In this document: positions 1-64,000 of the stretch, one piece after another
Position numbering within the stretch: the first letter of the stretch is position 1
How the letters are laid out: each line of letters opens with the position of its first letter
From: Candidatus Saccharimonadota bacterium
GTDB lineage: Bacteria; Patescibacteriota; Saccharimonadia; Saccharimonadales; Saccharimonadaceae
NCBI GenBank assembly: GCA_030445245.1
Contig: JAUCSD010000001.1
Span: 998,671-1,062,670 of the forward strand
DNA: 64,000 nt
Direction of reading: 5' to 3'
Notes under the pieces: model-generated
The model's database searches: none
Told to the model about the DNA's origin: nothing
What the model saw: only the letters and a program-made list of their open reading frames with translations
Program-made: the position numbers and the translations under genes

Positions 1-771
1 TTGATCGATCGAGACAGTGCAAGTATCCGCCTAATTGCCTACAAAGACGGTGGTGTTGAAGTAGAGAATAATATCTCCTCACACGACTTCTTAAATATTG
101 CGATTGATGAATCAACACTAGATAGTGACGCGAAACAGTTAGCTTCATATCTAGAATACGACATAAAACTCGTTCGCCCCCTCCTCGTCCATCTCTACGC
201 GACATTTACACGTAATGATGCCACACTCCTAGAAATCAACCCCCTCATCTACACAACAGAAGGTACTTTAATTTGTGGTGACTGTAAGATGGAGCTCGAC
301 GATGCAGCTCGTTTTCGTCATCCCGAGTGGAATTTTGAAGACAAGCCAAGCGACACTAACTTCGTTTCACTTGATCCAGACGGCTCCATAGCTACTATCG
401 CCAACGGCGCTGGACTGGCTATGGCAACCGTTGATGCCGTAGCAGCCCGCAAGATGAAGCCAGCTAACTTTCTTGATATTGGTGGTGGCGCCAACACCGC
501 AAGCATTCTGATAGCATTCAAACGGATTATGGAATTTAAACGGATTGATGCGATTGTTATCAACATCTTTGCGGGCATTACGCGCTGTGATGAGGTGGCA
601 CGTGCCATTATCGAAGCAAAGAAACAGATCGATTCACTTCCCCCTCTATTTATTAGGTTGGCTGGCACGAACTTCGAAGAAGCCGTTGCCTTACTAGCGG
701 CGGAGAATATAACAACAATGGCTTCGCTCGACGAGTGCCTTGCCGCTGCTAAGGAGGTGACTCATGCGTAA
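1..771 (+). CDS. sucC: Succinate-CoA ligase (ADP-forming) beta subunit, 5'-partial
   Basis: This is the C-terminal part of the beta subunit that, with SucD, interconverts succinyl-CoA and succinate with formation of ATP. About 256 residues are visible against a usual 370-390, so the true start lies left of the window and the TTG at base 1 is only where the reading frame enters. The end of the ATP-grasp domain (residues about 1-100, with the EINPL metal-site motif) is followed by the CoA-ligase domain, with NFLDIGGGA near 155 and NIFAGITRCDEVARAI near 187, both typical of SucC. The gene overlaps sucD by 8 nt, so the two are probably translationally coupled. Family assignment is firm. Why a reduced genome keeps the enzyme is inference; it may serve substrate-level ATP formation. 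Confidence 0.93.
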   Translation: MIDRDSASIRLIAYKDGGVEVENNISSHDFLNIAIDESTLDSDAKQLASYLEYDIKLVRPLLVHLYATFTRNDATLLEINPLIYTTEGTLICGDCKMELDDAARFRHPEWNFEDKPSDTNFVSLDPDGSIATIANGAGLAMATVDAVAARKMKPANFLDIGGGANTASILIAFKRIMEFKRIDAIVINIFAGITRCDEVARAIIEAKKQIDSLPPLFIRLAGTNFEEAVALLAAENITTMASLDECLAAAKEVTHA

Positions 772-1621
772 AGAACTCTTCACTGCTAAAAATGTTATCG
801 TCCAAGGCATTACCGGCTCCCATGGGGCTTTTCATACTGCTACTATGCGAGCTAGCGGAACCCACATAGTAGCTGGTACATCTCCAAATAAGGCCGGCCA
901 GGTCATCGACGGCGTGCCAGTATACGCTACTATTCATGCCATTCAACAAGACCACCAAGTGGACATAAGTGTCATTTTCGTCCCCGCACCTTTTGCTAAA
1001 GATGCCATGATTGAAGCCATCGAAGCAAAAGTTCCCCTTATTATCTGCATTACCGAGGGTGTACCCGTACATGACATGCTCGAGGTGAAAAAACAAGCCG
1101 AGCAGAGTAACGTAACAATCATTGGACCAAACTGTCCCGGGGTGCTTGTACCAGGCATTAATAAATTAGGCATCATTCCGGCGAGCATGGGTACTCCTGG
1201 CAGAGTCGGCATCGTTAGTCGCTCAGGGACACTCACTTATGAGGCAGCCGCGGGCCTAACCGCTCGTGGTATTGGCCAAAGATACATTATCGGTATTGGG
1301 GGTGATCGTATCCAAGGTACTAATTTTATTGATTGTCTGCGACTATTCGAAGAGGACGACGAGGTAAGCTCGATCGTACTTATAGGAGAAATTGGCGGCT
1401 CGTCCGAACAACATGCCGCTGATTACATTAAATCCCATGTCTCAAAGCCGGTATACGCTTACATAGCTGGCCACTCAGCCCCTATCGGTATTCAACTGGG
1501 CCACGCTGGAGCAATCTTAGGGGGTGAGGGCGAGACAGCCGCTTCTAAAACGGAGGCATTACAACAGGCAGGCGTTACGACAAGTATAAGTATCGTTACG
1601 CTCATCGAATCAGTGAAGTGA
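764..1621 (+). CDS. sucD: Succinate-CoA ligase alpha subunit
   Basis: A 285-residue alpha subunit of succinyl-CoA ligase, close to the family's usual 290. It carries an N-terminal CoA-binding Rossmann fold (residues about 1-125, ending in IIGPNCPG) and a ligase domain. The phosphohistidine loop GHAGAIL places the catalytic His at residue 247, matching E. coli His246. The start ATG lies inside the end of sucC, preceded by a GGAGG-like site (AAGGAGGTGACTC). Its TGA stop also supplies the TG of an extended -10 promoter for the next gene. No other TCA-cycle gene is visible nearby. Confidence 0.95.
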   Translation: MRKELFTAKNVIVQGITGSHGAFHTATMRASGTHIVAGTSPNKAGQVIDGVPVYATIHAIQQDHQVDISVIFVPAPFAKDAMIEAIEAKVPLIICITEGVPVHDMLEVKKQAEQSNVTIIGPNCPGVLVPGINKLGIIPASMGTPGRVGIVSRSGTLTYEAAAGLTARGIGQRYIIGIGGDRIQGTNFIDCLRLFEEDDEVSSIVLIGEIGGSSEQHAADYIKSHVSKPVYAYIAGHSAPIGIQLGHAGAILGGEGETAASKTEALQQAGVTTSISIVTLIESVK

Positions 1622-1634
1622 TATACTAATCTCA
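1619..1634 (+). promoter_or_regulatory. Extended -10 promoter giving a leaderless GT2 mRNA
   Basis: TGATATACT (1619-1627) is an extended -10 element. Its TG belongs to the stop codon of sucD. Seven bases separate it from the ATG at 1635, so a start site at normal spacing would fall on or next to the first codon. No ribosome-binding site is visible. Confidence 0.6.
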
Positions 1635-2585
1635 ATGACACATCGTAAAAAAATTAGCTTACTTATACCTGCTTACAATGAGCAAGAAGTGTTACGTCAC
1701 CTATACGAACGCCTTAATAAATTAGCTGGCCAAACACCAGATTATGACTTTGAGTTTCTATTTATTAATGACGGCAGTCGCGATAAAACACTTGATATTA
1801 TTAAAGGGTTCGCCGAAAGTGACCATCGTATTGCGTACGTGAACCTATCGCGTAATTTCGGCAAAGAGACGGCCATGCTCGCAGGTATTGATCACGTCAC
1901 AGGTGACGCCACGGTTATTATTGATGCCGACTTACAAGATCCACCTGAGCTCATTCCACGAATGATCGCTCTTTGGGAAGAAGGATATGATGACGTATAC
2001 GCCAAACGTCGATCACGAGCCGGAGAAAGCTGGTTTAAGAAAGTCACCTCTGAGACTTTTTATAAACTTCTCCAAAAATCAACTAGTATTCCCATTCAGC
2101 GTGACACAGGTGATTTTCGCTTACTGAGTCGTCGCTGTATTGAGGCGCTCCGTCAATTCCGTGAATCACAACGCTATACCAAAGGTATGTTCAGCTGGAT
2201 TGGTTATAAGAAAAAAGAAATACTCTACGATCGTGACCCGCGCGCCGCCGGCGTAACAAAATGGAACTACTTTAAGCTGATAAATTTTGCTATTGATGGC
2301 ATCACGTCTTTTACGACAGCACCGCTTCGTATATCATCTGTACTTGGTATTCTTATATCATTCGCCTCATTTATCTACATACTATTTCTTGTTATTCGTA
2401 CTACCTTTTATGGTAGTGATTTGGCTGGCTACCCATCAATGATGGCGGTCATCCTCTTCCTTGGGGGCATTCAATTACTATCTCTTGGGGTGATCGGTGA
2501 ATATATCGGTCGAATCTTTAACGAAACTAAAAACCGACCATTGTATTTCATAGAGGAGTATCACCAAAGTGGCGATAAAAAATAG
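1635..2585 (+). CDS. Family 2 glycosyltransferase, polyprenyl-phosphate sugar transferase type (GtrB/DPM-like)
   Basis: A 316-residue membrane glycosyltransferase of the DPM1/GtrB/ArnC group, which moves a sugar from a nucleotide to polyprenyl phosphate on the inner face of the membrane. The GT-A domain covers residues 1-about 225: LLIPAYNEQ at the N terminus, FINDGSRD near 49-56, and the metal-binding DADLQDPPE near 97. Two hydrophobic spans near 235-260 and 268-290 anchor it. The end overlaps the GtrA gene by 17 nt, and GtrA-like proteins are the usual partner flippases. The sugar cannot be told from sequence. It has its own apparent leaderless promoter. Confidence 0.9.
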   Translation: MTHRKKISLLIPAYNEQEVLRHLYERLNKLAGQTPDYDFEFLFINDGSRDKTLDIIKGFAESDHRIAYVNLSRNFGKETAMLAGIDHVTGDATVIIDADLQDPPELIPRMIALWEEGYDDVYAKRRSRAGESWFKKVTSETFYKLLQKSTSIPIQRDTGDFRLLSRRCIEALRQFRESQRYTKGMFSWIGYKKKEILYDRDPRAAGVTKWNYFKLINFAIDGITSFTTAPLRISSVLGILISFASFIYILFLVIRTTFYGSDLAGYPSMMAVILFLGGIQLLSLGVIGEYIGRIFNETKNRPLYFIEEYHQSGDKK

Positions 2586-3000
2586 TTCACAAAAGGTTCG
2601 TTTTACAGCCATTGGTGGTATCAATACCGTTATTGATTTCGGCGTTCTTTTCCTATTAAAGTCCCTAGGTCTTCCGGTAATACCCGCCAATATCATCTCA
2701 ACATCATGTGCTTTTTGTTTTAGTTTCTTTGCCAACAGGAAATATACATTTAAAACCAGGAATTCAAACATCAAGCGCGAGATTATTCTCTTTATACTTG
2801 TTACTCTTTTCGGACTCTGGGTATTGCAGGGAATTGGCATCCACTTTATTACTATCGCCCTTTCCAATACACACTGGCCAGATGCCGTCATTCTGCTTGT
2901 CGCAAAATTATGTGCTTCTGTCGCGTCATTAACTTGGAACTATATACTCTACTCACGAGTTGTATTTAAGCAACATGAGCCCCAAGATCAGCCTCAATAA
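2569..3000 (+). CDS. GtrA-family membrane protein, probable lipid-linked sugar flippase
   Basis: A 143-residue integral membrane protein with four predicted hydrophobic segments and the GtrA hallmarks: VRFTAIGGINTVIDF at the N terminus and FFANRKYTFK at about 60. It starts with GTG inside the end of the GT2 gene, behind an AGAGGAG stretch. GtrA proteins are thought to carry polyprenyl-phosphate sugars across the membrane, so this pair likely supplies sugar donors for surface glycan. The family is secure; substrate and direction are inferred. Confidence 0.85.
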   Translation: MAIKNSSQKVRFTAIGGINTVIDFGVLFLLKSLGLPVIPANIISTSCAFCFSFFANRKYTFKTRNSNIKREIILFILVTLFGLWVLQGIGIHFITIALSNTHWPDAVILLVAKLCASVASLTWNYILYSRVVFKQHEPQDQPQ

Positions 3001-3180
3001 CCTGATCCTATAACAATCTTCATCGTTCAATAGCTCAATCAAGTTACCGTGCCAGCCTGATTACATACCGGCTCAACACCCCTCCAAGACAATAATGCTC
3101 ACTCTTAGTAAATTGCACTACACCATACTACTGTAAACAATGCATTATCTGTATCGTTATACCGTATAATAATTAGTAAT

Positions 3181-4275
3181 ATGCACATCGCCATTGATGC
3201 TCGAATCATAAACACCTCTACAGGTCGCTACGTTGAACGACTTATTCACTACCTACAGGAGGTAGATACGACCAATCAGTATACAATTTTAGTCCCTTCT
3301 AAAGATCTAACCTTTATAACTCCAACGAATAAAAATGTCACACTTGTCGCTGCCGATTTTAAAAACTATTCCTTCGCGGAACAAACGAAGTTTAAGACGT
3401 TTCTTGATGAGCTCGACGCTGACTTAGTTCACTTCTGTATGCCTCAGCAACCTCTGTTGTATAAAGGCGCAAAGGTAACCACTATCCATGACCTCAATCT
3501 CTTAAAGACATACAACTCAGACAAGAACTGGTTTGTTTTCCACGCTAAACAATTAGTTGGACGGTATCTTTTTAAACGAATTGCGATAACAAACAAACAT
3601 ATTATCGTGCCGACCAAGTTCGTTAAAAACGAGTATATGAACTACTCTCATATCCCCGAAGAAAAGATAACACAAACCTATGAAGCAACTGATGTCTTTA
3701 TCGATAAACTAACACCCTACAAACATCCGTTTAAAGAATACATTATGTACGTTGGCCAGCAGAGTGATTATAAAAATCTTAAGCGACTAGGCGACGCCCA
3801 CCAAAAATTACTAAAGAATAATCCAGATTTAGGACTTATTTTTGTCGGTCGAAAGACACCAGGCGCACTAAAGAACGAGGCTTACTTTATCAGTAAGGGA
3901 TATAAAAATATCCATTACACTGGTTTTGTCGAAGATTCGCAGCGTGACTGGCTATTTAAAAATGCCCGTGTCTACGTATTTCCTTCACTCATGGAAGGTT
4001 TTGGACTACCAGGCCTTGAAGCTATGGGCCACGGCACACCTGTTGCCAGCAGTAATACTACTTGCCTACCTGAATTATACGAAACGGCTGCACATTATTT
4101 TAATCCACTTGATACCGACGATATGGCACGAGCGATCAATGACATATTGACTGATGAAAAGTTACGAAACTCTTTAATCAAAAAGGGATATAAACAAGTG
4201 AAGAAATATTCATGGGAACGTATGGCCAAACAAACTCACACAGTCTACATGAACGCACTTAAAAAGAGCTCCTAG
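3181..4275 (+). CDS. GT-B glycosyltransferase (family 1/4, mannosyltransferase-like)
   Basis: A 364-residue GT-B glycosyltransferase with two Rossmann-like halves. The C-terminal nucleotide-sugar half has YVGQQSDYKNL near 184, then YVFPSLMEGFGLPGLEAMG around 270, including the EX7E pair typical of family 4. No membrane span or signal is seen, so it acts in the cytoplasm or at the inner face. A TATAAT at 3165-3170 ends only 10 nt before the ATG, so the mRNA probably has almost no leader. The last codons and stop lie in a palindrome shared with the convergent jag gene. It likely contributes to cell-surface glycan with the upstream GT2/GtrA pair. Confidence 0.88.
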   Translation: MHIAIDARIINTSTGRYVERLIHYLQEVDTTNQYTILVPSKDLTFITPTNKNVTLVAADFKNYSFAEQTKFKTFLDELDADLVHFCMPQQPLLYKGAKVTTIHDLNLLKTYNSDKNWFVFHAKQLVGRYLFKRIAITNKHIIVPTKFVKNEYMNYSHIPEEKITQTYEATDVFIDKLTPYKHPFKEYIMYVGQQSDYKNLKRLGDAHQKLLKNNPDLGLIFVGRKTPGALKNEAYFISKGYKNIHYTGFVEDSQRDWLFKNARVYVFPSLMEGFGLPGLEAMGHGTPVASSNTTCLPELYETAAHYFNPLDTDDMARAINDILTDEKLRNSLIKKGYKQVKKYSWERMAKQTHTVYMNALKKSS

Positions 4276-4285
4276 GAGCTCTTTT
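4262..4285. terminator. Perfect 24-bp palindrome, bidirectional terminator containing both stop codons
   Basis: Positions 4262-4285 read identically on both strands: an A4 run, GAGCTCCT, then its mirror AGGAGCTC and a T4 run. It can form a hairpin followed by T residues in both directions. Its CTAG centre (4272-4275) holds the TAG of the rightward glycosyltransferase gene and the TAG of the leftward jag gene. The flanking sequence makes both proteins end in Lys-Ser-Ser. Confidence 0.8.
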
Positions 4286-4733
4286 GTACAATAACGAGGT
4301 GACGATCATATCCTTCACCTTCAGAGAAGGTACGAATATCATCATACTCATCCGCAACGCGGTGTACAACGCGTCGATCGGCGGCATTGAGATCTGCGAT
4401 ATATGAATCACCGGTTCGACGGACTGATTCAATCCATTCACGAGCCTGTTCAGCAACCTTTTCAGCTCTTTGTTTTTTGTAATCAGCAATATCAACATTG
4501 ACTCGCGTAAGTGCCGCTTCTTTATTGCGAAGCGTTGTAGAGATGGTATATTGCAAACTACGAAGCGTATCGGCATTGCGACCGATTAAAATACTATTAA
4601 GGTCGGTAGAGGGGACGGAGAGTTCAATCACATCCTCCTCAAGGCCAGCTTCGACCACTACGTTTACACCAAAGAAAGAAAGGAGGTCCTCAAGATATTT
4701 TTTTGCAAAATCAATTGATTCTTGAGCGTTCAT
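4272..4733 (-). CDS. khpB: KhpB/Jag RNA-binding protein (KH and R3H domains)
   Basis: A 153-residue Jag/KhpB (SpoIIIJ-associated) protein. It has a KH domain at residues about 30-85 with the loop IGRNADTL, and an R3H domain at about 90-150 with the Arg...His spacing in RRTGDSYIADLNAADRRVVH. The longer Firmicutes form has an extra N-terminal Jag_N domain, which is absent here. The protein binds RNA and is linked to cell-wall growth control in Gram-positive bacteria. It starts 1 nt inside the end of yidC (TAATG), so the two are coupled. The position in the rpmH-rnpA-yidC-jag block supports the call. Confidence 0.9.
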   Translation of the reverse strand: MNAQESIDFAKKYLEDLLSFFGVNVVVEAGLEEDVIELSVPSTDLNSILIGRNADTLRSLQYTISTTLRNKEAALTRVNVDIADYKKQRAEKVAEQAREWIESVRRTGDSYIADLNAADRRVVHRVADEYDDIRTFSEGEGYDRHLVIVQKSS

Positions 4734-5695
4734 TACTTACTCGCTTTCTTATTAGTATCCTTAGCTTTGATCTTCGTTACAGTTGTTGTTACTTTGCCCG
4801 TCTGTGCTGTTTTTTCACGAGCCTTGGCGGTTGCCTTTTTGTGAGCTGCTGGACTTACTGATGACTCATCAGCGATCTCATCCATCTCGTTACTATCTTT
4901 CTTGAGAAGGTATGTCTGTTGGCCTACAGCTACAAGGTTTGAAACTGCGTAGTAAAGAGCAAGTGCGCCAGGAACAGTAACCATGATGAAGAACATGAAG
5001 AAAGGAAGTACTTTCATCATCTTACCCATAACAATAGCGTTCATCTCTGACTGATCAGCCTTTTTACCGTCAGCAGCTTCGCTCATAACTTCACGAAGAC
5101 CCTTCTTACTTTCAGCCTGAGGCATCGTCTGTTTGCTCATAAGATACTGAGTACCAGCAGCGATGACAGCAACGATAATTAAAACGATATCAACATGTCC
5201 ATTATGAAACGCTGGCTTTGTAAGATCGACGAGTCCAAGCAGTTTTTCGTTGAACTGATCAGGATGTTCGATTAGGTGTTTGATTGGTCCAATGTTCTCC
5301 AGAAAGTCATAGGTAAACTTGCCAACTTCATCTCGGTGAAGGGTAAAGATCTGAATAACGCGGTAAAGAGCAATGAAGATAGGTAGCTGTACGACCAGAA
5401 TACCGATTGAGCGAAATGGATTGATGCCATGCTTCTTGTAGAGCTCGAGCATCTGCATACTTTCAAGTTGCTTATTACCCTTAGTCTGTCGCTTAATACG
5501 CGCAAGCTCTGGCTGCATTTTTTTCATGGCCTGAGTTTGATGTAGTTGTTTTTTGACAAGCGGGAACAGGGCGAAGCGTACTATTATCGTGAAGAGAATC
5601 AGGCTAATACCAAAATCACCACCAGGAATAATACTGTAAAGGCCAAGTAACAGGTTAAATATTGGCTGCACAATCAAAATGTCGAATATATTCAC
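4733..5695 (-). CDS. yidC: YidC/Oxa1 membrane protein insertase
   Basis: A 320-residue insertase that places proteins in the cytoplasmic membrane with or without SecYEG. The 60KD_IMP core covers residues about 25-260, with five hydrophobic segments and the cytoplasmic hairpin HQTQAMKKMQPELARIKRQT between the first two. The large periplasmic domain of Gram-negative YidC is missing, as in Gram-positive forms. The C-terminal 50 residues are Lys/Ala/Thr rich and likely bind ribosomes. It sits between rnpA and jag in the conserved origin-linked order. Confidence 0.95.
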   Translation of the reverse strand: MNIFDILIVQPIFNLLLGLYSIIPGGDFGISLILFTIIVRFALFPLVKKQLHQTQAMKKMQPELARIKRQTKGNKQLESMQMLELYKKHGINPFRSIGILVVQLPIFIALYRVIQIFTLHRDEVGKFTYDFLENIGPIKHLIEHPDQFNEKLLGLVDLTKPAFHNGHVDIVLIIVAVIAAGTQYLMSKQTMPQAESKKGLREVMSEAADGKKADQSEMNAIVMGKMMKVLPFFMFFIMVTVPGALALYYAVSNLVAVGQQTYLLKKDSNEMDEIADESSVSPAAHKKATAKAREKTAQTGKVTTTVTKIKAKDTNKKASK

Positions 5696-5749
5696 GTCTT
5701 TAAAAACTCCAGAAAACTATTTAGCTTATAGTATAGCAGTTTTAAGTGA

Positions 5750-6097
5750 TTATTTGTAGAGGTCGCCCGCCGTGAACAATTGTTGAACCGTCTCCTGCAG
5801 TTCGGAAGCTGGCAGGGAAATCAGTTCACTCGAAAATACCAAGATTGCAACATCATGGGGAGCTTTGAATTTAGGCAGTTCAAGCCGCACTACCTCATAG
5901 ATACGACGACGAATGCGATTTCGCCCAACCGCGCTCTTATGTACTTTCTTGCTAACCACGACTGCAAATCGAGAATGTTTACGATGAGGATTAGTCACAG
6001 CCTTGACGGTGATGAGGTGCGAACGAACAGCCGTGCCGTTCTTATAAACATAACGCAGACTACCGTGACCATGGAATCGATGTGAAGCTGATAACAT
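5750..6097 (-). CDS. rnpA: Ribonuclease P protein component
   Basis: A 115-residue basic protein that assists RNase P RNA in maturing tRNA 5' ends. The family signature is clear: VVSKKVHKSAVGRNRIRRR around residues 47-66, with the RNR motif. The length is typical. It lies between rpmH and yidC. A TATAAT on the minus strand ends about 12 nt before the ATG, so it can be transcribed separately from rpmH, and a terminator-like hairpin lies between the two genes. Confidence 0.93.
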   Translation of the reverse strand: MLSASHRFHGHGSLRYVYKNGTAVRSHLITVKAVTNPHRKHSRFAVVVSKKVHKSAVGRNRIRRRIYEVVRLELPKFKAPHDVAILVFSSELISLPASELQETVQQLFTAGDLYK

Positions 6098-6120
6098 AAA
6101 TGTGTTTTTATTATACCCTA

Positions 6121-6159
6121 GAAATAAAATACGCCCATCTTACAAAAAGAAGAGCGTAT
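6121..6159 (-). terminator. Hairpin terminator between rpmH and rnpA
   Basis: On the minus strand ATACGC (6154-6159) pairs with GCGTAT (6129-6134), with a further TCTT/AAGA pairing inside, followed by TTTTATTT (6121-6128). It lies directly downstream of rpmH. Confidence 0.55.
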
Positions 6160-6169
6160 CGTTACCGTA

Positions 6170-6307
6170 TTAAACGGTTAGTTGGGCGCGACCCTTAATG
6201 CGGCGTCGCTTAATCACAGCACGGCCAGCTTTTGTGGCAATACGAGCACGAAAACCGTGAGTGCGGGCGCGGTGACGCGTATGTGGTTGGTGAGTTCGTT
6301 TTGGCAT
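6170..6307 (-). CDS. rpmH: 50S ribosomal protein L34
   Basis: A 45-residue very basic protein with the L34 pattern: [19 protein letters not shown] at the N terminus, then [18 protein letters not shown]. The longer reading frame to 6364 is not needed, because the conserved MPKRT start is at 6307. A TACAAT ends 9 nt before this ATG. It heads the minus-strand arm leaving the origin. Confidence 0.95.
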
Positions 6308-6389
6308 ATCTGCACTATTGTACCGAATTTTACGTCTTTTTACAAGATGCGACTTGAAATACACTCCCCTTCGTTTTGTAATATGTAGA

Positions 6390-6510
6390 AGCTATCCACA
6401 CTTATGCATGCGTTATCCACACATTAACAGATTGAGCACGCACCTGTGGATAAATAGCACCCCTATATGCCCTCCTCTTGTTCGGCATTTGTCCTGGTTG
6501 TGGAAAACTT
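6390..6510. other. Probable oriC: DnaA-box cluster between rpmH and dnaA
   Basis: Boxes seen: TATCCACA (6393-6400), a perfect TTATCCACA (6413-6421), its inverse TGTGGATAA (6445-6453) and a weaker TGTGGAAAA (6499-6507). They lie between the divergent rpmH and dnaA genes, the classical site of bacterial oriC. A GC-skew switch here would confirm it. Confidence 0.75.
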
Positions 6511-6577
6511 TCAAGCAATGTATAGTTACTAGTAACAACGTAGAGGTAGCAAAGTCCAAGGGGAGAGGTTTTTAGGT

Positions 6578-7948
6578 ATGCAACACGCATTATGGCAAAG
6601 TGTCTTAGGTGAAATTGAACTCTCTATTTCACATGCTGCCTTCACTACTTGGTTCAAAAATACCGAGCTTATTGATAACAGCAACAACGTCGTAACGATT
6701 GCCGTACCGAACATATTTGCTAAGCGTCAGTTCGAAGTAAAGTTTAATGATCAAATTCGAGCTGTCTTAGAAAAGAATGGTATCTCACCTGAACGCATCA
6801 CATACACCGTCCGAACGACTGGTAAAAAAACGGTTAGCCGTGAAATAATCACAACTCGCGAGACAAGTGTTGATGAGCTCCTTGCTCCAGTTTCACCACA
6901 AGAACGACAAGCCTCTTCTTCAACAATGGGAGTAAGCGGCCTTAATCCTCGATATACATTCTCTAACTTCATTGTGGGATCAAGCAATGATCTCGCCTAC
7001 ACCGCCTGCCAAGCTGTAGCAGCTAATCCCGGCACGAAATACAATCCCCTCTTTTTATACGGAGGCGTTGGGCTTGGTAAGACTCACCTTATGCAGGCTG
7101 TTGGTAATGAAATCGCTACTAACGACCCGAGCGCTCGTATTCTCTACATTAGCTCTGAGACGTTCGTTAAAGAATTCCTTGAGAGCATTAGATTTAAGAA
7201 AAAAGGATTCTCCGATAAGTATCGCAACGTTGACGTATTGATTGTTGATGACATGCAATTTATTGCTGGTAAGGAAAAGACTCAGGAAGAGTTCTTTCAT
7301 ACATTCAATGCCCTTCACCAAACGAACAAACAAATTATCATCAGTAGTGATAAGCCACCTAAAAGCATCCCGACCCTAACGGAGCGTCTACGAAGTCGTT
7401 TTGAATGGGGAATGTCGATCGACATCCAGATGCCTGACTTCGAGACTCGCTGTGCGATTGTTGAAACTAAAGCATCACTTTCCGGCATCGAACTGGGACG
7501 AGAGACGATTGAATATCTTGCAAATAACATTAAAACAAACGTACGTGAACTTGAGGGTGCTTTAAACCAGCTTCTTGCCTACGCCGAGATGCGAGGTGTA
7601 ACGCCCGACATTTCAACAGCCGAGGGCCTTATTGGTAACGTACGTCACTCTCGACCTCAACACGTAACACCAAAACAAATCATTGATAAAACAGCTCGCC
7701 ACTTTCAGATAGAGACGAAAGAGATATGCAGCCCTAAGCGAGATAAGCACATTGTCGTTCCTCGCCAGATTGCTATGTATCTTCTGCGGAGTGAACTTCA
7801 CCTTAGCTTTCCTAAGATCGCCGGTGAACTAGGGCGTAAAGATCATACGACTGCTATCCACTCTGTAGAGAAAATAGAAAAGGCTATCAAGCTTGATTTC
7901 ATGATCAGAGAGCAAGTTGCAGAAATTCGAGAGAAACTATATGCCTAA
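6578..7948 (+). CDS. dnaA: Chromosomal replication initiator DnaA
   Basis: A 456-residue DnaA with the usual four domains: N-terminal domain I (1-80), a short linker, the AAA+ domain (about 125-340) and the DNA-binding domain IV (about 360-456). The Walker A motif GGVGLGKT is at 162-169 and Walker B LIVDDMQF at about 221-228. The signature RKDHTTAIHSVEKI near the C terminus contacts DnaA boxes. The start ATG follows a GGGGAGAGG stretch. It binds the boxes on both sides of its own gene to open the origin. Confidence 0.98.
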   Translation: MQHALWQSVLGEIELSISHAAFTTWFKNTELIDNSNNVVTIAVPNIFAKRQFEVKFNDQIRAVLEKNGISPERITYTVRTTGKKTVSREIITTRETSVDELLAPVSPQERQASSSTMGVSGLNPRYTFSNFIVGSSNDLAYTACQAVAANPGTKYNPLFLYGGVGLGKTHLMQAVGNEIATNDPSARILYISSETFVKEFLESIRFKKKGFSDKYRNVDVLIVDDMQFIAGKEKTQEEFFHTFNALHQTNKQIIISSDKPPKSIPTLTERLRSRFEWGMSIDIQMPDFETRCAIVETKASLSGIELGRETIEYLANNIKTNVRELEGALNQLLAYAEMRGVTPDISTAEGLIGNVRHSRPQHVTPKQIIDKTARHFQIETKEICSPKRDKHIVVPRQIAMYLLRSELHLSFPKIAGELGRKDHTTAIHSVEKIEKAIKLDFMIREQVAEIREKLYA

Positions 7949-8217
7949 TAACTGTGGACAATCTGTGGGTAGCTCATGGGTAAACAGGCGAACAGTTCGT
8001 GCATACTCGTCCCCACCTATACATATATTGAGACTTGCAGGAGCATACCTACGTGTACAACTGTCACTTTCGCCCAAGTTATACATTTCTTTTACCCCGT
8101 ACCTTTCCCCAACTAAATTGTCCATTCTACCTCTGATCGAACACTATTTGTACCCAGTTTCCACAGTGCCTATTATTAACCCCAACCAGATAAATTAAAA
8201 GAAAGGTAATAACAATA
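7949..8217. other. dnaA-dnaN intergenic region with DnaA-box-like sites
   Basis: This 269-bp gap holds TGTGGACAA (7953-7961), a TGTGGGTAG-like copy a few bases on, and TTTCCACAG (8158-8166), all near matches to the DnaA box. A pyrimidine-rich stretch lies between. No gene is supported here. It may be a second origin lobe, as in bacteria with bipartite origins. The dnaN ribosome-binding site AAAGAAAGG closes the region. Confidence 0.5.
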
Positions 8218-9318
8218 ATGGAACTCTCAGTCACCCAGGAAAACCTCACCAAAGCACTTAGTAACGTTGGACGCGTAGCGAGTAGTAAGACGGGTCTCCC
8301 TATACTTAGTAACATCCTTCTTCGAACCGACGGCAATCGTTTACTTATTGCTGCTACGAATCTGGAGATTGCCTCAACGCATTATATCGGTGCTAAGATC
8401 GCTTCACCTGGAGCGATTACTATTCCTGCCCGACTTGTGAGTGATTTCGTATCAAGCCTCCCTAAGGGAACAGTCGACTTAAAAGTAGAAAGTAGTCACC
8501 TTACTATCTCATCAGGCAATTTCACCTCAGTTATAAATGGCGTTTTGGCTGATGAATTTCCTGAGCTTCCAACTATTGATGAAACTTCATCAATTCAATA
8601 CAGCATTAACACAGCTGACTTTAAGCAAGCTGTTTCCCAGACGATCATTACGAGTAGTAGTGATAGCACTCGACCAGTTCTAACTGGAGTATATTGGCAT
8701 TCATTCGAAGGATACCTATATCTTGCTGCTACTGATGGTTATCGATTATCTGAGCGTCGTCTCGTCGAAACAACGAGCGAAGTTGCGGCTATTATTCCAA
8801 CCTCAACTTTGCAGGAAGTTTTACGTACGATTACCGATGATGTGACGGAAATTGAAATGCTCTTTGATGAGACACAGGTACGCTTCCGTGTCGGCGAATC
8901 TGAAATCACAAGCCGATTGATTGATGGTAACTACCCTGACTACCGTCAGCTTATCCCTGCTAGCTCGGAAACAAATATTGTCATTAATACGAGCGAGTTC
9001 GTACGAATTACCAAGATTGCCGGTTTATTTGCTCGTGAATCGGGTGGTAGTGTGACGCTGACAGCTGACAAGGAAAAACAAAGTCTTTCGATTCATTCGA
9101 TTGCCTCTGAACTTGGTGAAAATACCTCAAGCTCAACTGCTGAAGTGTCTGAAGACGGTCAGGTAACTCTTAACTCACGTTATATTAGTGAAGCGCTATC
9201 TGTTATTGAAGGTGATGTTGTTCTCTTTCGCTTTAGCGGCAAACTTGCCCCTTGCGTGCTGACAAGTAAGGCTGATGACGTTAATTATAAGCACATCATT
9301 ATGCCGCTTAAAAGCTAG
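8218..9318 (+). CDS. dnaN: DNA polymerase III beta sliding clamp
   Basis: A 366-residue clamp, the usual length, made of three similar domains of about 120 residues. MELSVTQENLTKALSNVGR at the start and GRVASSKTGLPILSNILL are typical of domain 1. The C-terminal MPLKS corresponds to the conserved end of the clamp (often MPMRL). It rings DNA and tethers the replicase. It follows dnaA and precedes recF by 3 nt. Confidence 0.97.
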   Translation: MELSVTQENLTKALSNVGRVASSKTGLPILSNILLRTDGNRLLIAATNLEIASTHYIGAKIASPGAITIPARLVSDFVSSLPKGTVDLKVESSHLTISSGNFTSVINGVLADEFPELPTIDETSSIQYSINTADFKQAVSQTIITSSSDSTRPVLTGVYWHSFEGYLYLAATDGYRLSERRLVETTSEVAAIIPTSTLQEVLRTITDDVTEIEMLFDETQVRFRVGESEITSRLIDGNYPDYRQLIPASSETNIVINTSEFVRITKIAGLFARESGGSVTLTADKEKQSLSIHSIASELGENTSSSTAEVSEDGQVTLNSRYISEALSVIEGDVVLFRFSGKLAPCVLTSKADDVNYKHIIMPLKS

Positions 9319-9321
9319 TAT

Positions 9322-10362
9322 ATGTCTCTCATTGAAAAGATCAGCGTTCAAAATATACGAGTTCATTCCTCTTTTGTAATGGACGTCTTTCCTGCCACCA
9401 CTGTTATTACAGGGGCTAATGGGAGTGGTAAGACTTCGATCATTGAAGCTCTTTATGTTGCACTCCAGGGATCTTCATTCAAAGGAAGCGATAACGATGT
9501 ACTGCGAAGCGAAGCATCGTGGTATCGGATTGATGTCCTGTTTGAGGATGCTGCCGTTCGCACTGTTAAATTCGATCCCAGTAGATCATCCGGTAAAAAG
9601 CAATTCATTATTGATGGAAAGACCTATTATCGCCTTCCGCAACAGCACAAATATCCCGTTGTTATCTTTGAGCCAGAGGATTTACGGTTACTGAATGGCT
9701 CACCTGTTCGTAGGCGACAATTCATTGATCATTTCATTTCACAACTTGATCCACAGTACGCCACATCTCTTCGTCGCTATGAACGTGCTTTAAAGCAACG
9801 CAACGCCCTCTTAAAGCAACGATCAGTAAGCGACAGCCTATTCGTCTGGAACGTTGCACTGAGTGAGTATGGCGCGTACATTATAAATCAGCGCATTCGG
9901 TTTTGTGACGATTTAAATGCACGACTGAATGATGTCTATGCATCGATCTCACATACAAAAGATAGTGTTACGGTTCAATATTCTCAGAACAGTCATGAAA
10001 ATATTGCCCAAAAGCTATTATCTGAATTGCACGATAGAGTCGAGCGCGATACACTCCTTGGTTTTACATCTGTTGGGCCTCATCGTCATGACATTCTCTT
10101 TAATTTTAATGGCTCACCTGCCCTCTCTGTTGCATCACGTGGTGAGGTGCGGAGCATCGTTTTAGCGCTTAAATTCCTTGAAGTGGATACGATAAAAAGA
10201 ATAACAGGTAAAAAACCTGTTATTCTCCTCGATGACGTTTTTAGTGAACTAGATGAGCGTCGCCAAAATCAGCTCATCTCTTTGACAAAGGAAAACCAGA
10301 TAATTATTACTTCAGCAACGAACGATTCAAATATTCATACTGACTATATCATCGAATTGTAG
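9322..10362 (+). CDS. recF: DNA replication and repair protein RecF
   Basis: A 346-residue SMC-like ATPase that loads RecA at gapped DNA. Walker A GANGSGKT lies at 31-38, the ABC-type signature region around 270, and Walker B VILLDDVFSELD near 308. The length is typical (350-370). The start is 3 nt after the dnaN stop, so the two share a transcript. gyrB, which often follows, is not here; a convergent secretion cluster follows instead. Confidence 0.95.
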   Translation: MSLIEKISVQNIRVHSSFVMDVFPATTVITGANGSGKTSIIEALYVALQGSSFKGSDNDVLRSEASWYRIDVLFEDAAVRTVKFDPSRSSGKKQFIIDGKTYYRLPQQHKYPVVIFEPEDLRLLNGSPVRRRQFIDHFISQLDPQYATSLRRYERALKQRNALLKQRSVSDSLFVWNVALSEYGAYIINQRIRFCDDLNARLNDVYASISHTKDSVTVQYSQNSHENIAQKLLSELHDRVERDTLLGFTSVGPHRHDILFNFNGSPALSVASRGEVRSIVLALKFLEVDTIKRITGKKPVILLDDVFSELDERRQNQLISLTKENQIIITSATNDSNIHTDYIIEL

Positions 10363-10368
10363 CGGTAC

Positions 10369-10899
10369 TTATTGGTCGAGGGGAGATGTCTGAATGACGT
10401 TATTGTCTCTATCGAATATACGCACGAAGGCATCGGCAGCATACGTGTAAGACAGTTCAACGGTGTATGCTTTCTTAGCATTATCTTTTACCGAGAAAGT
10501 GTAGACGGTTCGGTCTCCATCTTCTAGGCGTTTAATAGAAGATGTGTCGAGTGTGAAACTCGTAATAGCACCTGTTGATTGAGTACTGGCGTATTCAGAT
10601 AAGTAATATTCAACCACATTAATTCGAGCTTCGGTGATGTCCGCTTGATTTAGATCGTCAAAGTGGTCATAGGTAATACTATCATTTGAGGTTGTAGTCG
10701 TTTCGTTTGTAGGATTGGTAACATCCACAACAGGTGTTGTCGTTCCTTTGTTGTCTGAGGTTTGGGCGGGGGTTGAATCAACTGGTGGTAGGTCACTGTT
10801 TTTATGAGAAACAATAAACCCAATGATTGAAAGGATGATAATAACAACAAATGCGATAACCGCGTAGATAATCTTTTTACGTTTTGATTGATCCATCAT
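10369..10899 (-). CDS. Single-span envelope protein of unknown function
   Basis: A 176-residue protein with a short basic N terminus, one membrane span (about 11-32), a Thr/Ser/Pro-rich stretch (about 38-75) and an outside domain of about 100 residues with alternating beta-strand pattern. I do not recognise a family. It is the last gene of the leftward secretion operon and starts 4 nt after the stop of the preceding gene. The arrangement (short inside tail, one span, linker, small outer domain) is shared with the next two genes and would fit a structural part of the machine. VirB8-like folds have this topology, but no motif proves it. Confidence 0.6.
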   Translation of the reverse strand: MMDQSKRKKIIYAVIAFVVIIILSIIGFIVSHKNSDLPPVDSTPAQTSDNKGTTTPVVDVTNPTNETTTTSNDSITYDHFDDLNQADITEARINVVEYYLSEYASTQSTGAITSFTLDTSSIKRLEDGDRTVYTFSVKDNAKKAYTVELSYTYAADAFVRIFDRDNNVIQTSPLDQ

Positions 10900-10903
10900 G
10901 ATT

Positions 10904-11518
10904 CTAGTTCACCTTTTTGTTAAGATCGCTAAGTATCTCAAAAGGTATGTTTGGATAATCACGGGCGCTAAGAACGAGTTCTGGTTTCGTTTTAATGACC
11001 CAGTCAGCCTTCTCCTTTTTGAGTACGATGCGATACATATCACCTTGTTCGCTAGCGCTATTTGGCTTTTGGGTAAGTGTTGTGCCATACCACGAGCCAT
11101 CATCGTAGATATCGCCATCAGCAATGGTGAAATCAGTACCAAGAATAGGATGTGCTTTGAGAAGTACTTTTGTGATTGCCGGTAGTTCGGCGTTGAGTAT
11201 CTTGGTGCGATATGCGTCGGAATAAGGTGGGTTGATAGTAACAGTCGTATCGTTATCACCTACGGTGAAGCTCTGGGGAGTATTTGCGTAGTTATCTCCC
11301 TCGGTTGTGTATATGTAGTCACCTTTTTGAAGTTTAACATCAGTATCAGCAGTAAATGAAACGATAGTCGAATCGCTTTTATGGATGACGACTTTAATAT
11401 TTTCTTTCTTGAGGTCGAAATGAATCGTCCTGAAGGTTTGCATATAAAAGAGTATGCCAATTATCGCAAACGCTACGACAAGTGAAGTAATGGTAGTGAT
11501 GAGAGCTTTCTTATTCAT
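10904..11518 (-). CDS. Single-span envelope protein with possible NTF2/VirB8-like outer domain
   Basis: A 204-residue protein with a span near residues 5-27 and an all-outside remainder. The first outer part (about 30-95) has short beta repeats resembling a PEGA-type fold. The second (about 110-204, with DGSWYGTTL and MYRIVLKKEKADWVIKTKP) has the helix-then-sheet look of NTF2/VirB8-like domains; this is a visual guess. I chose the ATG at 11518 (MNKKA) rather than the longer frame because it gives a normal signal anchor and overlaps the upstream gene's stop by only 8 nt. Confidence 0.6.
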   Translation of the reverse strand: MNKKALITTITSLVVAFAIIGILFYMQTFRTIHFDLKKENIKVVIHKSDSTIVSFTADTDVKLQKGDYIYTTEGDNYANTPQSFTVGDNDTTVTINPPYSDAYRTKILNAELPAITKVLLKAHPILGTDFTIADGDIYDDGSWYGTTLTQKPNSASEQGDMYRIVLKKEKADWVIKTKPELVLSARDYPNIPFEILSDLNKKVN

Positions 11519-12143
11519 GGTCAAATGGGCTTTCGTAATCTCTAAAGACGATTTTAAAGTTAGTCGGGTCATATCCTAATTCACGGATCTTATCAATTGC
11601 AGCGTTGCGGTATCCGTTCATAGTATCGATCTCAATGATAATAGAATTCCCTGTATTATCTGCGGGATCGGCTCGATAGCCAATTGTGTAGATAAAGTTC
11701 TCGAATGGTAATGCCGAAGTTATTGGGTTGGCTGCGGTGAACGCCTCCCCTTCGTCGTTTGCCCGCACGCCCGCACGCCCTTCATATGCCAGATAAAGGT
11801 CTTGGTGGTCATTTCTCCACTTTGTAGCACTCTCAGAGACTGGATCGAGTGCGATGTCTATAGCGGTGGTGTTTGGCTTACCTATGGTCACTGTTTCCTT
11901 TTTGCTTGCAAAACCACTTCGGCTTGCTTCAACACTGTAACTACCTGGTTTTAGGTAATTGGTACCCTCGTTTATCTGCTCACCATTAACGGTTAGCTTC
12001 GTATCACTTGGTAGGAGGTAAACGGTCACTGCTTCCTTATTTGATCGTGAAACAACGAAGAAACCCGAGACGCCAATAAGCACTACTAAGAGAAATAGGA
12101 CTGCTATAACGATGAGTTTATATCTTTTTATGAAATCGCCCAT
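11511..12143 (-). CDS. Membrane-anchored PEGA-domain protein
   Basis: A 210-residue protein with a membrane span at about 9-31 and a PEGA-like domain at about 40-90: TKLTVNGEQINEGTN, then LKPGSYSVEASRSGF and KKETVTI. The C-terminal 110 residues are of unknown fold. PEGA domains are small beta sandwiches common in surface proteins. It lies 17 nt after the muralytic protein gene in the secretion operon and overlaps the next gene, so it is probably co-translated with it. Confidence 0.7.
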   Translation of the reverse strand: MGDFIKRYKLIVIAVLFLLVVLIGVSGFFVVSRSNKEAVTVYLLPSDTKLTVNGEQINEGTNYLKPGSYSVEASRSGFASKKETVTIGKPNTTAIDIALDPVSESATKWRNDHQDLYLAYEGRAGVRANDEGEAFTAANPITSALPFENFIYTIGYRADPADNTGNSIIIEIDTMNGYRNAAIDKIRELGYDPTNFKIVFRDYESPFDHE

Positions 12144-12160
12144 TACTGATTATCTCCTTA

Positions 12161-13534
12161 TTACTTACGGTACCATGTCACACTGCTACTCGTGGCACTC
12201 TCGTGTCCTGCCATTGGTGAACGCCAGCTGAGTCCACTTGTACTAAACGAGGCTGAGACAATACCCTTAAATGCAGGGTCACCTTTACCAAGTCCAGGTA
12301 CTTTTCCAACAAAGGCAAACGTGTGACCTGGCTCGAAGGCGACATCACCTGGTTTAAGGTCGGCTATGTTGATTTTGCTGCCATTTTTACCGCCTTTTCC
12401 AAGACCTGTCCAGTTCGCATTCGCCCATGCTTGCTGTGCGTCTGTAACACCTCCCTTTCCACTTCGGTTATATGCAGGATCGACGCCACTATCAATAATT
12501 AATCTTGTTACGAACGCACCACAGTCAACACCTATTTGGTATCCTCCACCAGGGCTTACACTATCACTTCTACCACCACCCACATATTGACCTGAAGACT
12601 GAGCTTTTTTCATAGCTGCTTGGTATTCTGGCTTATTGTGAGCATATACTGCAGGGTGATAGTCTGGCCAAGCGTACGCGAGTGCTGTTTTAGCAAGATC
12701 ACCCGATACCGCACCACCGCTGCTAGAACAACCATCAGTGCTTCCGCTTGATGTCGACCCTGTCTTACCGGTGTTACTTGAGAAGCTTTTAAAGGCTGCT
12801 TGCGCTTTACCGCCACGATTGCTCAATACCTGTGCAGCTGAGTCGGCAGATACTTCGAAGTTATTGTGCCAAAAGACTGTAGCGTTTTCGACGGTTTTTT
12901 GTAATTTGAGCGTTGCCCATTCGTTGGCTGCTTTACCGAATCCTGACGCCGTAACACGACGGTTTGTGCTCTCTTGATAGAGATAGTCAAGTTCAAAGAG
13001 AAGAATTGTATCAAGGTCGGTTGCTGGTACTTTTTTGTTGCCGTCAGTCCCACCGTATTCAACGGCTGTGTATTTCATAAGTTCTGGATGCTTAGACTTG
13101 AGCTTGCCAAGAATACCACTGCTTGGGCTTGAGTAGCGACGTCCACCATCCCACTGAGCGAGACCCCAGGCGTTATTAGTGAAATTACTGTTAAGAAGAT
13201 CCCCTGATCCCTGGCGACGAGTGACGACATAACCTGATTCAGCGTCCATATTGCCCATAACACCAGCCGCCTGTTCTGGAGATAGGCCTTTATCAACAAG
13301 ATAGCTCCATATCTTCTCAGTTACTGTATTGCCACGAAGAGATGCGGATCCGCTACCGTCAGAGGCACAATCAACCGCATCAGGGTCGAAGTAAAGAATG
13401 TCGTTACCTCCGTAATATTGAACATCAGGAATAGCGAATACTTTTGTATTATCAACGACGAATCCAAGTGTCAAAACTAACGCTAAGAAGAAGGCAGTAA
13501 TAACACGATATGGTCTTATTTTTTTAGTTTGCAT
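12161..13534 (-). CDS. Two-domain cell-wall hydrolase: phage-tail-lysozyme-like plus NlpC/P60- or CHAP-like domain
   Basis: A 457-residue exported protein. A hydrophobic signal or anchor lies at about 11-32. Residues about 70-240 resemble the phage tail lysozyme family: KIWSYLVDKGLSPEQAAGVMGN with MDAESG, then NNAWGLAQWDGGRR. After a Ser/Gly linker, residues about 285-457 look like an NlpC/P60 or CHAP cysteine peptidase, with the Cys in GVDCGAF and a His in EPGHTFAF. It would cut peptidoglycan for passage of the secretion apparatus, the role of VirB1-like proteins. The 11-nt overlap with the gene before it supports joint function. Confidence 0.8.
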   Translation of the reverse strand: MQTKKIRPYRVITAFFLALVLTLGFVVDNTKVFAIPDVQYYGGNDILYFDPDAVDCASDGSGSASLRGNTVTEKIWSYLVDKGLSPEQAAGVMGNMDAESGYVVTRRQGSGDLLNSNFTNNAWGLAQWDGGRRYSSPSSGILGKLKSKHPELMKYTAVEYGGTDGNKKVPATDLDTILLFELDYLYQESTNRRVTASGFGKAANEWATLKLQKTVENATVFWHNNFEVSADSAAQVLSNRGGKAQAAFKSFSSNTGKTGSTSSGSTDGCSSSGGAVSGDLAKTALAYAWPDYHPAVYAHNKPEYQAAMKKAQSSGQYVGGGRSDSVSPGGGYQIGVDCGAFVTRLIIDSGVDPAYNRSGKGGVTDAQQAWANANWTGLGKGGKNGSKINIADLKPGDVAFEPGHTFAFVGKVPGLGKGDPAFKGIVSASFSTSGLSWRSPMAGHESATSSSVTWYRK

Positions 13535-16500
13535 TTACCGCTCCATCATATCCGGTGACCCCATTATCTTTTAAGTAATTTGCAGGGTTTATGGCTGAAC
13601 CTATGCCAGCTCCCCCTTCAATAGGAGCGGTTTGGTACTTAGCGTATAGTCCCTTATCTTGAACCTCATCAATTAAGATACTGAATTCAAGATACTTCTT
13701 AGACGCGTCTATAGTACCTATCTTCTGGCTAGCTGTTACCTTGTCGCCGACCTTTATTGGCTTAGCTAAAGGTGTTACGTTCTTGTAGACTGTTTTAAGT
13801 CCGTCAGCATGTTTGATCACGATAGTCTTTGATGCGCTATCAGCCGTCACTACATCACCTGCCATTGAAGCAAATACATCTGTAGGCTTAGCGGTAAGGC
13901 TGAGTGCAGAGTGCCACGTACTAGTTCCTTGTACGCCTGGAGGTTGGCTGCGAGGTCCATAACCACTTACGATTGTAGGATTTGGTGAAACAGGCGATTT
14001 TACAGGTCCATTTGCGTTCGCCTTAGGGTCGCTGTTACTTGAGTTGGCCATACCGTTTTCCATACCATCATCGACACTTAGGTCGATATATGCCAGACGG
14101 AACATATTGTATTTACATTCTTTGTTATCGTTATCATTGCCAGCTGTACAGTTTTTCTTGCAAGGGTCAGCAGCGGTAGCCATACCATCATCACCGACAG
14201 TGGTACAGTTTATAACTTTAGTCGGTGTTTCGCTGGCATTACCTTGAATACATTCTTCTCCGGTGTTGCCGTCACTTTCACTGTAGCCACCGATTGAAAC
14301 TGATCGGTCTGGACATTCTTTTATATAATTGGCGTAATCATTGTCAGCAGCAGTTGGTAGTCCAGTCTCAAGATCTGCGTAGCCTTGGCTAACTACATAA
14401 TCATCTGCCGTGTCTGGGTCTATCGCTAGACTTGCTGAATCCATACCCCGTTTGAGGTTGCAAAACGGATCAGCGGCGAGATCAAGGTCGTTATATTCTG
14501 GATCTGTACATATATCATATTGAGCACTTGGATCAGCGGCGCTTGTATGAGGGATAAGACTGGCGAATGAACTAGTCGTAAATTGAGTTAATGATGCAAT
14601 TCCCCCGCTTAGACTCGACATTTTCGCGGTGTATGGAATGATACTTGAAACGAGTGATCCCATGAACGTATTCGGATTAGTTGCATCAAGCGGACTATGA
14701 GTAGCTCGGTCAGCTGCGTTATATTCAGCGACTGTCTGTTGATTTAGCTGGTTGTACGCGGCTGCGTTTTTCTTCTTAAGGACTGGTATACCACGAGCCT
14801 GTGATGCCTGATCGTTGTATGTACCCATACCTGACACAATTGCATTTCCTGCTCGGTTACCGTTTGTTAGCTCGTCTTTGCCTATTAGCGTACCCGCCGC
14901 CATGTCGATTAGCTTTGGTGTGAGCATAGCTATTGCAACGCTCACTGCGGCGCCGGCGGCTATCTGCACACCAGTTCCCCATCCGACACTTAGTCCACCA
15001 CTAAAGAACGCCACTACCGCTCCTACGACGGCAGTACCAATTACTATAGTTTGGCCCCAGCCACTCTTTATAAACTTGCAAGTTTTATCAAGTTCTTTTG
15101 AATTAATTCCGCCATTAATCTTTGATGCGAGGGTGCTGATAATACCACGCCCAACGAGCTGGCCACTAACATATTTCGTCGTCTCGTCGTTAAGGAGTAC
15201 CTTTTGCTTTTCTTTATCACTTAATGAAACATTGTTACCATCAGCACCGGCAGATTGGACTTGAAGGTTATCGCTTTTTGCCATTTGTCCTGCGTCACCA
15301 TAAGCTGCGTAATGATAACCGTATGAGTCGGTAGCGCTTTGGCCGACACTGTTTGTACTCGTAAGGATCTTACCAGCATACTCAACAGCTCCCGGATCTG
15401 CGACAAGCGCTTTAATCGAGTCGCCGGTATTCATAAAGACCTGCGCGAAACGGAGCAACTGCAAAGCGCCGAGATACTTGGCGGCAAAACTGACCGTTCG
15501 TATGAGCGTGTAGCCTGTACAGGCGGTATCAACAGCACCAAGTCCTAATGCTGTTACCGTTAGAGCGCCCTTTAGTGTCGCCTTTGCTGCCGTACTGCCG
15601 GTTTCTGCCAGAGCCTTTCTTGCCTTGAGTTCTCCAGCCAATGCGTCGCCGTTTGCAATACGTGTATCATATTGTTCTTTGGTTATAATGTCGCCTGTTA
15701 CGGTGTCCCTGTAGACGGTTTTCTTGCCGTTAGTGCAATCAGGGCCACTCGTACAGTCTTCCTCTGTGGAGCTCACTTTTGCACCCGTCTCTGCTACCTT
15801 ATCGCCATTCGCCGAATCGACTACTGACTTCTCACGTTCCTTATCGGTAGCTCCTGTGACATTTTTTTGTTTCGTGATGCCTAATTTCTTAGCTAATTTT
15901 GCGAACGTCGCATCAGCAAACCCCGCTAATTTCGGGCTATACGCCTTGAGCATGGCGCCCCTAAAGGCGGGATTTGTCCTTAATTCCGAGGCGAAATTAC
16001 TTGCATTCACCTTCGTGCCTTCAAATTCAAGGCCGTTAATCTTATTGCGGCCTAATTTTTCGCCGAGGAGCGTATTTCCTTTTTTGTCTACTTTAATACC
16101 AGCGGCCTCAAGTTTTTTGAGTTGCTTGTTGGACATTGTATTGTATCTACATCGGACAGTGATTTTGGACGTACAGATACCAGTGACGGTACCACCAAAT
16201 TTCTTTTTAAGCATTGTGGTCGTGCGAACGTCCATTACTGAAAGTTGATCATTGAACGCAGCGGTCAGCTTTTCCTTAAGGTCAAGGACTAATAGGCCTG
16301 GTGAGAAGAATGACACTAAACCACCCCCACCCAGTAGTAATCCAATAATAAGGCTAGCTGGACCTTTCTTCTTGAAGAAGTTCTTAACGGTAATTTTTTT
16401 TCTTTGGCCTTCTGGATTTACGTAAAAATTATTCCAGGGTCCGGTGTCTTCCTCTTTTTTCTTTGTGTCGTCTATATTCTTTGTTTTACTACCACCATTA

Positions 16501-16688
16501 AGGTCGCCTGATTTTCCAGAGGCATCGCCTGAATTTACAGGGTGACTATCTAAGTCGTCCGAGTAGTCAGGGATGGCGTCATTTTCTTGATTGTGGAGAT
16601 TTCTTGCGGTTTCATCGTTTGAGTATGGAGCATATTGCTCGTCTGCCTTACCCTTACTATCTGGTGTTCTAATATCAAGTTTTACCAT
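13524..16688 (-). CDS. Large secretion-associated membrane protein with degenerate M23 (LytM) domain
   Basis: A 1054-residue protein. The N-terminal about 110 residues are charged and cytoplasmic. A Gly-rich span lies at about 115-140, with further hydrophobic segments near 370-400 and 545-605. The C-terminal about 150 residues (VVSGYGPRSQPPG-like start, then AGDVVTADS and VGDKVTASQKIGTID) match an M23/LytM fold. The zinc ligands are not conserved: the HxxxD site reads HSALS and the HxH site reads YLEFS. It is therefore probably a non-catalytic wall-binding or activating domain. It lies between virB4 and the hydrolase gene. Confidence 0.7.
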   Translation of the reverse strand: MVKLDIRTPDSKGKADEQYAPYSNDETARNLHNQENDAIPDYSDDLDSHPVNSGDASGKSGDLNGGSKTKNIDDTKKKEEDTGPWNNFYVNPEGQRKKITVKNFFKKKGPASLIIGLLLGGGGLVSFFSPGLLVLDLKEKLTAAFNDQLSVMDVRTTTMLKKKFGGTVTGICTSKITVRCRYNTMSNKQLKKLEAAGIKVDKKGNTLLGEKLGRNKINGLEFEGTKVNASNFASELRTNPAFRGAMLKAYSPKLAGFADATFAKLAKKLGITKQKNVTGATDKEREKSVVDSANGDKVAETGAKVSSTEEDCTSGPDCTNGKKTVYRDTVTGDIITKEQYDTRIANGDALAGELKARKALAETGSTAAKATLKGALTVTALGLGAVDTACTGYTLIRTVSFAAKYLGALQLLRFAQVFMNTGDSIKALVADPGAVEYAGKILTSTNSVGQSATDSYGYHYAAYGDAGQMAKSDNLQVQSAGADGNNVSLSDKEKQKVLLNDETTKYVSGQLVGRGIISTLASKINGGINSKELDKTCKFIKSGWGQTIVIGTAVVGAVVAFFSGGLSVGWGTGVQIAAGAAVSVAIAMLTPKLIDMAAGTLIGKDELTNGNRAGNAIVSGMGTYNDQASQARGIPVLKKKNAAAYNQLNQQTVAEYNAADRATHSPLDATNPNTFMGSLVSSIIPYTAKMSSLSGGIASLTQFTTSSFASLIPHTSAADPSAQYDICTDPEYNDLDLAADPFCNLKRGMDSASLAIDPDTADDYVVSQGYADLETGLPTAADNDYANYIKECPDRSVSIGGYSESDGNTGEECIQGNASETPTKVINCTTVGDDGMATAADPCKKNCTAGNDNDNKECKYNMFRLAYIDLSVDDGMENGMANSSNSDPKANANGPVKSPVSPNPTIVSGYGPRSQPPGVQGTSTWHSALSLTAKPTDVFASMAGDVVTADSASKTIVIKHADGLKTVYKNVTPLAKPIKVGDKVTASQKIGTIDASKKYLEFSILIDEVQDKGLYAKYQTAPIEGGAGIGSAINPANYLKDNGVTGYDGAVNAN

Positions 16689-16700
16689 AAGATGCCTTTA

Positions 16701-18599
16701 TTATACGCTATACTCGCCAGGGTTCATGTACCCATTATTAGTAACCTGTTGTTGCGGCGGTTGTTGCTGTTGATTTGGTGGTGGCGGTGGAGTGAGTGGG
16801 TTGGTAGTGATGAGTCCCTGCTCCGTTTGACTTGCGACGATTTGAATGTGCACGTGGTTTTGACCCGCGAAAAACAGACCCTGCCCTACTGGGAAGTTGG
16901 CAAGACGTTTCCGTTCTTCCTCGGTTAGTTTGAAGACATCCGATAGTACGTCAACAGCACTTGATGATTGCTTGAGGAGAAGCTGCATTGAGGAGTTGGC
17001 CACAATGGCGCGACCCATTTTGCTGCCCATAAAATCCTCAACGTCTTGAGTGATGGTCGTAAGGCCAAGGTGGTATTTACGAGCACGCTTTGCGAGGCTA
17101 AATAAGAAGTTTGCTGAATCGTCATACTTCATTAGCTGCCACGCCTCGTCTACGATCAACATGCGCTTCTTCTGTTCGGTGCGCGTAATGTTCCAGATGT
17201 GGCTTAGCACGATGTACATGGCAACTGGTCGTAGCTCATCCTCAAGGTCTCGAATGTTGAAGACAACCATGTGGTTGTTAATCTCAATGTTAGATTGTTG
17301 TGAGAATATACCGGCGAATGTCCCAGTAGTGTATTTGCGAAGTCGTTGAGCAAGAGCTGGGCCAGTTCCACCCATATGCAGAAGCGTGTCATATAGATCT
17401 GAAATAGTAGGAGGTTGTGAGTTGTGCGTAAGAGGGTCACTTGTAATACCGGCACGAGCGTAGGTATCAATCAATCCCTGGTCGAGATCAGCTTCTTCGG
17501 CTGGTGTGAGCGCGGACATCATCTGCCCAGCGGCTGTTGCCTGTGATCCACCAAGCATCAGTCGGAATAGCCCGTGAAGCGTCACGAGGTTGGCTCGTAA
17601 GGCGTCATCAGCCTCATCATTATCAATAACACGTGGCAGGTCGAATGGGTTAATGCGAGTATCTGCATTAAGGCTAAGACGAATATAACTACCACCCACA
17701 GCATCAGATAACTTCTGGTATTCGTTTTCTGGGTCGATAATCAAGACATCTGAGCCGATCATCATACTACGCAGAGCCTCTAGCTTTACGGTGAATGATT
17801 TACCAGCACCAGACTTAGCGAATACTACCATGTTGGCGTTCTCGAGTGAGAAACGATCAAAGATAACGAGGCCGTTATTGTGCATGTTGATGCCATAGAG
17901 CACGCCCTTCTCTTGGGTAAGGTCAGCACTTGTGAACGGGAAGCTGGTGCTAATTGCACCCGTGTTCATGTTGCGGCGGATTTGTAGCTGGTCGCTCATT
18001 TGAGGGATAGTACTATTAAGCCCCTGTTCTTGCTGTGAACTTGCTACCTTACTAAAGATAAGCTGTTGTCCAAAGAGTGTTTCGATCTTGTGTTGGACGA
18101 AGCTTAGTTCGTCGAGGCTGTCGGCGTATAACGTGACATAGAGGCCAAAACGGAAGAAACGTTCTGAGCCAACCTGTAGCTGGTCACGTAGTTCCTCAGC
18201 GTCTTGTAGCGCTGCTTCAAGACCTGGGTCACGGGTTCGCCCCTTTTCGCTGTTAATTGACATGCTGGCTTCAAGTTGAGTCACTTTTTTACGTAAGTTA
18301 TTAAGCACTACTTGGCTTTCAACTGGGTAGACGAACATACTAATATCAAGTACTTCGTCGATATTAATAAGTGATGACAACCAGCCTGTGTAGATTTGGC
18401 GTGGGTAGCCGTAGATGTAGAGGGTGCGTCCGTATTTTGTACCGAGTCGGAAGTGACTAGCGTGAATCTCGAGGCTGCTTGGTGCGATGAGATCACGAAG
18501 CGTCGTCATGCCTTTTAGGAAAGCTTGTTCAACCTCAACCTGCTCACGGGCACGTTGTTGAGCGGCAATATCAATAGGATCGAGTCGTTTTTTCGCCAT
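16701..18599 (-). CDS. virB4: VirB4/TraC-like type IV secretion ATPase
   Basis: A 632-residue secretion motor. The N-terminal half (about 1-220) resembles the VirB4 N-terminal domain. The RecA-like ATPase half has Walker A AKSGAGKS at about 261-268, DVLIIDPENEYQ near 284-295, and Walker B RMLIVDEAWQLM at about 479-490. The C terminus is a Pro/Gln-rich tail. VirB4 ATPases sit at the cytoplasmic base of the channel and power pilus assembly or substrate transfer. It starts 2 nt after the previous gene. No VirD4 coupling protein or relaxase is visible in the window. Confidence 0.93.
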   Translation of the reverse strand: MAKKRLDPIDIAAQQRAREQVEVEQAFLKGMTTLRDLIAPSSLEIHASHFRLGTKYGRTLYIYGYPRQIYTGWLSSLINIDEVLDISMFVYPVESQVVLNNLRKKVTQLEASMSINSEKGRTRDPGLEAALQDAEELRDQLQVGSERFFRFGLYVTLYADSLDELSFVQHKIETLFGQQLIFSKVASSQQEQGLNSTIPQMSDQLQIRRNMNTGAISTSFPFTSADLTQEKGVLYGINMHNNGLVIFDRFSLENANMVVFAKSGAGKSFTVKLEALRSMMIGSDVLIIDPENEYQKLSDAVGGSYIRLSLNADTRINPFDLPRVIDNDEADDALRANLVTLHGLFRLMLGGSQATAAGQMMSALTPAEEADLDQGLIDTYARAGITSDPLTHNSQPPTISDLYDTLLHMGGTGPALAQRLRKYTTGTFAGIFSQQSNIEINNHMVVFNIRDLEDELRPVAMYIVLSHIWNITRTEQKKRMLIVDEAWQLMKYDDSANFLFSLAKRARKYHLGLTTITQDVEDFMGSKMGRAIVANSSMQLLLKQSSSAVDVLSDVFKLTEEERKRLANFPVGQGLFFAGQNHVHIQIVASQTEQGLITTNPLTPPPPPNQQQQPPQQQVTNNGYMNPGEYSV

Positions 18600-18601
18600 G
18601 G

Positions 18602-19435
18602 TTACATTCCCCCTTCTTGAAGATGTGGTCGTGGCGCTTCACCTTGGCCTTTTTGAACATAGGTACCCGTTACTCGCTCAAAGTCTCCCAGGGGTTCTCG
18701 GACGGCCGTATCGGGGTTATACATATTATAGTAGAGCTCACCGAGTTCCTTCGTATTGAGTTGGACGCTTTTAACACCAATTTGGAACAATCCGCTTGTT
18801 ACTGAGTCAACACGGTTTTTTATCTCGTCTTTTGCTTTTTCATACGACACCTTGTCAATCTTTGTTGCGGTTGTCTGTGGCTTTTGGAAGAGTTTACCGA
18901 ATATTCCCTTACTCTGAGCGATAACGTTCGTTAAGTCACCTGTTGGGAAGTATGGAATGACAATAAAGAAACTTTTGTCCATGATGTTTGCTTCTTGAGA
19001 GAGAATATCAATGAAGTTGATATAATCGTCCATTAACACATTTAAGAGCATGTTGTCTTGCGAGCGACGGATAGTAGCGAGACGGTCGATGTAGGGACCG
19101 ATATCAACTCGTTGCGATCGGATGAATATTTGTATTGGGAAGTAGAGTGCATTAAGGAAGTTTTGATAACTAAATTCAACACCTTCCCTTTCGCGTGAGC
19201 TCATAAGGTCGAAGTTGATTGATTTACTTGCGATGACTGCTCGAAAACTGCCATCACTCATAATCACCATACCATCACGGATCTCAGAAATAAGTAAACT
19301 ATTTTGGGTTGTGTTAAGAGGCGGTGCAGTTTTTGGCTGCTGAATAGTGGTCCCAACTGGAGCTGGTTCCTGAGGATTACTTCCAATTGCACCAGTCGGT
19401 GCTACTTGAGGAGGTTGTTGATTGTTTGGCGGCAC
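18602..19435 (-). CDS. TraC-N-like secretion-associated protein
   Basis: A 277-residue soluble protein. After a Pro/Gln-rich N-terminal 45 residues, the core (about 45-230) contains ISEIRDGMVIMSDGSFRAV, SREREGVEFSYQNFL and IFIRSQRVDIGPYIDRL. This pattern is typical of the N-terminal domain of TraC/VirB4 proteins and of the stand-alone protein often placed between PrgI and VirB4 in Gram-positive and CPR systems. It may form part of the VirB4 hexamer. It is directly upstream of virB4 in the same operon. Confidence 0.75.
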   Translation of the reverse strand: MPPNNQQPPQVAPTGAIGSNPQEPAPVGTTIQQPKTAPPLNTTQNSLLISEIRDGMVIMSDGSFRAVIASKSINFDLMSSREREGVEFSYQNFLNALYFPIQIFIRSQRVDIGPYIDRLATIRRSQDNMLLNVLMDDYINFIDILSQEANIMDKSFFIVIPYFPTGDLTNVIAQSKGIFGKLFQKPQTTATKIDKVSYEKAKDEIKNRVDSVTSGLFQIGVKSVQLNTKELGELYYNMYNPDTAVREPLGDFERVTGTYVQKGQGEAPRPHLQEGGM

Positions 19436-19468
19436 GGTCCCACTCTCCCTTACTCGATTTATATCAAA

Positions 19469-20464
19469 CTATCGCAACGAGATAACAACTTCGTCTTCCG
19501 GCAGCTGTTGCTCCTTCTGATGAATACGGTTTGCCTCGTGCGCAATTGTCTCGATAGATAAATCGGAGTTATTTGCAAGGTTTATTATATCAGGTGACAC
19601 AACCTTTTCGCTAGTGGCTGGCGGCGGAATTTGTTGAATCGGTGGCGGTACTGGAATTGCTTGGTCCTGTGGCTCGGGTTGTTGGGCGGGAGCTCGCTGT
19701 TCTCCAAGAGGTGAGATGACAGATTGGCGGATTGAATCTGGGTATGGATTATAGGTAAGGTGCGGGTCGTTCGTCTGATCTACGGCAACTGATTGCGTAA
19801 ATGCAGCAGCGTAAGGGTCTGCGATCGGAGGTGGAGTCATTGCCTGCTGTGGTGGAGGAGCCGTTGGTTGCTGATGCATACGCTCAACAACTTCCCGACG
19901 TCGTCTTGTGTCCGCTTGGCTTATCATTGTCTCGAATGACTGAGCGACACCACCTTTAGTGTCGAGAATATCTTCAGTTTGCTGAGCTTCATAGTATACG
20001 TCGTTTTGCATTGCACTGTTTGGTGCAGGCATGCCGCCAACGCCTCGTACAGCCCATCCACCGGTATCGACAATGTCTGCAAGATATGACAGTCGTCGCT
20101 GGGCTTCCATCTGTGATAGGTCTTTAGCACGTTGTACTTCGATCACCTTCGGTGCAGTGATCTCAACAAGTGACTGAATGCCATCGGGTTGCCATAGGCG
20201 CTTGCGTGGCTTTAGATAAAACGATACAACGGCTGCAAGGTATATCTCCATTGGCTGGTCCTTGCGCAGTGGCAATGCAAGAGCACCGAAGAATATGATA
20301 AGTGGCAACGGTATGATTGCGAGCGCAATGAATAGTTGAGCTAATCCCCACGCTAGAGCAATCGAAATAACCGCGATAATCAGATAGATAAACTGGCGAA
20401 AGCTAAACGGCCCGATTAATTTATCGTCAGCTTCAACATCTTGAGGAACTTTATATACGGCCAT
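19469..20464 (-). CDS. PrgI-family membrane protein with long Pro/Gln-rich tail
   Basis: A 331-residue protein. Residues 1-about 100 are a PrgI domain: MAVYKVPQDVEADDKLIGPF, two close membrane spans at about 25-62, then YLKPRKRLW. PrgI proteins are VirB3-like partners of VirB4. The remaining 230 residues are cytoplasmic, rich in Pro and Gln, and unusual in length, since PrgI alone is about 110-150 residues. The gene begins the secretion operon that runs left to 10369. A leaderless-type promoter precedes it. Confidence 0.85.
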   Translation of the reverse strand: MAVYKVPQDVEADDKLIGPFSFRQFIYLIIAVISIALAWGLAQLFIALAIIPLPLIIFFGALALPLRKDQPMEIYLAAVVSFYLKPRKRLWQPDGIQSLVEITAPKVIEVQRAKDLSQMEAQRRLSYLADIVDTGGWAVRGVGGMPAPNSAMQNDVYYEAQQTEDILDTKGGVAQSFETMISQADTRRRREVVERMHQQPTAPPPQQAMTPPPIADPYAAAFTQSVAVDQTNDPHLTYNPYPDSIRQSVISPLGEQRAPAQQPEPQDQAIPVPPPIQQIPPPATSEKVVSPDIINLANNSDLSIETIAHEANRIHQKEQQLPEDEVVISLR

Positions 20465-20480
20465 TTATTTTAGTATATCA
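20465..20480 (-). promoter_or_regulatory. Extended -10 promoter of the PrgI-virB4 operon, leaderless type
   Basis: On the minus strand TGATATACT occupies 20480 down to 20472. Seven bases then precede the ATG at 20464. The motif is identical to the one before the GT2 gene at 1635. Confidence 0.6.
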
Positions 20481-20506
20481 GCATTACGTAAACTTACCGA
20501 CAATGC

Positions 20507-20535
20507 TTGTGATAAATATAGAATCATGTTAAAAT
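20507..20535 (+). promoter_or_regulatory. Sigma70-type promoter of the 20591 cassette gene
   Basis: TTGTGA (20507-20512), a 17-nt spacer and TAAAAT (20530-20535). The transcript would carry about 50 nt of leader ending in GGAGGA (20581-20586). Confidence 0.65.
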
Positions 20536-20590
20536 ATGAAATATTCCAGCAGGTTGTTGGAGGTATGCGCTTTCGGAGTCGGAGGACAAC

Positions 20591-21106
20591 GTGTTTAAAT
20601 TTATCGGCGGTCTGATTGCAGCGGGTGTCGCGGTCAGCTTCGGCTCATTGATGGTAATACCCGTCATGGTTCTTGCTGTCGGGATGACCATCACGAGCAG
20701 CATCGGCCAGTTTTGGCCGTGGCTCGTCACCCTTGTTGTCTACGGTATGGTCGTAGGCGTCACAGTCGGAAGAATGCGCGTTCGCTCCCTTCAGATATTT
20801 CTGATTGTCGTAGCCACTGCGGGTCCGACAATCTACATGCTGACCCTCGGCCCCTGGGGGTGGACGACCGCTTTCGGTGCACTGTTCGTCGGAGCGGTTT
20901 GCTTCGCGACGAGTGGTTCACTATGTAGCATCAAGTCTGTTCATGTCGCGGCCCTGCTTGCCGGCGTTCAGACGATGTGGGTGGGCCCGTCTGCTCTGAT
21001 GTTCTACAACTACACCCACCTCGACCCGAGCGCTGCCATGTTTCCGTTGATCGCTGCCCTTGTGGGGGCCATCAGTGCATTCTACGTGGCTGACAACATC
21101 GTATAG
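20591..21106 (+). CDS. Orphan integral membrane protein of GC-richer composition
   Basis: A 171-residue protein with five or six hydrophobic segments filling most of its length (about 5-32, 40-60, 66-88, 92-112, 117-138, 145-168). I do not recognise a family. It starts with GTG, seven bases after a strong GGAGGA site. It is the only rightward gene inside the leftward secretion cluster, and its bases look richer in G and C than typical genes here. It carries its own promoter and a following 12-bp inverted repeat. This suggests a recently acquired single-gene cassette. Whether it acts with the secretion system is unknown. Confidence 0.7.
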   Translation: MFKFIGGLIAAGVAVSFGSLMVIPVMVLAVGMTITSSIGQFWPWLVTLVVYGMVVGVTVGRMRVRSLQIFLIVVATAGPTIYMLTLGPWGWTTAFGALFVGAVCFATSGSLCSIKSVHVAALLAGVQTMWVGPSALMFYNYTHLDPSAAMFPLIAALVGAISAFYVADNIV

Positions 21107-21178
21107 CCTTGGCCCTCTACCTGCCGGATTGTCCGCCTCGTCAAGATGACTCATTCGAGTTTCTTGGCCGGGCGGATG

Positions 21179-21212
21179 TTTGTTAATAGCGTGTAGCTGG
21201 GCTATTAACAAA
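21179..21212. repeat. 12-bp perfect inverted repeat, possible terminator of the cassette
   Basis: TTTGTTAATAGC (21179-21190) and GCTATTAACAAA (21201-21212) are separated by 10 nt. On the plus strand TAATTTTC follows, a weak U tract. The repeat lies between the cassette gene and the convergent VirB6-like gene. Confidence 0.6.
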
Positions 21213-21244
21213 TAATTTTCAATATTCCTGCAAAATGAAGTGTT

Positions 21245-23767
21245 CTACAGTGCACCATGAAGGTTATCCATCTGTGAGGCAACATCGTGCGCTGGTTGTC
21301 TTCCTTGAAGTTGTGGATTGGTTCTGAAATTATGGATATCTGCTTGGAGTGTAGCCAACGCCGCTGCAGTTTGTGGATTTGCCTTGAGCGTGGCAACATT
21401 TGCAGTAACGTAGTTGTTAATCTTTTCAAGTTCATCCTTCGAAGCAGAAGCAAGGGCTTCGGCTGAAATTTTTCCTGATTCAAGTCGAGTTTTAATTTTA
21501 CTATCGAAGTCGCCATCGTAGTTACCTTTACTAAGATTCGATACATCACCAGCACCAAGTGATAGTGGCTTTCGGTTACCCATATCAGCTACCATTTGTT
21601 GCTGCATGGAAGATACGGCTGAATCGGCGAAGTGTCCACTGGCATCTTTAGGTTGGGTTCCAACATAATTAAGAGCCTCATGAATATCATTATCAGTACC
21701 CACCTTCATTAATTGGCCTGCTGCAGCCGAACGACGCTCTTCTGTTTCCTTGCCGCTTGTGTTCTGTATAATAGTTTTAAGCTCGGCTGCGTTGGAGCGA
21801 CTCATAGTGGTCTGCTCTGCACCAACTTTTTCATTGAACTCTCGTACCTGAGCGGATATAGCGGCTGCTCTTACCTTACTCACATCACCAGTAGGTCCGG
21901 CAATTTTTGCGGCGTAAGCGGCATCGCTACTTGCTCTGTTAGCGACATAACTTTGTGCTTCTGCTCGTGATGCGTCGGCCGCGTTTTCATATTTAAGTTC
22001 CTTGTTTTTCCCCGCTGTCACACCAGCACCGGCAATCCAGCTGGCGGTTCGCTGACGTCGTGAACCTTCCGGTCCCGCTCTTCTGGCGAATCTACCGACG
22101 GCACTAGTGCCTCTTGATCTTTCGAATCTGCGATCCTTCGAGATGTCTTTTCTGTAACCTCTGTAACCTTCAGCGCCTTTTTTAAGAGCACTAATTGGAC
22201 CTCGATTTGGATTATCGACAATTCCACCAAACTTCCCGAGTACTCCCTTGCTTGCTTTAATGAGACCTGGGACGACGACGAGCGGGATAACCGAGATAGC
22301 GGCTCCCATAATTTGAATGGCGATTTTATAGGGCCCATTTGCCGAACCCATTACGACTGTCGAAGCTAGTGCCGAGGCCCCAAAAACAAGTCCAACAGTC
22401 GGATACATTATGAGTACTATTTGCGAAAGATCCAGCCACTTTTTGAATAAACCCTCAGTGTTAGGAAGGAGTCTGGCTACGAATGCTAGGGGTGATACGA
22501 CAATAAGCAAAATTGCGAGCGCTTGGCGAAAAACAAGCACCAAGAGAACGGTCACAATTGTAATGAGAACGGCGAGAAGTGCTGGAAGTAGAGCCGATAA
22601 GCCGATATATAGGAGTGCTCCGACAGCAAGGGTGCCTGCTAGGAGTCCCCCTGCTATACCCGTCCATCCTGTTCCTGTGGCACCGAAATCTTTTGTATTC
22701 GGTAATGCCAGTCCATCGGTGACGTTATTGAGAACCTCATACATTGATCGGCCCGTAATATTTGATAGGTCTACAGCAATTGCACATATCCAATATGACA
22801 CATTTACAAATATAGCCGCCAAGACTAGTTTCGGTAGCATCTTCTTTAATCCGTAATTTGTGAGACCAGCACCGGTAAGTTGGGAGAATATAACGACAAG
22901 AAAAGCGATTACGAAGGCTATATTGGCAAAGTTACGCATTACCGACCAGGCAGTATACACTCCTGCGGTTGCTCCGGTTGTAAGGAGTGGCTGAATAGTA
23001 AGGAAACTCGATACGAGACCATAGGAGGCATCAACTATTTGAGCTAGGAAGCTTACGATAGGACAAATAATCCACCCAATACCTACAACTGCACAACTTG
23101 TTTTATCTTCAGCAGCAGGTGGCTTATTGGCAACATCTAGTTGCCCATGAGTGACAGCATCTACACAGATCTTTTTATCGGCGTCTGTAATTGCGCCGTT
23201 TTTCGTATGGTTAGCAATACAGGTATTCCAGGCAGCCTCACAATCAGGTGTCGCCTTTTTTGCACTACTGACACAAGACTTGACGGCAACACACTTTTCT
23301 TTTGCGTCCGCATTAGTAAGTGTATTACAGTCGGCGGGTTGAGTTGGAGCTGCCTGAGCAGCAACGGCAAACTTCGGATCCATGTCGATATTTGAGTCTT
23401 GTACGCTAATGCCTTGCCCACATTTTCCGGTAGCGCCACTTGCTAGTTGGTCAATATACAGTTCAGCTTTTGTTTTGTCGTTATTTCTAAATACAATGCG
23501 ACCGTTTGTGTGGTCGTAGCACCCAAAGTTAACCTTAATGCCCATGTCGGTTGTAATGGCCTCTTCTGTACTACCGCTGAACTGGTGCTGAGGAGTGACA
23601 CTAAATGTTGTCGTGCCTGTGTATTGACCACCGCTGGCTTGAATGGTTGCATCACTTGTCCAGATGTATTTCTCACCCTGAGCATGGACGGTCAATGCGT
23701 TAAAAGTGACTGCTAAGCTCGCGGCCGCAATCGCTAATCCAAAAAACTGAAGTAATTTAGTTTTCAT
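21245..23767 (-). CDS. VirB6/TrbL-like polytopic secretion protein, copy 1
   Basis: An 840-residue protein. It has a signal peptide (cut near the VHAQ at about 30), an outside N-terminal domain of about 190 residues, then a block of about eight membrane spans (about 215-510) and a long charged cytoplasmic C terminus. The span block begins with CAVVGIGWIICP and includes FANIAFVIAFLVVIFSQ and NVSYWICAIAVDLSNI, shared almost word for word with the 25820-28531 protein. VirB6/TrbL proteins form the inner-membrane channel platform. The C-terminal third is rich in Ala/Ser/Lys and of unknown fold. Confidence 0.8.
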   Translation of the reverse strand: MKTKLLQFFGLAIAAASLAVTFNALTVHAQGEKYIWTSDATIQASGGQYTGTTTFSVTPQHQFSGSTEEAITTDMGIKVNFGCYDHTNGRIVFRNNDKTKAELYIDQLASGATGKCGQGISVQDSNIDMDPKFAVAAQAAPTQPADCNTLTNADAKEKCVAVKSCVSSAKKATPDCEAAWNTCIANHTKNGAITDADKKICVDAVTHGQLDVANKPPAAEDKTSCAVVGIGWIICPIVSFLAQIVDASYGLVSSFLTIQPLLTTGATAGVYTAWSVMRNFANIAFVIAFLVVIFSQLTGAGLTNYGLKKMLPKLVLAAIFVNVSYWICAIAVDLSNITGRSMYEVLNNVTDGLALPNTKDFGATGTGWTGIAGGLLAGTLAVGALLYIGLSALLPALLAVLITIVTVLLVLVFRQALAILLIVVSPLAFVARLLPNTEGLFKKWLDLSQIVLIMYPTVGLVFGASALASTVVMGSANGPYKIAIQIMGAAISVIPLVVVPGLIKASKGVLGKFGGIVDNPNRGPISALKKGAEGYRGYRKDISKDRRFERSRGTSAVGRFARRAGPEGSRRQRTASWIAGAGVTAGKNKELKYENAADASRAEAQSYVANRASSDAAYAAKIAGPTGDVSKVRAAAISAQVREFNEKVGAEQTTMSRSNAAELKTIIQNTSGKETEERRSAAAGQLMKVGTDNDIHEALNYVGTQPKDASGHFADSAVSSMQQQMVADMGNRKPLSLGAGDVSNLSKGNYDGDFDSKIKTRLESGKISAEALASASKDELEKINNYVTANVATLKANPQTAAALATLQADIHNFRTNPQLQGRQPAHDVASQMDNLHGAL

Positions 23768-23806
23768 AGTACTTACGCTAAATTATGCCGTAAAACTAAC
23801 TAAATT

Positions 23807-23834
23807 AAAAGGCTCTTACGTAGAAGAGCCTTTT
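23807..23834. terminator. Bidirectional hairpin terminator
   Basis: AAAAGGCTCTT (23807-23817) pairs perfectly with AAGAGCCTTTT (23824-23834) around a 6-nt loop. It follows the leftward gene ending at 23853, so the VirB6-like gene at 23767 probably needs its own promoter. Confidence 0.85.
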
Positions 23835-23852
23835 ATAAAGTGGAAGTTTTGT

Positions 23853-24845
23853 TTACTTGATGGTCACAACAGACACGAGATCCCATGTATTTGTTTTAGG
23901 GTTTATCATGAAACTGAGATTATCCGTGTTAGCATATCGCATATTTGCCGTCGTAACTCCGTTAAACCCTTCAGGTGCGGCAAGACGTTCGCGTCCAACC
24001 GCGTTCTTATCACCGTTATCAGTTAAGACAACAGGAACGGTGAGGCTTATTAGATTGTCAGTATAGCCGTGAACATTTATCTGACTTTTATCGATAACTT
24101 GACGTAACTTATATGGTTCGTCTCCTGGCTTTTTGTCTAGATCGGCTACATACCTATTTCCACTTGCCTCATTGACAAACGTTGCTTGGGTTCGCATCCA
24201 CTCATCGGGTGGCGTTATCCCAGCAGTATTTGCTCCCTCTGGTGGTGTGCCGCTTAATGCGTTTATGAAGGCGGGATTAATGAAATCTACGTTCATTGCT
24301 CCGATGCCACCGTGGCCATCTGCTGAAGCATAGTCTTTGAATAGCTTCGCTTGTTCAGGTGTTTCAGGAAGATTCTGCCATTCGGTAAGCTTTGCAAAAA
24401 ATGCTTCGGCTATTGCTTTACCGTCACTTGGGCCGTATTGCTCTGCTGATATACCAAAGCCTTCTTTAAGAGCTTCCTGTCCAACGTAGTGTTTGCCGTC
24501 AACAACATAATCAAAGTTATCAAGAGTCATCTTGTCGATACTCGTTTCAGCAGTTGGAGAAGTTTCGGCAGTTGCAGTTGCACTCACCTTTTCGCCTGGA
24601 GTTGCACCAGCCGCTGCAGTTGGTCGAGCTTGAGGTGCCTCTGTATTATTATGGCTGTTCATTCCAAGTCCAAAGACCGCAGCAGCTGTCATGCCTGCCG
24701 CTGTGGCACTTGCGCCAATAACTAGTCTACGTCGAAACTTCTTAGCCCTGTTCGGATCATACGTACTGACTTCGCCACTGTTTGCGTTGTCATTGTTATG
24801 ATCTGGATCGTCAAAATTTGGTCGTACTTTGGTTCGTTCGCTCAT
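23853..24845 (-). CDS. Single-span secretion-cluster protein of unknown family
   Basis: A 330-residue protein with a charged cytoplasmic N terminus (1-40), one Ala/Gly-rich span at about 42-63, a low-complexity Ala/Thr/Pro linker (about 70-105) and an outside domain of about 225 residues. I chose the ATG at 24845 because AAGGA lies 8 nt before it; the longer frame to 24911 lacks this. Topology and position next to VirB6 would fit a VirB8-like assembly factor, but I see no decisive motif. It is bounded by its own promoter and a strong terminator, so it is a single-gene unit. Confidence 0.65.
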   Translation of the reverse strand: MSERTKVRPNFDDPDHNNDNANSGEVSTYDPNRAKKFRRRLVIGASATAAGMTAAAVFGLGMNSHNNTEAPQARPTAAAGATPGEKVSATATAETSPTAETSIDKMTLDNFDYVVDGKHYVGQEALKEGFGISAEQYGPSDGKAIAEAFFAKLTEWQNLPETPEQAKLFKDYASADGHGGIGAMNVDFINPAFINALSGTPPEGANTAGITPPDEWMRTQATFVNEASGNRYVADLDKKPGDEPYKLRQVIDKSQINVHGYTDNLISLTVPVVLTDNGDKNAVGRERLAAPEGFNGVTTANMRYANTDNLSFMINPKTNTWDLVSVVTIK

Positions 24846-24899
24846 ATCGTTAGTTCCTTGCGCACTTGTGTGGGCACTTAAAACATTGGTAATAACTTT

Positions 24900-24927
24900 A
24901 TTATACATCATAACTATAAAAAGGCAA
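24900..24927 (-). promoter_or_regulatory. Promoter of the 23853-24845 gene
   Basis: On the minus strand TTGCCT (24927-24922), a 16-nt spacer and TATAAT (24905-24900). A leader of roughly 50 nt follows, ending in AAGGA. Confidence 0.5.
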
Positions 24928-25078
24928 GGTGTCTAATGAATAATACAAACGCTACATATGGTGTGTGTAGGTTTTATGAATAAAAACCAACACCGGTAAT
25001 GAGTATATGAAAAACGAATGCTATGTAGATTTACAGATTGTAAATAAGAGTTGATGGCTATGATAAATAGAAAGTAAA

Positions 25079-25100
25079 CCCCCATCTCTTCAGATGGGGG
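25079..25100 (-). terminator. Strong hairpin terminator of the 25147 cassette gene
   Basis: CCCCCATCT (25079-25087) and AGATGGGGG (25092-25100) form a 9-bp stem with a 4-nt loop. On the minus strand TTTACTTT follows. Confidence 0.8.
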
Positions 25101-25146
25101 TCGACTCTCAAGCAAAAAGACGAGGGTATTGAGGGGAGCGGAAAAA

Positions 25147-25695
25147 CTAGTGGTTCTTGTTCCAGTTGCGCTGTAGATTGGGCCACACTCGTCGGTGGCG
25201 ATCGTTGTACTCGTCCACTGGCAAATCGAACGTGTCGTTCGAAAGGACCAGTGTTTCGCACAACTTCGCGCGGAGCTGCCAGGCCCCGTCCCACGCCTGC
25301 CATGGAGTGGCAGGGTTGATGCGGTCGAGGAGAATCACTTTCACGACATGTTTGTCGTAGGGCGAGAAGTCGATGACCGGCTTCTTTCTATCTCGCCACC
25401 GTGGTTTCGGAGGTGAATAGAACGGACGACTTTCTACGGTGACCATCCTACCGTCAGGTAGGAGGTTAACGAGAGGGTTGGAGTACTTTATGATACTCCA
25501 CGAGACCTTTCGGGTGTCGTCCTCGACTACCCAGTCCGGCGTCTTCGGTGCCGCGACAGAGACGCGTCGCATGATCGAATTAATGACCTCCTGGATTACG
25601 CCGGTCCAGTAGTTGTACTGCTCGACGCGAACTCGTTGCGTTTCAGCGTCCTTGTGAGCCGCTTGGCGCCGGTAATGATCGTCGTAGCTGCTCAA
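25147..25695 (-). CDS. Orphan soluble protein of GC-richer composition
   Basis: A 182-residue protein without signal or membrane span, rich in Trp, Tyr, Arg and Asp. I do not recognise a family. The start codon is TTG at 25695, behind a GGGAAGTGAAG stretch; this is the least certain part. A consensus promoter lies about 80 nt upstream and a strong hairpin follows the stop. It sits between two leftward secretion genes, and its sequence is clearly richer in G and C than its flanks. It is the second of three such single-gene cassettes in the window, all with non-ATG starts. Confidence 0.65.
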   Translation of the reverse strand: MSSYDDHYRRQAAHKDAETQRVRVEQYNYWTGVIQEVINSIMRRVSVAAPKTPDWVVEDDTRKVSWSIIKYSNPLVNLLPDGRMVTVESRPFYSPPKPRWRDRKKPVIDFSPYDKHVVKVILLDRINPATPWQAWDGAWQLRAKLCETLVLSNDTFDLPVDEYNDRHRRVWPNLQRNWNKNH

Positions 25696-25734
25696 GTCTT
25701 CACTTCCCGTCTTTCGTGAGAGATCGAATGGATA

Positions 25735-25765
25735 CCTCGGATTACCAGTATCTGAGAATCCAAGG
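25735..25765 (-). promoter_or_regulatory. Leader hairpin upstream of the 25147 cassette gene
   Basis: CCTCGGATT (25735-25743) and AATCCAAGG (25757-25765) can form a 9-bp stem with one G-U pair on the minus-strand RNA. It lies just downstream of the predicted start site, within a leader of about 70 nt. Its role is unknown. Confidence 0.35.
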
Positions 25766-25772
25766 TGTTTAT

Positions 25773-25801
25773 ATTATAAACAATAGTTGATGTTACGTCA
25801 A
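25773..25801 (-). promoter_or_regulatory. Consensus sigma70 promoter of the 25147 cassette gene
   Basis: On the minus strand TTGACG (25801-25796), a 17-nt spacer and TATAAT (25778-25773). Confidence 0.75.
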
Positions 25802-25819
25802 TTTACGAACATAATTTTT

Positions 25820-28531
25820 CTAAGGTGTTGGTGGAGGTGCTGCAAAACCTTGAAGCGCTTCTTTTGCAGCGGTTGTTGCTCGTTGGCCGAGAATATCGGT
25901 ATTAAGGATTCGATATGCACTGTGTTGAAGTTCTCGTCTATTTAGTAAGAAGTTAGGCAAATCAGCAGGTGCGACGAGCATCTCCTGTGTGGTTGCAACA
26001 GTAATCATACGCTTGATCGCCTGAGCGTCCATGCCAGCGAGTACTTCGTCCTTAACTTTACCTGCCGAGATATTGTATCGGATCGCTGAATCAATACCGG
26101 CTTCACCTGCGAACGTACCTTGGGCAACCTGGTCGATACTCTTTGAACCCAGGTAGATTGCTTTGCTCGGGATACCGTTTGCTTGGATAACACTTGCGAT
26201 ACTAGTACCGTATGCGGATGTTTTACCGGCACGGATTGCACCCGTTGCGGGATCGAGTAGAGTTTTACCTGACTCTTTAATAATCGTTTCAATCTCATCG
26301 AATGAACCGGTTTTTAGTTGTTCCTGTATGGCAGCTTCGCGTGCAAATGCATCGTCATTTCGGAAGACATATCGTACGCCGTTCTTTTCTGCAGGAACAT
26401 CTTTACCTAAAGCGAGTGTCTGTCGACTTGTTGAATCAAGGTTAAAATGCTTCATAAGCTGTACCTTATTCTGGATGTTGTCATCATACTCTTTACGCTG
26501 CGTAGCAATAGCCGATGATAGAGCCGATTCGGAGCCCATCGTTTCTGCAATACCACCTGCAGCTGTCTGTAGTTCTTGGCTGGCGAGTAACGCGCTTGCA
26601 TAATGTTGCTGTTGCTCGTGTTTGCCAAAGTGCTCCCGACTTTTGGCAACCTCTGAGAGTACTGCATCGTTTTGAATATCCCCGACGAATGTATCGGTAT
26701 TAGCTCTATGACTACGAAGCGCATCAGCCGCTAAGCCATCTGGCGTGACGATACGCGTTGCACTACCAGCCTTAATCTCTTCCCAGTCGGCTTCAACATC
26801 TGCTTTGGAAAGATCAAGTTTTAGCTTGCTTGCACGGGCATTGAGTTCAAGATTTTGTATGCCTGCATTCGTACGCTTAGAACCTTCGAAGCGCGCTTGC
26901 GCATCACTCTCGCCCCTGTTTTTAATAAGATCTGCTGACATTGCTCGCTGTTGAATATCAGAGTAGGCTTTGCTACTCGCCCAGTTAGCATCTGCCGTGG
27001 CTTCGTTCGCTTTTTGCCAACCTTCACGAGTACGCTTATTTGTGTCTGTGCGACGTCCAAGACGAGCAACGGCGTCACGCCTGCGGTTTAGTGGGCTGGC
27101 AAAGACTGCGGCTTTACGTTGGTCTCGACGTTCTTCGGCGAACTTGCGTGTACGATCGATGAGACCCTTCCCAGGATTGTTGACGATGCCACCGATTCTC
27201 GCAACCAATGAGCCGCTAAACTTAATGAGTAGAGGTGTGATCACAACGGGAGCTACCTGCACTCCCATACCGAGTATAATGAGGTTAAACGAATCAGCAT
27301 TCTGGATGATTGCCATACCGGCAAGTTGTGCACCTCCGAAGATAAACGAGAATATAGGAAACAGCATGAGCATGGTCATGCCTAGTTCATGCCACTTCTT
27401 GAAGTATTGCTCGGTATTCGGAAGGAGATATGCGACGAACGCTAGCGGCGATACGATGAAGAGTATAGTGATAATCGCTTGGCGGGCCGCCATAACCAGC
27501 AAGGCTACTAGCACGGCCACGATAACGCCTACCAAGATTGGAAGTAACATGTAAAGCGCGCTACTAACTGCCCCGGCGCTGAGCAGAAGACCGTATGCGC
27601 CGAATCCAGCCGCAGCGGCTGCGGTTCCACCAGAGAGAACCAATCCTGCGACACTCTTCCAGCTGAAGACATCCCAGCTGTTCCCTTCGGAGCCCACTAA
27701 GTTATTACGTATGGAAATAAATATATCTTGAATTGAATAGCCGGCGATGTTTGATATATCAATTGCGATGGCGCATATCCAGTATGATATATTAACCAAG
27801 ATAGCGGCTATAATCAGTCGAGGTAACATTTTTTTAATGTCGTAGTTCGAAAGACCAATAGTGGTAATTTGCGAATAGATAATTATTAAGAAAGCGATCA
27901 CGAACGCTATATTGGCGAAGTTGCGCATGTAAGACCATGCTCGGTAGAGCGCGGTTTCCTGATTTGTCTGTGCGGGACGAACAGTTAGGAAGCTGGCAAG
28001 GATACCAAATAGATGGTCCATCGCGCTTGCAAGGAAATTGGCAACTGGACAAACGATCCAGCCGATACCCTCAACCGCGCAAGAGGTTGTTCCGGCACTG
28101 ACTGGGTTTTGTGGTGAGAGACCAATAGCTGTTTGGCCGAAAGGGTTTTTATATTTGTCGGGTGGCGTGTAGTCGTATGTTACGAAAGTAGCTGAGGTTT
28201 CTTTGGTTGGGTCGGTCCCCGGTGCGAAGTAGATAAGATCTGCTTTGGTGGTTGGACTACCTGGATTCGAGGTGTTGGGCGCAACGTATCTATAAATCAG
28301 GCTACCTGCAGGGAGATTGTGGCTGTCGCCCGCTTTAGCTGGTGCAATCTTAGTATAGGTGTTTCCGAAATACGTAATCGTATCACCGCTCCATTCAGCG
28401 TCAGCTGCGTGCACCGTAGGCGATGCAAGCACTGTATACATAAAAGTGGCCACAAACATTGCTGCGGCAAACATACACAAATTCCGTAACGATAGTCTAC
28501 CGTACGGGAGTGCTTTAGCTCTTTCCCACAT
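25820..28531 (-). CDS. VirB6/TrbL-like polytopic secretion protein, copy 2
   Basis: A 903-residue paralogue of the 21245-23767 protein. It has a signal peptide or anchor at about 18-40, an outside domain to about 150, a membrane block (about 155-450) opening with CAVEGIGWIVCP and containing NFANIAFVIAFLIIIYSQ and NISYWICAIAIDISNI, and a long charged cytoplasmic tail of about 450 residues. The tails of the two copies differ far more than the membrane blocks. It is the rightmost gene of the leftward secretion arm. An AAAGAGAT stretch precedes the ATG. Confidence 0.8.
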   Translation of the reverse strand: MWERAKALPYGRLSLRNLCMFAAAMFVATFMYTVLASPTVHAADAEWSGDTITYFGNTYTKIAPAKAGDSHNLPAGSLIYRYVAPNTSNPGSPTTKADLIYFAPGTDPTKETSATFVTYDYTPPDKYKNPFGQTAIGLSPQNPVSAGTTSCAVEGIGWIVCPVANFLASAMDHLFGILASFLTVRPAQTNQETALYRAWSYMRNFANIAFVIAFLIIIYSQITTIGLSNYDIKKMLPRLIIAAILVNISYWICAIAIDISNIAGYSIQDIFISIRNNLVGSEGNSWDVFSWKSVAGLVLSGGTAAAAAGFGAYGLLLSAGAVSSALYMLLPILVGVIVAVLVALLVMAARQAIITILFIVSPLAFVAYLLPNTEQYFKKWHELGMTMLMLFPIFSFIFGGAQLAGMAIIQNADSFNLIILGMGVQVAPVVITPLLIKFSGSLVARIGGIVNNPGKGLIDRTRKFAEERRDQRKAAVFASPLNRRRDAVARLGRRTDTNKRTREGWQKANEATADANWASSKAYSDIQQRAMSADLIKNRGESDAQARFEGSKRTNAGIQNLELNARASKLKLDLSKADVEADWEEIKAGSATRIVTPDGLAADALRSHRANTDTFVGDIQNDAVLSEVAKSREHFGKHEQQQHYASALLASQELQTAAGGIAETMGSESALSSAIATQRKEYDDNIQNKVQLMKHFNLDSTSRQTLALGKDVPAEKNGVRYVFRNDDAFAREAAIQEQLKTGSFDEIETIIKESGKTLLDPATGAIRAGKTSAYGTSIASVIQANGIPSKAIYLGSKSIDQVAQGTFAGEAGIDSAIRYNISAGKVKDEVLAGMDAQAIKRMITVATTQEMLVAPADLPNFLLNRRELQHSAYRILNTDILGQRATTAAKEALQGFAAPPPTP

Positions 28532-28776
28532 ATCTCTTTTACGTTACCACTTTATAGATCAAAAGTCAATGTATAATATACACCTAAAATGTGTCTGTTA
28601 TCTGGGGCGGGTGTAGTAAATAACACCGTATTCATTAAAATATGCTGAAATTTGAGCCGAGAACGTATGCTCAGATACTTGCATGTAGGTATGTTTCACA
28701 TAGCTGCGACGACGCTTCTCTTTGCATAGGAATGAGCAGATTGCAGCAAACCCTTTAGCTATCTCGAGTGAAATAC
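28532..28776. other. Divergent intergenic region, no gene seen
   Basis: About 245 bp between the leftward VirB6-like gene and the rightward pilin array. TATAAT-like sequences occur on both strands near 28570. I see no RNA gene or open frame that I can support. Confidence 0.4.
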
Positions 28777-28805
28777 TTGCACCTTACGCTTATTTATCGT
28801 ATTTT
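28777..28805 (+). promoter_or_regulatory. Promoter of the VirB2-like pilin array
   Basis: TTGCAC (28777-28782), a 17-nt spacer and TATTTT (28800-28805), ending 10 nt before the first pilin ATG. The mRNA leader would be very short. Confidence 0.5.
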
Positions 28806-28815
28806 ATAACTAGGT

Positions 28816-29214
28816 ATGAAGATAAAACAAACAGTAAATCGATGCATCATTTCTTTGGGAATTATCCTCTCTATCGGAGCGGCAGCCGTTCCGATATCTG
28901 CAAATGCAGATTGTGCGGGTGTGAAAACATCGATTATTAGCTGTACTCAAAAAGGCGGCAAAAACTCGACTTCCAAGGACAGCGGTATATGGGGAATCCT
29001 TCTTCTTGTTCTTAATATTATGACAGCGGGAGTTGGTATCGCGGCCGTTGGGGGTATCGTGTACGCTGCGATTCTCTACACTACTGCGTCTGATCGCGCT
29101 GAACAAGTGAAGAAAGCAAAGGATATTATACAAAATGTTGCTATTGGTCTTGCGGCATATGCTGGTATGTATCTGCTCCTCAACTTTCTTGTACCCGGCG
29201 GGATATTTAGCTAA
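28816..29214 (+). CDS. VirB2/TrbC-like small pilin protein, array copy 1
   Basis: A 132-residue protein with a signal peptide (cut near SANA at about 30), a short loop with two Cys, and two membrane spans (about 55-80 and 100-125) separated by a charged stretch with AEQVKKAKDIIQN. This is the VirB2/TrbC pilin layout. It is the most divergent of the tandem family with its ITT-type loop replaced by LYTTASDRA. It begins a six-gene rightward array. Pilin identity follows from topology and context. Confidence 0.75.
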   Translation: MKIKQTVNRCIISLGIILSIGAAAVPISANADCAGVKTSIISCTQKGGKNSTSKDSGIWGILLLVLNIMTAGVGIAAVGGIVYAAILYTTASDRAEQVKKAKDIIQNVAIGLAAYAGMYLLLNFLVPGGIFS

Positions 29215-29223
29215 AAAGGAATA

Positions 29224-29655
29224 ATGATGAAGATACGAAAGATACGAAATTGGATAGCCGCCCTATTGTTTGTCACAAGCCTCGGTGGTGCAACGCTCGC
29301 GGTTGCTACTCCGCAAACATCGTTTGCAGCTTGCAATGATACCCTACTCACCTTCCCTGCTTGGTTTAAGGGGCTGACGGACGGTAAGTGTGATATAAAA
29401 AGTCCCACCCAGGCCGGTGGTCTTTCAACGTTCATCTGGACGATCGTGTTGAACGTTATTGAGCTGGGCCTCCAGCTCGTTGGTTATTTATCCGTAGCTT
29501 TTATAATCAGGGGTGGATTTAAATATATGACTGCTATTGGTGAGGCTGGTGAGATAGAAAAGGCCAAGACGATTATCAAGAATGCTGTTATTGGTTTGCT
29601 TATATCGATCTTCTCGGTTGCAATTGTTAACTTTATCGCAGGAGCAATAAACTAA
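29224..29655 (+). CDS. VirB2/TrbC-like small pilin protein, array copy 2
   Basis: A 143-residue member of the array. Signal peptide cut near SFAA (about 36), a longer outside loop with two Cys, then two spans (about 62-88 and 110-138) around GGFKYMTAIGEAGEIEKAK. The second ATG (29227) may be the real start, since the two are adjacent. It follows copy 1 by 9 nt behind AAAAGGAATA and overlaps copy 3 by one base (TAATG). Confidence 0.75.
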   Translation: MMKIRKIRNWIAALLFVTSLGGATLAVATPQTSFAACNDTLLTFPAWFKGLTDGKCDIKSPTQAGGLSTFIWTIVLNVIELGLQLVGYLSVAFIIRGGFKYMTAIGEAGEIEKAKTIIKNAVIGLLISIFSVAIVNFIAGAIN

Positions 29656-29954
29656 TGAATCACCTATTTCTATTTCTTGTCGCAGCAAGTGAAAAAGTAA
29701 GTCCAGGCTCGATCGGTATCAACCCGGTAAAGGATGCAAACGGTGCTATTGCAGGCCTACTCACTGCGGTATACGCTGGAGCGGGTATGGTGTGTGTGGT
29801 TATTATTATAATAGCCGGTCACCTATACACTACTTCTTCTGGGGACGCATCTAACCTGAAGCGTGCCAAAGAAGCAATTTTGGGTTCAATCATCGGTTTA
29901 ATAGTAATCATGGGTGCATTCGTGGGAACACAATTCATATTAGGGAGGTTTTAA
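29655..29954 (+). CDS. VirB2/TrbC-like small pilin protein, array copy 3, short form
   Basis: A 99-residue member, the shortest of the array. It has only a brief hydrophobic start instead of a full signal peptide, then two spans (about 32-55 and 75-97) flanking YTTSSGDASNLKRAKEAILG, the conserved linker. It may be a non-processed minor subunit or an inner-membrane component. Start and stop abut both neighbours (TAATG before, TAAATG after), so translation is coupled. Confidence 0.7.
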   Translation: MNHLFLFLVAASEKVSPGSIGINPVKDANGAIAGLLTAVYAGAGMVCVVIIIIAGHLYTTSSGDASNLKRAKEAILGSIIGLIVIMGAFVGTQFILGRF

Positions 29955-30332
29955 ATGAAAAAATGGAAACAAGTAGTAATGAGCCTCGCGCTAGTTCTGG
30001 GTTTCGTAGGTGCTATAGCACCCGTAGCAGACGTATCGGCAGTGGATGTTTTTAGCCAGTGTGCTAAAAGCGGTAGTTCTGCCGTCTGTAAGGCGAGCGG
30101 GAGTGACAACTTGGGCAGCATGGTGAGGATCGTCATCAATACCATATTGATTGTGCTTGGTATGATTGCTGTTATTATGATCGTTGTAGGTGGTATCCGT
30201 TATACTACCTCGAATGGTGATAGTAGCGCGATTAAGTCAGCCAAAGATACCATCCTGTATGCTGTTGTTGGTCTGGTCGTGGCGATGCTGGCATTTGCAA
30301 TCGTGAACTTTGTGATAGATAGATTTAAATAG
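29955..30332 (+). CDS. VirB2/TrbC-like small pilin protein, array copy 4
   Basis: A 125-residue member with a signal peptide (cut near VSA, about 28), two Cys in the mature N terminus, and two spans around GGIRYTTSNGDSSAIKSAK. That linker is nearly identical to those of copies 5 and 6. The ATG follows the copy 3 stop directly, behind an AGGGAGG site. Confidence 0.8.
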   Translation: MKKWKQVVMSLALVLGFVGAIAPVADVSAVDVFSQCAKSGSSAVCKASGSDNLGSMVRIVINTILIVLGMIAVIMIVVGGIRYTTSNGDSSAIKSAKDTILYAVVGLVVAMLAFAIVNFVIDRFK

Positions 30333-30351
30333 ATTAAAAGGAGAAATAACT

Positions 30352-30720
30352 ATGAATAAAATAAAATTAGCCGTTGTATCACTTGTCGCACTTATGGGCG
30401 TTGTATCGTTTGTACCAGCATATCAAGCCGTTGCATCACCAGCTAGTGAAATCGAAACAGGCGTTAATCAGTCTGGTGGAAGTGGTGGCGGTGGTGACCT
30501 TGGTAAAGCAATTAAGATTGTCGTTAATATACTTTTGTATATTCTTGGCGCGATCGCGGTTGTGATGATCGTTATTGGTGGTATAAAGTACACCACGTCT
30601 AATGGTGACAGTAGCGCAATAACGAGCGCAAAGAATACAATTCTTTATTCTGTAGTTGGACTTGTTGTTGCTATCATGGCCTATGCAATCGTGAATTTCG
30701 TGGTTACAGCATTCAAGTAA
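30352..30720 (+). CDS. VirB2/TrbC-like small pilin protein, array copy 5
   Basis: A 122-residue member: signal peptide cut near AVA (about 27), a Gly/Ser-rich mature N terminus without Cys, and two spans around GGIKYTTSNGDSSAITSAK, ending in YAIVNFVVTAFK. AAAGGAGAAA precedes the ATG. It and copy 4 are the closest pair in the array, suggesting recent duplication. Confidence 0.8.
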   Translation: MNKIKLAVVSLVALMGVVSFVPAYQAVASPASEIETGVNQSGGSGGGGDLGKAIKIVVNILLYILGAIAVVMIVIGGIKYTTSNGDSSAITSAKNTILYSVVGLVVAIMAYAIVNFVVTAFK

Positions 30721-30727
30721 AAAACTA

Positions 30728-30756
30728 TTAACAAAAAACGTGCCATCTGATATAAA
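30728..30756 (+). promoter_or_regulatory. Internal promoter before pilin copy 6
   Basis: TTAACA (30728-30733), a 17-nt spacer and TATAAA (30751-30756) preceded by TGA. A leader of about 25 nt with AAAGGAAC follows. Copy 6 can thus be made independently. Confidence 0.6.
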
Positions 30757-30788
30757 ATAGAGAGAGTAATCCTAAGAAAGGAACAACA

Positions 30789-31199
30789 ATGAAAAATATT
30801 ATTAAGAAAAGTTTCCAAGCTTTACTGATCGTACCAGTGTTAGCACTTGGTGTCGGCTTTATCGCTCCCGTCCTACAGCCTATCGAGGCTCACGCGCAAG
30901 CTACGGGTGGACTACAAGGTGGTGCTGACTCATCAAAGGGTACCGATCAGCAGACTGACCTCTTCGGAGATAACGGCGTCTTTAAGATCATCACTAATGT
31001 TCTCCTATTTATCATCGGTGCAATTTCAGTAATCATGTTGATTATCGGTGGTATCCGTTACGTCGTCTCCGGTGGTGACAGCGCTGCTGTTACGAGTGCA
31101 AAGAACACGATCCTTTACGCAATTGTCGGTATTGTTGTGGCTATTCTTGCCTACGCACTCGTCAACTTCGTTATCGGTAGCTTTGCAGCTGGTAAGTAA
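30789..31199 (+). CDS. VirB2/TrbC-like small pilin protein, array copy 6
   Basis: A 136-residue member with a classic signal peptide cut at AHAQA (about 36), a Gly/Asp-rich loop with DLFGDNGVFKIITNVLLF, and two spans around GGIRYVVSGGDSAAVTSAK. Its own promoter, good ribosome site and strong terminator suggest that it is the major pilin. The separate gene at 32474-32890 is its closest relative by eye (GGLRYVISGGNSTNITAAK). Confidence 0.82.
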   Translation: MKNIIKKSFQALLIVPVLALGVGFIAPVLQPIEAHAQATGGLQGGADSSKGTDQQTDLFGDNGVFKIITNVLLFIIGAISVIMLIIGGIRYVVSGGDSAAVTSAKNTILYAIVGIVVAILAYALVNFVIGSFAAGK

Positions 31200-31230
31200 C
31201 ACCAACAAATATTCATTGTACTTAGCTTAT

Positions 31231-31257
31231 ATAACACCCCGCATGTCGGGGTGTTAT
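31231..31257 (+). terminator. Hairpin terminator after the pilin array
   Basis: ATAACACCCCG (31231-31241) pairs with CGGGGTGTTAT (31247-31257), with a 5-nt loop, followed by TGTTTGT. Confidence 0.8.
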
Positions 31258-31319
31258 TGTTTGTATGATAAATCGACTAGCCTCCCTTCTCTATTTAGTA
31301 AGTGAGGAGTATATAATTT

Positions 31320-31346
31320 AAAAAGCCCGGATATACCGGGCTTTTT
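31320..31346. terminator. Bidirectional terminator, mainly of hsp20
   Basis: AAAAAGCCCGG (31320-31330) pairs with CCGGGCTTTTT (31336-31346) around ATATA. A T run lies on both strands. It follows the leftward hsp20 gene. Confidence 0.85.
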
Positions 31347-31362
31347 AAATCGCTAGTGTAAA

Positions 31363-31836
31363 CTACTGGATAGTAATTTTCTTGGCTTGTTCTTGTTTGA
31401 TCTTACTGAAGCTGATTGCCAGTACGCCATCTTTGAGCACTGCTTCTACTTCGTCTTCCTTAACGGCAACGGGTAGAGCCAGTGTACGACTGAATTCACC
31501 CCAATAACATTCTTGAATATGCCAGTTTGTTGCATCTGTATCGTCACCACTCGAAAGCGTGCCGCTGATTGTCAGAATACCATCACTGATACTTACATCA
31601 AGGTCTTCTTTGTTAACACCTGCAGTGCGGGCTTTAACAATGAGTCGCTCATCTGTTTCGTATACATCCACGGCTAATTGGCCGGGAAAGTCATCTTCAT
31701 TATCTTCCCATGCCGAGTCGCTCGCAGCGGGTGCTTGGGTTTGGGTTGCTTGTTGTTGGGTGAGCTCATCGTCGTTCAAAAACGCAGCGGCAAGTTCATC
31801 TTCGATCAATAGATCATCGTTTTGTTTACGGGCCAT
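31363..31836 (-). CDS. Hsp20/alpha-crystallin small heat-shock protein
   Basis: A 157-residue chaperone of the IbpA/Hsp16 type. The N-terminal arm (1-about 50) is Gln/Ala/Asp rich. The alpha-crystallin domain (about 55-145) has LAVDVYETDERLIVKA, LDVSISDGILTISGT and a late EVEAVLKDGVLAISF, the usual GVL block. The final ITIQ is an I-x-I-like C-terminal anchor. I place the start at 31836 (MARKQ) because GGAGG lies 5-6 nt before it; a GTG four codons upstream is possible. It holds unfolding proteins for refolding. Confidence 0.9.
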   Translation of the reverse strand: MARKQNDDLLIEDELAAAFLNDDELTQQQATQTQAPAASDSAWEDNEDDFPGQLAVDVYETDERLIVKARTAGVNKEDLDVSISDGILTISGTLSSGDDTDATNWHIQECYWGEFSRTLALPVAVKEDEVEAVLKDGVLAISFSKIKQEQAKKITIQ

Positions 31837-31882
31837 GATATCCTCCACTTTCTCTAGGCTCTATTGACAAATAGTCTCTTCA

Positions 31883-31911
31883 ATTATAACCAACATCTAC
31901 AGTATAATCAA
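31883..31911 (-). promoter_or_regulatory. Promoter of hsp20
   Basis: On the minus strand TTGATT (31911-31906), 17-nt spacer, TATAAT (31888-31883). I see no CIRCE element here, unlike before groES. Confidence 0.6.
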
Positions 31912-32308
31912 TAACGGTAATGCGCAAAACGTAAAAAGTACAATGATTAGTGGCCACTTACCTCCTATGACCCTACACCCCTGTTGTAGATATAGTAAAA
32001 TAGGCCTTCTTGATGGGATAATTGTAAATATAACATCGTTAAGACATCTAATGTTCAATACGTAGGATCATACTGTCTAAATTGGGTGTGATAGAGGGTA
32101 TGTGCCACCTATCCAGAGTAGTGAATAGAGAGAATATAGAGGAGAACCTGCAAAAAATGTCTCGAATTATTCATTGATGTTTTATATGCAACAGTATCTA
32201 AATCAAGACATAAATAATGAGAATAGTCGACACTCTGGCGTATATTGCACGTTAACCTCTCGACGAGCGTATTCTTATCTGTTAAAATAGTCCAGCAACC
32301 ACAAATTA
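31912..32308. other. About 400 bp without a supported gene
   Basis: AT-rich stretch between hsp20 and tRNA-Ser(TGA). Short frames such as one near 32157 code for only a few residues. The only clear signal is the tRNA promoter, TGTTAAAAT, near 32278-32288. I cannot recognise an RNA gene. Confidence 0.4.
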
Positions 32309-32398
32309 GGAGAGGTGCCCGAGTGGTTTAAGGGAACGGTCTTGAAAACCGTCGTGCCAGCAATGGTACCGAGAGTTCGAATCTCTCCCTCTCCGCCA
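32309..32398 (+). tRNA. tRNA-Ser (anticodon TGA)
   Basis: A 90-nt tRNA including an encoded CCA. The acceptor GGAGAGG pairs with CCTCTCC. The anticodon stem ACGGT/ACCGT encloses the loop CTTGAAA (anticodon TGA). A long variable arm, as in all serine tRNAs, precedes the T arm GAGAGTTCGAATCTCT. Confidence 0.95.
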
Positions 32399-32433
32399 AG
32401 AAAAATACAGTCCGAAAGGACTGTATTTTTCTT
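32398..32433 (+). terminator. Hairpin terminator joined to the tRNA-Ser(TGA) 3' end
   Basis: A 16-bp perfect stem around GAAA: from AAGAAAAATACAG to its mirror CTGTATTTTTCTT. The left arm begins at the final A of the tRNA CCA. Confidence 0.85.
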
Positions 32434-32473
32434 GTTTTAAGATTGTAGCTATATCTTTGAAAAGCTGCAGAAT

Positions 32474-32890
32474 CTATACGTTCGTTCCGCCAGCTGCCCC
32501 GCTGCTTCCTGGTAGAAAGCTTTCAAGGACAAAATTAATAATCGCATAGGCCATGATAGATATAATTAGGCCGACGATTGCGTAAAGAATTGTATTCTTT
32601 GCAGCGGTAATATTAGTTGAGTTACCTCCAGAGATAACGTAACGGAGTCCTCCGACAATCACCATAATAACGCTAATTGCACCAACGATAAAAAGCATGA
32701 CGTTACTAATAGTGGTAAAGATGCCCGTTGCTCCGAAGAGTGTGGCGGCTTGGTCAACACCGCGGGCGGCATTGGCCCCTTCACTCATGGTTCCGTTAAA
32801 AGCAAAGCTGACTGGAGCAGTAATGATACTTATTATTGTTGCGACTAATACGCTTACAATACTTAGATTTATAGAGTATCTTCGTTCCAT
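32474..32890 (-). CDS. VirB2/TrbC-like small pilin protein, detached seventh copy
   Basis: A 138-residue paralogue of the pilin array, on the opposite strand between two tRNA-Ser genes. Signal peptide cut near AFA (about 30), DQAATLFGATGIFTTISNV, then two spans around GGLRYVISGGNSTNITAAK, and a Gly/Ala-rich tail. It is closest to array copy 6. The start is ATG 32890, with AAAGGAG five bases upstream. An extended -10 (TGCTATAAT, 32938-32930 on the minus strand) lies about 40 nt upstream. It is probably an alternative pilin under separate control. Confidence 0.8.
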   Translation of the reverse strand: MERRYSINLSIVSVLVATIISIITAPVSFAFNGTMSEGANAARGVDQAATLFGATGIFTTISNVMLFIVGAISVIMVIVGGLRYVISGGNSTNITAAKNTILYAIVGLIISIMAYAIINFVLESFLPGSSGAAGGTNV

Positions 32891-32995
32891 ATATGCTCCT
32901 TTCATTTGGTTTTAGACCATATTAACCTAATTATAGCAAAATGGTACTAAATAGTCTACTCGCCGCCCCTGTTTTATGTTACAATTATGCAGCAC

Positions 32996-33088
32996 GGAGG
33001 AGTACCCAAGTGGCTGAAGGGGACGGTTTGCTAAATCGTTAGTCTGGAGAGATCTGGAGCGGGAGTTCGAATCTCCCCTCCTCCGCCA
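32996..33088 (+). tRNA. tRNA-Ser (anticodon GCT)
   Basis: A 93-nt tRNA with acceptor GGAGGAG/CTCCTCC, anticodon loop TTGCTAA (anticodon GCT) in stem ACGGT/ATCGT, long variable arm, T arm GGGAGTTCGAATCTCCC and encoded CCA. Confidence 0.95.
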
Positions 33089-33096
33089 AGTCATCG

Positions 33097-33121
33097 AGAC
33101 GACCATTTTGGTCGTCTTTTT
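33097..33121 (+). terminator. Terminator of tRNA-Ser(GCT)
   Basis: AGACGACC (33097-33104) pairs with GGTCGTCT (33110-33117), followed by TTTT. Confidence 0.8.
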
Positions 33122-33136
33122 GATACACTTATATTC

Positions 33137-33636
33137 ATGAAACTTCCTATTGTTGACGAGAATGACAAGATTGTCGGCTATAAAGAGAAAGATGAGTTAA
33201 ATTCTAGGGATATCTATCGCGTTTCACGACTCGTTATCCTTAACTCGAAAGGTCAACTTCTCATGGCCCAGAGAGCGCTAACCAAGAAGAAAGATCCAGG
33301 AGCGTGGGGCTTGCCGTTGAGGGTACGGTCGAAGAAGGTGAAACATACGAATCTAACATACGAAAAGAAGCAGAGGAGGAGATTGGTATTATCCTAAGAG
33401 ATGTAGGGCTTGGTCTAAAGTTTCATAGAAGAGGTAAATACAATCATTTTTGCCAAGTGTTTGTGTACTATGCGAATCTTGATATTAGAAAACTCCATCT
33501 CCAAATGGAGGAAGTCGAGCAGGTTGCCTGGTATGATATATCCGTTTTGCAACAGGAAGCTATTTCTACGCCAAATAAATTTGGATATAAGTTTAAAAAT
33601 ATTCTAGATGCAATACTACCTAACTTATCCACTTAA
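33137..33636 (+). pseudogene. Nudix hydrolase (IPP-isomerase-like) interrupted by a single-base frameshift
   Basis: Two overlapping frames, 33137-33397 and 33304-33636, together give about 166 residues of one Nudix protein. The first carries the N-terminal strands (YRVSRLVILNSKGQLLMAQRA and DPGAWG). The second continues with the Nudix box: Gly, x5, Glu, x7, Lys-Glu-Ala-Glu-Glu-Glu-Ile-Gly-Ile. The frames join at a G4 run (33306-33309); one more G would restore GAWGLAVEG. This is a true frameshift or a homopolymer sequencing error. The overall plan resembles Nudix proteins related to type 1 isopentenyl-diphosphate isomerase. An extended -10 (33121-33129) ends 7 nt before the ATG. Confidence 0.8.
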
Positions 33637-33663
33637 AGTTTTGAACCCGCTACGATAATTGTT

Positions 33664-33691
33664 CTAATATCGTGGATAATCCCCCGCCAAG
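33664..33691 (+). repeat. 28-bp dispersed repeat, copy 1
   Basis: Shares CGTGGATAATCCCCCGCCAAG with copies at 34361 and 35072 (few mismatches). It lies just after the broken Nudix gene and is followed by a degenerate version of the hairpin after copy 2. Confidence 0.65.
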
Positions 33692-33876
33692 CATAGGCAC
33701 TATGTGAAGGCATGGTGTTTTTGTTTGTCGTGATGGAGTCATGAAATAAAGGTAAAGGACATGCTCTGACGCATCAACACATGTACAAAGAAAGCCATCC
33801 AAATCAACGATCACGTGTCGAGTAGTTCACTTCTAATCTTTTAGATGATCGTACACCATAAATGAGAGGTCGCAAC

Positions 33877-34278
33877 TTACTCGGTAACTGTTACGGTCCC
33901 TGTCATACTAGTATGGATTGAGCATTCGTACTTAAACGTGCCGACGGTATTATACGTAAAGCTATAAGATTTCCCTGTCGAAAGATTCCCACTTTTTGGT
34001 CCATCTTGACTATCAGTTTCTGTTACCGTATGTGCGGTTGAATCCTGATTTGTCCAAGTAACCGTCGTACCTTTTTTGATCGTAATCGCCGACGGACTAA
34101 ACGCAAAGTTTTGTATGGCTACACTGTTTGTTGACTGTGTGGCTGTAGATGAACTTGTTGGCATAGGTGGCATTGTTGAATTTGATGAACCGAACAGGCT
34201 ATCCCGATTGGTATAGATGATAACTCCTCCTGCAACGACAACGAGGGCGACTGCACTGATTATGATACCTTTTCGCAT
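33877..34278 (-). CDS. Exported cupredoxin (plastocyanin/amicyanin-like)
   Basis: A 133-residue blue-copper-type protein. An N-terminal anchor (about 5-22), a Ser/Thr/Pro linker (about 30-52), and a cupredoxin domain (53-133). Probable copper ligands are His83 (TAHTV), Cys119, His122 and Met125 in YECSIHTSM, the standard H...C-x2-H-x2-M order. It would sit outside the membrane and carry electrons or hold copper. No partner oxidase is in view. It is a lone gene between repeat copies 1 and 2. Confidence 0.9.
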   Translation of the reverse strand: MRKGIIISAVALVVVAGGVIIYTNRDSLFGSSNSTMPPMPTSSSTATQSTNSVAIQNFAFSPSAITIKKGTTVTWTNQDSTAHTVTETDSQDGPKSGNLSTGKSYSFTYNTVGTFKYECSIHTSMTGTVTVTE

Positions 34279-34360
34279 AAAACCTCCTAACTAATGTTTT
34301 CAGTGTAGCACTTTTAATTTAGCAAAATAGGGGCTGAAATATATTTACACCAATGAGCCT

Positions 34361-34388
34361 CTAGCCTCGTAGATAATTCCCCGCCAAG
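34361..34388 (+). repeat. 28-bp dispersed repeat, copy 2
   Basis: CTAGCCTCGTAGATAATTCC followed by CCGCCAAG, joined directly to a strong hairpin terminator. The CCGCCAAG end equals the 3' end of the serine tRNAs here. Confidence 0.65.
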
Positions 34389-34429
34389 TATAAACACCAT
34401 GACAATGTCATGGTGTTTATACTTTTTTT
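34387..34429 (+). terminator. 17-bp perfect hairpin with T7 tail
   Basis: The left arm 34387-34403 pairs fully with 34407-34423 around AAT, followed by seven T. No rightward gene lies just upstream, so it ends either a readthrough transcript or an unrecognised RNA containing repeat copy 2. Confidence 0.85.
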
Positions 34430-34459
34430 ATCTCCTACTTAATTTGCTACTATAAGCCT

Positions 34460-35068
34460 ATGATGGAAGCAAAAGAACTTATATTCGGCACTGGTAATAA
34501 GGCAAAGATTCAGCAAGTGCAAGACGCTTTGGGTGAGAGCGCTATCGTTAGGAGTGTTAGTGAGTTTGGCGTTGATATAGAGATTGAAGAGGATGGCACC
34601 ACTGCGCAAGAAAACGCTCGAAAGAAAGCGGTAGCCTATGCCAAGGCTCTTGGAAGAACAGTTTTCGCGATGGATAATGCCCTCTACTTTAAAGGGCTGG
34701 AAGATAAGGACCAACCGGGTCTCTATGTGCGAAGAGTTGGTGGTATTGAGCGCTCAAGCGACGAAGAAATGGTTCAAGTCTACAAAGAACTCATTAGGAG
34801 TCATGGAGGTCAACTTGAAGGATGGTGGGAATATGCCCTTTCTATCGCTCGAGCAGACGGTACGAGCGTTGAAGATTCTATTATATCGCCTCGGCTCTTC
34901 GTTGCTGAAGCTAGTAAGAAGATAGTTCCAGGTTATCCTCTTGAATCAATTCAGATAGACCCAGAGACGGGAAAGTATGTTTCAGAGATGACTAGTGAAG
35001 AGCAGGTACTATTTTGGCAGAGAAGCATTGGCGAACCATTGAATCGGTTTATTCAAACCAATATATAA
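34460..35068 (+). CDS. Ham1/RdgB-like nucleoside triphosphate pyrophosphatase
   Basis: A 202-residue protein of the ITPase/Ham1 group, which removes non-canonical purine nucleotides such as ITP and XTP. It has the family start IFGTGNKAKIQQVQ, a central Glu pair (EIEEDGTTAQENARKKA), an Asp-containing VFAMDNALYF and a late QVLFWQRS. Overall similarity looks weak, so the exact substrate is open. The -10 TACTAT (34448-34453, with an upstream TG) ends 6 nt before the ATG, so the message is probably leaderless. Repeat copy 3 follows the stop. Confidence 0.75.
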   Translation: MMEAKELIFGTGNKAKIQQVQDALGESAIVRSVSEFGVDIEIEEDGTTAQENARKKAVAYAKALGRTVFAMDNALYFKGLEDKDQPGLYVRRVGGIERSSDEEMVQVYKELIRSHGGQLEGWWEYALSIARADGTSVEDSIISPRLFVAEASKKIVPGYPLESIQIDPETGKYVSEMTSEEQVLFWQRSIGEPLNRFIQTNI

Positions 35069-35071
35069 TTT

Positions 35072-35099
35072 CTAGCCTCGTAGATAATCCCCCGTCAAA
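35072..35099 (+). repeat. 28-bp dispersed repeat, copy 3
   Basis: CTAGCCTCGTAGATAATCCC then CCGTCAAA, immediately after the ITPase-like gene. It lacks the hairpin present after copy 2. Confidence 0.65.
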
Positions 35100-35107
35100 C
35101 AAAAAAA

Positions 35108-35653
35108 CTATATAAACAAAATTATTATTGCTGGAACGATAAGCACGCTCAGAAGTGTCAGGCCAGCTAGCGTTGTAATGTACCCGATGGTGTTTTCAAC
35201 TTGGCCCATAGAACGAGCAACGAGAACGTAGCCTGTGTGATTGCCGTAAGGAACGATAACCGCAGCATCCCTAACCTTATCGTGCTGCCATGTAAACCAG
35301 TTATTGCCAGGTTTTTGGGAATCAGGAAAGGCGCTGGTTGGTGGCAATGGAATTTGATCACCGATTTTACCAGAGGAAGCGAGGATATCTATGTTGTTAT
35401 TAACAATGGTTACAAAAGGCGCAAGACTCTGAGACTCATCAACTGAGCCGGTGGGTATGGCCGATACAGGAGAAGCACCCTGGCTGAGCTGGCTAGCTAT
35501 ATCTTCAGCCATTTGTACTTGTGGGTCATTTAAGCCCAAGCGAAGTGATTGCTGCACGCTTATATATCCGAAAAATAAGAGGCCGACGCCGATTGTTACT
35601 GACAGAAGCCAGAGACGGAGGGAATGTCGTGTTATTTTTTTGATTTTACTCAT
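35108..35653 (-). CDS. Two-span membrane protein with outside sensor-like domain
   Basis: A 181-residue protein with spans at about 11-33 and 155-180 and an outside domain of about 120 residues between them, holding LAPFVTIVNNNIDILASSGK and VIVPYGNHTGYVLVARS. That layout resembles small sCache-type sensor proteins lacking an output domain. The start MSKIK at 35653 is preferred: a TACTAT on the minus strand ends 6 nt before it. I cannot name a family with confidence. Confidence 0.6.
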   Translation of the reverse strand: MSKIKKITRHSLRLWLLSVTIGVGLLFFGYISVQQSLRLGLNDPQVQMAEDIASQLSQGASPVSAIPTGSVDESQSLAPFVTIVNNNIDILASSGKIGDQIPLPPTSAFPDSQKPGNNWFTWQHDKVRDAAVIVPYGNHTGYVLVARSMGQVENTIGYITTLAGLTLLSVLIVPAIIILFI

Positions 35654-35775
35654 ATTTGTATAGTAGCTTATTTTTAATATTGTCGACAATCTACTTCCCT
35701 TGCGGTGAATTTCATCGGACGTAAATGAGGCAATTTTATCTAAACAGTCTGTTCTGCTCATGCTATACTAAATTT

Positions 35776-36441
35776 ATGCAACCAGATTCCCACTTACCTG
35801 ATGAGCAGACGCCAAAAGAGTCGCCAGCTCCACTTCCGGTATATACACCAAGTCCGAGCGCCGTACCTCAGCCTGGTCCTGTTGTGACGCTTGCTCCAGA
35901 TGGTTTTTCAGCAGTGGGAACGACCCTTGATGAACCTGAAGCGCCTATTTCAGAAGATCCTGAAGGTGATGATGTACCCGGCGAGGAGCCAGTTCGCTGG
36001 CAGGCTCACGAATATGTTCATCACGAAAAGAGTCCAATTTGGTTTATTATATTTGCCATTGTTGTAACCGCATTTATGGCAGTTGCCGTCTTTGTGATTA
36101 AAGATATCTCGTTTGCCATTCTCGTTCCTGTGATGGCAGCAGCTCTTTTGGTGTACGCGAATCGCCCCCCTCGTCTTCTCGACTATACGTTGAGTCGTCA
36201 CGGGCTACATATCAATGATCGTCTCTATTCTTTTGCTGATTTCAAAGGCTTTAGGGTCATTCATGACGGAGAAGAATATTCAGTCATGCTCATCCCTATC
36301 AAGCGATTTAAGCCAGGTGTATCAGTCTACTTTCCTGAAGAAGCTGGTGAAGCAATTGTTGACATGCTCGGTGGCCGTTTACCAATGCAAGATTTTCAAC
36401 TCGACATTGTTGACAAAATTATCCGCAAATTACGTCTCTAG
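35776..36441 (+). CDS. Membrane protein with Pro-rich N terminus and C-terminal PH-like domain
   Basis: A 221-residue protein. The first about 85 residues are Pro/Glu rich. Two adjacent spans lie at about 90-112 and 114-135, then comes a domain of about 85 residues (LSRHGLHINDRLYSFADFKGFRVI onward) with a PH/YdbT-like strand pattern. Function unknown. The start is ATG 35776: TGCTATACT (35761-35769) ends 6 nt before it and no ribosome site is present, so this is a clear leaderless candidate. The longer frame from 35725 would begin upstream of that promoter. Confidence 0.65.
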   Translation: MQPDSHLPDEQTPKESPAPLPVYTPSPSAVPQPGPVVTLAPDGFSAVGTTLDEPEAPISEDPEGDDVPGEEPVRWQAHEYVHHEKSPIWFIIFAIVVTAFMAVAVFVIKDISFAILVPVMAAALLVYANRPPRLLDYTLSRHGLHINDRLYSFADFKGFRVIHDGEEYSVMLIPIKRFKPGVSVYFPEEAGEAIVDMLGGRLPMQDFQLDIVDKIIRKLRL

Positions 36442-36525
36442 TATTGCTACTACTGTCGAGAACATGGTACAATAACCGATGTTCTCTGCCCGCATGGGTA
36501 GATGAAAGCACCTTCTAGTTACACG

Positions 36526-36547
36526 AAAAGCGGAGTTATGCGCTTTT
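36526..36547 (+). terminator. Small hairpin before tRNA-Arg
   Basis: AAAAGCG (36526-36532) pairs with CGCTTTT (36541-36547). It may end transcription from the upstream gene. Another inverted repeat, GAGAACAT/ATGTTCTC, lies at 36458-36486. Confidence 0.4.
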
Positions 36548-36568
36548 AGCGTGTGACGCCGCATTTTT

Positions 36569-36645
36569 GGACCCGTAGCTCAGCTGGATAGAGCGTCGGC
36601 TTGCGGAGCCGAAGGCCACTAGTTCGAATCTAGTCGGGTTCACCA
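36569..36645 (+). tRNA. tRNA-Arg (anticodon GCG)
   Basis: A 77-nt tRNA: acceptor GGACCCG pairs with CGGGTTC (one G-U), anticodon stem TCGGC/GCCGA, loop TTGCGGA giving anticodon GCG, T arm CTAGTTCGAATCTAG, encoded CCA. Bacteria usually read CGU/CGC/CGA with an ACG (inosine) tRNA, so GCG is unusual. Confidence 0.92.
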
Positions 36646-36684
36646 AGAAAAAAGACTCATCGTAAGATGGGTCTTTTTTCTTGG
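36641..36684 (+). terminator. Terminator hairpin that includes the tRNA-Arg 3' end
   Basis: A stem of about 20 bp (one G-U) runs from CACCAAGAAAAAAGAC to GTCTTTTTTCTTGGTG, so its left arm contains the tRNA CACCA end itself. Confidence 0.8.
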
Positions 36685-36698
36685 TGAACGATTGTACG

Positions 36699-37064
36699 TT
36701 ACGTGCGTGAGCCACCGTATGTTTGTGTTTGGTCAGTTTGCTGCTGTGGTGTCTGATATTGCTGCTGATCGAATTGTTCAGGGTGATTAATTCCCCAGAT
36801 AACAAGAAAGGTGAGGAACGCGAGAAAAATAACTGATAGAGTCGTACTGATGATACCAGTTACGAGTCCAACGATACTGAGACCTCGACTGCTAACATTC
36901 CTTTTAAGAGCAATACTTGCGGTGACGATAGCTGGGATACCAAGTAGGAGGCCTGGTCCAGTTAGTGATACAACACCAAGAATCATCGAGACGATAGCAA
37001 GGTTGCTATCGGATTGAGGTTGAGGGGTTACGTTGGTAGGTGTTGGGGCTTTTTCTTTAGTCAT
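36699..37064 (-). CDS. DUF4190-type small membrane protein
   Basis: A 121-residue protein with a Pro/Thr/Gln N terminus (1-20), two Gly-rich spans (about 23-50 and 62-92) with LAIVSMILGVVSL and SIVGLVTGIIST, and a Gln-rich C terminus. This double-glycine-helix pattern is that of DUF4190 proteins, whose role is unknown. On the minus strand TGCTATAAT ends 9 nt before the ATG. It lies between tRNA-Arg and tRNA-Ser(CGA). Confidence 0.75.
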   Translation of the reverse strand: MTKEKAPTPTNVTPQPQSDSNLAIVSMILGVVSLTGPGLLLGIPAIVTASIALKRNVSSRGLSIVGLVTGIISTTLSVIFLAFLTFLVIWGINHPEQFDQQQYQTPQQQTDQTQTYGGSRT

Positions 37065-37096
37065 ACTGGCTCGATTATAGCAGTATCTTATCTTAC

Positions 37097-37132
37097 AAGA
37101 AAATAGATGTCCAAATGGACATCTATTTTCTT
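37097..37132 (-). terminator. Hairpin joined to tRNA-Ser(CGA) 3' end
   Basis: A perfect 16-bp stem with an AAAT loop, from AAGAAAATAGATGTCC to its mirror. On the minus strand its left arm starts at the last A of the tRNA CCA. Confidence 0.85.
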
Positions 37133-37219
37133 GGCGGAGAGGGAGGGATTCGAACCCTCGGAACCTTGCGGTTCACCGCTTTTCGAGAGCGGCCAGTTCA
37201 ACCACTCCTGCACCTCTCC
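37132..37219 (-). tRNA. tRNA-Ser (anticodon CGA)
   Basis: An 88-nt minus-strand tRNA: acceptor GGAGAGG/CCTCTCC, anticodon loop CTCGAAA in stem CCGCT/AGCGG, long variable arm, T arm GAGGGTTCGAATCCCTC, encoded CCA. Confidence 0.95.
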
Positions 37220-37263
37220 GTGGAGCTACCGACTAATTGTAACAAAAATGCTAAAATACCTCT

Positions 37264-37656
37264 ATGGAAGATTCTATTTTTAGCAAAATCGTACGTGGTG
37301 ATATTCTGAGTCATAAAATTTACGAGGATGAACGTACCTTTGTGTTTCTTGACATCCATCCGCAGGTAAAAGGGCATGCGCTCGTGGTACCGAAGGCTCA
37401 AGTGGAGTTTTTGTGGGATCTTGATGACGCTGATTATCATGCAGTAACGGAGACGGCTAAGAAAGTTGCCTTACGTCTGAGATCAGTTCTTGGTGTTCCG
37501 TATGTCGGTGAAAAAGTAATTGGAGTCGATGTACCTCACGCTCATGTTCAACTTATCCCCTTTACGCACGCTGAAGAATACGTACAGATGGCTGACATGA
37601 GCCTCGAATCAGACCATGCTCTGTTGGCTGAACTAGCGTCTAAGTTGGCTTTTTAA
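37264..37656 (+). CDS. HIT-family nucleotide-binding protein
   Basis: A 130-residue histidine-triad protein with the usual IFSKIVRGDILSHKIYED start and FLDIHPQVKGHALVVPK. The triad region reads PHAHVQLIP: His92, His94 and Gln96 instead of a third His. His94 is the expected nucleophile. Most HINT-type hydrolases have HxHxH; HxHxQ is the form known from GalT-type transferases, so the activity may differ. TGCTAAAAT (37249-37257) ends 6 nt before the ATG (leaderless). The stop overlaps the rlmH start (TAATG). Confidence 0.88.
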   Translation: MEDSIFSKIVRGDILSHKIYEDERTFVFLDIHPQVKGHALVVPKAQVEFLWDLDDADYHAVTETAKKVALRLRSVLGVPYVGEKVIGVDVPHAHVQLIPFTHAEEYVQMADMSLESDHALLAELASKLAF

Positions 37657-38114
37657 TGGCTATTCGTATCCTCGCCATTGGCAAAAAGCATGAAGCTTGG
37701 GTGGCGACGGGCATTGAACGTTACGAAAAGCGTCTAAAGCGTCCGTTTGACGTGAGCTGGGTACTTTTACCTCACTCGGCTCGCGAGGGTCTCAGCGCCC
37801 GCCAGGAAGAGTCTGAGCGGCTACTTGCGAAGCTTAGCAATACAGAATGTGTCATGCTGCTCGACGAGCGTGGCAAGTTGGTTGACTCCCCTGCCCTGAG
37901 CGCTCTTCTTCTCACGCCGCTTGAGACCTCAAGAAACGTAACGATTATCATTGGGGGCGCGTACGGCGTCGATGACTCAATTCATCAACGCGCGAACATC
38001 GTATGGTCGCTTTCACCCCTTGTCTTTCCTCATCAGCTTGTTCGATTAATTCTTATTGAACAGCTATACCGTGCGCAGGAGATTGCCAGCGGCGGCCCGT
38101 ACCACCACGAGTAA
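37656..38114 (+). CDS. rlmH: 23S rRNA (pseudouridine1915-N3)-methyltransferase RlmH
   Basis: A 152-residue SPOUT methyltransferase that methylates pseudouridine 1915 of 23S rRNA. The SAM-binding knot has VTIIIGGAYGVDDS at about 95-108. The end LYRAQEIASGGPYHHE is the family's conserved C terminus. The length matches E. coli RlmH (155). It is translationally coupled to the HIT gene. Confidence 0.96.
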   Translation: MAIRILAIGKKHEAWVATGIERYEKRLKRPFDVSWVLLPHSAREGLSARQEESERLLAKLSNTECVMLLDERGKLVDSPALSALLLTPLETSRNVTIIIGGAYGVDDSIHQRANIVWSLSPLVFPHQLVRLILIEQLYRAQEIASGGPYHHE

Positions 38115-38130
38115 ATGCTAGGTAACACAA

Positions 38131-38159
38131 TTGACAATTCATAAAGCATATGCTATATT
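38131..38159 (+). promoter_or_regulatory. Near-consensus promoter before the 38195 small gene
   Basis: TTGACA (38131-38136), a 17-nt spacer ending in TGC, and TATATT (38154-38159). This is among the best -35/-10 pairs in the window. The leader of about 30 nt is A-rich and has no obvious ribosome site. Confidence 0.75.
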
Positions 38160-38194
38160 TGTGTTTGTAACCATATAAAAACAAAAAAAACATT

Positions 38195-38533
38195 ATGTTC
38201 GCAAATATATTTATACATCCATTAATTGTCCTTGTTAGTCTCAGTACCGCATCTGGTGTGCTAATTCACGACACTCGAGTTGATAAGATGGCCGTCACTG
38301 CCCTTACGACACCTGTAGCTGCTCCGAATTATGAGCCGATTAACAACAGGACGATCAATTTTTCGGCCGATCTTCATACGCACACTGAGCGAAATTCGCT
38401 CTCTCAGGTGGTTAATGACTTGAAGACTCCTAGTCCTCGAATGCAACCTCGTAGTGAGGATAAGAAACATTTGATGCAAAAGCATGTAACTCGTGGCCAT
38501 CAGTCATTTGATAGCTATCACCTACCTCTATAG
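38195..38533 (+). CDS. Small exported protein of unknown function
   Basis: A 112-residue frame with a hydrophobic start (about 2-25, FANIFIHPLIVLVSLSTASG) like a signal anchor, then a polar, His/Arg/Ser-rich region. I do not recognise a family. The strong promoter just upstream supports expression. The frame ends 8 nt before the convergent valS stop. It could be a real small gene or the message could have another role. Confidence 0.5.
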   Translation: MFANIFIHPLIVLVSLSTASGVLIHDTRVDKMAVTALTTPVAAPNYEPINNRTINFSADLHTHTERNSLSQVVNDLKTPSPRMQPRSEDKKHLMQKHVTRGHQSFDSYHLPL

Positions 38534-38540
38534 ATAAAGC

Positions 38541-41090
38541 TTATTTAAGAACTTCGAGTTCGGTTTCAAGGCGCTCAATGAGTGTCTTTTTTGTCTCAAG
38601 TTGTTGACGAGATTCTTCTACTAGGCGGGCTGGAGCTTTTTGAGTATATGTTTCATTTGAAAGTCTACCTTCAAGGGTACGTACGAATTGGCGTGCTTCA
38701 CTGAGGCGCACTTCAAGATTTGTTTGGTGCTCATAGAGTGTCTCTTCGCTTACGTCGAGCCAGGCTTCGCGACCTGAATTAGCGAGTCGCAGACCTCGAG
38801 GTATGTCGATCTCGGTCACATCCTTGAGTCGTGCTAGGTGTCTAATGAGAGCGACATTATCATCTACAAGTGAGTCGTTTTGATAGAGCAAAGTATATCG
38901 TTCATTGCCAGGTAGTTCACTGGTGACGTAACGTGCTTCAATAACGAGATTTTGCAGACGTTTAAATTCTGCGGCTGCGATCACATTGTATTCGATAGCG
39001 GTTGGCCATGGGGTTGTAATGAGTAAATCATCGTGCCAGTTGAGAGACTGCCAGATGGTCTCGGTTACGAATGGCGCAAATGGGTGAGCTAATTTAAGGC
39101 TTGTATCAAGTACCCAAGCGAGCATTTGAGGATTGTCCTCTGTTTTACTGGCTTCAATGAACCAGTCGGCCACGTTGTCCCAGATGGCGTGATAGACGGC
39201 ATCCCCTGCTTCGGCGAAGCGGTAGCCTTCAAGCTGCTGGCCAATATCAAGAGTTGTGGCATTTAGTTCACGAATAATCCAGTGATCCACAAGGCTACGA
39301 GGTTCTGGGGGCTGAGGCTTATAGTCTTCGCCGAGCTTATCTTCGATGAATCGGGCGATGTTCCATAGCTTGTTGCAGAAATTGCGTCCTGACACCACTT
39401 TACTGAGCGAGAAGGCTTGATTCTGACCGGCACTACGAGCGGCAACCAATCCAAGGCGAAGCGCATCGGATCCATATTCGGCAATCGCTTCCATCGGATT
39501 AATAACGTTGCCCTTTGATTTGCTCATTTTTTGACCGTGCTCATCAAGAACGAGGCCGTGAAGGTAAACATCCTTAAACGGTACCTTATCTGTAGCATAC
39601 AAACCGAGCATAATCATGCGTGCAACCCATGGGTACAGAATGTCATGGCCTGTTTCAAGTACGCTGGTTGGGTAGAAACGAGACAGATCTCCTTCTTCGA
39701 GGTAATCGGTAGTGATAAATGGCCACTGACCACTACTAAACCAAGTGTCGAACGTGTCCTCTTCGCGAACATATGTTGTATCTCCAACAACAATAGCTTT
39801 TTCATCGACTCGCTCGTCATAGATCCAATCGTCGGGGTTGTTTACGTTCTGAAACGCTGGAATAGGAATTCCCCATGGAATTTGGCGACTGAGGTTCCAG
39901 TCTCTGAGGTTATCGTAGTACTGAGTGAGCGCATGTTGTTTGCTCGCTGGGAAGAAACGGATATCACCATCTTCAATCGCTTTCTTGGCACGATCAGCTA
40001 GTGGTCGAACATTTAAGAACCACTGATCTTTAATAAGCGGTTGAATCGGCAACCCACTCTTATAGTCGTAACCAACGGTATGTTCGATTGTCTCTTCACC
40101 TCGTCGTAATTCAGCGGCTTCAAGCGCTGCTAGAACCTTTTTGCGAGCGTCGTCGACTTCAAGTCCCATAAATTGCTCAGGAACGTTGATCATTCGCCCA
40201 TCAAAATCAATTACCTGAATCTGTTCAAGGTCATGTCGCTTCCCTACTTCAAAGTCATTAGGGTCATGTGCTGGAGTGATCTTCACGGCGCCGGTGCCGA
40301 ATTTTGGATCAACATACTCGTCGGCGATAATTGGGATTTCGCGATTTGTAAGTGGAAGCATAACGCGGGTGCCAATCAAATCCTTATAACGAGGATCGTC
40401 AGGGTGAACGGCAATCGCTGTATCCCCAAGCATCGTTTCAGGACGAGTCGTTGCGACAATAATTTCATTAATTTTATCAAGAGACGGGTAGGCAATTTTC
40501 CAGAGTGTCCCCTTCTCTAGTTTGTGATCAACTTCGATATCGGCATAGCTAGTCTGGTATTTCGTACTGTAATTAACAATTCGCTCACCTCTGTAGATAA
40601 GACCATCATCCCAGAGTCGTTTGAACGTTTGGTAAACGGTCTTAATAACCTTCTCGTCAAGCGTAAATACGAGGTCGCCCCAGCTAGCACTAACACCTAA
40701 TGCTCGTAGCTGTAGCTCCATGTTTCCTCGTTGTTGTTGCACGAAGTTCCACACCTGGGAGTAGAGTTGTTCTCGAGTGAAGTCGAAGCGATTTTGGTTA
40801 CTTTTTGCAAGCTCGCGTTCATATACGACCCATGTTTCAAAGCCAGCGTGGTCTGCACCAGGGATATAAGCTACATCCCTGCCCTTCATGCGGTAATAGC
40901 GTGCAAGAATATCTTCAAGATTTGCCATAAGGGCATGACCGATGTGAAGATTGCCGTTGGCGTTTGGCGGCGGCATGACGATACTGTAAGGCTCGCCCTT
41001 CCCCGTTGGAGCAAAAGCGCCAGAGGTTTCCCAGAGGCCGTAAACGTTTGGTTCAAATTGATTCGGGTCGTATATCTTGGATAATTTCAT
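38541..41090 (-). CDS. valS: Valyl-tRNA synthetase
   Basis: An 849-residue class I synthetase that charges tRNA-Val and edits mischarged threonine. HIGH is at residues 49-52 within PPNANGNLHIGHAL. The editing domain (about 185-330) has TTRPETMLGDTA. The second signature MSKSKGNVINP lies near 515. The anticodon domain and a C-terminal coiled coil (LSEARQFVRTLEGRLSNE) follow. Length is normal. The message appears to begin about 145 nt upstream. I looked there for a T-box and did not find one. Confidence 0.97.
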   Translation of the reverse strand: MKLSKIYDPNQFEPNVYGLWETSGAFAPTGKGEPYSIVMPPPNANGNLHIGHALMANLEDILARYYRMKGRDVAYIPGADHAGFETWVVYERELAKSNQNRFDFTREQLYSQVWNFVQQQRGNMELQLRALGVSASWGDLVFTLDEKVIKTVYQTFKRLWDDGLIYRGERIVNYSTKYQTSYADIEVDHKLEKGTLWKIAYPSLDKINEIIVATTRPETMLGDTAIAVHPDDPRYKDLIGTRVMLPLTNREIPIIADEYVDPKFGTGAVKITPAHDPNDFEVGKRHDLEQIQVIDFDGRMINVPEQFMGLEVDDARKKVLAALEAAELRRGEETIEHTVGYDYKSGLPIQPLIKDQWFLNVRPLADRAKKAIEDGDIRFFPASKQHALTQYYDNLRDWNLSRQIPWGIPIPAFQNVNNPDDWIYDERVDEKAIVVGDTTYVREEDTFDTWFSSGQWPFITTDYLEEGDLSRFYPTSVLETGHDILYPWVARMIMLGLYATDKVPFKDVYLHGLVLDEHGQKMSKSKGNVINPMEAIAEYGSDALRLGLVAARSAGQNQAFSLSKVVSGRNFCNKLWNIARFIEDKLGEDYKPQPPEPRSLVDHWIIRELNATTLDIGQQLEGYRFAEAGDAVYHAIWDNVADWFIEASKTEDNPQMLAWVLDTSLKLAHPFAPFVTETIWQSLNWHDDLLITTPWPTAIEYNVIAAAEFKRLQNLVIEARYVTSELPGNERYTLLYQNDSLVDDNVALIRHLARLKDVTEIDIPRGLRLANSGREAWLDVSEETLYEHQTNLEVRLSEARQFVRTLEGRLSNETYTQKAPARLVEESRQQLETKKTLIERLETELEVLK

Positions 41091-41241
41091 CTGCCATCAC
41101 TCTCATCGTTAGGAAATTACACGTGAAAAATGCGCCATAAACAGCAATACCATACCTTCGCTCACGAGCGTGAAAAGGCCACGTGAAAAGATGGTTTATT
41201 GCTCCTCCGGGGTTAATCACATGTTTGTTTTCAACTTTTAT

Positions 41242-41267
41242 TATACCACACCCTCCGGGTGTATAAT
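41242..41267. promoter_or_regulatory. Mirror-image divergent -10 elements of valS and femAB copy 1
   Basis: ATTATA at 41242-41247 is a TATAAT on the minus strand, pointing to valS. TATAAT at 41262-41267 points right and ends 7 nt before ATG 41275. A CACCC-TCC-GGGTG hairpin lies between them, so the whole 26-bp element is a near-palindrome. Confidence 0.6.
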
Positions 41268-41274
41268 CAGACAT

Positions 41275-42252
41275 ATGACTACCGTAAAATCTTGTGACAG
41301 CCAGGCCGAATGGGACAATGAAGTATTGACGCGAGGCGGGCATCCGTTGCAGCTTTGGGGTTGGGGTGAAACGAAGGCCGCTCACAACTGGAAAGTGAAG
41401 CGGTTGTTCATTCTTTCGGGAGATGAGGTGATTGGCGTTGCGCAGCTACTTATTCGCACGTTACCATTACCCTTTAAGGCACTTGTGTATGTACCGCGTG
41501 GACCGGTATGCGAAGAGCGGGAAAGGGCAGTGGTTCTTGAAGCACTTGCAGGCTATGCGAAAGATGCATGTGGAGCTGTTGCAATTAGTATTGAACCCGA
41601 CTGGGAGACGATGCCTGATATTAAGGGATGGCAGGCCGCTACGAATACTATTTTGATCCCTCGTACGCTTATTCTTGATCTAAGTCATAATGAAGACGAT
41701 CTGCTCGCTCGTATGACAAAAAAGACTCGTCAGTATATTCGTAAATCTGCCGGGGAGTCAATTGAAGTTCGACGAGTAAAGGGCAGGGGAGAGCTCGATG
41801 CCTGTCTCGATATCTATAAAGAAACTGCCGAGCGAGCTGGTTTTGGTATTCATGCTGATGAGTATTATTACGATATTTTCGACAATCTTGGCGAGCATTC
41901 ACCTGTTTTTGCCGCGTTTCAAGGGACAAAGCCGATTGCCTTTTTATGGCTAGCGATTAGCCAACGCACCGCGTTCGAATTATACGGAGGTATGAACGAT
42001 GAAGGTCAGCGTTTGCGAGCCAACTATGCCCTTAAGTGGCACGCTATTCAAACTATGAAGAAGTGGGGCATCGAACTCTATGACTTCAATGGGCTGCTTA
42101 ACGACGGTGTGAGTACGTTCAAACAAGGGTTTGCAGATCATGAAACGATGCTTGCGGGAACCTACGACAAACCGTTGTCACCTCTATATAACATCTGGAC
42201 TCGCGCGCTACCGGCAGCAAAAAAGGTTATACAGAAAATAAAGAATCGTTGA
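41275..42252 (+). CDS. FemAB/FemX-like peptidoglycan aminoacyltransferase, copy 1
   Basis: A 325-residue protein with two GNAT-like halves of the Fem family, which add amino acids from aminoacyl-tRNA to the peptidoglycan stem peptide. Seen: PLQLWGWGETKAAHNWKV at about 24, ARMTKKTRQYIRKSAG in the middle, and YALKWHAIQTMKKWGIELYDF near 250, followed by the FKQGF motif. The coiled-coil arm of Staphylococcus Fem proteins is absent. I start at 41275, where TATAAT ends 7 nt upstream; the frame open to 41170 crosses that promoter. It ends in a hairpin shared with the convergent tsaD. Confidence 0.88.
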   Translation: MTTVKSCDSQAEWDNEVLTRGGHPLQLWGWGETKAAHNWKVKRLFILSGDEVIGVAQLLIRTLPLPFKALVYVPRGPVCEERERAVVLEALAGYAKDACGAVAISIEPDWETMPDIKGWQAATNTILIPRTLILDLSHNEDDLLARMTKKTRQYIRKSAGESIEVRRVKGRGELDACLDIYKETAERAGFGIHADEYYYDIFDNLGEHSPVFAAFQGTKPIAFLWLAISQRTAFELYGGMNDEGQRLRANYALKWHAIQTMKKWGIELYDFNGLLNDGVSTFKQGFADHETMLAGTYDKPLSPLYNIWTRALPAAKKVIQKIKNR

Positions 42253-42270
42253 TAATAAAACAACGATTCT
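42242..42270. terminator. Bidirectional hairpin between femAB copy 1 and tsaD
   Basis: AGAATCGTTG (42242-42251) pairs with CAACGATTCT (42261-42270). The left arm contains the end of the FemAB coding sequence up to its TGA. Confidence 0.75.
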
Positions 42271-42296
42271 ATTTGATTACAAATTGAGAAGATATA

Positions 42297-43361
42297 TTAG
42301 TTAGCTGACTTATTCAAAGCCCAGGCAGTTTTCGTCATGGAGAGACTCGGCACGACCTCAAGATCAAGCGGGTCTGTCGGTTCCATCTTTTGCGCGTAGT
42401 AGTAGCCGAGAGTGGCGATCATAGCGGCATTGTCAGTACAGAGGTTCATCGGTGCGTAGTCTATATGAAGCGGAAGACGGTCTGATAACTGACGACGCAA
42501 TTCTTGGTTGGCGGCGACACCGCCAGCGATGACAACGGATGCAGGCGCGTAGTCGTTAAATGCTTTTTCGGCGCGATCGATGAGTGTCTCAACGGCAGTT
42601 CGCTGGAAGCTTGCAGCAAAATCAGCGCGCTGAACATCATTTAGACGCGCTGAGAGTTCGTGGGAAGGAAAAGTAAAGTCAACACCCACTTCTTTTTGTA
42701 CGGTGCGTAGAACGGCTGTTTTAAGGCCAGAAAAGCTGAAGTCGTACGGATTTTGCATACGAGCCTTTGGTAGCTTGTATTTATACGGGTCACCCACAAG
42801 GGCTGCTTTGGCTATTGAAGGACCACCAGGGTAGGGAAGACCGATAATTTTAGCAACTTTGTCGAAGGCTTCTCCAACGGCATCATCTTGAGTTTGGCCA
42901 AGTAGTTCGTAGTCGCCGTGGTCCTTAAAAAGAACGAGCTGGGAGTGACCACCGCTGACGATGAGCGCGAGCATTGGAAACTTTGGTGCCTGTTCATTTA
43001 GGAAGTTTGCGTAGACGTGAGCTTCAACGTGGTGAATAGGGAAGAGAGGCTTGTTCTTTAGAAGCGCCAAGGTGCGGGCGGCCAGTGTGCCAACGAGAAG
43101 GGAGCCGATTAGACCAGGCGCGTAGGTGACGGCGATGGCGTCAATATCATCCCAAGTAAGGTTCGCCTCACTCAGGGCCTGGTTGATAACGGGGTTAATG
43201 ACTTCGATGTGGCTCCTTGCGGCAACTTCCGGAACAACTCCACCGTAAAGAGTGTGAATATCGATTTGGGAATTAACGACATTACTAAGAATCTTACGTC
43301 CGTCTTCAATAACGGCCGCAGCTGTTTCGTCACAACTACTCTCGATTCCTAAAATTCTCAT
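42297..43361 (-). CDS. tsaD: tRNA threonylcarbamoyladenosine synthase subunit TsaD
   Basis: A 354-residue ASKHA-fold protein that transfers threonylcarbamoyl to A37 of ANN-reading tRNAs. The start MRILGIESSCDETAAAV, the metal-binding HHVEAH (His111, His115) and SGGHSQLVL are diagnostic. On the minus strand TATACT ends 8 nt before the ATG. The gene for TsaC, which makes the threonylcarbamoyl-AMP donor, lies 42 nt upstream on the same strand. tsaB and tsaE are not in the window. Confidence 0.97.
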   Translation of the reverse strand: MRILGIESSCDETAAAVIEDGRKILSNVVNSQIDIHTLYGGVVPEVAARSHIEVINPVINQALSEANLTWDDIDAIAVTYAPGLIGSLLVGTLAARTLALLKNKPLFPIHHVEAHVYANFLNEQAPKFPMLALIVSGGHSQLVLFKDHGDYELLGQTQDDAVGEAFDKVAKIIGLPYPGGPSIAKAALVGDPYKYKLPKARMQNPYDFSFSGLKTAVLRTVQKEVGVDFTFPSHELSARLNDVQRADFAASFQRTAVETLIDRAEKAFNDYAPASVVIAGGVAANQELRRQLSDRLPLHIDYAPMNLCTDNAAMIATLGYYYAQKMEPTDPLDLEVVPSLSMTKTAWALNKSAN

Positions 43362-43403
43362 TGCTCACCAGTATAAACCGTCGCCGCTAGGGAGTAAAGT
43401 GGG

Positions 43404-43985
43404 CTAAATACGGATGCTTCCTTGGCGTAGAATTGTAATACCATCAGCGTCGGGTCGAATGATAGTCGAAGGTAGTGCATCAGCAATGATGCCACCGTCT
43501 ATGTAGAAATCTACTGCTTCTTTGAAGTAGTCGTAAGCTTGAGCAATTGTTTTTGATTCGGGCTGGCCAGGCAAGTTGGCACTCGAGGTGAGTAGCGGCC
43601 CCGTCTTTTGCAAGAGTATCTGGAGGGTGAGGTCACTCACGACTCGCATAGCAATATCGCCAACGCCTTGATGGAGATAGTCATTACCATTCATATCGAG
43701 TACGGCGCTTAACGGATTAGGCCACCACTGAGATACCCTATCGATATTGCTCTGAGATACGCCGAGCTCAATCAGCTGCTCGACATTCGCGGCGATAATT
43801 GTTCCCGGCTTGTGGTCACGATCTTTTAGCGCGTACATGCGTGTCACCGCTTGAGGGTCATGTGCTCGCGCTACGAGTCCGTAGACTGTATCACTTGGCA
43901 TAACACCAACGCCACCGTCCATAAGAATGGAGATAGCTTGCTCTCGATGTATGAGCAATTCTTCAAGTGACTGCGACGTTTTCAT
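43404..43985 (-). CDS. tsaC: Threonylcarbamoyl-AMP synthase (TsaC/YrdC/Sua5 type)
   Basis: A 193-residue YrdC-domain protein making threonylcarbamoyl-AMP from Thr, bicarbonate and ATP. Seen: GGVGVMPSDTVYGLVARA (28-45), MYALKDRDHKPG, a TSSAN motif (LLTSSANLPGQP) and the final ILRQGSIRI. No Sua5 C-terminal domain. TATAAT ends 7 nt before the ATG, so transcription is probably leaderless. It is next to tsaD, its pathway partner. Confidence 0.94.
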   Translation of the reverse strand: MKTSQSLEELLIHREQAISILMDGGVGVMPSDTVYGLVARAHDPQAVTRMYALKDRDHKPGTIIAANVEQLIELGVSQSNIDRVSQWWPNPLSAVLDMNGNDYLHQGVGDIAMRVVSDLTLQILLQKTGPLLTSSANLPGQPESKTIAQAYDYFKEAVDFYIDGGIIADALPSTIIRPDADGITILRQGSIRI

Positions 43986-44143
43986 CTGTACGATTATAAA
44001 ACATTTTTTATAAATTGATAACCCCTGTTACATACGGGGTTGAACCCCTTCGCCGTGGCCATGAGTGACAGCGCGTTTATTGCTGGCTAAAAGTAACCTA
44101 GAAATGGCCAATCCGGTAACCCTTTAGTGATAGAATAGATGGT

Positions 44144-45439
44144 ATGAGCATAAAGCAAAAGCTAGTTAATGGGGTCAGGACTGCGCTGCCAAGCAGTGCG
44201 GTACGTAAGGTAGAAGAAACGTATCGGCGTTCACGAGTGAAGCTAGTAAGCGCGCGCTATGGTAACCCGGCTCGTCATCTGCGAGTTATTGCGGTAACAG
44301 GTACAAACGGTAAGACGACCACGGTTAATTATATTAACGAGATCTTAAAAGAAGCAGGCCTAAAAACCGCTATGTTCTCGACGGCGGTTATCGAGATTGC
44401 AGGCAAGCGACAAGTTAACGACATGAATGTCACGGTTGCCACGACGCAGCATATGCAAGGCTTCTTTCGAGATGCCAGGCGTGCTCATGTCGACTACGTC
44501 GTACTTGAGATTACCAGTCACGCATTGCACCAACACAAGCTTGCGACTGTGCCAATTGAAGTTGCTGTTATGACAAACCTTACTCAAGATCATCTTGATT
44601 ATCACAAGACAATGGAACAATACGCGGCAGCTAAAGCGAAACTATTTGCAACTGAGCCGAAATTTATCGTTCTTAACCGGGATGATAGTTGGTTCGACTT
44701 CTTTGATCAGTACCCTGCGGGCGCTCAAAAGATCACCTATGGTGAGCACGAGGAGGCTGAGGCGAGAATTAATCACGTTAAGTTATACAAAAAGGGTAGT
44801 GAAGCGACGGTTGTGATCGACCACCAGACGAAACTAGAGCTCGCGACGGCTATGCCCGGTAAGTTCAATGTGTACAACATGACCGCTGCCGCTGCAGTTG
44901 CCTATGTACTTGGTATCGAGTTAAAAGATATTGTCGAAGGTGTGGCGAATCTTGAGGGTGTACCAGGTCGCTTTGAGCGCGTGGTTGAAGGTCTTGGCTA
45001 TGATGTCATCGTTGATTACGCTCATACGCCTGACGCACTCGAAAAGCTTCTTGAAGCTGCTAAGTCAGTCACGAAAAACCGTGTGATCCTCGTATTTGGT
45101 GCCACTGGTGATCGTGATAAAGGCAAACGGCCAATCATGGGTGAAATCGCGGCACGTCTTGCTAACCGCATCATCTTAACCGACGAAGAGAGTTACAACG
45201 AAGACCCACAAGCGATTCGCGAACAGGTGTATCAAGGGATTGAGGCTGCCCATGGTGCTGCTAAGACAACCGAAATCGCCGATCGACGCGAGGCTATTGA
45301 AAAAGCTCTTTCGATCGCAACAAAAGGTGACACAATTCTCATTACGGGTATGGGACATGAGCAGTATCGAATCGTTAATGGCGAACGATTACCATGGAAC
45401 GATGGTGACGTTGTACGTCAAATCCTCGTTAAAGGCTAG
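44144..45439 (+). CDS. MurE-like Mur ligase lacking the N-terminal UDP-sugar domain
   Basis: A 431-residue ATP-dependent amide ligase closest to MurE. The ATP loop GTNGKTTT is already at about 52-59, whereas true MurE has about 100 residues before it. Central-domain TNLTQDHLDYH and C-terminal VIVDYAHTPDALEK and GATGDRDKGKRPIMG are MurE-like. The residues at the amino-acid-selecting loop are TDEESYNEDP, not the DNPR that recognises diaminopimelate. The added amino acid is therefore unclear, and so is the acceptor. TGATAGAAT ends 7 nt before the ATG. The gene faces femAB copy 2 and shares a CTAG of overlapping stops with it. Confidence 0.8.
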   Translation: MSIKQKLVNGVRTALPSSAVRKVEETYRRSRVKLVSARYGNPARHLRVIAVTGTNGKTTTVNYINEILKEAGLKTAMFSTAVIEIAGKRQVNDMNVTVATTQHMQGFFRDARRAHVDYVVLEITSHALHQHKLATVPIEVAVMTNLTQDHLDYHKTMEQYAAAKAKLFATEPKFIVLNRDDSWFDFFDQYPAGAQKITYGEHEEAEARINHVKLYKKGSEATVVIDHQTKLELATAMPGKFNVYNMTAAAAVAYVLGIELKDIVEGVANLEGVPGRFERVVEGLGYDVIVDYAHTPDALEKLLEAAKSVTKNRVILVFGATGDRDKGKRPIMGEIAARLANRIILTDEESYNEDPQAIREQVYQGIEAAHGAAKTTEIADRREAIEKALSIATKGDTILITGMGHEQYRIVNGERLPWNDGDVVRQILVKG

Positions 45440-46476
45440 TACCAACTTTCGCGGTGAAGTTTACTGTGAATTCGTAGTACGAGGCGTTCACCAATTTTTG
45501 ACCAAATTTTATATCGGATTGATCTGATAATCACGTCATAGGCGCCGATATAATCGGTCACCTCTTTATTGAAGCTTGTCTTGAATCGTCCGATGCCATA
45601 ATGCGGGTGATCAGGATTTTTGATTTGATCCGATGGCGGAGCACCACAGAAATCGTGAATGCGAACGCCTTTAGATTTCATCCATTCAATCATTCGCCAT
45701 TGCAGGAGATGACTTGCTCCGTACACGGTGCGTTCGCGAACAGAGGCGCCGTCCTTGTAGGTACTCTTTTCACCGAAGGCGATTCCGAAGGCAGCTGCGA
45801 CGATTCGTTTATCGACGTAGGCGAAAAAGAGTTGTCCGAGACCTGCATCAGAGTAGCGCTGCCAGAATGTTCTGTAGTAGTCGTAGGTGCGAATTGAGAA
45901 TGATCCCGCTGCCGTCTCTTTGAGGAGATTGTACATTATCTGGCAGTTTTCATCCGTTGTATCGACGAGTTTTGTCGTGACGCCGTCGCGCTCAGCTCGT
46001 CGGATTGCATGTCGGCCTTTTTGGTTTAGTCGGGCCATGACAACGTCGAGATCATCGGAAATATCGAGAGTGATGGTTGAAAAATTTGGTTGAATAGGAC
46101 GTACTCGCTGCAAGCCAAGTTTCATAAGATCCACTAGCGTTTCATCATTCTTGAGAAGTTCAGGTTCGATTTTAACGACGAAGACACCTGATCTACGAGC
46201 GAACCGTTTTAGATCGGGAAGCAGTTCGTCTAGCTCACGAACCGTTGAAATGCCCGGTCCTTTGGGAAAATACCATAGCTTTCCAAGACCGATGACCGTT
46301 TTTTCAAGTACGGTGATAGCGAGGTCGTCAGCCATAATAAAACGAGGCGTCCAACCGGTCGCTACTTTTTGGTCAGCTAGTTCTTTACCTTGAAATAGAT
46401 TGCCACCATCGGGATTGGCAAGGATATGTTGATTCCAAGAGGTGATCTGATTATCTGTAGCGAAGTGAATAGTCAT
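45436..46476 (-). CDS. FemAB/FemX-like peptidoglycan aminoacyltransferase, copy 2
   Basis: A 346-residue relative of copy 1: NLFQGKELADQKVATGW near the start, LNQKGRHAIRRAERDGV in the middle, and ASHLLQWRMIEWMKSKGVRIHDF with GRFKTSFN near the end. I start at ATG 46476 (MTIHF), where TACAAT ends 7 nt upstream; the frame extended to 46647 would enter the terminator of the next gene. With the MurE-like ligase and copy 1 it forms a wall-peptide neighbourhood. Two copies may add successive residues of an interpeptide bridge (inference). Confidence 0.87.
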   Translation of the reverse strand: MTIHFATDNQITSWNQHILANPDGGNLFQGKELADQKVATGWTPRFIMADDLAITVLEKTVIGLGKLWYFPKGPGISTVRELDELLPDLKRFARRSGVFVVKIEPELLKNDETLVDLMKLGLQRVRPIQPNFSTITLDISDDLDVVMARLNQKGRHAIRRAERDGVTTKLVDTTDENCQIMYNLLKETAAGSFSIRTYDYYRTFWQRYSDAGLGQLFFAYVDKRIVAAAFGIAFGEKSTYKDGASVRERTVYGASHLLQWRMIEWMKSKGVRIHDFCGAPPSDQIKNPDHPHYGIGRFKTSFNKEVTDYIGAYDVIIRSIRYKIWSKIGERLVLRIHSKLHRESWY

Positions 46477-46513
46477 TAGTTCTATTGTACAAGATGTTCT
46501 AGAAATAAAACTA

Positions 46514-46564
46514 CCCGGATGGCAGCAGAGAGGATCTTTCGATTTTCTCATACTGTCATCCGGG
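46514..46564 (-). terminator. Terminator of the 46590 cassette gene
   Basis: CCCGGATGGCAG (46514-46525) pairs with CTGTCATCCGGG (46553-46564), one mismatch. On the minus strand TAGTTTTATTTC follows. Confidence 0.75.
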
Positions 46565-46589
46565 CTTACCGCGGAGTAGTGATAGGAAG

Positions 46590-46883
46590 TCACCAGTCCA
46601 CCACCATGATAGTGATGGCTTTGCTGGTCAGCGTCATGGAGACCCATTCCAGCGTCTTGGTGTCTTGGGCAATGATCTGCCGCTCTTCCGTACTGCCTTC
46701 GGCTGACGCAAGTGCCAGCGTGAAGGTGCGCTCTTCGACTGATCCTCGTTGTGCCGACAACTCATCGGCCCTAAAGGTGGCGGTTACTTCCACCTGGCCT
46801 CCATGGATGAGGGTGTCAAAGATGCGACGCACCGACGCTTCGATCGTTGAAGGGTCCTCGATGCTATACTCGCGAATACTCAC
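46590..46883 (-). CDS. Orphan small protein of GC-richer composition
   Basis: A 97-residue soluble protein with alternating strands (VEVTATFRADEL, RTFTLALASAEG, WVSMTLTSKAITIMVVDW). I do not recognise a family. It starts with GTG, six bases after AAAGGA. An extended -10, TGATATAAT, lies about 40 nt upstream (46925-46917 on the minus strand), and a strong hairpin follows. It is the third single-gene cassette with raised GC and a non-ATG start; the other two are within the secretion cluster. Confidence 0.65.
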   Translation of the reverse strand: MSIREYSIEDPSTIEASVRRIFDTLIHGGQVEVTATFRADELSAQRGSVEERTFTLALASAEGSTEERQIIAQDTKTLEWVSMTLTSKAITIMVVDW

Positions 46884-46946
46884 TCCAGGTCCTTTCGGGG
46901 TCGTGAAGATATATATATTATATCATATACTAAATTAAAGTATATG

Positions 46947-47795
46947 TTACGCACTCAGCTGTTGTTGTTCGGATGCGAGTGCTATGCGCAGGTCAGGCAA
47001 TAATTTTTGCAATATCTCATCATTCTTCTTGTAGGGAAGCATAAGTCCACCTTCGTAGTCGGCAAACTCAATATGTGACCATACGATTCTATCTTGATTG
47101 CGGCCAGACCGTTTTGCTTTTTGTTTTGCTTTTTCGGCCGACTTCTCACTCGCCTTTACGTCAATAAGGACACCTTGGATAACAATATCTCCGCCGACGC
47201 TATCCTGGGCTGCGGTGCCGAGATTATATTCAACGCCAGCTGCGATCATAAGCTGTTCAATGGCGACTTCATTGCGCATGCCAACGATTGTCATTCGTGC
47301 TTGAGCGTGAAATGACTGCGCGTCCTTAGACCCGCTAGAAGCAATGTACATATTCGTCATAAAGATGAGCAGTTCGTCAAAGTTAAACCTTGAGGCGCCA
47401 GCGTTAATGACTTCACGTAAGACATGATTAAATTCGGTTATTTTATCTTTATGGTCGTAGAAATCCTGTTTTTCCGGAGGAGGCATATAGTGAGGAGACC
47501 CGTACTCGTCACGTAGTTGATCCATGGCTACTGAACCCCGGTGAAAATCGTCGAGGCCCGCAACGAGTTTATAGAGGTTAGCATCTAAATCATATTCGCC
47601 ATGTTCTTTTTCAAGCCTCTCGGCAATTGATAAAGCACCCGCGGCAATCGCTCGCTGCATGCTCTCGCGTTTTTGATCTTGAGGCATGCTTTGATACTCG
47701 GCCTTTGGAAGGCCGCCGAGAAATTCTGAATCATGTCGAATTGATGTGACAAATCGTCCAGGGTTGAGTACTTGTGGTGTGTTAGGATTTGTCAT
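46947..47795 (-). CDS. Protein of unknown function with possible PD-(D/E)XK nuclease core
   Basis: A 282-residue soluble protein. The N-terminal two thirds are helical and unassigned. Around residues 195-245 a Glu (RNEVAIEQLM), then GGDIVIQGVLIDVKAS, have the D...(D/E)xK pattern with flanking beta strands of restriction-endonuclease-like folds. The basic KAKQKAKRSGRNQDR stretch follows. The nuclease reading is inference from pattern only. The start at 47795 (MTNPN) is chosen over an upstream ATG in an AT-rich leader, but without a clear ribosome site. Confidence 0.55.
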   Translation of the reverse strand: MTNPNTPQVLNPGRFVTSIRHDSEFLGGLPKAEYQSMPQDQKRESMQRAIAAGALSIAERLEKEHGEYDLDANLYKLVAGLDDFHRGSVAMDQLRDEYGSPHYMPPPEKQDFYDHKDKITEFNHVLREVINAGASRFNFDELLIFMTNMYIASSGSKDAQSFHAQARMTIVGMRNEVAIEQLMIAAGVEYNLGTAAQDSVGGDIVIQGVLIDVKASEKSAEKAKQKAKRSGRNQDRIVWSHIEFADYEGGLMLPYKKNDEILQKLLPDLRIALASEQQQLSA

Positions 47796-47887
47796 GTTTA
47801 TTTTTTGGATTTTGTATTTACATCTTATCATAAAATAAGCATAAAGTCAATGGCAGGAGCTGCCCGCGCAGTGTTACAATAGTAGTA

Positions 47888-48325
47888 ATGAGTGAAGAAT
47901 TAATCAGTGCGTATGATATCCGTGGTACCGAGGAGACAGGTCTAAACGTTGAATGTGCGTGGAATGTTGGTAAGGCTCTTGCCGACTGGCTGCCAACAAC
48001 GGGTAAAGTTGCCGTGGTATATCTTCCAGCTCAACAAGGACTGGCTCGCGGTGCGATTGAAGGGCTGCGACTACAGGGCAGGGACGTGGTTGATGGTGGT
48101 AATGGTGATAAAGAAAAAGCCAAGGCATATGTCATGACTGCAGGCTTGTCTGGTGCGGTTGTCATCGGGTACGATGAGCTTGAACACGTTAACACAATCG
48201 AACTCTACCAAGAGAAAGCGAAATTAATTGATGCCGATGGTGGCCTTAGGCAAATTCGCGAACTTGTTCAGGCTGGAAATTTTGTTCCCGCTGCCGTACA
48301 CGGTGAACTAACTCAACTCGTATAA
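47888..48325 (+). CDS. Stand-alone, catalytically dead phosphohexomutase domain I
   Basis: A 145-residue protein matching only the first domain of phosphomannomutase/phosphoglucomutase: AYDIRG at residues 8-13, NVGKALADWL, GAIEGLRLQGRDVVDGG. Where active enzymes have the phosphoserine loop TASHNP, this one reads IGYDEL (93-98), and the GRDxR strand reads VYLPAQ. The remaining three domains are missing altogether. It cannot be a mutase as it stands, so a regulatory or binding role, or decay, is possible. TGTTACAAT ends 7 nt before the ATG (leaderless). groES follows after a CIRCE element. Confidence 0.7.
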   Translation: MSEELISAYDIRGTEETGLNVECAWNVGKALADWLPTTGKVAVVYLPAQQGLARGAIEGLRLQGRDVVDGGNGDKEKAKAYVMTAGLSGAVVIGYDELEHVNTIELYQEKAKLIDADGGLRQIRELVQAGNFVPAAVHGELTQLV

Positions 48326-48344
48326 CTCGAAATAACAACAAAAA

Positions 48345-48371
48345 TTAGCACTCGCACCTTGCAAGTGCTAA
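48345..48371. promoter_or_regulatory. CIRCE operator (HrcA binding site) of groESL
   Basis: TTAGCACTC (48345-48353), nine bases, AAGTGCTAA (48363-48371): one mismatch to the classical CIRCE inverted repeat. The T7 run that follows would also let it act as a terminator for the upstream gene. HrcA itself is not in the window. Confidence 0.9.
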
Positions 48372-48387
48372 TTTTTTTATTTACAAT
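48359..48387 (+). promoter_or_regulatory. groESL promoter overlapping CIRCE
   Basis: TTGCAA (48359-48364), 17-nt spacer, TACAAT (48382-48387). The -35 lies inside the CIRCE repeat, so bound HrcA would block polymerase. Confidence 0.65.
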
Positions 48388-48419
48388 AGAGTTACATAAA
48401 ATGAAAAACGGAGGAAGAT

Positions 48420-48683
48420 ATGACTACACCGATTAAACCTCTGGCTGATCGCGTCGTTGCGGTACGTGAAGTAGCTGCGACCAAGACTGCTAGTGGAATT
48501 TATCTACCAGATAATGCTAAAGAAAAACCAATGATTGCAAAGGTTCTGGCGATCGGTCCAGACGTGAAGGGTATAAAAGTAGGCGACCGAATCGTTTACA
48601 AAGACTACCCGCTAACTGAACTCAAGATTGATGGCACTGAATATTTGATTGTTAAAGAAGAAGACGTCCTCGCGACGGTTTAG
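48420..48683 (+). CDS. groES: Co-chaperonin GroES
   Basis: An 87-residue lid subunit of the GroEL chamber. IKPLADRVVAVREVAATKTASGIYLPDNA includes the mobile loop; a C-terminal YLIVKEEDVLA ends the fold. Length is slightly below the usual 95. CGGAGGAAG stands 5 nt before the ATG. Controlled by the CIRCE element upstream. groEL begins 14 nt after the stop. Confidence 0.97.
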   Translation: MTTPIKPLADRVVAVREVAATKTASGIYLPDNAKEKPMIAKVLAIGPDVKGIKVGDRIVYKDYPLTELKIDGTEYLIVKEEDVLATV

Positions 48684-48697
48684 GGGATTTAGATTTT

Positions 48698-50344
48698 ATG
48701 GCAAAGAAAGTTTTTTATGATGATGACGCCCGGGCTCGCGTACTCGGCGGTGCAAAAGCACTCTATGACGCAGTCAAGGTGACGTATGGACCAAAGGGTC
48801 GTAACGTAGTGATTGCAAAGGGATATGGTGGTCCAACGGTAACACACGATGGCGTGACGGTGGCAGAGAGCGTTGACCTACCTGAAAATGACGATGAAAC
48901 ATTGGGTTATAAGGTCGGTGCTGAACTTATTAAGCAGGCTGCGAGCAAGCTTAATAAAGTTGCCGGTGACGGTACAACTACAGTAACAGTCCTTACCTAT
49001 AACATTCTTAAAGAGGCTAACCGCCTCATTGCGGCTGGACACAATCCACAAGAGCTCCGTAAGGGAATTGAATCAGCTGGTATCGAAGTAATGAAACAAC
49101 TTGATACGCTTGCTGAGAGTATCGAAGGTAAAAAGGCACGTGTTGCGGAAGTTGCAACAATTAGTGCCGGTGATGAAACGATCGGTAAGCTCATCGCTGA
49201 TGTTATTGAGAAAATCGGTAAAGACGGCGTCGTTACTGTAGAGGCTAGCCAAGGACTTGAGCTTGAGGCTGAGGTGGTTGAAGGGTTCTCACTCGATCGT
49301 GGCTACGTGAGTCAGTTCTTTGTTACTGACACGGCTCGTCAAGAAGCTGTCTACGAGAAGCCAGCTATCGTGATTACTGATAAGAAGATCAGTAGCGTAC
49401 AAGACTTTCTGCCAATGCTTGAAAAGCTTGCTCAGGCCGGTAAAAAGGACGTGGTCCTTATCGCTGACGAGGTTGAAGGTGAAGTACTGAGTATTTTAGT
49501 ACTCAACAAACTAAAGGGCGTCTTTAATACCGTTGCCGTTAAAGCTCCGGCATTTGGTGACCGCCGCAAGGAAATCCTTCAAGATATCGCCACCTTAACG
49601 GGTGCGACTGTTGTGAGCGACGACCAGGCGTTATCATTCGATACTGTTGGTCTTGAGGTCGTTGGAACGGCTCGTAAGGTTATCGTCGGTAAAGACGAGA
49701 CGACGATTATTGAAGGCGCCGGTAAGGCTACCGACGTAAAGGCACGTATTGCGCAAATCGTATCTCAGGCTGAAAACGCCAGTAGCGAATACGATAAAGA
49801 GCAGTATGAAAAACGCGCCGCTGCGCTGAGCGGCAAGGTTGCTGTTATCAAAGTTGGTGGCGCAACTGAAACTGAAATTGACGAGAAAAAATTCCGTGTT
49901 GATGACGCAGTAGCTGCGACAAAGGCAGCGCTTGCTGATGGCATCGTTGCTGGTGGTGGTGTCACGCTTGTTAATCTATCTGCGGGTATTAAAGCCGATG
50001 GTGTTGATAGCATCAGTGCTGGTCGTCAGATCCTTAAGAATGCGTTGCGTCAGCCATTCTTGCAGATCACGGCTAACGCCGGTCTTAACAGCGAAGCGTT
50101 GCTTGCTCAAGTTGAAGCTGCCAAGCCTGGATTCGGTATCAATGTGAATACTCCTGAGAAGGGAATCATTGATGTTAAGAAAGATGGTGTCATTGACCCA
50201 GCTCGCGTAACGAAAGAGGCAATTCAAAATGCGGTATCAATCGCTTCAACTGCAGCTACAATGGGTGCACTCGTGGTAGAGATCCCTGAAGCTGATGCTC
50301 CAGCAATGCCTGGTGGTATGCCTGGCATGGGAATGGGCATGTAG
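48698..50344 (+). CDS. groEL: Chaperonin GroEL
   Basis: A 548-residue 60-kDa chaperonin. ATP-site motifs [10 protein letters not shown] (29-38) and [11 protein letters not shown] (about 89-99) are clear, as is the late [16 protein letters not shown]. The C terminus has the typical Gly-Gly-Met repeat tail ([10 protein letters not shown]). Single copy in the window, in operon with groES, and closed by a strong terminator. Confidence 0.98.
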
Positions 50345-50366
50345 TCTTTATAGACTATCTTAATAA

Positions 50367-50393
50367 AATAACCCCGATTATCTCGGGGTTATT
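50367..50393 (+). terminator. Terminator of groESL
   Basis: AATAACCCCGA (50367-50377) pairs with TCGGGGTTATT (50383-50393), followed by TTTT. Confidence 0.85.
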
Positions 50394-50413
50394 TTTATGA
50401 TAGAGCAGATTGT

Positions 50414-50890
50414 TTAAGCTGCAGGCTGTTGAGGGCCGGCGAGGTAATCGATTTCTTTAATGATGTCGAGCAATGCTTGAGCACGACGGGCTTCATCAGT
50501 AATTGATCGAGCGGCTTCAAACGCAGGTGGAATGAGTGCCTGATCGTCTGTAGAGCGAAGCAAGAGAAGATATGTGTCGAACTTTTCTTCTGGTGCAACA
50601 TTTAATTTATCGACGAGTGGTCGGAGTTCGGTCAGAGCGTTTTGCTTGATTGACTCGAGGTCGCCGTTGACTGGTATAGGTGGCATAGCAACAGGTGCTG
50701 GAACTGCCATAGGCTCAGGCATTGTCGGTGCTAACGGTGCAGGTTCAGCCATTGGGCTTGGAGCTGCTGGCGTGTCATTAGCTACAGGTGTCGCTTCTAC
50801 CTCGTCTGCTTGCTGGTTGAGGCCGGCAAGAACTTTGGCTAATTCCTGGTCGTCACTGATTGGTTGTTGATTTGTTGGTTGAATATCCAT
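50414..50890 (-). CDS. Pro/Ala-rich protein with helical C-terminal domain, unknown function
   Basis: A 158-residue soluble protein. The first about 30 residues are acidic, about 30-75 is a Pro/Ala/Met-rich linker, and about 78-150 is predicted helical (IKQNALTELRPLVDKL, EEKFDTYLLLLRS, DEARRAQALLDIIKEIDYL). No family recognised. The ATG at 50890 has AGAGG five bases upstream. It is divergent from the isomerase gene. Confidence 0.6.
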   Translation of the reverse strand: MDIQPTNQQPISDDQELAKVLAGLNQQADEVEATPVANDTPAAPSPMAEPAPLAPTMPEPMAVPAPVAMPPIPVNGDLESIKQNALTELRPLVDKLNVAPEEKFDTYLLLLRSTDDQALIPPAFEAARSITDEARRAQALLDIIKEIDYLAGPQQPAA

Positions 50891-50983
50891 GCCCACCTCT
50901 GATATTAATACTTATGCTTCTTTACTAAATACTGTATCATAGTAACAGTAAGCATCGCAAGTGAGTAAACAAAGGGGTGGGCA

Positions 50984-52027
50984 ATGTTAGATGATGATAA
51001 TGTAATAAAACAACGTGATCCAAAAGACGCTTTGGGCGTGGCCGTTGGACAGAATGAACAGGCGCGATTTGCCGTAGAAGTACTTAATCCTGATAATGAT
51101 GGACGTGAGATTACTCAGGTCGTTGTTGCAGGTATGGGTGGTTCAGCGTTAGCGGCACTGCTCGTGAAGTCGTGGCTGAGTAAAGAGCTTTCGATACCAA
51201 TTGAAGTCGTACGAACATATGACCTACCTGAATACGTTGGCAGCAGTACACTTGTGATCGCAAGTAGCTACTCCGGCAATACCGAGGAGACAGTGAGTTG
51301 TCTTGGTGTTGCTCGTGCCAGGTCTGCTCAAGTGGCAATTATTGCATCAGGTGGAAACCTGACTCGGATCGCAGAAGAATCAGAAATCGCTCACGTCACC
51401 CTACCTGGCCACTTGCAGCCACGAATGGCGGTTATCTATAACCTTCGTGCACTCATCGCTATTTTGGCGCACTTTAAAATTGCGAGTTATGACCGATTCG
51501 CTGAGATTAGTGATCTGGCGGACTGGCTTGGTGAGCAAACACGCCAGTGGGCAAGTGACATAACGACAGACAAAAACTATGCCAAGCAACTTGCGCTCAT
51601 GTCTGTCGGGAAGAGTCCTGTATTCTATGCTGGTAACCTGATGGCTCCCGTGGCATACAAGTGGAAGATCAGCTGGAATGAAAATGCGAAAAATGTCGCC
51701 TTTTGGAACGAACTGCCTGAATTTAACCACAACGAGTTCCTCGGTTGGACATCTCACCCAATTGAAAAGCCGTTTGCTGTCTTCGATCTTGTAAGTAATT
51801 TCGAGCACCCACGCATTCTCAAACGATTTGAAGTGAGCGACCGTCTTTTGAGCGGTAAGCGTCCAAAATCAATCATTGTGCAGCTTCAAGGTGATTCAGT
51901 GATTGCTCAAATGCTTTGGGCGAGTATACTTGCGGATTTTGTAAGTATCTACGTCGCAATCTTAAACGGCGTTGATCCGACACCAGTCGACCTAATCGAG
52001 AAATTCAAACACGAACTCGATAACTAG
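50984..52027 (+). CDS. Bifunctional phosphoglucose/phosphomannose isomerase
   Basis: A 347-residue double-SIS-domain isomerase of the archaeal/bacterial PGI-PMI type interconverting fructose-6-phosphate with glucose-6- and mannose-6-phosphate. Seen: VVAGMGGSALAALLVKSW (46-63), SSYSGNTEETVSC around 94, and a C-terminal NHNEFLGW with the catalytic Glu/His region. It links glycolysis to mannose-type sugar nucleotides. AAAGGGGTGG precedes the ATG. A strong hairpin closes the unit. Confidence 0.9.
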   Translation: MLDDDNVIKQRDPKDALGVAVGQNEQARFAVEVLNPDNDGREITQVVVAGMGGSALAALLVKSWLSKELSIPIEVVRTYDLPEYVGSSTLVIASSYSGNTEETVSCLGVARARSAQVAIIASGGNLTRIAEESEIAHVTLPGHLQPRMAVIYNLRALIAILAHFKIASYDRFAEISDLADWLGEQTRQWASDITTDKNYAKQLALMSVGKSPVFYAGNLMAPVAYKWKISWNENAKNVAFWNELPEFNHNEFLGWTSHPIEKPFAVFDLVSNFEHPRILKRFEVSDRLLSGKRPKSIIVQLQGDSVIAQMLWASILADFVSIYVAILNGVDPTPVDLIEKFKHELDN

Positions 52028-52038
52028 ATAGTATCTCT

Positions 52039-52078
52039 ACTAAAAACGGCCGCTAGAAAACTAGCGGTCGTTTTTAGT
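52039..52078. terminator. 18-bp bidirectional hairpin
   Basis: The arms 52039-52056 and 52061-52078 pair with one G-T, around an A4 loop. T5 lies inside the right arm. It separates the isomerase from the convergent ABC permease. Confidence 0.85.
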
Positions 52079-52099
52079 GAATAGTGGACGTGCTTAATT

Positions 52100-53332
52100 C
52101 TAGTGATAGTGACGAAGCGCTTCGATTGGATCTTTACGAGCAGCTCGAAGGGCAGGGTAGATGCCAAATAGGATACCGACTCCAAGCGAGGTGCCAAAGG
52201 CAGCTGCCGCGATCTCCCAGGTGAATGCGGGCGTGAATGTGAGGAAGCTGCTGATGACAAACGCGAGCGCGTAACCACCGATGTAGCCGAAGATGCCCCC
52301 GAGGATGCTGATGATAAGCGATTCAACGAGGAACTGCCAGACGATATTACTATTACTCGCGCCAACAGATTTGCGCAGGCCAATTTCACGTGTTCGCTCT
52401 GCGACGCCAACGAGCATGATATTCATGATGCCAATGCCGCCAACAAGGAGCGAGATGCCGGCGATAATAGTCATGATATTTATGAGGTTCGTGAAGAAAC
52501 GACTGGTTGGGCGCGCGATTTCATCACCAGCAAGAGTAGAGAAGTCTTTCTCGCCGAGATGATTTTTCGTTATACGCGCATCAACCTCTTTCATGATTTT
52601 TGGAAGATCTTTAGCGTCTTTGGCGCGAACATCGATTTGCTGAATTTGAGCGATGCCCTGGTGGAAGCTTTTGCCGCTTTCGAGGCTAATGATGGCCGTA
52701 TTATCAAAATCAACGTTATTAAAGTTAATAGGATCATGGATACTTTTGAGAATACCGATAACCGTAAATGATTGACCGCGTAGCTTGAAGGTTTGACCGA
52801 TTGACTGATCGGTACCAAAAAGGTCGACCGATAGCTGAGTGCCAAGAACCGCCGTATCTTTGTTGGTGACGCTATCGATAAACTGTCCATCTCGGATAGG
52901 GAGCTTGGCGATGTCGAGAAGTGCAGGGGTGGTAGCAAGGATAGGGTCGCTCTGAACAGTGGCTGAGCTTGATTTTATACTTCCCGATGTAATCATTATT
53001 GGTGCTGCACTATCGACGCCATCGATAGATTCAATATCAGTCAGGTCCTGCTCGCTTAAGGTACTGAGCGTGTAGGTCTGTTCAATTGCCGGGTTGGCTG
53101 CATTTTTTTCATCGTTCGCCGGTGTGCCGGGACGTACGACGGCGATATTACCGCCAAGTGCCTGGACCTGACGAGACACAACTTGGGTGATGCCACTTCC
53201 GAGAGAGAGGATGGCGGTGATACTTGCGACGCCGATGGCTACGCCAAGGGTCGTGAGTATGGTGCGCATTTTCGTACTCTTAAGTGAGTAGTACGCATTT
53301 TGAGTGTGCTCGATGATAAATAGTCGCATCAT
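52100..53332 (-). CDS. MacB/FtsX-type ABC transporter permease
   Basis: A 410-residue permease: one N-terminal span (about 24-46, TTLGVAIGVASITAILSL), an outside MacB-type core domain (about 50-270) and three C-terminal spans (about 282-400) with GGIGIMNIMLVGVAERTREIGLRK, the FtsX signature. With the ATPase next to it, it forms an exporter for peptides, lipids or toxins by family resemblance. It overlaps the ATPase gene by 4 nt (ATGA). Confidence 0.9.
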   Translation of the reverse strand: MMRLFIIEHTQNAYYSLKSTKMRTILTTLGVAIGVASITAILSLGSGITQVVSRQVQALGGNIAVVRPGTPANDEKNAANPAIEQTYTLSTLSEQDLTDIESIDGVDSAAPIMITSGSIKSSSATVQSDPILATTPALLDIAKLPIRDGQFIDSVTNKDTAVLGTQLSVDLFGTDQSIGQTFKLRGQSFTVIGILKSIHDPINFNNVDFDNTAIISLESGKSFHQGIAQIQQIDVRAKDAKDLPKIMKEVDARITKNHLGEKDFSTLAGDEIARPTSRFFTNLINIMTIIAGISLLVGGIGIMNIMLVGVAERTREIGLRKSVGASNSNIVWQFLVESLIISILGGIFGYIGGYALAFVISSFLTFTPAFTWEIAAAAFGTSLGVGILFGIYPALRAARKDPIEALRHYH

Positions 53333-54141
53333 TTCTTTTTAGCTTTCGTTGTCTTTCGTTTTTTTGTTGGCTTCTTAGCTGCTTTTGTTTCTTTATGATG
53401 CATACCGAGTGGTATCTTCTTGTTTGATTTCTCAAGTTCGATTGGTGTCTTGGTGTCACTGGCGATCTCGCCATCGAGCATATGAATCACGCGACTAGCG
53501 TACGTTGTGAGGTCAGGGTTGTGAGTCACCATGATGATCGTATTGCCGCGTTTGTGGATGTCTGAGAGCTCTTCCATGATAACGTGGCTCGATTTGCTAT
53601 CGAGATTACCGGTTGGTTCGTCCGCGAGGATGATCGATGGGTTATTAACCAGAGCCCTGGCAATAGCGACGCGCTGCATCTGTCCACCGGAGAGTTGCCA
53701 GGGCATGTAGTATTCGCGCTCTGATAGGTGAAAGTTCTTTAAAACGGCACTGGCCTGTTTGAGGCGACGAGTACGGAACATCCCATTGTAGGTAAGGGGT
53801 AGGGCAACGTTTTCAATGACGTTTAAACGATTTATCAGGTTGAAGTGCTGAAAAACAATACCAATCTGTTGACTTCGTATCCTCGCATGACGGGCGCCGC
53901 TGAAACGTTCAACTGATGTCCCATCTAAAAAATACTCGCCATCGTTTGAATGGTCGAGTAGTCCTAGTATATTAAGAAGGGTCGTCTTGCCGCAGCCACT
54001 TGGTCCCATGATCGTAATGAACTCTCCTTTTTCGATCGTGAGATCAATACCGTTGAGCGCGTTGTGCTGAGCATCGCCCACACCATATTGTTTAGTGAGG
54101 CCACGAAGTTCGATAACCGGTGTTAGTTTTGCTTTTGACAT
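53329..54141 (-). CDS. MacB/LolD-type ABC transporter ATPase
   Basis: A 270-residue ATPase: Walker [10 protein letters not shown] (46-54), FQHFNLI at the Q loop, [15 protein letters not shown] signature, Walker [14 protein letters not shown]. The last about 40 residues form a Lys-rich tail not normal for LolD. On the minus strand TATAAT ends 8 nt before the ATG, so its mRNA is nearly leaderless. Works with the permease gene that follows. Confidence 0.93.
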
Positions 54142-54258
54142 CTAGTACTATTATATGAACCGATTGCAATCAAAAGCAACCTTAAAGGGTGCGTAAATTA
54201 TACAACTGATCAGCATAAGCATTTTGAATGGATATTATCTGTTAAAATAGGTGAGCAT

Positions 54259-54348
54259 GGAGAGGTGGCCGAGTGGTTGAAGGCGCACGCTTGGAAAGCG
54301 TGTATTGGGGTGACTCAATCGCAGGTTCGAATCCTGTTCTCTCCGCCA
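54259..54348 (+). tRNA. tRNA-Ser (anticodon GGA)
   Basis: A 90-nt tRNA: acceptor GGAGAGG/CTCTCC-type pairing, anticodon loop TTGGAAA in stem CACGC/GCGTG, long variable arm, T arm with GGTTCGAATCC, encoded CCA. Its promoter TTATCTGTTAAAATAG is identical to that of tRNA-Ser(TGA). Confidence 0.95.
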
Positions 54349-54352
54349 GATG

Positions 54353-54381
54353 AAAAGACATCTTGATTTGGATGTTTTTTT
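54353..54381 (+). terminator. Terminator of tRNA-Ser(GGA)
   Basis: AAAAGACATC pairs, with one bulge, with GATGTTTT, followed by further T residues. Confidence 0.7.
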
Positions 54382-54469
54382 ATTTTGAATGTAAGTCATA
54401 TCCGATTTATTACGTAGAGTGATTGAGAAGAGGACGATTAGCACGAGGATATTGTATAATTGGCCTAAT

Positions 54470-55930
54470 ATGACAAGAATACAAAGCGAGTTCAAGAAAA
54501 TCGACAATATTCTGCGTGAGGATGCCGGCACTAATGGAGCCAATGACTACATGGCGCAAATGTCTTGGATTCTCTTTCTTAAATATCTCGATGATCTAGA
54601 GGATATTCGCGAGCAAGAGGCGGTCTTTTCTAGCAAGAGTCACGAGCCTCTATTTAAAAGTGAATTTCAGTGGGATAACTGGGCTGCTCCGAAAAAAACG
54701 GATGGATCTCGGGATGTTAGCGCGCAGCTTACAGGCGAAGATCTTATTGATTTTGTTAATCAAAAACTATTTCCGTATCTTAAAGAGTTTAAGAACGCTA
54801 CTCAGGACGTAAAGTCATTACTTTACAAAATTGGAGAGATTTTCGGAGAAGTTAATAACAAGATTCAGAGTGGTCGTAATCTTCGTGAAGTAATCGATAT
54901 TATTGATAACCTCGAATTTAAGACCGAAGAAGAATTAGATGATCTGTCGGCCCTTTATGAAGATAGATTAAAGCTTATGGGTGGTGCGGGTCGAAGTGGT
55001 GAGTATTATACTCCACGTCCTCTCATTCAAGCAATTATTAAAGCAATTGATCCGAAACTAGGAAAGACTATCTATGATGGAGCTGCTGGGTCTGGTGGAT
55101 TTTTAACCGAAAGTTATGCGTATCTTCGTGAAAAGACGACTACGCCCTCAGAACTTAACTTTCTAAAACACGACACCTTCTTCGGAAAGAACAAAAAGCC
55201 GGAACCTTACCTGCTTGGAACTATGAACATGATCTTGCACGGCATTGAGTCGCCAAATATGATTCACGCTAATACGCTTACTGAGGACACACACGATATT
55301 CAGGAAAAGGATCGCTATGATTACATCTTAGCCAATCCACCATTCGGGGGTAACGAACATCCTGAGATTCAACGTAACTTTGATGTTAAGACTCGCGAGA
55401 CCGCCAATCTTTTCTTGCAACATTTCATGAAAAAACTTCGTGTTGGTGGTGAAGCCGCAATAGTTATAAAGAACACATTCCTGACGAATGAGCCAACTGG
55501 TGCAACTGGGGTAATTCGCAGGCAATTGCTAGAAAATTTCAATCTTCACACGATTTTAGATCTTCCAGGGGGTGTATTTAGCGCGACTGGTTCAACCGGA
55601 GTGAAGACGGTCGTGTTGTTCTTTCGAAAGGGCGAATCAACTAAAGAAATTCTTTATTATCAATTAAATGTTGGTCGAAACCTAGGAAAGACCCGTCCTT
55701 TAAATCAGGGTGATCTCGCTGACTTCTTGGACTGCTATAAGACTCGAAGAAGCGATGAAAATAGCTGGATTGTACCAATTGGTGATATAAGTAAAGCTAC
55801 ACTTGACTTGGGTGTTAAAAATCCAAGCGAACCTGAAGTAAAAGAACTAAAAAGTCCGAAAGAGATTCTAATAGATATCAGGGCCATTGATGAAGAAATC
55901 GCTAGGATTTTAACTGGCATTGAGCTTTAA
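54470..55930 (+). CDS. hsdM: Type I restriction-modification methyltransferase subunit
   Basis: A 486-residue N6-adenine methyltransferase. The N-terminal helical domain (1-about 150) is followed by the SAM motif YDGAAGSGGFL and the catalytic NPPFGG in DYILANPPFGG near residue 287. With HsdS it modifies the recognition site; with HsdR it forms the restriction complex. The start at 54470 (MTRIQSEFKK) fits the family; TATAAT ends 9 nt upstream. It begins 122 nt after tRNA-Ser(GGA). The end overlaps or abuts hsdS. Confidence 0.95.
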   Translation: MTRIQSEFKKIDNILREDAGTNGANDYMAQMSWILFLKYLDDLEDIREQEAVFSSKSHEPLFKSEFQWDNWAAPKKTDGSRDVSAQLTGEDLIDFVNQKLFPYLKEFKNATQDVKSLLYKIGEIFGEVNNKIQSGRNLREVIDIIDNLEFKTEEELDDLSALYEDRLKLMGGAGRSGEYYTPRPLIQAIIKAIDPKLGKTIYDGAAGSGGFLTESYAYLREKTTTPSELNFLKHDTFFGKNKKPEPYLLGTMNMILHGIESPNMIHANTLTEDTHDIQEKDRYDYILANPPFGGNEHPEIQRNFDVKTRETANLFLQHFMKKLRVGGEAAIVIKNTFLTNEPTGATGVIRRQLLENFNLHTILDLPGGVFSATGSTGVKTVVLFFRKGESTKEILYYQLNVGRNLGKTRPLNQGDLADFLDCYKTRRSDENSWIVPIGDISKATLDLGVKNPSEPEVKELKSPKEILIDIRAIDEEIARILTGIEL

Positions 55931-55931
55931 T

Positions 55932-57131
55932 ATGCTTGTTAAGCTTAAAGATGTTGTAACTTTTCATAGAGGTCTAACCTATAAGAAGCTAGATGAGGTT
56001 GCTATCTCTTCAAATATTGTTCTTCGGGCAAATAACATAGATTTAGATACATTCAGTTTAAATTTTAATGAACTTAGGTATATCTCAGATACAATTAGTA
56101 TACCTAATTCAAAAATTTTACAAAAGGACTCTATCTTAATTTGCGTTGCTAGTGGAAGTAGATCCCATCTTGGAAAAGTTGCCTATATTGATCAAGACTA
56201 TGGCTGCGCATTCGGTGGCTTTATGGGTATGTTTCTACCAAAAAATGAAGATGTATATATGAGATATATTTTTAAGATATTTATTTCTAGTCATTTTCGC
56301 AAGCTAGTTGATGGTTTGACCGATGGTACAAATATTAATAATTTAAAGTTCAGTCTAATTGAAAATTTTGAGTTTAATTTGCCAACGGTTGAAGAACAGC
56401 GGCGAATAGTCGCAAAACTTGATGCTGCTTTTGAAAAAATCACTAAAGCAACTAAGCTTACTCAGGAAAATGTTAATAACTCCCGAAAATTTTTTGAGTA
56501 TGAGTTAGAAAAATTACTTAGGAAGCAAGACGATGACTGGAAGATGAAAACCCTCAAGGATGTATCAATTGATTTTGGAAGGGGTAAATCGAAACACCGT
56601 CCAAGAAATGATAAGATTTTGTACGGTGGACGGTATCCTTTTATTCAAACTGGAGATGTACGAGGAAGCGAGCATGTCATTATAAAATACAAACAAACTT
56701 ACAATGACCTGGGTCTGGCTCAGAGTAAATTATGGCCCAAAGGAACTATATGTATAACAATCGCCGCCAATATAGCTGAGACGGGTGTATTAAACTTCGA
56801 TGCTTGTTTTCCAGACAGTGTAATAGGGATTACGGTAAATCCTAACGAAACGATCAATGATTATGTCGAATATCTATTACAGGCGTTCAAAACGAAGCTA
56901 CAATCTATGGGCAAGGGTAGTGCGCAAGATAATATTAATCTCAGTACTTTTGAGAATCAAACCTTTCCTTTTCCAGGTATAGAAAAACAGAGAGCAATTG
57001 TTGATAGACTAAATAAGCTTTTGCACCAAGCCGTAGCCCTTGAGTCTACATATCGCAGAAAGTTAACGGAATTTAATATGATGAAACAATCCATGCTCAA
57101 CGAGGCTTTTTTAGAAAGTGCTGTAGAATAG
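55932..57131 (+). CDS. hsdS: Type I restriction-modification specificity subunit
   Basis: A 399-residue specificity subunit with two target-recognition domains (about 1-150 and 200-355), each followed by a conserved helix: PTVEEQRRIVAKLDAAFEKI and PGIEKQRAIVDRLNKLLHQA. The two halves define the split recognition sequence, which cannot be read off. I use ATG 55932, one base after the hsdM stop; a TTG at 55920 is an alternative. The gene is richer in A and T than its neighbours, common for exchangeable hsdS genes. Confidence 0.92.
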   Translation: MLVKLKDVVTFHRGLTYKKLDEVAISSNIVLRANNIDLDTFSLNFNELRYISDTISIPNSKILQKDSILICVASGSRSHLGKVAYIDQDYGCAFGGFMGMFLPKNEDVYMRYIFKIFISSHFRKLVDGLTDGTNINNLKFSLIENFEFNLPTVEEQRRIVAKLDAAFEKITKATKLTQENVNNSRKFFEYELEKLLRKQDDDWKMKTLKDVSIDFGRGKSKHRPRNDKILYGGRYPFIQTGDVRGSEHVIIKYKQTYNDLGLAQSKLWPKGTICITIAANIAETGVLNFDACFPDSVIGITVNPNETINDYVEYLLQAFKTKLQSMGKGSAQDNINLSTFENQTFPFPGIEKQRAIVDRLNKLLHQAVALESTYRRKLTEFNMMKQSMLNEAFLESAVE

Positions 57132-57135
57132 TCAC

Positions 57136-59508
57136 ATGAACGAAGCTACTACGCGTCTTCACCTAATTGATCCTCAGATTCGTGACGCCAAGTGGGGTCT
57201 GAATGAAACGATTGGCTCTCAAGTTATTGCAGAGTATGGGTTTACTGATGGTCGTCTTATCGGTGCAGGGCAGCGTGGTAGTAAAAAGAAAGCAGATTAT
57301 ATTCTTGCTTATAAAAGTCAAAAACTCGCGATCGTAGAAGCAAAGGCCGAGGATAAGGAGGTGACTGATGGCCTTGAACAAGTAAAAGGATATGCTCAGT
57401 CGCTCAATATCCGCTATGTATATAGTACAAATGGCCATGGTATTTATTTCTTCGACATGAGGACTAGTCGAGGCAAGAGTGTTGACCGATATCACACACC
57501 CGAAGAACTTTTTAGTATGACGTTTGACGAATTCAGTGAAGCACAGAAGACTGTGCTAACTGAACCGTTTCAGCGCAGCAAGTTTAATCCTCGTTATTAC
57601 CAGGAGAATGCTGTCAATAAAGCTATAGAAGCAATTTCTGCGGGTGAGAAACGTGTTCTTCTTACACTTGCAACAGGTACCGGCAAGACAACTATCGCGT
57701 TTCAGATAGTATGGAAGTTATACCAAGCCCGTTGGAACAAACGTAATGACGGGCGTCGTCCTCGAATTCTTTTCCTCGCTGATCGGAATGTTCTCGTAGA
57801 ACAAGCGATGGGTGATTTCAATCCACTTGAGAATGAGATTGTACGTATTAATGGTGATGCAGTTCGAAAAGCGGGCAAGATTCCGACAAATGGAAATATC
57901 TTTTTCAGTATCTACCAGGCGATGACTGGTGGGCCTATCGAAAGACCCTATTATAGCGACTATCCTGAAGATTTTTTTGATCTTATTGTGATTGATGAGT
58001 GTCACCGTGGTGGGGCTAGCAACGAAAGTAACTGGCGAGCCGTTCTCGATCACTTTACTGGTGCAACTCACCTTGGCCTTACGGCTACACCAAAAAGAGA
58101 TGACAATGTTGATACATACGCATATTTTGGTAATCCTCGATATGTCTACTCGTTGAAGGAAGGTATTGAAGATGGATTCCTGACACCGTTTAAAGTCAAA
58201 CGTATTACAACTACCATGGACCGCTACATATTCCATCCTACTGATACTGTTGAGAGTGGTGAGGTTGACGCTGACCGAGAATATACACTGAGTGATTTCA
58301 ACAATAAGATCTATTTGCCCGAGCGTGAGGCGAGGATGGTACAGATCATGCTGGAGGAGATCAATCCGAGTCAAAAAACAATTATTTTTTGTAACGATGA
58401 GAAGCATGCAGCAATGATCCGAGATGCAGTCAACGAGTATAAACCAGAGGGTATACTCGGAAACAATGTTAACTATTGTGTACGTATTACAGCAAGTGAG
58501 AAGGAAGTGGGTGATCAATATCTTCGCAAATTCCGTGATAATGAACGCCAGATTCCTACGATAGTTACGACGAGTCGCAAACTATCAACTGGTGTTGATG
58601 CACGTAATGTTCGTTTCGTCGTATTAATGCGTAATGTGGGTAGTATGATCGAATTCAAGCAGATAATCGGTCGTGGCACTCGTATCTATGATGGTAAAGA
58701 TTATTTCACGATTGTAGACTTTTATGGAAATGACACTAAGTTTCAGGATCCAGAGTGGGACGGTGAACCTGCTGAGGTCGAGTCAACCGATGTCGATAGC
58801 TCGAAAACGTTACTAGTTCAAGCTGGACTCGCTGTCCATGGTGATGGTAATGATGAAATTGATGAGCCAGTGATTATTGATAATGATTGGACTGGTGAGC
58901 GTGTTGTTGAAAAAGAGAAGAAGCAAAAGACTGTTGTTCGGCTTGCGGATGGTAAATCGCGTGAGATAAAATATAGCATCGATACACTATTCTATATGGA
59001 AGGTAAGCCGGTCGGACCAAGTGAATTCCTCGAGCTACTTTTTGGGAAATTGCCCGATTTCTACACGAGTGAAGAAGATCTTCAGAAACAGTGGTCAGAT
59101 CCTCGTACTCGTCGCGCATTACTCCATGGCCTTGCTGAGCGTGGATTCGATGAAGAGAAGCTAGAAAAATTAAAAGAACTAATTGATGCTGAAGATAGTG
59201 ACGTTTATGACGTATTGCGTTACGTCTCTTATGCCAAAGAAACCATGACTCGCTATGAGCGTGCTCTGATTATTCGTAATTATTACCTTGAACAACTCGA
59301 AGAAGGTGAGCGTGACTTCGTATCATTCGTACTCGATACGTATGAGAAATCTGGAGAGAATGAACTTTCTATGGAGAATCTTCGAGGGCTTGTTCAGCTC
59401 AAATATCGTACGATGCCGGATGCAGTAAAACATCTCGGCTCTGCTCAAGAAATTGTTCATGACTATCTTGAGCTACAACATGAGCTGTATGTGGCAACCG
59501 AGGCTTAG
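57136..59508 (+). CDS. hsdR: Type I restriction enzyme R subunit
   Basis: A 790-residue DEAD-type translocase/nuclease of the EcoEI-like class. The N-terminal nuclease has KADYILAYKSQKLAIVEAKA (D...ExK) at about 50-70. Helicase motifs follow: LATGTGKTT near 176, DECHRGG near 289, GLTATPKRDD, and the RecA-2 motif QIIGRGTR near 514. The C-terminal about 150 residues correspond to the EcoEI_R_C region that binds the methylase complex. All parts look intact, so the locus is probably active. Confidence 0.95.
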   Translation: MNEATTRLHLIDPQIRDAKWGLNETIGSQVIAEYGFTDGRLIGAGQRGSKKKADYILAYKSQKLAIVEAKAEDKEVTDGLEQVKGYAQSLNIRYVYSTNGHGIYFFDMRTSRGKSVDRYHTPEELFSMTFDEFSEAQKTVLTEPFQRSKFNPRYYQENAVNKAIEAISAGEKRVLLTLATGTGKTTIAFQIVWKLYQARWNKRNDGRRPRILFLADRNVLVEQAMGDFNPLENEIVRINGDAVRKAGKIPTNGNIFFSIYQAMTGGPIERPYYSDYPEDFFDLIVIDECHRGGASNESNWRAVLDHFTGATHLGLTATPKRDDNVDTYAYFGNPRYVYSLKEGIEDGFLTPFKVKRITTTMDRYIFHPTDTVESGEVDADREYTLSDFNNKIYLPEREARMVQIMLEEINPSQKTIIFCNDEKHAAMIRDAVNEYKPEGILGNNVNYCVRITASEKEVGDQYLRKFRDNERQIPTIVTTSRKLSTGVDARNVRFVVLMRNVGSMIEFKQIIGRGTRIYDGKDYFTIVDFYGNDTKFQDPEWDGEPAEVESTDVDSSKTLLVQAGLAVHGDGNDEIDEPVIIDNDWTGERVVEKEKKQKTVVRLADGKSREIKYSIDTLFYMEGKPVGPSEFLELLFGKLPDFYTSEEDLQKQWSDPRTRRALLHGLAERGFDEEKLEKLKELIDAEDSDVYDVLRYVSYAKETMTRYERALIIRNYYLEQLEEGERDFVSFVLDTYEKSGENELSMENLRGLVQLKYRTMPDAVKHLGSAQEIVHDYLELQHELYVATEA

Positions 59509-59728
59509 ATAGTTTATTCTTAAGAGGTGCTTTATACGATAAGACATTATTTTGTTACATTTGAGACTATCATATAGAGCTAAAGTCTGTATGAATATAT
59601 ATAAAGTAATCAACATTTTTATCTATTTGACTTTCTCTCAAAAAACGCTACATATAGCGTTGTAAATAACAAACACGGCGCTATAAGGTGTTATTGTACT
59701 TGTGGTAATAAAAACCTAACTAAAAGTA
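59509..59728. other. AT-rich spacer after hsdR, no gene seen
   Basis: About 220 bp of AT-rich DNA. One small inverted repeat, CGCTA/TAGCG (near 59647-59660), stands out. I see no open frame or RNA gene. Confidence 0.4.
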
Positions 59729-59757
59729 TTGAAAACCACACATATAGGGTCTATAGT
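59729..59757 (+). promoter_or_regulatory. nrd operon promoter with NrdR-box-like repeats
   Basis: TTGAAA (59729-59734), 17-nt spacer, TATAGT (59752-59757). An ACACATATA-type element (59738-59750) lies in the spacer and an ACACTACATA element (59767-59776) just after the expected start; each resembles half of an NrdR box, 29 bp apart. The promoter is good; NrdR control is tentative. Confidence 0.5.
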
Positions 59758-59911
59758 TTTGTATAGACACTACATACGTAGGAGTTCAACAAAAACACAC
59801 ATTTCGCAAGGAGGGTATTTGCACCGCTACGACGGTACCTTTCTTGCACCCTTTGGGAGGGGATTGTGTAGAAAAATAAATAAGAAATAAGTAGCATAGG
59901 GGATATAAGGT
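59758..59911 (+). other. Long nrdA leader with perfect Shine-Dalgarno and short frame
   Basis: About 150 nt. AAGGAGG (59808-59814) is a perfect ribosome site, but the nrdA start is 97 nt further on. A 23-codon frame opens with TTG at 59819 and ends at 59890. TTGCACC occurs twice and GGTACC once. It may be a leader peptide or a structured control element. Confidence 0.3.
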
Positions 59912-62308
59912 ATGAGCGAAATTCATGTGGTCAAACGCGACGGCACCCGCGAACCATTTGACGCCAACAAGATCAATCTTGCTTTGGTGAAAGCAAGTGA
60001 AGGGTTACCGGATCAAATTAGTAAAGTAGTCCAAGTGGCTACCGAACTACAACTGACGTTGTTTGACGGTATTACCAGTGAACAACTTGATGAGGCGGTT
60101 ATTCACACGGCTTTGCAGAACATTAAAGATGATCCAGACTTTGATATCATCGCAGCACGACTACTTCTCAAGAATGTCTATAAGAATATTCTTGGTGACT
60201 ACGGCGATGACAAAACACTCAAGAAGCTCCACGAAACACACTTTCCTAAGTATCTTAAGCAGGGTGTAAAAGACGGTCTGCTTGACGTACGAATGAGTGA
60301 CAAAGTATTTGATATCAAAAAACTTGCTGCAGCACTTGATCCAACACGAGATAATCTTTCTAAGTACCTCGGCGTTATCACAAACAAGAACCGCTACGCA
60401 CTTCGCAAACAAAGTGGCGACCCAATTGAGGTTCCACAGTTTACTCACATGCGTATTGCTATGGGCCTGAGCTTTAACGAAGCAGATCCAACAACCGCTG
60501 CTATCGATTTTTATCGTCACATGAGTAACCTGGACTACGTTCCAGGTGGCAGTACCCGTGTAAACGCTGGTGGTTCATTCCCACAACTATCGAACTGTTT
60601 CCTTATTGAAGTCCAAGACGACATGGAATCAATCGCCAAGGGTATTCGCGACGTTATGTGGATCGCCAAGGGTACCGGTGGTATTGGCATTAGTCTTAAC
60701 AAGCTTCGCGCCGCAGGTAGCCCTGTGAAGACGACCAACACCGAATCAACTGGTCCAATTCCATTCATGAAAATGATCGATACGGCACTCTTTGCGGTAA
60801 GTCGTAAAGGCAAGAAGGCAGGGGCCGCCGCTCTCTACATGGAGAACTGGCACCTTAACTTTCCTCAGTTCCTTGATCTGAAACAAAACTCAGGTGACCC
60901 GTACCTTCGTACCCGTCTTGCAAATACGGCTGTATTTATTAGCGACGAATTTATGAAACGTGTTCGCAAGGATCAGGACTGGTACCTTTTCGATCCAGCT
61001 GAAGTTGCTGATCTTCCTGAACTATATGGTGCTGAATTCGCCGCACGTTACGCCGAGTACGCGGCTAAAGCTGATCGTGGTGAAATGCGTGAGTTTACGA
61101 AGATTAAAGCTCGTGAGCAATTCCGCCAGATTCTTATTACACTCCAGGCAACCTCACACCCATGGTTAACGTGGAAGGATACGATCAACGTTCGTGCACT
61201 TAACAACAACACGAGTACGATCCACCTTTCTAACCTTTGTACAGAAATTACACTGCCACAGGATAAAGACAACACTGCCGTTTGTAACCTGGTCAGTATT
61301 AACTTATCTGCGCACCTTAAAGAAGATAAGACATGGGACTGGGACCGCCTTGCAGCCAGTACTCGCAGCGCGATTCGTCAGCTTGATAATCTCTGTGACA
61401 TCACGAATACGCCAATTCCAGAGGCAATGAACTCTAACATGCAAAACCGTGCACTTGGACTTGGCATGATGGGCTTCACTGACGTTACTGAAAAACTTGG
61501 CCACAGCTATGAATCTGAAGAAGCCTACGATCTGATGGACCAGCTGACTGAGTTCATCAGCTACCAGGCAATTGATGAATCTGCTGACCTTGCCAAGAAA
61601 CTCGGCAGCTACCCAGCGTACAAGGGAAGTGGTTGGAGCAAAGGTATCCTACCTATTGATACCGTCGATCAACTCGCGAAAGACCGTGCTGTTAAAGTCA
61701 GTGTTAACCGCAAGACACGTCTTGATTGGGAAACACTTCGCGCCAAAGTTAAAAAAGGTATGCGTAACGCAACGCTTATGGCAATCGCTCCAACCGCAAA
61801 CATCGCTCACGTTGCCGGCACTACACCAGGTATCGACCCACAGTTCGCACAGATTTTCTCTCGTGCAACACTCAACGGTAAATTCCTTGAGGTGAATACA
61901 AATCTTGTGCGCGATTTAAAAGCTATCGATTTGTGGGACACAGTCAAAGAAGACGTGTTACGTCTGCAGGGTGACGTACAACAGATCGATGTCATTCCAC
62001 AGCAGATCAAAGACGTCTACAAGACAAGCTTTCAACTCAGTCCATACGCCTTCATTGAAGTAGCGGCACGGGCGCAAAAATGGGTAGACCAGGCAATCTC
62101 ACGTAATATGTACCTTGAAACTCGTAACATTGACGACATGGTAGACATTTATATGACGGCATGGGAAAAAGGTCTCAAAACTACCTACTACCTACATGTT
62201 AAGCCGCGGCATCAGGCCGAACAAAGTACCGTAAAAGTAAATAAAGCTGAATCAGGTACAGGACCACGCAAAGCCGGATTCGGATTCGCTAAAAAGCAAG
62301 CAGTATAA
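59912..62308 (+). CDS. nrdA: Class I ribonucleotide reductase large subunit, without its redox tail
   Basis: A 798-residue alpha subunit that reduces ribonucleotides. An ATP cone (about 3-95) gives allosteric control. Active-site residues are present: Cys229 (SNCF), Asn441, Cys443 and Glu445 (NLCTEI), Cys458 (VCNLVSINL), and the radical-relay pair Tyr759-Tyr760 (TTYYLHV). The protein ends in KKQAV with no Cys pair, though class I enzymes need a C-terminal CxxC or CxxxxC to re-reduce the active site. That motif lies in the next small frame, in phase beyond a single TAA. nrdB follows. Confidence 0.95.
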   Translation: MSEIHVVKRDGTREPFDANKINLALVKASEGLPDQISKVVQVATELQLTLFDGITSEQLDEAVIHTALQNIKDDPDFDIIAARLLLKNVYKNILGDYGDDKTLKKLHETHFPKYLKQGVKDGLLDVRMSDKVFDIKKLAAALDPTRDNLSKYLGVITNKNRYALRKQSGDPIEVPQFTHMRIAMGLSFNEADPTTAAIDFYRHMSNLDYVPGGSTRVNAGGSFPQLSNCFLIEVQDDMESIAKGIRDVMWIAKGTGGIGISLNKLRAAGSPVKTTNTESTGPIPFMKMIDTALFAVSRKGKKAGAAALYMENWHLNFPQFLDLKQNSGDPYLRTRLANTAVFISDEFMKRVRKDQDWYLFDPAEVADLPELYGAEFAARYAEYAAKADRGEMREFTKIKAREQFRQILITLQATSHPWLTWKDTINVRALNNNTSTIHLSNLCTEITLPQDKDNTAVCNLVSINLSAHLKEDKTWDWDRLAASTRSAIRQLDNLCDITNTPIPEAMNSNMQNRALGLGMMGFTDVTEKLGHSYESEEAYDLMDQLTEFISYQAIDESADLAKKLGSYPAYKGSGWSKGILPIDTVDQLAKDRAVKVSVNRKTRLDWETLRAKVKKGMRNATLMAIAPTANIAHVAGTTPGIDPQFAQIFSRATLNGKFLEVNTNLVRDLKAIDLWDTVKEDVLRLQGDVQQIDVIPQQIKDVYKTSFQLSPYAFIEVAARAQKWVDQAISRNMYLETRNIDDMVDIYMTAWEKGLKTTYYLHVKPRHQAEQSTVKVNKAESGTGPRKAGFGFAKKQAV

Positions 62309-62326
62309 AAAAGGGGGGACACCACA

Positions 62327-62500
62327 ATGAATGCAAACAACATCATCAGCGACGAAATGACACTTGAAGAGAAATTAGCAGCAATCGACAAGGCAATGGC
62401 AAACGCTCAGGAGCAGGCAAACGAAGAAGCTGCTGCTCGCGGCACGGTCGCAGCACCACTCGATCCAGCTGATCTTACAATGTGTGAAGGTTGCCAGTAG
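62327..62500 (+). CDS. 57-residue protein carrying the detached redox tail (CxxC) of ribonucleotide reductase
   Basis: The frame reads MNANNIISDEMTLEEKLAAI at the start and ends in LTMCEGCQ. The C-terminal Cys53-x-x-Cys56 motif is just what class I large subunits carry at their very end, and NrdA here lacks it. The ATG is preceded by AAAGGGGGG (about 10 nt spacing). The frame is exactly in phase with nrdA: only TAA and six codons separate the two. So it is a split-off tail working in trans, or a tail joined by stop-codon readthrough. The helical middle part could dock on NrdA. Too short for default gene finders, it is easily missed. Confidence 0.85.
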   Translation: MNANNIISDEMTLEEKLAAIDKAMANAQEQANEEAAARGTVAAPLDPADLTMCEGCQ

Positions 62501-62559
62501 GAGCTTAACCACAATGAAAAACGTTATAAAACTAATTATGAAAGGATTGGAACATCACC

Positions 62560-63621
62560 ATGGCAGGCATTCTCGGAACAGGTATTCAGGACGGATTACT
62601 ACTTAAACCAATTCACTACCAGTGGGCAATGGATCTCTACAACCAGGCAGTTGCTAACACCTGGTTTCCAAATGAGATTCAGTTAGGTCAGGATCTCGCC
62701 GACTGGAAGAAGATGAGTGAAGAGGAACGTCACGCGCTGACATTCCTTATGAGCTACTTCAACCCGAACGAGCTGCTCGTCAATAAAGCGTTAGCTTTTG
62801 GCGTCTATCCATATGTGAATGCTGCCGAGTGTCACCTGTATCTTGCTAAGCAGATGTGGGAAGAGGCAAACCACTGTATGAGTTTTGAGTATGTACTTGA
62901 GACATTCCCGATTGATCGCGATACTGCCTACTCGGCACACGTCGAGACGCCTAGTATGGCTCGCAAGGAAGAGTTTGAGACCAAGTTCATCAAGCGAATG
63001 ACCGAGCAGACGCTCGACATTACGACCACTGAGGGCAAGAAAGACTTTGTTCGTAACCTGGTTGCCTACAACATTATTCTTGAAGGTATCTGGTTTTATA
63101 GTGGCTTCATGGTGGCACTTTCATTTCGTCAGCGTAACTTGCTTCGCAACTTCGGCTCATTGATCGACTGGGTGGTTCGCGACGAAAGTCTTCACCTGAA
63201 GTTCGGTATTAACCTGATTCTGACCGTTCTTGAAGAGAATGAAGATCTTCAGACTGAAGAGTTCGCCGGTGAGATTAAGCAAATGATTCTCGATGGTGTT
63301 GATATGGAAGAAGCATACAACCGTGATCTTCTGCCAAATGGTATTCTTGGGCTTAATAGCGATTACATCAATCAATACGTCAAGTACTTAGCTGACCGTC
63401 GCCTAGAAGAACTTGGTTTTGAGGCGCACTACAAAGTGAGCAACCCAGCGAAGTGGATGGCAGCAGCTAATGACACATTACAGCTCGTTAACTTCTTTGA
63501 GAGCACGAACACAAGCTACGAAGTGAACGCTGGTGGGGGCCAAGCGAATACGTCAGTTGGTCAAAGTCCAAGTGCCGATCGCGACGAAAACGACCCTAAT
63601 ACCAGTATTCTAAAGAAATAA
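62560..63621 (+). CDS. nrdB: Class I ribonucleotide reductase small subunit, class Ic type
   Basis: A 353-residue ferritin-like radical subunit. Metal ligands are Glu71, Glu102, His105, Glu175, Glu209 and His212. Phe109 stands where E. coli NrdB has the radical Tyr122, and Glu71 replaces Asp84. All spacings equal those known for Chlamydia trachomatis NrdB (E89, E120, H123, F127, E193, E227, H230), which uses a Mn/Fe cofactor and no tyrosyl radical. The Ser/Asp/Asn-rich tail would bind NrdA. GAAAGGA precedes the ATG. Metal content is inferred from residues. Confidence 0.95.
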   Translation: MAGILGTGIQDGLLLKPIHYQWAMDLYNQAVANTWFPNEIQLGQDLADWKKMSEEERHALTFLMSYFNPNELLVNKALAFGVYPYVNAAECHLYLAKQMWEEANHCMSFEYVLETFPIDRDTAYSAHVETPSMARKEEFETKFIKRMTEQTLDITTTEGKKDFVRNLVAYNIILEGIWFYSGFMVALSFRQRNLLRNFGSLIDWVVRDESLHLKFGINLILTVLEENEDLQTEEFAGEIKQMILDGVDMEEAYNRDLLPNGILGLNSDYINQYVKYLADRRLEELGFEAHYKVSNPAKWMAAANDTLQLVNFFESTNTSYEVNAGGGQANTSVGQSPSADRDENDPNTSILKK

Positions 63622-63650
63622 GCCCCAGGCTATTTCAACCCGGAGGCGAC

Positions 63651-64000
63651 ATGAAAGATATATTAGGTGACTACGAAGGTTTTATCCGCACCCTGACCGA
63701 AGGTCTAAAGGCACGAGGGATAGCCCGAGACGAGATATCTATGATGGATCATATTTGCTACCGGGTTGAGACACTCGAGCGATATCAGGCGCTGCTGCCA
63801 GTATTGTCGGCTGATGCCAGGTTGCTCGGAGAAAATGAAGTGAATGGTCGGATGATCGCAACCTTTGAACTCAACGACTATCTCCAAGTGGATAGTTGGA
63901 CGATACCGTATTTGGAGCTGCCAGCGCCTAAAGAAGGCTCGCCATTTAGCGAGGGTCTTGAGCATGCCGAGCTGGTTGTTATTGGCAGCCTCGAGCGGTT
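63651..64000 (+). CDS. YecM-like VOC-superfamily protein, 3'-partial
   Basis: At least 116 residues; the gene runs past the window. GGAGGCGAC precedes the ATG. The fold pattern DHICYRVETLERYQALLPVL, ENEVNGRMIATFEL and EGLEHAELVVIG, with His34 and a late Glu-His pair, matches YecM (PF06185), a predicted metal-binding VOC protein of unknown activity. It begins 29 nt after nrdB and may share the nrd transcript. Confidence 0.75.
   Translation, partial: MKDILGDYEGFIRTLTEGLKARGIARDEISMMDHICYRVETLERYQALLPVLSADARLLGENEVNGRMIATFELNDYLQVDSWTIPYLELPAPKEGSPFSEGLEHAELVVIGSLER

Follow-up and report, generated by a model that had tools for sequence, protein, structure and literature searches.

An ordered array of VirB2-like pilin genes beside a Saccharibacteria type IV secretion system, with features of a specialised subunit set

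Results

The window analysed here, a 64,000-nt stretch from the genome of a tiny, host-dependent Candidatus Saccharimonadota bacterium, carries seven T4SS_pilin (PF18895) genes, at 28816-31199 on the forward strand and 32474-32890 on the reverse strand, beside a Saccharibacteria type IV secretion system (T4SS; Table 1). The copies are numbered c1 to c6 along the array, with c7 for the detached gene. The first-pass annotation had described a six-gene tandem array of VirB2-like pilins with a detached seventh copy; all seven open reading frames were confirmed where it had placed them, and the pilin assignment is supported by the PF18895 family and the T4SS context. Six of the seven exceed the PF18895 cut-off of 26.6 bits as single proteins, c1 being the exception, and all seven pass in a whole-genome scan, c1 (26.7 bits) provided that its frame neighbours are included. 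Two further PF18895 pilins lie at about 568 kb in the same genome. Within the array the start codon of c3 overlaps the c2 stop, and c4 begins directly after the c3 stop. The detached c7 sits between two tRNA genes and most likely starts at 32890, with an ATG after AAAGGAG, in agreement with the end first annotated.

Table 1. Features of the pilin array and the surrounding T4SS cluster
Feature	Position	Strand	Remarks
Wall-hydrolase-type proteins	12161..16688	-	phage-lysozyme2; M23 peptidase; same cluster
VirB4-like ATPase, in two genes	16701-18599 and 18602-19435	-	P-loop_TraG
PrgI-family protein	19469-20464	-	PrgI match
Two large multi-span proteins	21245-23767 and 25820-28531	-	divergent from array
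c1, pilin	28816..29214	+	signal peptide; PF18895 25.4 bits alone
c2, pilin	29227..29655	+	signal peptide; two-Cys ectodomain; PF18895 26.9 bits
c3, short pilin	29655..29954	+	no signal peptide; PF18895 33.5 bits
c4, pilin	29955..30332	+	signal peptide; two Cys; PF18895 44.4 bits
c5, pilin	30352..30720	+	signal peptide; no Cys; PF18895 44.4 bits
c6 promoter	30728..30756	+	TTAACA, 17 nt, TATAAA; extended -10 TGATATAA at 30748-30755
c6, pilin, last array gene	30789..31199	+	signal peptide; PF18895 36.0 bits
Intrinsic-terminator-like hairpin, 3' of c6	31231..31257	+	11 pairs and T-rich tail
c7, detached pilin	32474..32890	-	PF18895 29.2 bits
c7 promoter-like site	32930..32958	-	TAGACT, 17 nt, TATAAT; TGCTATAA at 32931-32938

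Pairwise identity among the seven copies is 24-54%, so they are old paralogues and not recent copies. A signal peptide, first proposed as common to the copies although its presence was also said to vary at copy 3, holds for the others and fails for c3, which has two hydrophobic segments as against three regions. Likewise, a linker of the form GG(I/L)(K/R)Y..S.GDS.A..SAK, thought to be shared by all, applies on alignment to c4-c7 at best, c1-c3 having divergent versions. The c1 protein has a CAG..TSIISC motif ahead of its first span and the C-terminal sequence LLNFLVPGGIF, and the c1 class bears a large Cys-rich head in eight distinct other genomes, which makes c1 a candidate for an exposed or tip subunit. 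Long direct DNA repeats in the window are confined to c4, c5 and c6, at 63-71%. Switching by recombination or inversion was considered and rejected: the repeat search of the window gave only diverged coding similarity, and the sole inverted pair (30628-30701 and 32529-32602, 77%) reflects the pilin domain that c5 and c7 have in common.

PrgI and VirB4 lie about 8-10 kb from the array on the opposite strand, in a neighbourhood that is conserved in relatives; by the measure of the published arrays, there are six adjacent pilin genes with virB4 about 9-10 kb away. The VirB4 is of the monoderm type, scoring 372 bits, over cut-off, with the CD1110-family model NF045971. Neither large multi-span protein has a Pfam or NCBIfam match; relatives occur beside other arrays. 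Their size, their place and published T4SS layouts suggest that they are VirB6-like. One relaxase model, PF03432, had no match in the genome, and the coupling-protein model PF02534 matched below its cut-off only, in two places, one of them beside a second T4SS at 574748.

Likeness to TrbC/VirB2 consists of a signal peptide and two spans near VirB4, together with weak matches to the TrbC/VirB2 model PF04956 in 10 of 50 c6-class proteins (best 5.5e-5). A search of the seven window copies with PF04956 gave no match at E 1 or better; the model is passed in this genome only by a 568-kb pilin, at 40.9 bits. Weak matches were also seen to NF045849, the Mbov_0395-type pilin-like proteins of mycoplasma ICEs, for c3 (5e-7), c6, c2 and c7, ranging from 5e-7 to 3e-3 and all below the curated cut-off of 40 bits; that family belongs to a cell with a single membrane. 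An AlphaFold2 model of c6 is a generic helical hairpin (pLDDT 84). Foldseek found no match to it at E 0.001, VIA-align returned numerous unrelated helical hairpins with Z of 7-10, and the archaeal conjugative pilin 8dfu (E 6.8, Z 6.9, rmsd 4.7, 79 aligned) lay among these unrelated hairpins. Alignment A1, used as a query against the sequences of solved structures, gave nothing at E 10.

The order of the copies is conserved. Sequence-only HMMs trained on 13 arrays labelled 62 of 62 arrays with at least four pilin domains (a count that omits the 13 of 75 loci with fewer) in the order c1-c2-c3-{c4..c7}, where label shuffles expect 1.17, some of the c3-c7 labels having margins below 10 bits. Some of these loci are apparently genomes already in the first set (among them L073/L026, L084/L028, L074/L022, L061/L023), and none appears identical to a training array. 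When 20 six-gene arrays were each left out in turn, positions 1-6 were assigned correctly in 17, 17, 16, 15, 15 and 19 of the 20, and three of the misfit arrays read from c2 or c3 onward. A tree of 114 pilins, drawn from 17 of these 20 arrays (L029, L032 and L042, which start after c1, being omitted) and 12 detached copies, places c1 of all 17 arrays in one clade (100/99), c2 in another (99/90) and 15 of the 17 c3 in a third (99/96). Positions c4, c5 and c6 do not form clades (7, 9 and 8 changes), so any fixed roles for these copies hold at most within families. Turnover of c4-c7 is by lineage-specific duplication, with pairs visible in L016, L018, L035 and L045, and c7 is related to its own family's c6. 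A detached pilin accompanies the array at 11/22 loci of family f1 and at 0/15 loci of other families in the first locus set.

Copy number follows the same division. Among 85 complete arrays, c1 is present exactly once in 72, c2 in 80 and c3 in 73, a recognisable c3 being missing from 11, while c4-c7 together number one to four per array; the commonest count of pilin domains is six (43/85), within a range of 4-8. Outside the taxonomic order, 19 loci (L155-L173) gave no clear c1/c2/c3 labels; of the three outside loci of the same class, two had a first gene that scored highest as c1. These three loci keep an HSP20 neighbour. Four loci of one family outside the order (L161, L162, L168 and L169) have a double pilin as their second gene.

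The spacing of the genes sets the last one apart. In 50 six-gene arrays the median gaps at c1/c2, c2/c3 and c3/c4 are -1, -1 and -0.5 nt, and that at c5/c6 is 71 nt; 84 of 97 arrays have a gap of more than 40 nt ahead of their final gene, as against 28 of 369 other gaps. The window alone holds 14 promoter-like sites (10.6 in shuffles) and 15 occurrences of TGNTATAA (10.3 in shuffles), so that promoter calls made from it are not clearly above chance and comparison between genomes is the informative basis. There, TGNTATAN is found in 65 of 79 distinct gaps preceding the last array gene, with 2.9 in shuffles, and the promoter motif lies ahead of the last gene in 34/44 six-gene arrays compared with 14/176 for genes 2-5. 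The earlier suggestion that copy 6 and the detached copy have their own promoters thus gains strong between-genome support for the former and moderate support for the latter, TGNTATAN occurring around 36 of 52 detached-copy starts in a count without a shuffle control. The motif indicates separate transcription, not abundance. In 13 of the 14 nearest arrays no other copy is as close to its orthologue as c6, whose median orthologue identity across all 43 arrays (59%) also exceeds that of the remaining copies (37-53%). Because it combines its own conserved promoter with the best conservation, c6 is probably the major pilin.

The second and third copies are repeatedly joined. The c2 ectodomain has the Cys pattern C..TLLTFPAWFKGL..GKC, with exactly two Cys in 41 of 52 c2 proteins. 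In-frame c2+c3 fusions occur in 6 of 75 loci (L058, L060, L072, L077, L080 and L117, the first two being 93% identical) and, in the first locus set, also in L014 and L043 and, with weaker labels, L010. At least three changes are forced on the c1 tree, a count in which L015 was entered as fused though its second half scored c5; L015 and L017 also carry double-pilin genes, and the double gene of L124, labelled c2+c5, was left out of the c2+c3 count. An AlphaFold model of a natural fusion was poor (pLDDT 52) and was not used. Repeated fusion in one frame fits the lack of a signal peptide in c3 and argues that c2 and c3 work together as a pair.

Discussion

The array is a further case of the VirB2-like tandem arrays published for Saccharibacteria (PMC12102498; PMC10633639). 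In Patescibacteria, 441 such arrays of 2-11 genes are reported from 383 assemblies, abundantly in Saccharimonadia and with an average of 25% identity within arrays; they are likewise tandem PF18895 genes by virB4, and their variability was described as suggesting host versatility (PMC12102498). Southlakia epibionticum ML1, of the same class, has a series of six pilins (PMC12857230), compared with seven genes, one of them detached, here. Its T4SS and pilin array are essential on the host, whilst ComEC-dependent transformation is dispensable (PMC10633639), yet the role of the Saccharibacteria T4SS has been called completely unknown (PMC11665869). Positional orthology, c2+c3 fusion, the last-gene promoter and long c1 heads were not found in the available text of PMC12102498, nor were the first two or the promoter found in the parts available of other Saccharibacteria or Patescibacteria T4SS-pilin accounts (PMC10633639, PMC12857230, PMC10768705, PMC12206443, PMC12592800, PMC11665869).

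On comparison with relatives, most copies have the look of dedicated components at set places in a conserved order, and not of variants that could replace one another. We think it somewhat probable (about 0.6), on sequence comparison, that the seven pilins are subunits of a single T4SS surface structure of mixed composition, in which they divide the labour. The basis in hand is gene order, copy number, fusions, promoter conservation and sequence identity; we infer from it that the pilins would assemble jointly, with c6 most abundant and c1 exposed. In such an assembly c1-c5 would be minor subunits supplied in fixed proportion by a single message whose genes are tightly packed and coupled in translation, with c2 and c3 acting as a pair. 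The most exposed part would be c1, which carries a disulfide-type motif and, in some species, a large Cys-rich head; it could take on the host contact that VirB5 provides elsewhere. The major subunit, c6, would be made separately from its own promoter, and c7 may be a second, family-specific version of it.

The first-pass annotation had proposed switchable or mixed pili. The mixed half of that proposal is the stronger one, since positional orthology, single-copy c1-c3 and the c2+c3 fusions point to a fixed heteromeric set, and we favour a fixed assembly of major and minor pilins over switching. The switchable half is not supported. Tandem VirB2 paralogues in the host-associated T4SSs of Bartonella and Anaplasma (cited in PMC12102498) are read as antigenic variation, and a comparable use of copies as switched or shuffled alternatives, affecting antigens or host range, has been suggested for Patescibacteria (PMC12102498). 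The lineage-specific duplication of c4-c7 and the differing heads and Cys content of the copies would suit this explanation, but the first three positions here are one-to-one orthologues in fixed order across families, the repeat search of the window found no near-identical tracts or invertible elements, and c2 and c3 occur fused as a single protein. Moreover, c1-c5 lie in one packed stretch, and a packed operon predicts that several copies would be expressed together. We regard variation of this kind as highly improbable.

A structure other than a pilus is conceivable, if rather unlikely: the pilins may instead surround the two VirB6-like proteins in the cytoplasmic membrane as a hetero-oligomeric ring or scaffold, exposing no more than their short heads. 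Six being the commonest number of domains, the monoderm-type VirB4 and the report that cryo-ET of Nanosynbacter lyticus assigned no filament to the T4SS (PMC12206443) are all consistent with a ring, and the last also counts against the mixed assembly. However, a separately promoted last gene better suits an abundant polymerising subunit, the large c1 heads point outward, and 4-8 domains per array do not fit a strict hexamer. It is quite improbable that the array serves a channel for DNA uptake or nutrient import instead of effector export. In the essential S. epibionticum T4SS neither a relaxase nor a coupling protein is recognisable (PMC10633639), in the present genome PF03432 found nothing and PF02534 nothing over its cut-off, and nucleotide uptake has been suggested (PMC11665869), but the pilin sequences themselves say nothing on the direction of transport.

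The fixed mixed assembly can be drawn more sharply, as a tentative proposal that we hold to be somewhat doubtful: six genetically fixed, non-equivalent pilins, with c1 as a host-contacting tip in place of VirB5, c2 and c3 as a pair that cannot do without each other, c4 and c5 as adaptors and c6, transcribed from its own promoter, as the subunit that polymerises. If true, this would make the six-pilin structure a heteromeric pilus of the conjugation type, in contrast to the classical TrbC/VirB2/TraA conjugation systems, which are known for one pilin per pilus. If the pilins do form a fixed, multi-part machine, the printed host-versatility reading would fail for at least c1-c3, and the copies to target would be c1 for host contact, c2 and c3 for pairwise assembly and c6 as a marker with which to visualise a pilus.

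The array and its setting

Pilin arrays as such are already known, since 441 of them, with 2-11 genes each and a mean identity within arrays of 25%, are reported from 383 Patescibacteria assemblies in PMC12102498, where host versatility is proposed by analogy with Bartonella; two further sources describe the type IV secretion system (T4SS) of Southlakia epibionticum, with its pilin series, as essential (PMC10633639) and put its pilins at six (review PMC12857230). In the window, the seven pilin genes of the first-pass annotation, six in tandem (c1-c6, in array order) and one detached (c7), are present, and all seven proteins belong to PF18895 (T4SS_pilin), c1 marginally.

Principal features of the pilin loci
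Feature	Position	Strand	Basis or setting
c1-c6, six head-to-tail pilin genes	28816-31199	+	PF18895
c6 promoter, TTAACA-17-TATAAA	30728-30756		comparison across arrays
HSP20 gene	31363-31848		beside array
c7, seventh pilin gene	32474-32890	-	PF18895
Second-T4SS pilins, same genome	1851-2207 and 2211-3665		in L047 (G000:C1:566500-576500)

The HSP20 gene and a tRNA-like stretch lie between the array and c7. Array loci of relatives include an HSP20 gene in 33 of 37 cases, convergent with the array in 30 of those 33; so do three loci of the same class but outside the order. Adjoining the array in divergent orientation is a T4SS cluster encoding two large VirB6-like proteins, a PrgI protein, a split CD1110-family VirB4, an M23 peptidase protein and a lysozyme protein. 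The genome, one contig of 1,164,240 bases, holds two further PF18895 genes at about 568 kb; across it, the one relaxase model searched (PF03432) found no match, and no coupling protein exceeded the PF02534 cut-off.

The second T4SS is compact. One of its pilins exceeds the TrbC/VirB2 cut-off, and the other is joined to a multi-span protein (484 aa). The locus also has a split VirB4, a small protein where PrgI would be expected, an M23-like protein recognised by eye, and a 795-aa ATPase that may be its coupling protein. Loci L048 and L049 hold similar pilin pairs. Weak matches of window 29227-29954, 30789-31199 and 32474-32890 to NF045849, a mycoplasma ICE pilin-like family, hint that VirB2-like pilins may also occur in conjugation systems of other one-membrane cells.

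A seemingly fixed first half and a changing second half

PF18895 genes were sought in this genome and 40 relatives and occur in 39 of the 41; 20 fetched arrays, the window array among them, have exactly six single-domain genes. Leave-one-out models assigned positions 1-6 correctly in 17, 17, 16, 15, 15 and 19 of these 20, three of which (L029, L032 and L042) are read as starting from c2 or c3. When models built on 13 arrays were run on a second set, 75 loci taken from named genome records, the labels, drawn from sequence only, ran c1, c2, c3, then c4-c7 in 62/62 arrays of four or more pilin domains, against a label-shuffle expectation of 1.17. A tree of 114 copies places c1 in one clade (100/99), c2 in another (99/90) and 15 of 17 c3 copies in a third (99/96), whereas c4, c5 and c6 need 7, 9 and 8 changes, with lineage-specific pairs visible. 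Exactly one copy of c1, c2 and c3 is present in 72, 80 and 73 of 85 complete arrays, in which the c4-c7 classes combined number 1-4 per array. Gene order, clades and copy number suggest that the first half of the array is a fixed set predating the order, with turnover in the second half.

In eight distinct genomes c1 is 347-502 residues long (starts taken from the longest frame); the extra part is Cys-rich and related among several of the eight, and in these genomes it matched no Pfam family. The window c1 is short, yet retains a Cys motif ahead of the first span. We infer that c1 is an exposed subunit. Large N-terminal parts are also carried by two array pilins of 419 and 581 aa at L032:5388-8386 (-), which seem to share similar 'GWA.D..' stretches and in which the pilin is the sole Pfam domain.

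The copy described as lacking a signal peptide is indeed c3. Its start overlaps the c2 stop, and the median c2/c3 gap in 50 six-gene arrays is -1 nt. The two form a single open frame in 6 of the 75 loci of the second set and, in the first, in L014 and L043 and, with less certainty, L010; the fused proteins retain the Cys motif of c2 as well as the C-terminus of c3. On the c1 tree, where many forks are unresolved, fusion has to be gained or lost 7 times, and well-supported branches force at least three of these changes. This recurrence argues that c2 and c3 are used together, and fusion would supply c3 with an outside N-terminus despite its having no signal peptide.

The last gene and the detached copy

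The last gene is preceded by a gap of more than 40 nt in 84 of 97 arrays; elsewhere in the arrays, 28 of 369 gaps are this long. Within the 79 distinct last-gene gaps, TTAACA occurs in 46 (shuffles: mean 3.7, maximum 11) and TGNTATAN in 65 (mean 2.9, maximum 8), a conservation that bears out the promoter earlier assigned to copy 6. Among 44 six-gene arrays, 34 have the motif at most 80 nt ahead of gene 6, compared with 14 of 176 cases for genes 2-5; it occurs in three of 44 wider stretches around the c1 start. Moreover, c6 is 74-76% identical to its orthologues in L011, L055, L019 and L050, where c1-c5 reach 48-64%, and among the 14 nearest arrays it is the closest copy in 13 (two of these arrays apparently come from one genome). 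Since the promoter is conserved and c6 is closest to its orthologues, the simplest reading is that c6 would be the major subunit, expressed separately. Its predicted model (pLDDT 84, pTM 0.55) combines a helical hairpin with a signal helix and a further short helix. Within the c6 leader (window 30757-30788), AGAGTAATCCTAAGAAAGGA is retained in several close relatives, and TCCT could pair with AGGA of the ribosome site.

The detached c7 groups with c6 of its own family. Within fetched flanks of the first set, a detached copy accompanies 11 of 22 loci of one family (f1) and none of the 15 from other families; in the second set it accompanies 36 of 61 loci having at least four array genes. It is opposite in strand to the array in 41 of 47 cases, and 36 of 52 detached copies have TGNTATAN in the vicinity of their start (a raw count, without a shuffle baseline).

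Proposed pili, mixed or switchable

The family, its gene order, c1-c3 orthology, the fusions and promoter conservation are established. The pilins are probably assembled jointly, and if they form pili, mixed ones are favoured over switchable ones among the 'switchable or mixed' pili first envisaged.
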